Of a stretch of 29,420 bases of DNA, positions 1 through 29,420 are shown one piece after another. Under the pieces are notes generated by a model. That model ran no database searches. It saw only the letters and a program-made list of their open reading frames with translations, and was not told where the DNA came from. A program made the position numbers and the translations under genes. This DNA is from Fragilaria crotonensis (taxonomy: Eukaryota; Bacillariophyta; Fragilariophyceae; Fragilariales; Fragilariaceae), in assembly GCA_022925895.1 (NCBI GenBank), contig JAKSYS010000733.1, forward strand, positions 1-29,420, read 5' to 3'. Every line of letters begins with the position of its first letter. Position 1 is the stretch's first letter.

Positions 1-959
1 TGCCTTAATATTCCTTAAAATCAAACTTTAAGACTTGACCCAAAATCACTTTTCCAGTAGATGTTACTCGCCCCCACACAATTATTTCTCATGCATGCAT
101 GCCTTCTGGGGTCTATCAGTAGATCCCTGCTTGATTTGAAGTCAAGCTGTGAACAATCAAGGCATTAGAAGAATAGTGAAGTCAACATGGCAGCATTTGG
201 CACCAACTAAACAACTGCCACCATGCACTCCAATACCTGGCTGGTAGCTCTCAACAGAAGCACTGCAGCTTTCAACACAGACGACCAAAAGCAGATAAAG
301 AATTCTCAATTGTTGACAACTATACTCAACTTGCATTTGCACAAAGAATCAACTAGAAGGATACAACTTTGAAAGCATCCTCAGAAGCAACAACTGCAAA
401 ATGGTAGCCCTACTGACATGTCAAGAAGGAATAGAGTAGATGAAGGCTGCCAACAGGATGATGAGATTGACAATGCAGTGAGTATTTTGGGAGTGCCTAT
501 GTTGACTACAAAGATTGACAGTTGATAGCTAATCAAACATATTTGTAAGTATCAACAAACACAAGTGGCCCAGTTGACATGTCAAGAAGAAATAGAATAG
601 ATGGAGGTAGTCAACAGGATGATAATGGGATTCTTGGCAATGCAGTCAGTGTTCTGGGAGACCTTTGATGAGTACATAAGATTGACACTTGAAATTTAAC
701 CAGCAAATGAAGAGGCTGCTAAGTTGCACCTTGTTCTTGTGGTGAACGTGCCTATTGAGGATCAGCATTTAAGGTAAAACATGGTATCAAGAAGACGTGC
801 TGGCATCAACCACCAGGAGGACCAATGGCGGTGACCAATACAACAGTTGCATATGTTGGTGGAATCAATGTCTACTTGCTTTTTATTCACAAAAAAGTGA
901 TGCCTACAAGAATCATTATGTTGTTCTGGGATCCCAATTATTGCTGGTGAGCTTTTACT
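1..959. other. Non-coding flank left of the LINE
   Basis: No convincing gene is seen on either strand; open frames are short and have no recognisable motif. The stretch holds a degraded direct repeat (408-703). Near its right end (about 860-907) is a weak copy of a repeat that continues beyond the LINE at 10529-10775. Short words such as TGTTCTGGGA recur near 650 and 920. Confidence 0.6.
408..703 (+). repeat. Degenerate direct repeat, two copies, period about 161 bp
   Basis: Copy 1 runs about 408-536 and copy 2 about 568-703. Anchor words line up at a constant offset of about 161 bp: TGACATGTCAAGAAG at 414 and 575, then AATAGA.TAGATG, CAACAGGATGAT, CAATGCAGT and AAGATTGACA in the same order. 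Identity by eye is roughly three quarters, with small indels, so the copies are old. No coding function is apparent. Confidence 0.7.
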
Positions 960-974
960 ACTAGTAGAGTCACA
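960..974 (+). repeat. Left target-site duplication of the LINE
   Basis: ACTAGTAGAGTCACA is repeated exactly at 10461-10475, directly after the T tail of the element. A perfect 15-bp duplication is the expected mark of target-primed reverse transcription and fixes the 5' end of the element at about 975. Confidence 0.9.
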
Positions 975-1075
975 CACAATTTTCTAATTTAGTTTTACGA
1001 GTGTACGGTCTGTCCGCAGTCCGAACGTACGTACTCTGAATAGGAAGTTGTCGCGTAACCAACCGTTGATTGACC

Positions 1076-4000
1076 ATGACCGAAGAAGCGGCGATGCTGC
1101 CACCCCCAGCATACCCCACCTTCGAGGAAGTAGAGCACTCTGTGTACGGGTTTGAGTGTGACCAGTGGGAAGAAATTCCCTATCCTCCAGATGGACCTGA
1201 TTGGTTTACAGAAAGTGAACGCAGTCGTCGAAACGAACATGCAAGTCGTTACCAAAAGTATGGAGGAACGCCGACGGGATGGTCTCGTTACTTGGAACTT
1301 GGGTACTTTGGATATGAAGATTGTAATGACTTTGAAGAAGTTTGGAAAAATTTCGATGCAAACCCCTTGGCCGTCCATAAAGCAATCTGGTATCAATTTA
1401 TGTACCATCTGGACAGAGAGGTATGAAATCCCCGAGAAACTGCAAGAGTGGGCTACAAATTATAGCCATGTTTACATGGCATATTATGAACCTGAATCGT
1501 TGCAAGTGGATACCAATGTGCCGTTGACAGAGTGGAAAGTTCTAGTTGATATGGATACTGCCATGGAAGATACAAGCATTAGCACCGAAGGGAGTTGGAT
1601 CAATGTACCAGAACGAGGCCGACGAAGAGGAAAAAGTCCACCACAGGAACCAGAGAATGAGAAACGAAACGAACCTGGGGGAAACATGGAAGCACAGCAC
1701 CATCCTAAAGAAGCGGAGACACAGAGAGGAATTCCGGCAAGGCAGGCAATTAAGGAGCTCCACAATCAACTTAAGCAATCTAAAAGATACCAAAAAACAA
1801 TGAAACCGGCCTCCAAGTTACCTCAGGTGTCAACCGTCCACGAAGAAGATGAGGATGAGGTTCTTATGGAGGATAACGACAGTAACAACAAGAGCACATC
1901 CACCACGTGGTCAGAGGCACTCCCGCGGTTGAAACCATTTCAGAATGTACCAGTGAATGATGGTACGCATCGGTTGACAGTAAGGTGGAAACCAGAAGGA
2001 GGGATCCAACAATATGAACACGATAAACAGCAACTCAACACCGCAATCCATACACTGTTGTCGTCTGTACTTGAAGACAATGATGGAATGTTGTACCGTT
2101 GGGAGAGCAAAGATCTTCAAGCGTCTGCCGTTATGTCACAACTCACAGGTATGAAGCTGCGAGATTATGTGTCCCCACATATCTCGTTTATCCAAGCAAC
2201 GTCGCAGATTATATTTGGAGTTCGAGTGGGTTTCACCGACAACCCAATGAAGTGGCAACATGCGCCAAGTAAGAAACAGCAACTAAAAGAAAACAACGTG
2301 GAAATTAAGGTATCCAATTCCAGCAGCGCGGGCGGTAAAGCTGTTATAGCAGGATACATATTGTTGAAAGCGCCCAACACAACGTCAACACATCGGTACA
2401 CTCAATTTCTACGAAGCAAGATGCCAGATGCAACACCATACTTCGACATTGAGAGATACAAGAAAACTCCATTCGGTCAAGTCATTCCCCATCTGGTTGT
2501 CCAATGCGGCGAACGGCACATAACCCCAGTGTGCCAAGCCTTGCTTCAAGTCTTGACGGGTAACGGCACGGCCACTTTCCTCCCCCGGTATGTATTCAGC
2601 GCAATGACGGACGAGCAAATTAACAACCAGTTCCAGTTTCACGAAAAATGGCTCCACTCGATTAAAGCACTACAACTATCTCCCACCATTTTCCACTTGG
2701 ACCAACAACGCATTGAATACTGCGACGATGGCAGGATCATCAAACAGTCAACACGCGAATGGGCAGGAACGCTCAGACTTCCAGACGGGTCAACCGCACT
2801 GTGCGATGTGGTCAACGGGACAAAAGAGCGACAGGCATATCTTCTAACGCCGGCACATTATTTTGACCAAGCAAAGGAGGAGTTACGGTTGTACCGGTTG
2901 CGTCTATCGCCTCCAAGCCATCGCGAAGCGAGGTTCCGCGATAGTGTTCCAGATCTCCCGGATGAGATACACATCAAAACCGCAGCAGATTCAAAAGTCT
3001 CCATGATGGACAATTTATCGATGGCTGATGTTTGGCAACACTTGCCAACGTACAAGGAAAAGGTGAACGTCCAAAGTAGTATGGCTAGTGAAAGAAAGAC
3101 AAGGAGAAAGCAGTCTCAGATATCAACTCCAAAGAACGCGTGGGTAATCCCATCGGAGGCATCGACACATCCTTCCTCAACAAGATTTGCAGAGCAACAA
3201 CAGGTACTAAACGAGGATGATTCGTTCAGTACAGAAGGACGAAATTCCCTGGGAACCGATGAATTGAGTACTGCATCTACCCAATCGCTCACATTGACAT
3301 CCGAATCCAAGTACCAAGCCAAATTGCGAGAGCTCGAAACATCTACGAAGAAAAAGCTTGATTCCCTTCACGTTGCCGGGCGAGCGGCATCAAAGCAATT
3401 GGAGTCCCTGGAAGATAAGTTCAACGCCTTCGCAACGGATACGAGCACAAAGATTGAAGCAGTGCAAAGTGAATTGAAAACGGTGGTACAACAGCTGGAG
3501 GCGTCCGTTGATACTCAACAGCACATCTCCGGAAGTTTGTCTGCCATTCAAACACACACAGCTACACAATTCGAACAAATGGGGGACCATCTCTTGACGA
3601 CCGGCGAGAATGTTAGCTCCCTGACCACCTCTATGACGGAAATCAGAGCAGAGCTTGCAAGGTTGTTCGGATTGATGGCCCAGGACATAGCATTTCGGAA
3701 TGCGTCGTCACAAGCTACGCATCTAGTTAAGCAAACAAAAGAAGCGACGAGTCTGCGATCCCGGCACACCAACAGAGACGTCTCATCAAAGCAAGACTTG
3801 GTACGAGATACACCAGCAGCTTCAATTGATCCTAACCAGGAAGTCTCTCTTAGGTCTCCGCCGCCAAAACGACTTCGAGAAGGGGTGACACTACATCACG
3901 AACAAGAAGAGGATCGAGCGACTGACGAGATGCAGATGGACGAGAACGAGGATACGTCGCCGATGGCCCTACTTGCTACAAACTCAGAAATTGGGTATGA

Positions 4001-4295
4001 CGACAACACAGAAACATCAAACGAGGAAATTGAGTATGAATGGTCCTCACAGGAGGAGGAAGAAGCATGTACGAATCTAAGTGATCGTTTCCAAGCTGCT
4101 ATAACCGATGACACAGTATCGGACAATGGCACTCCTATCTATGCGACATCCCAGACGTCAGTGACACCGCGGGCCACTAATGTCAACGTTCTTCAGTCAG
4201 TCCACAGCAGAAAATCTCCTCGTCCCACCACGCCAGCTCCCCTGGGCCCCCAATACACATCAGAAATGGGTCCAGCTGGAGCGGCAGATTCATGA
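1076..4295 (+). pseudogene. LINE ORF1 protein (gag-like, coiled coil), one frameshift
   Basis: ORF1 would be a protein of about 1,072 residues that presumably binds element RNA. It starts at ATG 1076. The first about 115 codons (acidic and aromatic; PPPAYPTFEEVEH, WYQFMYHLDRE) are in one frame that stops at 1424. The rest is in the next frame, entering at about 1418-1422 with YEIPEKLQEW; one extra G at 1420-1421 explains the switch. The middle (about nt 1960-2960) is a folded domain starting RLTVRWKPEGG and including VIPHLVVQCGERH and STREWAGTLRLPDG, which I recall as recurrent in diatom retroelement proteins. Nucleotides 3310-3680 encode a long heptad-like coiled coil. Acidic tails follow. 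No CCHC knuckle is seen. The stop overlaps the ORF2 start. It is listed as broken, but the break could be a sequence error. Confidence 0.75.
4292..4295 (+). promoter_or_regulatory. ATGA stop-start overlap joining ORF1 to ORF2
   Basis: The ORF1 stop TGA (4293-4295) overlaps the ORF2 start ATG (4292-4294). Such overlaps allow termination-reinitiation, shown experimentally for the bicistronic LINE SART1 (UAAUG). Use of this ATG is inferred from the overlap and from the lack of a better upstream ATG in the ORF2 frame. Confidence 0.65.
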
Positions 4296-7200
4296 ATTGG
4301 AGGCAAGGAGAAATCATAACGGATGGAGGGAATCTACGAGAGACTCCTCTGTCACCAAGTGTAGAAGGTCAAGGAGGAGTAGATTTGCGCCCGATCAATG
4401 CGTCGCCCCGAACTGCGTTACAGAGAGCCCAAGCTCAATGGAGACGTCTTTTGTCACTTCGTCCAGACCAGCAGAGAGTCGACAACACAAACCAGAGACG
4501 CGACACAGTTCTCAGTACAGCGAATTCTAGAGAAAATAACCCGTGGGGGGACGAACGGGGCGAAAAATTAGAGAACACAACTCGGGTGTATGCAATAAAT
4601 CTTAATGGGTTACAATTGGATGCAAAAGGAGGTAAGTTTGACTCAGTGTGCCGTTCCATCAAGGAGATTCAGGCGGATGTGTTCTGTGGCCAAGAGCATA
4701 ATGTGGATACCACGCAAGCGAACGTAAGGAATATCATGTTTGACACTGCAAAACAACATTGGGAACGCAATCGACTTGTACTCGGGACATCCCCCATTTC
4801 ATTTACAACCCAGTTTAAACCGGGAGGAACAATGGTTATGACAGTGGGATCACTTACTGGTCGATTATGTAAACAAGAACGCGATAAATGGGGTCGATGG
4901 TCGAGCCAAATATACCAGGGCCACGCAGGGAGAAAAATTGCTATTATCTCCGCATACCAACCGATAGTAAAAGGAGGCACGGCAGGAAAGATAACAGTTG
5001 CAGCACAACACCTAAGCTTGTTGATGCAATCGGAAGACAACACGACAAACCCAAGGGTTGCGTTCCGGCGAGACTTATCCAGGTGGTTGACTGACTATCA
5101 GCAACAAGGCTATGAAATTTTGTTGATTGGCGACTTCAATGAGCCCTTGGGTACAGACCCAGACGGTATGAGCAAGATTGCGGGAGATCACCGACTTATG
5201 GATATAATGGCACGTCGCCATTCGTCGGAACCACCAGCAACGTATGCACGCGGATCGCGCCGTTTGGATTACGCACTGGCAAGCGCACACATCTGCAATG
5301 CCTTAGTACGAGCAGGCTATGATGCGTTCAACAATGGTATTGCAACTGATCATAGGGGATATTTTATGGATTTCAGGACGGACATTTTATTCGGGTCGGA
5401 AACTCAGACGTTAGTAACTCGCACTCGGCGTGAACTGTCGTCAAGTAATCGGAAACAAGTGACAGCATATATTCGCCGAAAACACGACTTACTTACAAAA
5501 TGCAACGCGTTCGAAAGGTTGCTCCGCCTCCAGAACCCAGGCGACCGCCATATGTTTGCGGAGCGCTTGGATCAGGACCTTCTCGATGCTAGTTTAAATG
5601 CGGAAAAGGATCTTCCAAAATTTCTCGAACCAGCGTGGTCCGTCGAACTAGCGCAAGCACGCAAGAAAAAGCTCATACTGGCAAAGCAATTAACAGCTCT
5701 GAAGACAGGCTTGAACCATCTGGCAGTTCTACAACATGATATTGAAACGCTCGACATACCCTTTGAATTACCAGGCACAATACAAACCTGTTCTAATGCC
5801 ATGCGCCTCATTAATGTTGAAATCAAAGGACTGGTGGCGACAAGCACTGAAAGACGAGACCAAGAACTAAAGCGGAAGCTCCAAACTCTAGAGCAATCCG
5901 CGGATCCGGTAGATCAAAAGACGGCAATCAGGCTGCGACGACTCAAGAAAGCAGAGGATATTAACCAATTGTTTCAAAAACTAGCGCGGGTACGGAGAAC
6001 ACAGGAACGACAAGGTGTGACAAGAGTGGAAATTCCAAGGTTGGACAGCGATGACCCCAAAACATGCACGGATTGGGTACAAGTTGACGTTCCTACTGAA
6101 ATTTTGAGACTCTTGCAAGCACGAAATCGAAACCACTTTGGACAAGCGTTTGGCACGCCTTTTACAGTCCCACCACTATCAACTGAATTGGGCTTTGATG
6201 GGGCAACGGTGCACGGAGATCAGATTCTTGACGGAACGTATGATAGTACAACATTAGACGCCAACGTGCAACTCTTGTTACGTCATATGGAAAAAGTGCA
6301 CGAAATTCACCAACATCCATCCAAACCAACTATAACGGACGCGGAATTCGAAGACAAACTCAGGGTGTGGACCGAATCTACGACGACGTCCCCATCAGGG
6401 CTTCACCTAGGTCACTATAAGGCGCTCATTGCACGGCACAGCTTCCAGACAGACGCTTCGGACGAGGAATTAACCACAGAATTTAAGCAGCAACGAGATG
6501 AACTGGACCTCAAGCAAAAGGAGCTCCGAGACTTACATCTCGGCATGCTCAATTACGCACTGGCACGTGGTTACTCATACAATCGTTGGCACACCATTGC
6601 GAATACCATTCTTTTCAAAGATTCGGACAACGTTCGCCTCCATCGCACCAGAGTGATACATATATATGAAGCGGACTTCAATCTTGCTTTGGGAGTGAAA
6701 TGGCGCGAGGCCATGCATAAAGCTGAAGACAGTAACGCCTTTAATGACGGACAATATGGGTCTCGCTCTGCTCGATGTGCACCAGATCCAGTTTTTATTG
6801 AAGAACTGCAATGCGAAATCTCTCGGGCAACTAGGAAACCAGTCATTTTAACAAACTATGATGCTACAGCATGCTACGACCGAATTGTACCAAATTTGGG
6901 TATGCTTGCTAGTCGAAAGTATGGAGTCCCGTTGGAAGTGACGAAGTCGAATGCACGAACCTTGTCCACTGCAGAATATCGGATCCGCACAGAATTGGGG
7001 TTGGCTCCTACTGGATACCGGCATCATGATTCATTCCCAATCTACGGCACCGGGCAAGGGAGTGCAAACTCCCCGGGAATATGGTGCATGCTATCTAGCG
7101 CTCTCCTAGATGGATATGATCAAGTTGCAGCCCCGGCTCAGTATACAGACTCCGAGAATACGACAGAGGTTTCCTTGGGTATGATAAGTTTTGTTGACGA

Positions 7201-10200
7201 CTGCAATGGTCAAACCAATCAATTTGCGTCCGACGGGTCGACCGCAACAGTGGAGAAACTTTTCCAACAAACTCAGCAGAATGCACAACAGTGGAGCGAC
7301 TTACTCTATGCAAGTGGGGGAGCGCTAGAACTCTCCAAATGTTCAAGCCATGTTTTGCAATGGAAATTTTCCCTTCAAGGCGCTCCGGTGTTAGTCCCGT
7401 CTCACGAGGAGTTCCAAGATGTACTTCATGTTCGTGACCGGCAAACACGAGAAACTCATAAACTTCACCTACTGTCAGTCTATGACGCCCACAAAACCCT
7501 TGGACACTATAAGGCGCCGGTAGGGAACCAACTGGAACAGTTTCGTCAGCTAAAACGGAAGAGTGACGAAGCCGTAGCGTTCTTATGGACCTGTCCCTTG
7601 TCGAAGTTAGAAGCGTGGACGTACTATTACGCTTGTTACCTCCCGAGCGTAGGGTACCCGTTGGCGTGTTCGTCGCTGACAAAGAAACACCTCGATATCG
7701 TGCAACGGAAGGCTATGTCGATCATTGTGGCACGCTGTGGTTATAACAGAAACACAAAGAAGGAAATTCTCTACGGTCCCTTGGAATTGGGTGGTGCAAA
7801 CTTTCGACATTTATATGTGCAGCAAGGAGTAGGACAGATCACAATGTTTATCCGACACTGGAGATTGAAGTCGACCGCTGGTAAACTTCTTCGAGTTGCT
7901 CTGTCGTGGTTTCAACAACAGACAGGGGTTTCGTATGCAATATTGGAGCACGTCAAACCGCCGCTTCCCCATTTGGAGTCTAAATGGATCGGTTCACTGA
8001 GACAATTCTTGGCGGAAACGGATATGTATTTACAGGTAGATGCCCCGTCAATTCCTAAGCTCCAGCGGCGGTATGATTACCACCTGATGGATGCGATTTT
8101 GGATTCAAAGAAATTTACAGATGCGGAGATAAGAAGACTCAATTACTGTCGATTATATCTAAACGCGGTCACATTGGCAGATATTACAGTCGTAAAAGGC
8201 GATTATCTGGATAAAACGAAGACGACAGGACATCCCTCATTGGTTAGCAGCAGTACACATGGCAATGTAATATATCAGGAACGACCATCCGACCGCGAAT
8301 GGGCGTTATGGAGAAAAATGTGTCAGATTCTGTGGAGCGACGCCGACGGGAAGTTGCGCGAACCACTCGGCCATTGGATATTGCCGACCCACCAACAACG
8401 ACAGCACCACCAGGCATACCTCGAACATTTAGAGCTTTGTGGCTCGGACACTATCCTGTGGGTTCGTTGCTGTCCTGGAGAGGTGTACACGAAGTGTACT
8501 CAGACGGCGAGCCCGTGGGTGTATCGCGAGACCAAGAAGACAACTCGATTATGGAAAGAACTACCGTCTCATGCCGCTCCTTGCGACGTCGAACTCATTG
8601 GACTTGACCTCTGGAATGTACGTCATCAGGCTACCACGGATTTCCCAAGGACACGTGTACAACCCGCGGCAACGTTTTCACAATTTGTGAGCGGCCTCCC
8701 TATCTGGGAAGCTGAATTACTGCAAGAAGTGGAATTGTCAGAAGACCCGTTTACGGTGAGTGAGGTCCTATCACACGGTATAAGAGCAGTAAGTGATGGT
8801 TCCGTGTGGACAGATAATCAAGGCGCCTTCGGATGGATGCTCAGTTCGGACCTAGGTGACAGAGTGGCGCGAGGAATGGGACCAGCAAGGGGCGCCAAAG
8901 TCGACTCGTATCGCGCTGAAGCATATGGAATGTTGGCCATCTTGTGCTTCCTCCGCCGATTGGCAGAATTCACCACCCAAATGGAGCCGTGGACGGGGAT
9001 TCTGGCTACGGATAGCGAAAGCCTTTTTAGAGACTCTCACAGTCAAACCACAGAAAGAGGAAAACGCGCGGCCGCTGTACGACAAACAGAAACAAGTCGC
9101 ACAACTCGACGTGAAGTGCCCGGAGTGGGATTTACTGAGTAGTATCCTCACCGAGCTTCAAAGATGGCCAGGATTGACGCTACAGCACGTGAGAGGTCAC
9201 CAAGATCGGAAAACAGGTTACAACCGCCTACCGCTATTGGCCCAACTCAATGTGGATGCCGATCTCATGGCAACGACTTATCAATGCGAACAAGGCATGT
9301 CCCGACCAGTTGTTCTCCTCACGGATACGGCAGGGGTGCATCTAGTGACCCACAATGGTAGCATGACCAAAAACTATGACGCGGTCATCCGATATCAAGC
9401 TACGCAGCCTGGCCTAGCTCAATACATCCAAAAAAAGGTATGGGTGGTCGGACAAAGTGATGGGTAACGTCAATTGGAAAGCCCATGGATCAAGTCTGCG
9501 CAGGAAGATCCAGCGGAAGACACACTATACCAAATTAGTTCACGGGATCCTTCCGACAGGGAAACAGGTACACCGGAGAGACCCAACCCGAAACAAGTGC
9601 CCTCTTTGTCACACTACCGAGGAAGACTGGAGTCACATTATCAAATGCCCGCACGAAAGTCGACGAGCATGGAGGGTCCAAGTCATTCCAACGGTGGAGG
9701 CGAAATGTAAGTCCTTGCAAACGCGTCCATTGCTGACGCGAGTGTTAAGCGACGCATTGACCGGTTGGTTCAACCACGTTAACGACGACTACACCCTCAA
9801 TTCCCAGCAATACCCAACAGAGGTCCATCAACTCATTCGGCAACAAAATGAAATCGGTTGGCACCAACTGTTTTTAGGACGGTTCAGCAATGAGTGGAGT
9901 GATGTCCAAGATATTTATTATGCACAAAAGGATGCGGAAGCAGTACACAACAAGAAAAAGAAGAAGAAAAACACGGGTCAAAGGTGGCAAGTCCACATTA
10001 TCGGGCTGTTATGGGACCAATGGTGGGCACTGTGGGAAAGTCGGAACCGAGATCTACATGGGGAGGATGCACGCTCTCGAGCACAAGCCGAGACGAGAGA
10101 GGTGCATAGGACCTTACGCGAACTATACGATTATCGAGCGAGGCTGAGTACGGAGGTACAAAACCTAATGTACGCCGATGTTACAGAGCATTTCGGTCGA

Positions 10201-10332
10201 CCCCTGTGGGTCAACAAAAATTGGATTGCAGTTCACGAGCCACTCATCAGGGCGGATTTGAAGCGAGTGGCGACGCGGATAAGAGCAGGAACAAGATCTA
10301 TCCGCCAATACTTGATTTCGCGGATGTCGTAA
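4292..10332 (+). pseudogene. LINE ORF2 polyprotein: endonuclease, reverse transcriptase, RNase H, zinc knuckle; two frameshifts
   Basis: Read through its breaks, ORF2 is about 2,010 residues. The endonuclease (nt about 4580-5375) shows INLNGL, GQEHN, GDFNE and TDHRG, the metal and catalytic motifs of the APE family. The reverse transcriptase (about 6350-7400) shows SGLHLGHYKA, motif A YDATACYDRI (6858-6887), motif B GTGQGSANSPG (about 7046-7078) and motif C FVDD (about 7190-7201). RNase H (about 8790-9290) shows SDGS, YRAEAYG, TDSES and then HVRGHQD and LNVDADLM. The knuckle is CPLC-HTTEEDWS-H-IIKC-PH (about 9600-9651). Frame breaks: one extra T in the T5 run 9024-9028 splits RNase H, and one extra A in the A7 run 9430-9436 precedes GWSDKVMGNVNWKAHG. 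A lysine run encoded by AAG/AAA lies near 9952-9972. Every catalytic motif is present, so the element may have been active until recently. Confidence 0.88.
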
Positions 10333-10460
10333 TTAATACATGGGACAAATGTATGGGTGCGGGGGCTTGTTTGTAGAAGACAAGGTTTCGCCGTGTGGGT
10401 CGAGTGTTCTTGGTATGAACATCGCGGCAATACGTTAAAATAGAGTTCGGGTTTTTTTTT

Positions 10461-10475
10461 ACTAGTAGAGTCACA
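10461..10475 (+). repeat. Right target-site duplication of the LINE
   Basis: This is an exact copy of 960-974, immediately after the nine-T tail. The base before the copy is T on both sides, so the duplication could be counted as 16 bp. Confidence 0.9.
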
Positions 10476-10528
10476 ATAACCCAAAACCAGTGGAGACAAA
10501 AATTTCAGACATTTTTGAGTGAGGCGTA

Positions 10529-10775
10529 ATCTTCAATCAATGGAATGGGACCAGTATCGATTGACTAACTTACAAATGAGTGATGCCTGAAGTACTCACA
10601 AGTCTACGGAGATACCTGAGTACCATGAGTTATACTAAGAAAATGTGTAAAATAGTACAAGAGCCCCAAGCTGAGGAAACAGAAAGTTGTGATTCCATTT
10701 CTTAGTCTAGGAACATCATCAATCAATCCAATTGGAGCAAAATTCATTGAGTTACAAACAAAATAGTGATGCCAC
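10529..10775 (+). repeat. Degenerate tandem repeat, period about 186 bp, interrupted by the LINE
   Basis: Copy A (10529-10588) and copy B (10715-10775) share TCAATCAAT, ATTGA, TTACAAA and AGTGATGCC in order, with an offset of 186-187 bp. A weaker copy (ATTCAC...AAAGTGATGCC, about 885-904) lies left of the LINE. If the element is removed, its spacing to copy A is about 182 bp. So the LINE seems to have landed inside a three-copy array. No coding potential is seen; the rest of 10476-11170 shows nothing recognisable. Confidence 0.5.
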
Positions 10776-11179
10776 ATTGATTGGCAACAGAAATGTTGAG
10801 TCATGTACGTGCACTGTTGCGAGCATACTAGGGAATAAATAATGCCAATATGCATTAAACCATGGTACTGTACACAAATGTCTACATTACCGTGTATTAG
10901 ATACTGTCGAATTTTGCGTTTAATGCAAATAGGGTATAGAGCCCATACTAGGCCAATTTCGCCGAGTACCTGGTGTATCTGGTTCTGGTCATTTAGAAGG
11001 TGTGCTGCACCGACAACTTGTCATCAGATTTGCTGGTGTCTGTGTATGAAGTATGAAGTAGCATGGGCAACAGTAAACCATGGAAGTAATCCCTAATTTG
11101 ATCCTCCAACAGCTCCAAGACACTACTACTGGCTTTCCCAGATCTCAAAAATTGATCAACTTGCTTGCAAGCTGATGCT

Positions 11180-11290
11180 ACTTGTAATAAGTTCTTATGC
11201 CTAGAGTCAATCTTCTGCAAACAAGGCAGATGTACTGCACTTGCGGTGCATTTAATTCAGATGCCTCCATGGACAACAAGACTCCCGCCC
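11180..11290 (-). pseudogene. Remnant of a second piggyBac-like transposase C-terminus
   Basis: The stretch 11180-11200 matches 13102-13122, inside the zinc-finger tail of the piggyBac element, at 19 of 21 positions on the same strand. Translated on the minus strand it reads PQVQYICLVCRR...IRTYYK then a stop; the better copy reads PQHICKTVGCKKRIRTYCKC. A zinc-binding Cys has become Tyr and a stop follows. Nothing else of the transposase is recognisable here, so this is a scrap of a related, older insertion. Confidence 0.45.
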
Positions 11291-11948
11291 CGTCAAACTT
11301 TAATGTCGGTATAACAAAGGACTCAGGACTCACATGTTGTTGCCGCCCCAACTCTTCGTGGACAACCAATCGATACCCCCCGGTCCACTGGCGGTCACCG
11401 GCCACTCACCTGTTGCTGCCAGACGCTTTCAGAGCCCTCCAGACAACGTCCCTCCTCGCCCACTTTTCGATTCGGCGACTAGTACGACACTTACTGAAAC
11501 CTTCACCGGTACTCCGGCCGACTTGTATGCACCCAATTTTGCCTGAGGTTACCTTCGGTGCGGAGTCTTTTGAATACATGTGTCAATTCATGCGTGGCGA
11601 GGTCAAGTTCAAGGGTTTTTTGAAAGGCGAGTGAGTATCCGAAAGTTCGACTCATCTAAAAATGATTTGTTTGTCCATTGGTATGAGCTGTTTTGTTCAA
11701 CATGCCTTCGGTGGGGAGGATGGTGTCTGCTGTGCCAATCCGCTCAGCAAGATTCAATCCGGTGGACTTGGCTTCCCGCTTCCGTGGTACAGCAGGAGAA
11801 AGACTCGTTCATATCGGGGCTAATCTATGCTGCTCGAGGCCAGAGACGAGGGTGCGCGGAGAGTAGTGGAGCAAGCAGCTCGTTAGAACCTGGGATCACG
11901 GCGCTGAAAGACTGGGCCCGGGCAGCTGCACCGAGATTGATCGAATAG
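11262..11948 (+). pseudogene. Degraded gag-like retroelement fragment (tentative)
   Basis: Protein-like sequence can be followed only by switching frames: MDNKTPAPSNFNVGITKDSG (frame of 11269), then FVDNQSIPPGPLAVTGHSPVAA up to about 11543, then VTFGAESFEYMCQFMRGEVKF (to 11634), then NDLFVHWYELFCSTCLRWGG and VVQQEKDSFISGLIYAA (to about 11860). The block WYxxFCSTxxxWGxW...DS...LPxSV..Q..F.S.LIY resembles capsid-like regions I recall from diatom retroelements. No protease, integrase or reverse transcriptase is attached. The alternation of frames suggests a decayed gene rather than a host gene. The identification is from memory of family texture and is weak. Confidence 0.3.
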
Positions 11949-12826
11949 CGGCGGAAAACCCCCCCATCCTCTAATTGCTAGCAAGTGGACCAGAATGCAA
12001 GCAACGCCGCCCGGGTTGATCTGCGGTTCGTAGCAAAGAAGGCTGAAGACCCCGGGCATGTCCGAGGCATCTGCCAAAAACAACGCAGTCTTGATAACCG
12101 CAGAGAATCCCATCGGGATGAAGGCGTCTCTCCCTATTATTTTTTGGAGGAAATAGTGGATGTGTGGTTGGTTCTGCACGTATGCAACATTGCTGAGGGA
12201 AAGGATATCTGCAAGTGATTGGACCGGACAAATCGGGACTCATCCCTGGGCATCGCGTTCCGACACAAAGAGTATCATTCTCTTTGTTGACGGTGGGAAC
12301 AAGTCAAACCCCGCCTTCGGCCAGGAGGTTTGATCTTCACATGTTGCTCACACTCCATGCATTTGGTTGCTATGATGGAGATAGTAGGTTGATGAATTAC
12401 CAAAAGCTGAACCCATGAGGGTTGAGCTCACTGTTCCTCAGCCCACCGCTGTCTAGATCTACTACTTTGATACATGTGCCATGATTGAGAGGCACAATAA
12501 CAATATGGTGCAATTTGAGGTTTGGTTTAGCTTAGCTACTAGTGGATTCTTCCTTGCAGTTTGTTAAAGAAGTACTTGTGCATGATAGAAAGCAAGGAGT
12601 TGGGAATGGCTATTGGATGGGCCCTCCTATCGGACAGAGGCTTATGCGATTGTTGTCCTTGTCGATGTTTTTGATCCGACTGAAGCGAGTTCTCGACTAT
12701 GCATGAGGATTTGTTGGGTACTTGGTACTACAAGTACTAGCTAGTACAAGTACTTCATGTATTGGGTCGAGCTACCGGTAGTACTACTCTCTCTATTCAT
12801 TTCGGTTTAGAAATCACCCAAAACGC
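11949..12826. other. Intergenic, no supported gene
   Basis: Short open frames exist on both strands but none has a recognisable motif. Part of 11949-12250 may be further debris of the gag-like fragment. The right end carries GTAC-rich palindromes, including a perfect 14-bp GTACTAGCTAGTAC at 12734-12747. Confidence 0.5.
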
Positions 12827-12836
12827 TTAATTCAGT
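12827..12836 (+). repeat. Left TTAA target site and terminal repeat tip of the piggyBac element
   Basis: TTAATTCAGT here is inverted at 15279-15288 (ACTGAATTAA). TTAA is the invariant piggyBac target, leaving TTCAGT as the element tip. Similarity beyond ten bases is poor, so the exact terminus is a proposal supported by the symmetric placement, about 200 bp from each end of the transposase. Confidence 0.5.
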
Positions 12837-15284
12837 CGATCACATTTTCAATTCTATCTTCATCAAAAAACATCGTTGCACGAATCGGAAAGAGCTGTAA
12901 ATCAATCATGCAATCCTCTACAATAATGCAACTGGAAGCAGTTTAGAGGCTCTGATAGATAGAAAGTTATTAAATGTAGAACTGTCGCAAAAAAATTCAA
13001 TTTTTTGATTTCCTTAATTACGTCGGTCGCTCACGAGGCTTCAGCTATTTGTGCAATGTGCATACCAATACAAGCAGGACACATCCAGAAACCTATCATG
13101 CACTTGCAATAGGTTCTTATGCGTTTTTTGCAGCCGACTGTCTTGCAAATGTGCTGCGGGTATTTGGTTGAGAGGAACTGCCATTGCGTTCCAGTCCAAT
13201 TTCCAGCGTAGACAGGAGCCGTTTCCACGCCGCAAACAGATGCCACGGGCTCCATACTCCGCCTCGTCCTCTTTCTTGTGCCTGTATTAACAACAAACGA
13301 GAATTCCATCAACTCCTTAGCAAGTAATCGCCTGAACTCCAGTTGGCTAAGCGTATCAGATTGAGAAAAGTATGAGTGTGCGAGTCGTGCATTCACCTCG
13401 ACCACAGCAAGGATAAAGGTGAATACTCGTATCTTCCAATCCTTGGTGTTGATACTCTCCTCCAATGATATTGAGAGTGTCTGGCATTGTTATGGTCATC
13501 AACTTGGTGCCTGAACTTGAAATGGTTAAAAAGGGCTCGGTGTAAACAAAACTCACATTTTCCCGAATGCCGCTTCGACGAGTCACGCTTCGTTGCGTCA
13601 ATCCTCCATCCATCGGTCGCAGCGCTCCATACGTTGCCATCAATTTCATGACGTAGTCTTCCTCCTTCATACAGAAGACTTTAAAGTTGATGCCGTCCAA
13701 AGTGCCTGGGAGGCTGTCGGTGGTGCCGATCTCCTTCAAATCAAAATGTGAGTCGATCGCCGCGCCGTCAATATACTTCGGCCAGTAACGACGCTTTTAA
13801 TTACTGCCGATGCGTAGACACCGACAGAAGCCAACTGCACCAGTCCTTTCAGCACACAGAAACCGCTGTCCATGATCACCACTCTTCCTGAGTGGTGAAT
13901 GGACTCGGTCAATCTCATAAGCAGACCAGTCGTCTTACCGTGTTCCGAATATTTTTCGTTCGGAATTTGCGACGGTCGGTCCTTACCTTGCACGAGCTCA
14001 ATTGCAAACATTATTCCACTCAAGCCACAACAAATTGAATGATATTCATTCCCCTTTGGATGGGGTTTTCTTGGAACAAAGACCCAGCCAGGGCACGTCC
14101 ACATGTTCGTCCAGACCGACATGGACTCATCCAAACAAGAGACCCAGCTCGGACTGAAGCAAGCCTGCGTGTGTTTGTTGAAAGCATCAATAATATCATT
14201 GACAGGATGGAATGGATGTTTGAATGCAGGTGGAGGCGTTGTTGTGAGCTTTAGATGCTTCAGGATCGCCTCAAAACGTCTCCTGGACATGTAAGCATGC
14301 AGACGAAACGGGGCACCACAAAATATGTCTGGCATGTCGTTTGCCCAAAACATACGTCTTTGTACTCCCTGAGTCGTTCCCAAGAGAAACAGAATCGCCA
14401 TGAACCGCAGAAACTCATCCCATGTAAGAGGGTCAAAAGTGTTTCGTTTGTGGCTTGGAGAATGGTTGTTTTGAAGAACTCCTGCGGCAAAAAGTGAAGG
14501 AAGAAACCCAACGCGGTGTGCATTGATGGATCAGCACTTACCAAGGAAGGCTGGACATCCCTGACGCCAGCCACCCTTCTAGCATCTAAGGGTTCACTTC
14601 CCCAGGGTCGGTATATATCACCAGTGTCAGTGTCGTTTGAAGTTGGAACGTTTTGGGAGCAGGCTCATTATCGTCGTCAACTGCAAATCCCTGTGCGAAA
14701 ACTCGAGACGTCTTCATTCAAGACTGACGGGATTTCACGCTCGTCGTTCTCGTTGCCCCCAACAGCCACACTCCTGTCGTTTTCCACATCGTTCGTTGGT
14801 ATAACATCGAATAAGGATTCAATGGGTCCTTCTTGAGTGACCTTGCAAAATCGAGCGACCGCATGCAGGATTTGACCATCGTCAAAATCGTCGTGTCGCA
14901 TCGTCAAACAGACCTGCAAACGCCTGGAAACCATTCTCTCCTCCTGTCCAATGACAAGGAGGTTGTCCAGCACATCATTCTTTGATGCATTTGGATACCT
15001 TTTTGAAATGACAGCCCTTGGGTGAAGGAACTTCTTGTAGACGGTGATCTTGGCTCCGACGCCATGGCGTAACCGTTTAGTTTTCGGCATGATTTTTTTT
15101 TAACGATAAAAAAATTCGGTACAGAGACCAACTTCTATTAATCATATCTCGACTTCTACCGCTTCAAACAAGTGCATCTTGATAACCTGTATTGCACACA
15201 ACTAGTACTTTCATATCGTACTGAGCCATAGAACTCGAGAACATGAAGCCCAAATGATCACTTATTTTAAAAAATGACACTGAA
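12831..15284 (-). mobile_element. piggyBac-type DNA transposon, 2.45 kb
   Basis: The element contains one transposase gene on the minus strand (13031-15090). It lies between TTAA sites at 12827-12830 and 15285-15288 with matching inverted tips TTCAGT/ACTGAA. The non-coding ends are 200 and 194 bp. The size and the TTAA duplication fit the piggyBac superfamily. A perfect palindrome ACTGAATTCAGT lies just outside the right end (15299-15310). Confidence 0.6.
13031..15090 (-). pseudogene. piggyBac transposase (DDE, PGBD-like), multiply frameshifted
   Basis: The start is ATG at 15090 (MPKTKRLRHG); the stop is at 13031-13033. Conserved blocks appear in order but in changing frames: VDDDNEPAP (about 14650-14690), RVAGVRDVQPSLV with FFLHFLPQEFFKTTILQATNET (about 14445-14590), LTWDEFLRFMAILFLLG (about 14360-14430), SWVSCLDESMSVWTNMWTCPG with the first catalytic Asp (about 14090-14150), VVIMDSGFCVLKGLV with the second (about 13835-13880), KRRYWPKYIDG, GTLDGINFKVFCMKEEDYVM, then HQVDDHNNARH (the family DNHN block) and RVFTFILAVVEVNARLA. 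The C-terminal Cys-rich finger has CKK, TYCKC and WMCPACIGMH. About six one-base deletions are needed; five fall in 4-5-base homopolymers (14699-14702, 14650-14653, 14435-14438, 13794-13797, 13528-13532). As written it cannot make a whole transposase. Confidence 0.85.
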
Positions 15285-15288
15285 TTAA
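15279..15288 (-). repeat. Right terminal repeat tip and TTAA target site of the piggyBac element
   Basis: ACTGAATTAA is the inverse of 12827-12836. The ACTGAA tip recurs at 15299-15304, eleven bases outside the proposed end, within a perfect 12-bp palindrome. Confidence 0.5.
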
Positions 15289-15577
15289 GTCGAAAAAAAC
15301 TGAATTCAGTGAGGGTGGTCCAATATCCGATTTATAGATGACTGCAGTCAAAGCTTGTTTTTCAGTGGCCCGTAGTATAAAATGTACAGAAAGCGTCTTG
15401 CACATAGGCAAACGGTCCGGGCAAATAGACAATAGACACTATCATAGAGCTAGTAGTAGACTAGTAGTACGTAATACGTGGTACAATGTACTGTACCTTA
15501 TAAAGTAAATTCAACCATGTACATATCACGATGATATGCTACCAGGTACTGCGTCTGAGGCCAGGCCAGACTTGATT
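15289..15577. other. Spacer downstream of the ferric reductase gene
   Basis: This contains the palindrome ACTGAATTCAGT (15299-15310) and a GTAC/TAGTA-rich tract (about 15450-15550). No gene is seen. It must include the 3' end of the minus-strand reductase transcript. Confidence 0.5.
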
Positions 15578-17947
15578 TCATGACGATGGGTTTAGGATGA
15601 CAAGATTCACGTCAGCTGGCCCTTGATGGTTCGAGTCTCGATTGCGAACACGTCGCAGCATATGAACTTCATCAGTTACACTGCGGATGAATGACGGCGA
15701 ACCACACACTACAACTGCAGCCTGTTTGTTTGATTCTCGTTGTGGAGAGTATTCTTGGCAGTTGTGGACATAACCCTTCAAGACATCTGCAAGTTCTGGC
15801 CTCCTGTATTCCACCTTGATGTGATTTTGAATCACATCGTCGCCAATGGGTCCATCACTCCTCCTTGTTGATTGCTCACTCTCAGCCACAGATTCATATT
15901 GTTCGCTGCTGTGAGCACCGTTCCAGGCAGTACCAGTGATAGGTAATGCTGATCTTCTGCAGCAACAGCCATTGCCTTTATTGACCAGCCGTTTGATTCG
16001 ATGAAAGACATATAGCAGGGCTAGGGCAAATAATGGAGCAAAGAACAAGGACAAGATTGCTGGGAGCCCTCGAAAGCAGTACAGGCATATAAGAGGTTTG
16101 CAACAAGGAAGCATAAGAATGTCGCCTCTCTTGATGGTCTCCGCGTCACACGAGACACATGTGGTGGAATCACCAAAAAAGGAACATTTGCTGAAGGTTG
16201 TGCCATCCTTCTCTACCACAAGGGAGTTGCAGCAGATGGCCCGGCTTACTGCAAAGCTTAATGCGACGCTCACTATAGAGGCAACTGTTGTGGAGATGGG
16301 ATCGTAAAACGACTTTAAGTGCCCGGAAAACTTGACTTGGTAACTTCTCACAAGTTTCGTCGGTTGAAACGGTTGGCTTCCCTCAGTTGATCCTGTAACA
16401 AACACATGGCACTGTGTTGCTCCATCCCGACTACAAGGCAACAAATCTTGAGACAAAAATTCCATTTCATCCGCAGCGCGAACTAGCCAAACCAACCATG
16501 TTCGTCTGCCTGTGTCAACGCTGCGGTTGCGTATAGTCTCCGATACGCCAGTCAACCCAACACCGCCGACTAGAAAGAGGCAATTTTCGTAGCAATCCAA
16601 TGATGCGTGCAGATCAACCCCGTACGGGCCTTCGATTTCAAAGTCGAAGGTTAACGCTTGGAAATTGCTTTCAGCGCTTCTGAAGGTATTTCCATGTAGC
16701 GATTGTTGCTGGTTGGGTAGATCAGCCAGCGATGCAGGACTCGAAAAGAGAGACGCTTCGTGGACTTTGGATGCGAATGCGGAAGTCCAATCACCCAATG
16801 CTTTGATGTGCAAGCTTATTGTCTGATTTGTTGGATCAATTTTGCTTATTGATATCGGGTGAGACTGCCAAATCGAAATTGAAGGGACTTTAAGGTACAC
16901 AAACATTCCTGGCCTTGGCACTGAAGTCCATGACTTGGGGATGCTGAAAGTCAATGCGATAATCTTGGCGTCTGCTGCTGGCTGTTCCGAGGATTTATGA
17001 TTAATGCAGATTTTCAGGTCACCGTCATCAAATGTATTCGAGTTGCCGGCCGCGTGTGTTGCAGTTACTCGAGTTTGCAGTCTGGAATACTTTCGTAACA
17101 ACCGTTCGGTAATCCATGCCACTAAGGCCGGCTGGACGAAGTGAAGGGTATTGTAATCATGGAGATTGGAAAAGAAGATCAATAATGCGGTAGAGGAAAG
17201 ATGGAATCCATTGAATCCTTCATACCAGTGCCTACGAAACCACGGTTGTGACGTGGCAACCAACGCAAGCAGCATGAGAAGACCTGCCCAACCCATCGCA
17301 TTCACCACACCTTCGGTGTAGTAGCCCCGAAAAGGAAGCATCGACTCCCACCATTCTTCCCAAGATAGTCGCATTGCATATGCAGAGGAGATGAATGCGA
17401 CGTGGACTAGAAGCCAGAAAAGTATAGCGTTCCCCATCCAAATGTGCATAATAGCGGTTTCCTTGTGGGACAAAGAGCTCTGAACCTCAAGGCGTTGCAG
17501 TGGTGAAATCCTTTGCACTGGAAAGATTACAGCTGCTAAATTCCAAAGAGCAGGCCAAGCGGCTTTCGCTCCTAATATTTCAAGGACACCTACGACTGAA
17601 GGAGTTCGATGCCGATTTCGAAGGGATGGTTGTATGAGTGATGCTACGAACCATAGCAAGTTTATTACGAGGAACGTGCGCAATTTCAGTGGGCAAGAAC
17701 CCAACAACGCCTGCTGTCGCTTGAGAGTGTCAACATTAATTCTTTTGCAGCACCACGGTAGAGCGGTTGGAAGAAGAACTAGACTGCTTGTTGCGAAAAT
17801 CCAAATCCATTCTGCTGAGGTGGTGCAGGTGTTTCCGACTTCGCCAGAATGGTTTAGATACAGAATCGAACTTGAGTCGGGCCACAGTTGAAAAGCAACG
17901 GTGCCCAGAATCAAGCCAGCCCCGAAAGTAAGGCAAAGTCTAGCCAT
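15578..17947 (-). CDS. Ferric reductase / NADPH-oxidase-family flavocytochrome
   Basis: This 789-residue, intronless protein should pass electrons from NADPH through FAD and two b-type hemes across the membrane, probably to reduce extracellular ferric iron. The N-terminus (1-25) is hydrophobic. Several membrane spans follow at about 45-65, 90-108, 165-190, 212-232 and 245-262. Heme-ligand pairs keep the family spacing: H168/H182 and H249/H263, each 14 apart. The FAD-binding motif is SHPISIS (362-368). The NADPH side has GGVGLTG (461-467), WLVWLVR (484-490) and CGSP (748-751). Unusually, residues about 549-650 place two more hydrophobic spans and a cysteine-rich loop inside the NADPH-binding half. 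No EF-hands are seen, arguing for a FRE rather than a calcium-regulated oxidase. It is divergent from the NikA-like gene, which supports a metal-uptake role; substrate is inferred. Confidence 0.88.
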   Translation of the reverse strand: MARLCLTFGAGLILGTVAFQLWPDSSSILYLNHSGEVGNTCTTSAEWIWIFATSSLVLLPTALPWCCKRINVDTLKRQQALLGSCPLKLRTFLVINLLWFVASLIQPSLRNRHRTPSVVGVLEILGAKAAWPALWNLAAVIFPVQRISPLQRLEVQSSLSHKETAIMHIWMGNAILFWLLVHVAFISSAYAMRLSWEEWWESMLPFRGYYTEGVVNAMGWAGLLMLLALVATSQPWFRRHWYEGFNGFHLSSTALLIFFSNLHDYNTLHFVQPALVAWITERLLRKYSRLQTRVTATHAAGNSNTFDDGDLKICINHKSSEQPAADAKIIALTFSIPKSWTSVPRPGMFVYLKVPSISIWQSHPISISKIDPTNQTISLHIKALGDWTSAFASKVHEASLFSSPASLADLPNQQQSLHGNTFRSAESNFQALTFDFEIEGPYGVDLHASLDCYENCLFLVGGVGLTGVSETIRNRSVDTGRRTWLVWLVRAADEMEFLSQDLLPCSRDGATQCHVFVTGSTEGSQPFQPTKLVRSYQVKFSGHLKSFYDPISTTVASIVSVALSFAVSRAICCNSLVVEKDGTTFSKCSFFGDSTTCVSCDAETIKRGDILMLPCCKPLICLYCFRGLPAILSLFFAPLFALALLYVFHRIKRLVNKGNGCCCRRSALPITGTAWNGAHSSEQYESVAESEQSTRRSDGPIGDDVIQNHIKVEYRRPELADVLKGYVHNCQEYSPQRESNKQAAVVVCGSPSFIRSVTDEVHMLRRVRNRDSNHQGPADVNLVILNPSS

Positions 17948-18872
17948 CGTGTGTGGGCATTCTATCGTGAGCCGAGAAAGTTATGATACCCCCATAATTC
18001 AAGCACTCTACTAGGAAATGATACCATCAGGCCATTTTAAAACCATGTTTATATGAACATGGTAACATGGACTACCTTTTTCTTTTATGTTTGTCGCGGT
18101 ACCAGTATGCTCCTGCAGAGTCCAGAGGGTGAGGCCATATGCGTGCTATCACCTGGCTATCACCACGAATCGTGCGATGTGGGGTTATGGCCTTGGAACA
18201 AGCCCAGCGTGCTGCGTGTATGCATATGCATATTCCGAGTACTCGAGTAGTAGACTACTGGTAGTACAATACGGCTAGTACAGAATACAAGAAAGACATT
18301 TGTACACAAGTGCTACTAGTAGTACTATACTACAAGTATGTACTGCCACACTTTTGCTAGTAATCGGAATACGTAGAACGGGTTGGTCCTCCGGAGCTCC
18401 GAGCTGTATGCATATGTACTCGAGTACCAGGGACGTTTGTACTTGGAGTAACCCTGCTGATAAATCGTCGGGAAGAAAGAAGAAAGGCCATAGGGTTTGG
18501 AGTTTTTTCTAGATCTTGCTGCATGAGAGGGGGAAAGGGCCTGGACTGTGGATCCCTCACCACCGAAACATCAAAAATGTATCGATACACTCCTTTTTTC
18601 TGTACTTCCTGAGTTATTGAGTACTACTACTATGCATGTAGTACATGGGGAGGACCGGAGACGGGGGGCCACGAGGACATGTGTAGTATTCGTATGCATA
18701 AGCCTGTGTCAACTGTAAACAGAGTCAACAAAGGCCTTGGCTAAGCGTATGTTCGTTTGGCCTTCGACAAGAAAAAGATTATGCAAGATCCTGGGTTTAT
18801 ACTCTCACATTTTATCGGATTACCACCCAGTAGTGCTCACAAATTATCCTCAACCGCCCTCTATCCACCGTG
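17948..18872. promoter_or_regulatory. Shared divergent intergenic region between ferric reductase and NikA-like gene
   Basis: This 925-bp region must hold the promoters of both divergent genes. No gene is supported inside it. It contains many GTAC/TAGTA palindromes, such as CGAGTACTCG (18236-18245) and GTACTCGAGTAC (18416-18427), and CTACTAGTAGTACTATACT (about 18313-18331). I looked for CACGTG-type sites, which I recall from diatom iron-responsive promoters, and saw none. Whether the two genes share regulation is inferred from arrangement only. Confidence 0.4.
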
Positions 18873-20723
18873 ATGATTATGGATACTCACCTTCGCATGG
18901 TCGGAGTGCTATTGTGCTCGATGGCATTCCTCGTCGCCCAGGTATGGGGTGCGGACGCAAACTGTGCTCATCACAATATTGACTTCATCATGATAGATGG
19001 CGATGCCAACCTGCAGGCAGTAGAGGACGATATTCGTTCTCAGCTCGCGCGAGCAGGGTTCAACGTATCTTCACGAATGCTCTCGAAAGAAGCATTCAAT
19101 GCGGCTCATCAGAATGGAGACTTTCACATGTCTTTCACGGAAACTTGGGGCGCACCCTACGACCCTCATAGCTACGCCAGTGGGTGGATTGCCGGTGATG
19201 AGGGGCATAAGCAAGCAATGGCAAATTTTGAACCGCCTGATTCTCGAGACGTGCTGTTTCAAGATATTGAGAATGTCTTGCTTGAGTCCTCACACAAAGG
19301 ACGTGAAACGCAGTGGAAGTCAATTCTCACAACACTCCACCAGCAAGCTATCATGTTACCATTGTGGGGAAAACGAATCCCCACAGTTCTCAGCAATCGC
19401 TTGACAGGATATGAAGCCGGCATGCAGCAGTTTGACTATCCTGTTCACAGACTTATTGTTCAGTCAGGTCCGACCACCGTAAGGTGTGCTCCAGGAGCCC
19501 AAACTGGCATGTTTCAGACAGTCGGTCGTCTCGACCCTCACACATACAGACCCAACGAATTCTTCGCCAACAACTGGGTTTACGAAGGCCTGGTCAAATA
19601 CGGCCCACAAGGGCAAGTTCTACCAGCGCTGGCCACGTCTTGGACAACAGAAGACAGTGCCAACGGTGGTCAGCAATACATTTTCTCTCTTCGTCCTAAT
19701 GTAACCTTTCACGACGGCACGCAATGGAATTGTCAGGCCGCGAAGCTTAACTTTGATCATGTGCTTGCGGAGCCACTCAAGTCAGTTGACTATCATGGTT
19801 GGTACGGTGTTCCCAACATGATTTCGTCTTGGACCTGTGCCAGTGATTTCGAATTTGTCGTAACTTTGAAGGAGAAGTACTATACTTTCCTGCAAGAGCT
19901 GACTTACATTCGACCACTCCGCATGCTCTCGCCTGCCTCATTTGTGGGAAGTGGCGACCCAGTGAAGGAGAACTCATGCCATGCGGGGTGGGGTGAGCTA
20001 TCCACCGAAGGTGTTTCTGTCACATGTGTTGGAATCACCAATGTTTCCGGAACTGGCCCGTTCGTATTTGCTTCGCGAACTCCTAGCTCATCGGAAGATG
20101 GCGTCGACGATGAGGTTGTATTTGTGCGCAACGAGAAATATTGGGAAGGAGTGAGTGTTATTGAGCGTCTGGTGATTGTTCGTTATGAAACGCCTGCGGA
20201 CGTCAAGGCAGCACTCCTTAATGGGTCATTAGACATGGTTTGGGGAGCAGGAGTTTTGACTGCGCAGGATCTTGTGGATCTTGAAGATGAACCAAACCTG
20301 TCAGTCTTTCACTCGGGAGATATCCAGAATACCATCCTTCTGTTGAACTCCGGAAAGCCGCCGCTTGATGACATCACGATCCGCAAAGCAATCATTCATT
20401 CCGTGAACAAGATCGACATCATTGACAACGAATTGGGAGGTTTTGAGCGTCCCGTCGATAACATTTTTCCATTGGATGCTCCTTATTGCGATCTTGATCT
20501 GACGCCGCGCTGGGACTATGATTTCGAGAAAGCCATCTTCTTGAACTGTAAGACGTCTTCGGAAGGTAGCGGCAACGGGGATCTGGCCTTGATCCTGGGC
20601 TGTGTGTTGGGAGCTATCTGCTCCGTTCTCTTGGTGGGGAGTGTGCTATGCTATATGCGATACCGATATGCTGAGCATGCACTTGAGGAACTGCGTCGAG
20701 AAGAGAAGGCTGTCTCTGCATAA
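18873..20723 (+). CDS. NikA-like family 5 solute-binding protein, circularly permuted, membrane-anchored
   Basis: This intronless 616-residue protein starts at ATG 18873 (18879 and 18897 are later in-frame ATGs). Residues 1-26 are a signal peptide (GVLLCSMAFLVAQVWG). Residues 35-195 match the C-terminal part of bacterial NikA (QLARAGFNVSS, then TWGAPYDPHSY, LHQQAIMLPL). Residues 205-556 match the NikA N-terminal part in order (LDPHTYRPNEFFANNWVYEGLVKY, shortened here to its core VYEGLVKY; SLRPNVTFHDG; FLQELTYIRPLR; GTGPF; FVRNEKYW; NILLLNS-like ILLLNSGKPP; YDFEKA). So the lobes are in swapped order. Residues 571-595 form a transmembrane helix and 596-616 a charged cytosolic tail. Pocket residues of NikA are mostly kept (W92, W310, R347). 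The lobe should sit outside the cell and bind a metal chelate or peptide. Bacterial origin is likely. It is divergent from the ferric reductase. Confidence 0.85.
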   Translation: MIMDTHLRMVGVLLCSMAFLVAQVWGADANCAHHNIDFIMIDGDANLQAVEDDIRSQLARAGFNVSSRMLSKEAFNAAHQNGDFHMSFTETWGAPYDPHSYASGWIAGDEGHKQAMANFEPPDSRDVLFQDIENVLLESSHKGRETQWKSILTTLHQQAIMLPLWGKRIPTVLSNRLTGYEAGMQQFDYPVHRLIVQSGPTTVRCAPGAQTGMFQTVGRLDPHTYRPNEFFANNWVYEGLVKYGPQGQVLPALATSWTTEDSANGGQQYIFSLRPNVTFHDGTQWNCQAAKLNFDHVLAEPLKSVDYHGWYGVPNMISSWTCASDFEFVVTLKEKYYTFLQELTYIRPLRMLSPASFVGSGDPVKENSCHAGWGELSTEGVSVTCVGITNVSGTGPFVFASRTPSSSEDGVDDEVVFVRNEKYWEGVSVIERLVIVRYETPADVKAALLNGSLDMVWGAGVLTAQDLVDLEDEPNLSVFHSGDIQNTILLLNSGKPPLDDITIRKAIIHSVNKIDIIDNELGGFERPVDNIFPLDAPYCDLDLTPRWDYDFEKAIFLNCKTSSEGSGNGDLALILGCVLGAICSVLLVGSVLCYMRYRYAEHALEELRREEKAVSA

Positions 20724-21182
20724 TCGTTAGGCACCAGGCGTAAAGCACTTCGTGTTACTGTTAACGACACCTTGAAAGCAACAGCTCTACCAATGTAGAT
20801 GTATGTAGTATGTACCGAGTGTCAGGATATGGTCGCATGTCCTGCATCCATTCCATCCACGTCTCCAACCAAGCCAGCACATCGGAGTAGTAAAAATACT
20901 CTATTCAGGTTGTCGTTATTCCACGACGAGACTTCAGCATTCTGTGTTTGTGCGTTTGAAAGTCCTTCTGGAAAAATAGAACATAAGATGCATTGGATCA
21001 TTGGTGATGAAGCAGAAGTTGTCACAAGAGGAAAAACAGAGGTGGAAAATACTGGCTCATCATGGTCAATTCGGTAGTCTGGACGTGGCATCAGGAATGC
21101 TTCCGGTCACGCAGTGTCACTACTGGTACAAGGCGCCCAATGAAGGATAAAGCGCAAAATTTATACCAGAAGCTACTGGAGG
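20724..21182. other. Intergenic, 3' of the NikA-like gene
   Basis: The only longer open frames (about 90 codons on each strand at 20799-21091) overlap each other antiparallel and show no motif, so neither is called. The region should include the polyadenylation signals of the NikA-like gene. Confidence 0.5.
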
Positions 21183-21184
21183 TA

Positions 21185-21198
21185 TGGCTGGTTTCATC
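21185..21198 (+). repeat. Left terminal inverted repeat of the Tc1/mariner-like element, with TA target site
   Basis: TGGCTGGTTTCATC here is exactly inverted at 24674-24687. It is preceded by TA (21183-21184), the hallmark target of Tc1/mariner insertion. Weaker inverted similarity continues inward (AGTAC...AAAA...TGACG...AAA). Confidence 0.85.
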
Positions 21199-21303
21199 CT
21201 TGGCCTGAATATCGTAGCAACACGTACACTCAGTACTCTAAAAATTTAGTTGACGCCGAAATTCTTGGCATCAATCGTATCCATCTCATTTCTCATTCAT
21301 TAT

Positions 21304-24300
21304 TCACTCATCGATCACAATCGCTCCATCGTTCATTGCAGGCACAAAGCCATAAACAAAGCCTGCATCAAAGTCTATCGCCGCTCGATGTGATTTAAAT
21401 GCCTTAACAATCCGTTCGATTAGGGGAAGTGAGACTTTCGTAGTGTCATCTCCCCTGTTTGCGCTCTCGTAAAGTGAGTAATAAGCGCAGATGTAAGATC
21501 TTGCTCGCCTTGAAAGTTTGCGGATCGTCTCGGTTGTGAGAACTTCCCTGTTTGTTACATCGTTGACTAACTTCTTGAATGTTTCTTTGCTTTTTTTAGA
21601 GATCAATGGCTTTCGTCTGTACATTCCCTTCGCAATACCCCAACTGTATTCAACTCCCTCGCCAGCCAATTCAGCATGAAATTTCGGCGTGATGATGACT
21701 GAGACACCCAATTGTTGGCCAACGTGCTGCAACGCAGTCAGTTCTTCCGCAAAGTCGAGGCAACTGGCCATGAGACACTTTAAGCTCCAATCCTCGGCAC
21801 CCTCTAATACTTCGCCATCGCCATCGGTGGCAACATCTATTGTATACTTGTCAAGCTGTGCCTCATCTATCCATCCCCTTTCCCAAAGAACTTGTAAGAG
21901 ACCTTTTGGTCGACCCTCCCAACCTTTCTTTTCTCTTGATCTCACCTTTTTTGTTTCAATGTTGTTGTTTTTTGCAAGCTCTTGCAATTCAGTCAGACGA
22001 TAGTTGCGGCGATCACTCAGGATACCAATTGGACCAAGCTCTGCTTTTAGTTCACTTATTGTTTTGTTTTGCATCCGAGAAGCACCAGGAGGAGAAGGAA
22101 GGATTCGGTCGTGGCGATTAACCTCTCGCTCTGCTTCGCTCATCCAAAAAGGCCCGTCGTCGGTCGGTAGAAAGATAAAACTCTGGATGTCGCCAACATT
22201 TAAGGTACGTCGATGCATCCCGAGATAGCCATCATGATCCTTTATAATTGACTCACGCATCTGAGGTTGCACTCCACCATAGCCCTTGTTCATGCTATAG
22301 GCGTCTAATCCATTCGAGAGCTTTTTGGCATGCCCTTGTGAATGGTCAAAAGGAAGGAGAAATCGAAATGAGGATAGACAACTTTGAGACTATCGACACA
22401 ATCTTCAAATTGGATGGACATGTGATTATATGTCCAATAGCCTTCGTTGTTTGCTCGAGCTCAAAATTGATAACAAAGGTGAGTCTTTGAGGTCTTTCTT
22501 TGTTGCTTGTCCGTGGATTGCCATCGCGGCATCCACATCAACGTACGTCTTGCCACGTCGCGATTCATTGATCTCATCAAGTTGCATCCTACTCAGGTTT
22601 AGCCCAAACCCGGTTTCTCGCGATTGAAACGCTGATAACATCAAACTCAAACCGTCCGTCTTTGGAAGAAGCGCACGCTGTCCTTCAGGTCCAACCCATT
22701 GTCGATTGCCGAGTAGAAACTGATTGAAAACACTCTCGTCTTGCCCAAATATCATGAGCGGTTTCGATGGCGATTCTGGCTTTCTGACACTCAAGTTTCC
22801 TCCCATCAAACCGTACCCCATTTCGTTTGCAACATTGTGAAGAAAGCTGTGATCGTCGACATGAAATTCTACCATTTGAATGTTGTCGTCGGAAAGGTAC
22901 GAGTATCCCTTTGCATTGTGGTTAAATTCTGAAGGCTTTTTCTCACGTTTCCAGTTCTCTGCAGTTTCTCTTGTCACCTGGATCCACCGATGGCATCGCG
23001 GCTCCAATTTAGAAAGATAATCCTTGCAAAACTGATTCCTGTGGAACACAACATTTGGGCGTTCGTGCCCGTCAACGAAGAACGTTTTCTTTCGTGCGTC
23101 GTATGAGAATCCGAGGCGACGTAGCCAGCGCCAGGTCGTAGATAACGAGATCGGTGACTCTAAATAAACACTCAGTAGACAGTCTGCTTTAGTTCTTTGT
23201 AATCTGTTGTTCTTGTCGTTGTCTGTCTCGTCGTCTTCATTGTCTTCCACGTTCTGCTTATATTCTTCGTTGGTGCCTCCTCGCTCCTCGTCGTTAGTCA
23301 CGACGATGCCATTGTTCGCCTCCGTTGCGCGTGGAAGAATTTTCGATATCAACTCGTTTCGTGCCAACTCAATTGTGAGATCGGCAAGGTTCTCAATGCA
23401 GTACTGATGCCATGGAACTGTAACCTCCTCCTGGAAGTAAGCAAGTAGATCTGGAAGCGGTTTCTTCTGCTTGTGAATCTTCGGGTTTGGATGTGGAAAG
23501 CGCTCGCGATTGGCTCTCAAGAGAATGTTCCATCCTGCGACTGTCCTTTCGTTTGTACCCGCAGCTTCAATTCCCATCTTGCTGCTTTCAAAGATGGCTT
23601 TTGCACAACAATCTTCAACCCATCGTGCGGAATTCATCTCCTCGAGTGCGAAAGTGTAGGCTAAGCAAATAATAGAACATCTCTGTCTACAGATGAAAAT
23701 ATCATACGGAGAACAGAGATTGTCCTTATCATGCTTATCTACAAGATCTCTCCATCCGTCCATAGTTCGGTTGACTTGCTGTAGCCGCTCAATCCGTTCC
23801 TCCAGGACTTCAACAACATCGCGGGCATCACTTGAATTACCAAGGAACAGTTTCTTTGCTTCCGGACTGTCCCAATACGTCTCGACTACAATCTTTGCTG
23901 ATGCAGGGCCATGTCTAGGTTTCTTTGCTTTGTCCTCTGCTTCAACTCGCGCTCGAGCTTTCCGTTTTGCAGTTGATTGCTCCGCAATTTCGTTCGTCAA
24001 ATCGACGACTTCTGGAACACCGCGAGCAACACTGTAATGGTCATTAATTGTTGAATCTTTCAACAACGATATGAAACTCTTCTTTCCACCATCTGGCGGG
24101 CGTTGCACCAACCCTCCTGGGGTTGTTATGTAGTATCCCCAAATATTCCGTTTTGGATTGCCGAAGGATCCTGACCGAAACTACAACGTCGGAATCGACC
24201 AGTTTGGTTAGAATCCGTGAAATCATCAAGTACCACGCCACCACACGATGAAATTGCTTTGTTCAGCATACCCCTATTGAAACCAAGGGTCTCAAGAGTT

Positions 24301-24416
24301 GGAAACTGAGCCTTGATTGCGCGAAAGAAGGTCTCGTCTGACAGCCATTTGTCTTGGTATCGTTTGTGCTTGACTACTTCGAGCCAACATTGGAAATATG
24401 TCTGTAGGGTCTTCAT
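21304..24416 (-). pseudogene. DDE transposase of the Tc1/mariner-like element, frameshifted
   Basis: Read through its breaks the protein is about 1,035 residues, starting MKTLQTYFQCWLEVVKH at 24416. The N-terminal half is basic then acidic with no motif I can name; LSTTWRWLRRLGFSYDARKK looks like a helix-turn-helix before the catalytic domain. First catalytic Asp is in FGQDES (about 22735-22755). The second lies in FDHSQGHAKK, readable only out of frame at about 22320-22350. Then come MNKGYGGVQPQMRES, VGDIQSFIFLPTDDGPFW and TPKFHAELAGEGVEYSWGIAK (about 21630-21690), holding the likely catalytic Glu. Breaks lie near 24160, at two points between about 22440 and 22480, and at 22348-22351, where one base is missing from an A4 run (T4 on the coding strand). 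The element is non-autonomous as written. Confidence 0.82.
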
Positions 24417-24673
24417 TTCGCCTTAACTGCCCTAGCTAGCAAGTCAAACACTATGCTCGGGTGGGCGACGGAGTCAGATGCAGTAAAAGCTTGGGCAGTT
24501 TCAAAGTGGAAGTGAATCAAATTGTCGCAACAATGTCATCGTCGGGAGAGTGCTTTTTTGTGTGGTGGCACTCGTGTTGTTTGGGTATGCGAGGATGCCG
24601 GATAAGATTTTACTTTTTGACGTCAGTGGATTTTGTACTATTCCTACGCAACTTGTACTACATGTAATTTCGA

Positions 24674-24687
24674 GATGAAACCAGCCA
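24674..24687 (-). repeat. Right terminal inverted repeat of the Tc1/mariner-like element, with TA target site
   Basis: GATGAAACCAGCCA is the exact reverse complement of 21185-21198 and is followed by TA (24688-24689). Confidence 0.85.
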
Positions 24688-24689
24688 TA

Positions 24690-25271
24690 GGATTGAGTTT
24701 CGCTGTGTGGAATTTGGATCAACCGTGTGCACTCGAACCGCCGCATTGGAGCTACTACCTGGTAGTATGTATGTAGTTCTGTAGTAAAGCGGCGGCCTCG
24801 CGAACTCTCTCAGTCATGCATGGCAAGCCCCAGAACTGAATCGACTTTCTTAGCTCGTACAGGTGCAGTACAATGTAGTAGTACAAACTTGTTCGATACC
24901 CCAACGAATGCAGGACTGAGAATTCCTGCCAGTACCAGGTACTTGTACATTGTACATGTACTTGTAGCCTACTTGTAGCACTGAATTCTGATTGGTAAGC
25001 ATACATGCATACTCGTACACAATATATTGCATATCATTGCAGCTGCTCAGTACGTTAGAGCTGGTACTGGTATCTTCCTTCCAGAACTCAAAACATCAAG
25101 AAACTTGGTAACCTGATTTCCTGCTGTCGTGTAACCTTTTTCCAAACTTATGGTCGACTGTGAATCCACAAGCAGCGACAATAATCACTGACATTTCTTT
25201 GCAGTTTCATCGTTCTCTCTTCTTCACTTCGTCCTCTGCATCCTCTGCACATCAACCATCAACAATTGATC
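24690..25271. promoter_or_regulatory. Intergenic upstream region of the nicotinate phosphoribosyltransferase gene
   Basis: No gene is supported. About 24750-25030 is dense in GTAC/TGTAC words (for example TGTACATTGTACATGTAC near 24946). The last about 70 bases before the ATG are pyrimidine-rich (TCGTTCTCTCTTCTTCACTT), as often seen around eukaryotic transcription starts; promoter function is inferred. Confidence 0.4.
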
Positions 25272-26929
25272 ATGCCCACTCTTGAAAAACCGTTGAATAC
25301 GTTGGTAACCCCGTTGTTGACTGATTTGTATCAATTAACCATGACGTACGCTCACTGGAAGAATGGTCGAGTGGACGACCCGGCGACCTTTGAGCTTTTC
25401 TTTCGCAAGAATCCTTTTGGAGGAGAATTCACCATCTTCTGTGGACTCGACGAAGTGCTCAAATTCATCGACAATTACAAATTCTCTGAAGAGGATATTG
25501 ATTACTTGAAGAAAACGCCTTCGCTCAATCACTGCGATCCTGGCTTCTGGGACTTTCTTCGCAACATTGATTGTTCGGGCATCACAATCCATGCCATGAA
25601 GGAGGGGACTCTGGCCTTTCCACGCATTCCTCTCATTGTCGTGGAGGGACCCCTGGGCATCACACAGCTGCTAGAAACTACCTTGCTCACACTGGTCAAC
25701 TATCCCTCCCTCCTTGCAACGAACGCCGCACGCATGGTGGTGGCATCGAAAGAAGAGAATGCGTACTATACCAAAAGGAACATCAAGGGAGAAGGAGAAT
25801 CCAGGAAACCAAGGTGCGTCGAATTTGGGCTCCGACGCGCACAGGGACCCGATGGAGGGTTCAGTGCATCCAAGTATTCGGCGATTGGTGGTTTCGTTGG
25901 AACTTCCAACGTGCAGGCAGGCAAATTGGTCGGTCTCAGCATTGTGGGGACGCACGCCCATTCCTTTGTACAAGCATATGGGACTCTAGAGGAAGTCAGC
26001 AATTTGACGTTGATGGATAAGAATGAGGGGGATGAGAAACTTCTTTTGCCATTGGTACTAAAGTATCGTGAAGAGTACGGTGATCGGTACTTGACGACGA
26101 ATGATGGTGAATTGGCCGCTTTCATCGCATACGCCAGCGCCTTTCCCGATACCTTCCTTTGTCTTATCGATACGTATGACACGCTGGCGTCGGGTCTGCT
26201 CAACTTTTGCCTCGTGTCGCTCGTTCTAGATGATTTGGGATACACGCCCGTGGCATTCGCCTTGACTCGGGAGATTTGGCATACCTCAGTCTCACGTGCG
26301 CCGACAAGTTTAATGAATTCGACCGCACTTTCTTTGCCACGCTCGACATTGTTGCTTCCAACGACATTAATGAAGAAGTCTTGCATGCCCTCAACAAACA
26401 AGGACATGCAATTACCGTCTTTGGAATTGGCACAAACCTTGTCACCTGCCAAGCTCAACCGGCGCTTGGCTGTGTCTTCAAGTTGGTTGAGATTGATGGA
26501 AGGCCTCGCATGAAGTTGTCACAGGATATTGAAAAGGTTTTAATTCCGGGAAAGAAGAAACCCTACCGCTTGTATGGTGTTGACGGCTGGCCGTTGTTGG
26601 ACCTGTTGGTGCGCTCCGAAGAGGAGATCCCACAGGTCGGCCAGCGTCTAATGTGTCGCCATCCCTTTGTCGAACGAAAGCGCGCCGTCGTCACTCCGAA
26701 AAAGGTGGAAGCGCTTCACCATGTATTCTATCAAAATGGTAGGCCAACCATGGATTTTCCGACTCTGGAGGAAACAACAGCCTACGTACAAGAGCAGTTA
26801 TCCCACCTCCGATCCGATATCCTGCGTCCCATCAATCCTACACCCTACAAGGTATCTGTGTCGCAAGACTTATTCACCTTTTTGCATGATTTGTGGCAAG
26901 CAGAATCGCCAGTGGCGGAAATCTATTGA
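25272..26929 (+). CDS. NAPRT: Nicotinate phosphoribosyltransferase, one frameshift in the sequence as given
   Basis: The enzyme joins nicotinate to PRPP, giving nicotinate mononucleotide, the first step of the Preiss-Handler route to NAD; it is cytosolic in most eukaryotes. The start is ATG 25272 (MPTLEKPLNT). Family signatures: TDLYQLTMTYAHWK (17-30), FELFFRKNPFGG (40-51), EFGLRRAQGPDGG (184-196), VGTHAHSFV (225-233, with the conserved catalytic-region His) and DTYDT (300-304). At about codon 327 the frame breaks: GTGGC at 26250-26254 lacks one G, after which GIRLDSGDLAYLS, VASNDINEE and FGIGTNLVTCQAQPALGCV continue in another frame to the stop at 26927-26929. Allowing for that base the protein is 552 residues, normal for the family. 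Because it is otherwise perfectly conserved, a sequence error or very recent mutation is likelier than an old pseudogene. Confidence 0.93.
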
Positions 26930-27072
26930 GAGAAATTGGTTGTAATGGTATCGTACACTGGTTATCCTTTTAGTTGGGCTTGCTTGTGCCCGAAGTGAAA
27001 TTGATGGCAAGGTAGGGGATGCTACAAATACACGCAGGCTATACGCATACGTAGACGAAAACTAATAGGCGA

Positions 27073-28947
27073 TTAGATTCCAATTCGTCTTCTCTTGGGA
27101 TCTGATTTCCGTTTCTTGTTGCTGAACTTCCCCTTCTTGTGCTGTTCTTTCCACGCGGTTCGACCTGACGTGCTCTTGCCCAATCCATCCTTCGTGGACG
27201 AATAGATTTTCTCCTCGGTCTCAGACTTGGCCTTTTTCTTCTCGGCGGCGTCGCCGTCCTCGAAGAATTCGTCAAAGGCACCCTCCGCATCAGGGGTTTC
27301 ATCGAAATTTTGGAGAGGATCATTGTCGGTGCGCCTCTGACCGTTCCCTGTCGCAGAGTGGATCTTTCTCTTCTTCCTTCGCTTATGCAACTCTGCTACC
27401 TGCATACCACGTGGCAACATGTATTTTGGTATATGTTTCAAGTGTTCTTGCATCTGCGTGGGCTTCCCAGCAATGCGATCGTGGCGGAGTAGCTGTAAAT
27501 CAGCCTTATCCAAATGATTCGCCAAACGCTCGCTATTGAGCAATTCTGCCTTCAATTCATTGGCACGAGCTTCCTTGATTGCCGCCTTGGTGACAGCACG
27601 TGACACATCCTCGACACGATACCGAAATCCTTCCGCCTCGTCCAAATCAAAATCCAATGGCGATGGCTGAGGAATATCTTGCAGTTCAACATTCTCTCCG
27701 GGCCGTTGCGCTTGCAACAGACCTCCGGAATTGGGGGCCTTTTTAAGAACCGGCTGCGCCTTTTGTACCTCTGCCAACAGATCCCAATCACTCTGCGATT
27801 CCTGACTAATAAGTGTCAAGGCCACACCCTTGTGACCACCACGTGCTGTACGTCCGACCCGATGCGTGTATTCTTCCACTGTGGTGGGTAATTCCACGTT
27901 CACGACAAACGACACCATGCGAAAGTCAGTTCCTCGACTAAACCCTTCAGTGCAAATGAGGTATTCGAAATTTCCAACATTGTAGTGGTCCAGAATGTGC
28001 AATCTGGATCGAAGTGGTAGTTCGGCATTCAAGACAGCGCTTCGGATGTGAAAAAGTTCGAAGAATAATTTCAACCGGTAGGCAGCATCCGTACTATTGA
28101 CGAAGAATAAGCCCTTTCCTTTCAAGAGACCAAGTTTCAGAAAAACGTAGAGGACCAAGTTCTTGTCCTTCTTGGGTACGCCCAAGTAAAACTGCGACAT
28201 CAACTTTTTCTTCTTCCCGTCCTCTTGATCGTCATCCTCTTCTTCCAGCTTGACAATTGCTGGAGAATTTAGCATGACAGATTTCAATTTCGACAATTCG
28301 TCCGGTAGAGTTGCAGACATTAAGAGCGATTGACAAATTTTGGGCAGACACGTGATAATTTCCGAAATGTCTTCCGTGTATCCAAAGCTTAGAACCAAAT
28401 CAGCTTCATCAACGACGAGAGTTTCTACGGTATCCCGGACTTGCAATTGGAACTGCAGGTTATTGTTCAAGAAATACAGCAACGATGCCGGGGTCGCCAC
28501 AATCACATTGGGAACATCGCGCAACATGGCTTGTTGTTTGGCCCGATCTACCTTGGAAGTTCCGGACAAGACTGCAGTCCGAATGGTATCAGTCGCGTAA
28601 TACGATAACGAGTCGACAACTGCCGATACTTGGGCGCACAATTCCTTGGTCGGGACCAGAATGATACCCTGCACCCCGTCCGCAACTTGTCGCTGATGTT
28701 GTTCGTTTTCTTTCATCAAGATCTTTTGTAATAATGGCAGACAGTATGCCAGAGTCTTTCCAGATCCAGTCCGCGCCTTGACCAACAAGTCGCGACCATC
28801 GCGAAGGGCGAGGGGCAAACATTGCGCCTGTACCAATGTGGGACGCACATGACCCAAGCGACTAACGCCCTTTTGGAGACGATTGTCCAATCCAATCGAT
28901 GTCGCAAGGTCCTTGAAGGTGAGGTTGGGGTCTAACAATGAAGACAT
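27073..28947 (-). CDS. DEAD-box RNA helicase, DDX56/Dbp9 type
   Basis: The 624-residue protein is intact and intronless, starting at ATG 28947. Helicase motifs are in order: Q motif PTLVQAQ (36-42), motif I ARTGSGKT (58-65), Ia VPTKEL (98-103), Ib TPASLL (152-157), II DEAD (180-183), III SAT (211-213), V SRGTDF (337-342) and VI HRVGRTARG (362-370). The LSFGY after DEAD and the spacing fit the Dbp9/DDX56 group, which acts in nucleolar maturation of the 60S ribosomal subunit. An acidic insert with a lysine run (EEEDDDQEDGKKKK, about 235-248) and a basic C-terminal tail with KKRKSDPKRRR support nucleolar location and RNA binding. It converges on the NAPRT gene with a 143-bp spacer. Group assignment is by motif texture, not phylogeny. 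Confidence 0.9.
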   Translation of the reverse strand: MSSLLDPNLTFKDLATSIGLDNRLQKGVSRLGHVRPTLVQAQCLPLALRDGRDLLVKARTGSGKTLAYCLPLLQKILMKENEQHQRQVADGVQGIILVPTKELCAQVSAVVDSLSYYATDTIRTAVLSGTSKVDRAKQQAMLRDVPNVIVATPASLLYFLNNNLQFQLQVRDTVETLVVDEADLVLSFGYTEDISEIITCLPKICQSLLMSATLPDELSKLKSVMLNSPAIVKLEEEDDDQEDGKKKKLMSQFYLGVPKKDKNLVLYVFLKLGLLKGKGLFFVNSTDAAYRLKLFFELFHIRSAVLNAELPLRSRLHILDHYNVGNFEYLICTEGFSRGTDFRMVSFVVNVELPTTVEEYTHRVGRTARGGHKGVALTLISQESQSDWDLLAEVQKAQPVLKKAPNSGGLLQAQRPGENVELQDIPQPSPLDFDLDEAEGFRYRVEDVSRAVTKAAIKEARANELKAELLNSERLANHLDKADLQLLRHDRIAGKPTQMQEHLKHIPKYMLPRGMQVAELHKRRKKRKIHSATGNGQRRTDNDPLQNFDETPDAEGAFDEFFEDGDAAEKKKAKSETEEKIYSSTKDGLGKSTSGRTAWKEQHKKGKFSNKKRKSDPKRRRIGI

Positions 28948-29420
28948 CTTCTTACTGAAGTCGTAGGGATTTGTGTGAATGGATATAAACCAAAGGTTTT
29001 ATTGACGAGACAATCCTTGTGTTGTTCGAGAATCTGAATTGTGCTAATGCAGGAAGCGTAGTCGAATTTTTATGCACTGCAGCAGTCCACCCTCACGATG
29101 AGTGGTTGTAGGTACAGATCCGTCTGCCCGTCATGTCCAACTTTTTGACTTTTCACACTACCGTAGAAACCGGTACAGTAGTCCAAGCATAAAACATGTA
29201 CTCGGAGTACAGTATGATACATACGCTGAGTCGAGAATACAGTACCAGTAGGCCGTAGGAATTCGTACCTGGTACTCCGAGTACCAGTAAAGCACTTTGT
29301 CTTCCCAAAAACCATACAGTTTGCTAGAGTACGTATGCTTCTATCATCCGCCTGTGAACCTTGCACTGGAGTACTGGAGTGGTTAGTAATACTGGACTAC
29401 TGGAACTCGGAGTACGCTTG
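28948..29420. promoter_or_regulatory. Intergenic upstream region of the helicase gene, GTAC-palindrome rich
   Basis: No gene is supported. The region should contain the helicase promoter. Beyond 29160 it carries repeated palindromic words: GTACTCGGAGTAC (29198-29210), GGTACTCCGAGTACC (29271-29285) and a half copy ACTCGGAGTAC at about 29405. Confidence 0.45.

Follow-up and report, generated by a model that had tools for sequence, protein, structure and literature searches.

A circularly permuted NikA-type protein, probably a membrane-anchored metal-chelate receptor, in the diatom Fragilaria crotonensis

Introduction

Solute-binding proteins that are circularly permuted in nature are, to our knowledge, rare, and a gene in the diatom Fragilaria crotonensis raises the question of whether a NikA-type protein can be encoded by a eukaryote with its two parts in swapped order and, if so, what such a protein might do there. 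The gene lies at 18873..20723 of the window, by which we mean the whole stretch of DNA analysed, the 29,420 nucleotides of contig JAKSYS010000733.1. The initial annotation of this stretch, made from the letters alone, read the product as a permuted NikA with a signal peptide and a C-terminal membrane helix, and held that a permuted family 5 binding protein would be unusual in a eukaryote. The permutation is supported by the analyses presented here, but a NikA-type protein of diatoms had already been described, namely ZCRP-B (PMC9010474). It appears that the protein family is known and that the rearrangement is new: we found no report in the open-access literature of permutation in a diatom NikA-type protein, the string 'permut' has no occurrence in the main text of PMC9010474, and the only published precedent that we found for a permuted solute-binding protein is bacterial (PMC4990184). 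We infer with good confidence that the window gene encodes a membrane-anchored, permuted NikA-type receptor at the cell surface that would bind a small metal-chelate complex.

Layout of the gene and its product

The frame is continuous, as had been annotated, running from an ATG at 18873 to a stop codon ending at 20723 with no interruption. Its parts are as follows.

18873..20723, + strand: gene of the proposed permuted NikA-type receptor, a single open frame of 616 codons plus stop
18873..18959, + strand: putative signal peptide, residues 1-29, from hydropathy only (hydrophobic at about residues 6-28)
18963..18965, + strand: Cys31, beside the new N-terminus, kept in the paralogue
18975..19448, + strand: first segment, residues 35-192, matching TIGR02294 positions 344-498 (last third of NikA; profile match)
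19449..19514, + strand: junction of the natural NikA C-terminus to the natural N-terminus, residues 193-214 (alignments)
19515..20534, + strand: second segment, residues 215-554, matching TIGR02294 positions 14-318 (first two thirds of NikA; profile match)
20547..20549, + strand: Cys559, beside the new C-terminus, kept in the paralogue
20580..20663, + strand: predicted C-terminal transmembrane helix, about residues 570-597 (hydropathy)

The paralogue is a second permuted copy, located on contig C276 of the same assembly (62 Mb in 881 contigs). It is 44% identical to the window copy over residues 29-591, right through the junction and with the same order of segments, and it provides the same-order homologue to which the initial annotation had looked for corroboration. 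When the assembly was searched with the TIGR02294 and PF00496 models (E 0.01), no genes other than these two were reported. Both proteins belong to the Pfam family SBP_bac_5 (PF00496), the window protein with 157.7 bits and the paralogue with 173.5 bits, each above the gathering score (32.4 bits).

Hydropathy alone bears out both the hydrophobic N-terminal stretch and the hydrophobic C-terminal segment that had been annotated. The latter is strong, with a 19-residue mean hydropathy of 2.68 from residue 571; a strong helix of this kind is found in both diatom copies, and the tail past it ends in AVSA in both when they are aligned. Seven cysteines of the ectodomain are common to the two copies (31, 287, 322, 369, 385, 539 and 559 in the numbering of the window copy), and among 84 bacterial homologues cysteines past about mature residue 5 are seen in 14, with a maximum of four. 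Ahead of the hydrophobic leader of the paralogue (region 1380-1500 of locus L002) the sequence examined contains no in-frame ATG, and the gene may have a 5' exon before a candidate splice acceptor near position 1438 of that locus.

Segment order and rotation

Among NCBIfam models, the whole window protein in its native order is matched best by nickel_nikA (TIGR02294), with 294.6 bits against an equivalog cut-off of 393 bits that it does not reach. The initial annotation had assigned residues 35-195 to the last third of NikA and residues 205-556 to its first two thirds, and had proposed that the protein be split and each half compared separately. Scanned apart, each half does match the NikA profile, residues 35-192 to positions 344-498 (E 4.9e-22) and residues 215-554 to positions 14-318 (E 2.2e-65); the first assignment stands, and for the second the swapped order stands but the profile match begins at 215 and not at 205. 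The natural termini, thought to be fused at about 195-205, are joined in the alignments within residues 193-214, and the junction of the paralogue is of approximately the same length. Positions 344-498 of the model (343-500 in the paralogue) lie ahead of positions 14-318 in both copies. A phmmer search of PDB chains returned the same arrangement against E. coli NikA, with residues 215-358 matching 12-148, residues 387-557 matching 155-318, and residues 36-164 matching 342-467. The N-terminal segment scores 63.9 bits against E. coli NikA, and the best of 200 shuffled sequences scores 26.9. Residues of approximately 319-341 in NikA have no counterpart in the permuted protein, and it is there that the alignments locate the new ends.

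The ectodomains were also rotated in 5-residue steps and scored with a model of 84 bacterial NikA-type proteins. In native order the best domain of the window copy scores 252 bits, and when the protein is cut before residue 203 a single domain spans positions 12-498 of 501 with 340 bits, a figure on the scale of the 84-sequence model that is not comparable with the 393-bit cut-off of TIGR02294. With the same model the paralogue rises from 251 bits to 340 when cut at 174-183, and E. coli NikA, a control that is itself included in the model, scores highest unrotated. In finer steps, 13 of the 14 cuts made in the window copy yield one domain, the exception being a split at cut 183, and the paralogue forms one long domain at four of 24 cuts (174, 177, 183 and 225) and is divided in two at the remaining 20; those of the divided pieces that were checked lie in canonical order. 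In pairwise BLAST against E. coli NikA, the native window copy is likewise aligned in two pieces, the better with E 4e-54, and the rotated one in a single piece (495 columns, E 7e-72); for the paralogue the native match has 30.3% identity and E 1.2e-48, and the rotated match E 1.9e-71. After rotation both copies thereby show one match of nearly full length. As a control of order, the halves of E. coli NikA were used as queries: loci L001 and L002, the latter being the paralogue, are swapped, and six bacterial loci are canonical, with the first half found in two overlapping pieces in one of these (L020).

At the level of sequence, the permuted order of this NikA-type protein is near certain, and its circular permutation in a eukaryote is supported by the alignments, the rotation test and the paralogue of the same order. 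It is very likely that the permuted chain would form one closed, two-lobed fold.

The binding pocket

We number pocket columns according to published E. coli NikA (PMC11091072). Y22, W100 and R137 are invariant in all 84 bacterial homologues and are kept in both diatom copies, as are W398 and Y402. The first segment of the window protein contains the motif TWGAPYDPH and the columns W398, Y402 and H416, and the second contains W310 and R347. The alignments agree with the earlier residue equivalences, W100 with W310, R137 with R347, W398 with W92, and R97 replaced by Y307; for H416, tentatively equated with H112, the column itself holds E110, and a histidine does occur at H112, two residues on. 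The paralogue keeps R97, S415 and H416, columns that hold Y, D and E in the window copy. At Y382 and R386 both diatom copies differ from E. coli, and these columns are variable among bacteria too.

The H416 column deserves a closer description, as it is a metal ligand that the paralogue retains and that the window copy replaces with Glu, with a His two residues on. Among the 84 bacterial sequences the column holds His in 52, F in 25, N in five, W in two, and never E; since it is other than His in 32 of the 84, loss of the histidine by itself is no proof of a new ligand. Fe-EDTA leaves His416 without a coordination site in NikA (PMC11091072), and the Glu of the window copy would be compatible with a saturated chelate as ligand, a reading that it fits but does not prove.

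The adjacent ferric reductase

The neighbouring gene, transcribed divergently, encodes a ferric reductase.

15578..17947, - strand: ferric reductase of 789 aa with Ferric_reduct, FAD_binding_8 and NAD_binding_6 (domain matches)
17948..18872, no strand assigned: intergenic region of 925 bp between the divergent start codons, a possible shared promoter (coordinates)

This set of domains is typical of eukaryotes, and the protein has two pairs of histidines spaced by 14 residues (168/182 and 249/263). Nine Ferric_reduct matches were reported in the 62 Mb assembly, a count that is possibly too low, and the window neighbour is one of these. None of the nine is on the contig of the paralogue, so the link to a reductase rests on one locus. 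The chance of finding a reductase within 5 kb of either NikA-like gene is approximately 0.3%, a post hoc estimate that depends on a match count that may be too low. The diatom literature describes an iron-response motif, ACACGTGC. It has no exact match in the window, and its 19 matches with one mismatch, compared with a shuffle mean of 23, represent no enrichment; one of them is at 18306, between the receptor and reductase genes. Specialisation of the window copy for an iron chelate, acting together with the ferric reductase, is plausible, although our confidence in it falls well short of even.

Comparison with known systems

The diatom proteins resemble E. coli NikA in family, as judged by both halves, and in pocket residues Y22, W100, R137, W398 and Y402, with R97 and H416 retained in addition by the paralogue only; they differ from it in their permuted order, C-terminal membrane helix, shared cysteines, and native-order score below the family cut-off. 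NikA has also been reported in proteomics of T. pseudonana (PMC3797725).

ZCRP-B, a NikA homologue of marine diatoms, is located at the plasma membrane and becomes more abundant when Zn and Co are low (Kellogg et al. 2022, PMC9010474), and its overexpression left Co uptake unchanged (PMC9010474). We give roughly even chances to the explanation, overlapping with the one we prefer, that the window gene encodes a plain protein of the ZCRP-B type, that ZCRP-B is itself permuted but has not been remarked upon as such, and that the reductase is a neighbour by coincidence. Like ZCRP-B as described in that report, the proteins found here are diatom NikA homologues about 30% identical to E. coli NikA, predicted to be mostly extracellular and to have a single membrane segment; moreover, the published match of ZCRP-B to E. 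coli NikA (30.5% identity, E 7e-49; PMC9010474) is close to that of the paralogue in native order (30.3%, 1.2e-48) and unlike that of the rotated paralogue (1.9e-71), although E-values vary with the database and this likeness is only a hint that ZCRP-B is permuted. Against a common layout, the one transmembrane segment predicted for ZCRP-B of P. tricornutum is near the N-terminus (PMC9010474), whereas hydropathy places that of the proteins described here at the C-terminus, the two being compared by description only; and the window copy lacks equivalents of R97 and H416, which argues against a plain ZCRP-B type. As domain order affects both models and alignments, ZCRP-B, which has been proposed as a marker of marine Zn stress, is worth checking for rearrangement.

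A second comparison is with FBP1 of P. tricornutum, to which the initial annotation had suggested a link. That link fails, in that FBP1 is described as similar to FhuD/DesE, a different class of binding protein (Coale et al. 2019, PMC6876252), and Peripla_BP_2 is absent from the Pfam matches of the window protein; we therefore rejected an FBP1 identity. No match to Peripla_BP_2 (PF01497, the FBP1 type) was found in the genome at E 1e-3, in a search that had no diatom positive control. FBP1 homologues are reported in both centric and pennate diatoms (PMC6876252). The arrangement of genes is nonetheless shared, as in FBP1/FRE2, a pair for siderophore uptake, the receptor gene is likewise divergent from a ferric reductase gene (PMC6876252), with a spacing of about 1.5 kb there and 925 bp here, and with an FhuD/DesE-like receptor there and a NikA-like one here.

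TpMglB-2 of Treponema pallidum is a natural circularly permuted solute-binding protein and, like the diatom protein as we propose it, is tethered to the membrane (PMC4990184); it differs in being a bacterial glucose binder of Type I (cluster B), a separate family, in which the N lobe is rearranged.

Bacterial relatives and the host genome

Relatives found outside this genome are all bacterial, the collections searched being ones that hold no eukaryotic genomes. In GTDB genomes 404 stretches encode relatives, and among the best 80 of these 404 examined for order, 79 could be ordered, all of them canonical and none permuted; the remaining stretch (L098) contains only one half. Matches occur in 679 plasmid records, of which the six examined are canonical, and among the 40 listed there is no single-piece match covering more than 69% of the query. 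No relatives were found in viral contigs. Identity to bacterial sequences reaches at most 34.6% in the window copy and 35.8% in the paralogue. In a tree of the 84 bacterial sequences with four family 5 outgroups the diatom pair forms a clade (support 1.0) that is joined to all 84 bacterial sequences as a whole (support 0.953), and the donor is thus not identified. Trees of the separate halves identify no donor either: for the N-half the pair is again joined to all 84 (support 0.96), and for the C-half its position is weak (support 0.64).

An origin of the permuted order in a bacterium, from which the diatom lineage would have taken it over already rearranged, is unlikely in our view. Permuted binding proteins do occur naturally in bacteria, as TpMglB-2 illustrates (PMC4990184), and the branching of the diatom pair outside the 84 sampled NikA-type proteins makes an unsampled donor possible, but the uniformly canonical order of the 79 GTDB relatives and of the plasmid records, within the limits given above, speaks against it.

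Artefacts of assembly can be set aside as vanishingly improbable: the window is the whole of a small contig from a single assembly, but a misassembly at the junction, which the initial annotation had named as a possible flaw, or a chimeric frame made of two pieces of a normal gene is excluded by the paralogue, which has the same order on a different contig and keeps 44% identity across the junction, by the uninterrupted frame, and by the single match that the segments of both copies give after rotation. Bacterial contamination is dismissed with the same firmness, for although the relatives found elsewhere, in collections without eukaryotic genomes, are bacterial, the contig bears a ferric reductase, genes of transposons and a repeat for which the assembly has 123 matches, the C-terminal helix is missing from five bacterial NikAs aligned, the diatom copies share seven cysteines where the bacterial homologues have four at most, and the codon usage of the NikA-like gene fits its window neighbours. 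In codon usage both copies resemble two of those neighbours (a DEAD-box helicase and the ferric reductase) more than three bacterial nikA genes do, and matches to silicon transporters of up to 646 bits indicate a diatom genome.

A proposed receptor and its origin

We return to our preferred reading, that of a permuted, membrane-anchored receptor. The sequence itself shows that a short linker joins the natural C- and N-termini, that the new termini fall at the place of some 23 NikA residues between positions 318 and 342, that a hydrophobic leader lies ahead of the new N-terminus and a hydrophobic helix behind the new C-terminus, and that a second copy shares this order. The two-lobed clam would close, within the NikA pocket, around a metal complex, with W310, W92 and Y96 providing stacking and R347 binding a carboxylate. 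The loop that carries both new ends presumably lies in lobe II, the lobe with H416, as in family 5 structures; with both ends leaving this one loop, the molecule would hang from the membrane by lobe II. A disulphide between Cys31 and Cys559 may hold the new ends to each other and would close the opened loop, although with an odd number of shared cysteines, seven, this pairing is uncertain. A role as a surface receptor for metal chelates is likely from homology and published relatives, and the gene product probably helps the alga to capture scarce metals. No ABC-transporter domain was found in the eight window proteins or the three neighbours of the paralogue that were scanned.

The two copies may have diverged in ligand. 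More tentatively, the paralogue, with R97 and H416 kept, may bind a NikA-like complex of Ni, Co or Zn and would be the likelier counterpart of ZCRP-B, and the window copy, with Y and E in these columns and a reductase as neighbour, might supply reductive uptake with a chelate that is coordinatively saturated and perhaps ferric. As to origin, a bacterial nikA could have been transferred and duplicated in tandem, the two copies fused in frame and both outer parts lost; the permutation would have taken place before the split of the two paralogues.

A broader hypothesis, which we consider doubtful but worth stating, is that a permuted NikA made within eukaryotes founded an algal receptor family, a disulphide-closed clam on a C-terminal anchor that operates without an ABC transporter, and that one of its branches, with its metal ligand swapped, joined a ferric reductase as a second pair for chelated iron, distinct from that of FBP1. 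Under this hypothesis the permutation would have placed the two ends together on a single loop in one lobe and so permitted C-terminal anchoring. A permuted NikA in a diatom would illustrate how a bacterial protein bound to a transporter can become a stand-alone surface receptor of a eukaryote. The pair of paralogues, one with its pocket mostly intact and one altered beside a reductase, offers a test of the assignment of metals to algal receptors.

Other features of the window and the genome

A search for Ni-superoxide dismutase gave no match, and its controls gave none either. Silicon transporter domains occur in tandem within one open frame in two places, three domains on C97 (29749-33762) and two on C771 (21664-24330).

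Several parts of the window appear to contain mobile elements. Two ORFs at 21304-24111 (- strand) have no Pfam match and form an apparent mobile element, with 123 matches to its 329-aa ORF across the assembly, the ORF itself being counted; one of these lies about 8 kb upstream of the paralogue on C276, and with copies so very numerous the presence of this element near both NikA-like genes is probably due to chance. The region 1152-10332 (+ strand) has the look of a LINE-type retrotransposon, with two long ORFs and further ORFs up to 10332; the second long ORF has an endonuclease match, together with a reverse-transcriptase match below cut-off. A transposase (DDE_Tnp_1_7) is present in the ORF at 13736-14401, within 13031-15090 (- strand), and ORFs in other frames alongside may be further pieces. 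Finally, an ORF at 25266-26929 (+ strand) has a nicotinate phosphoribosyltransferase N-terminal domain, and an ORF in another frame that overlaps it near 26276 may continue this gene by way of an intron or a change of frame.
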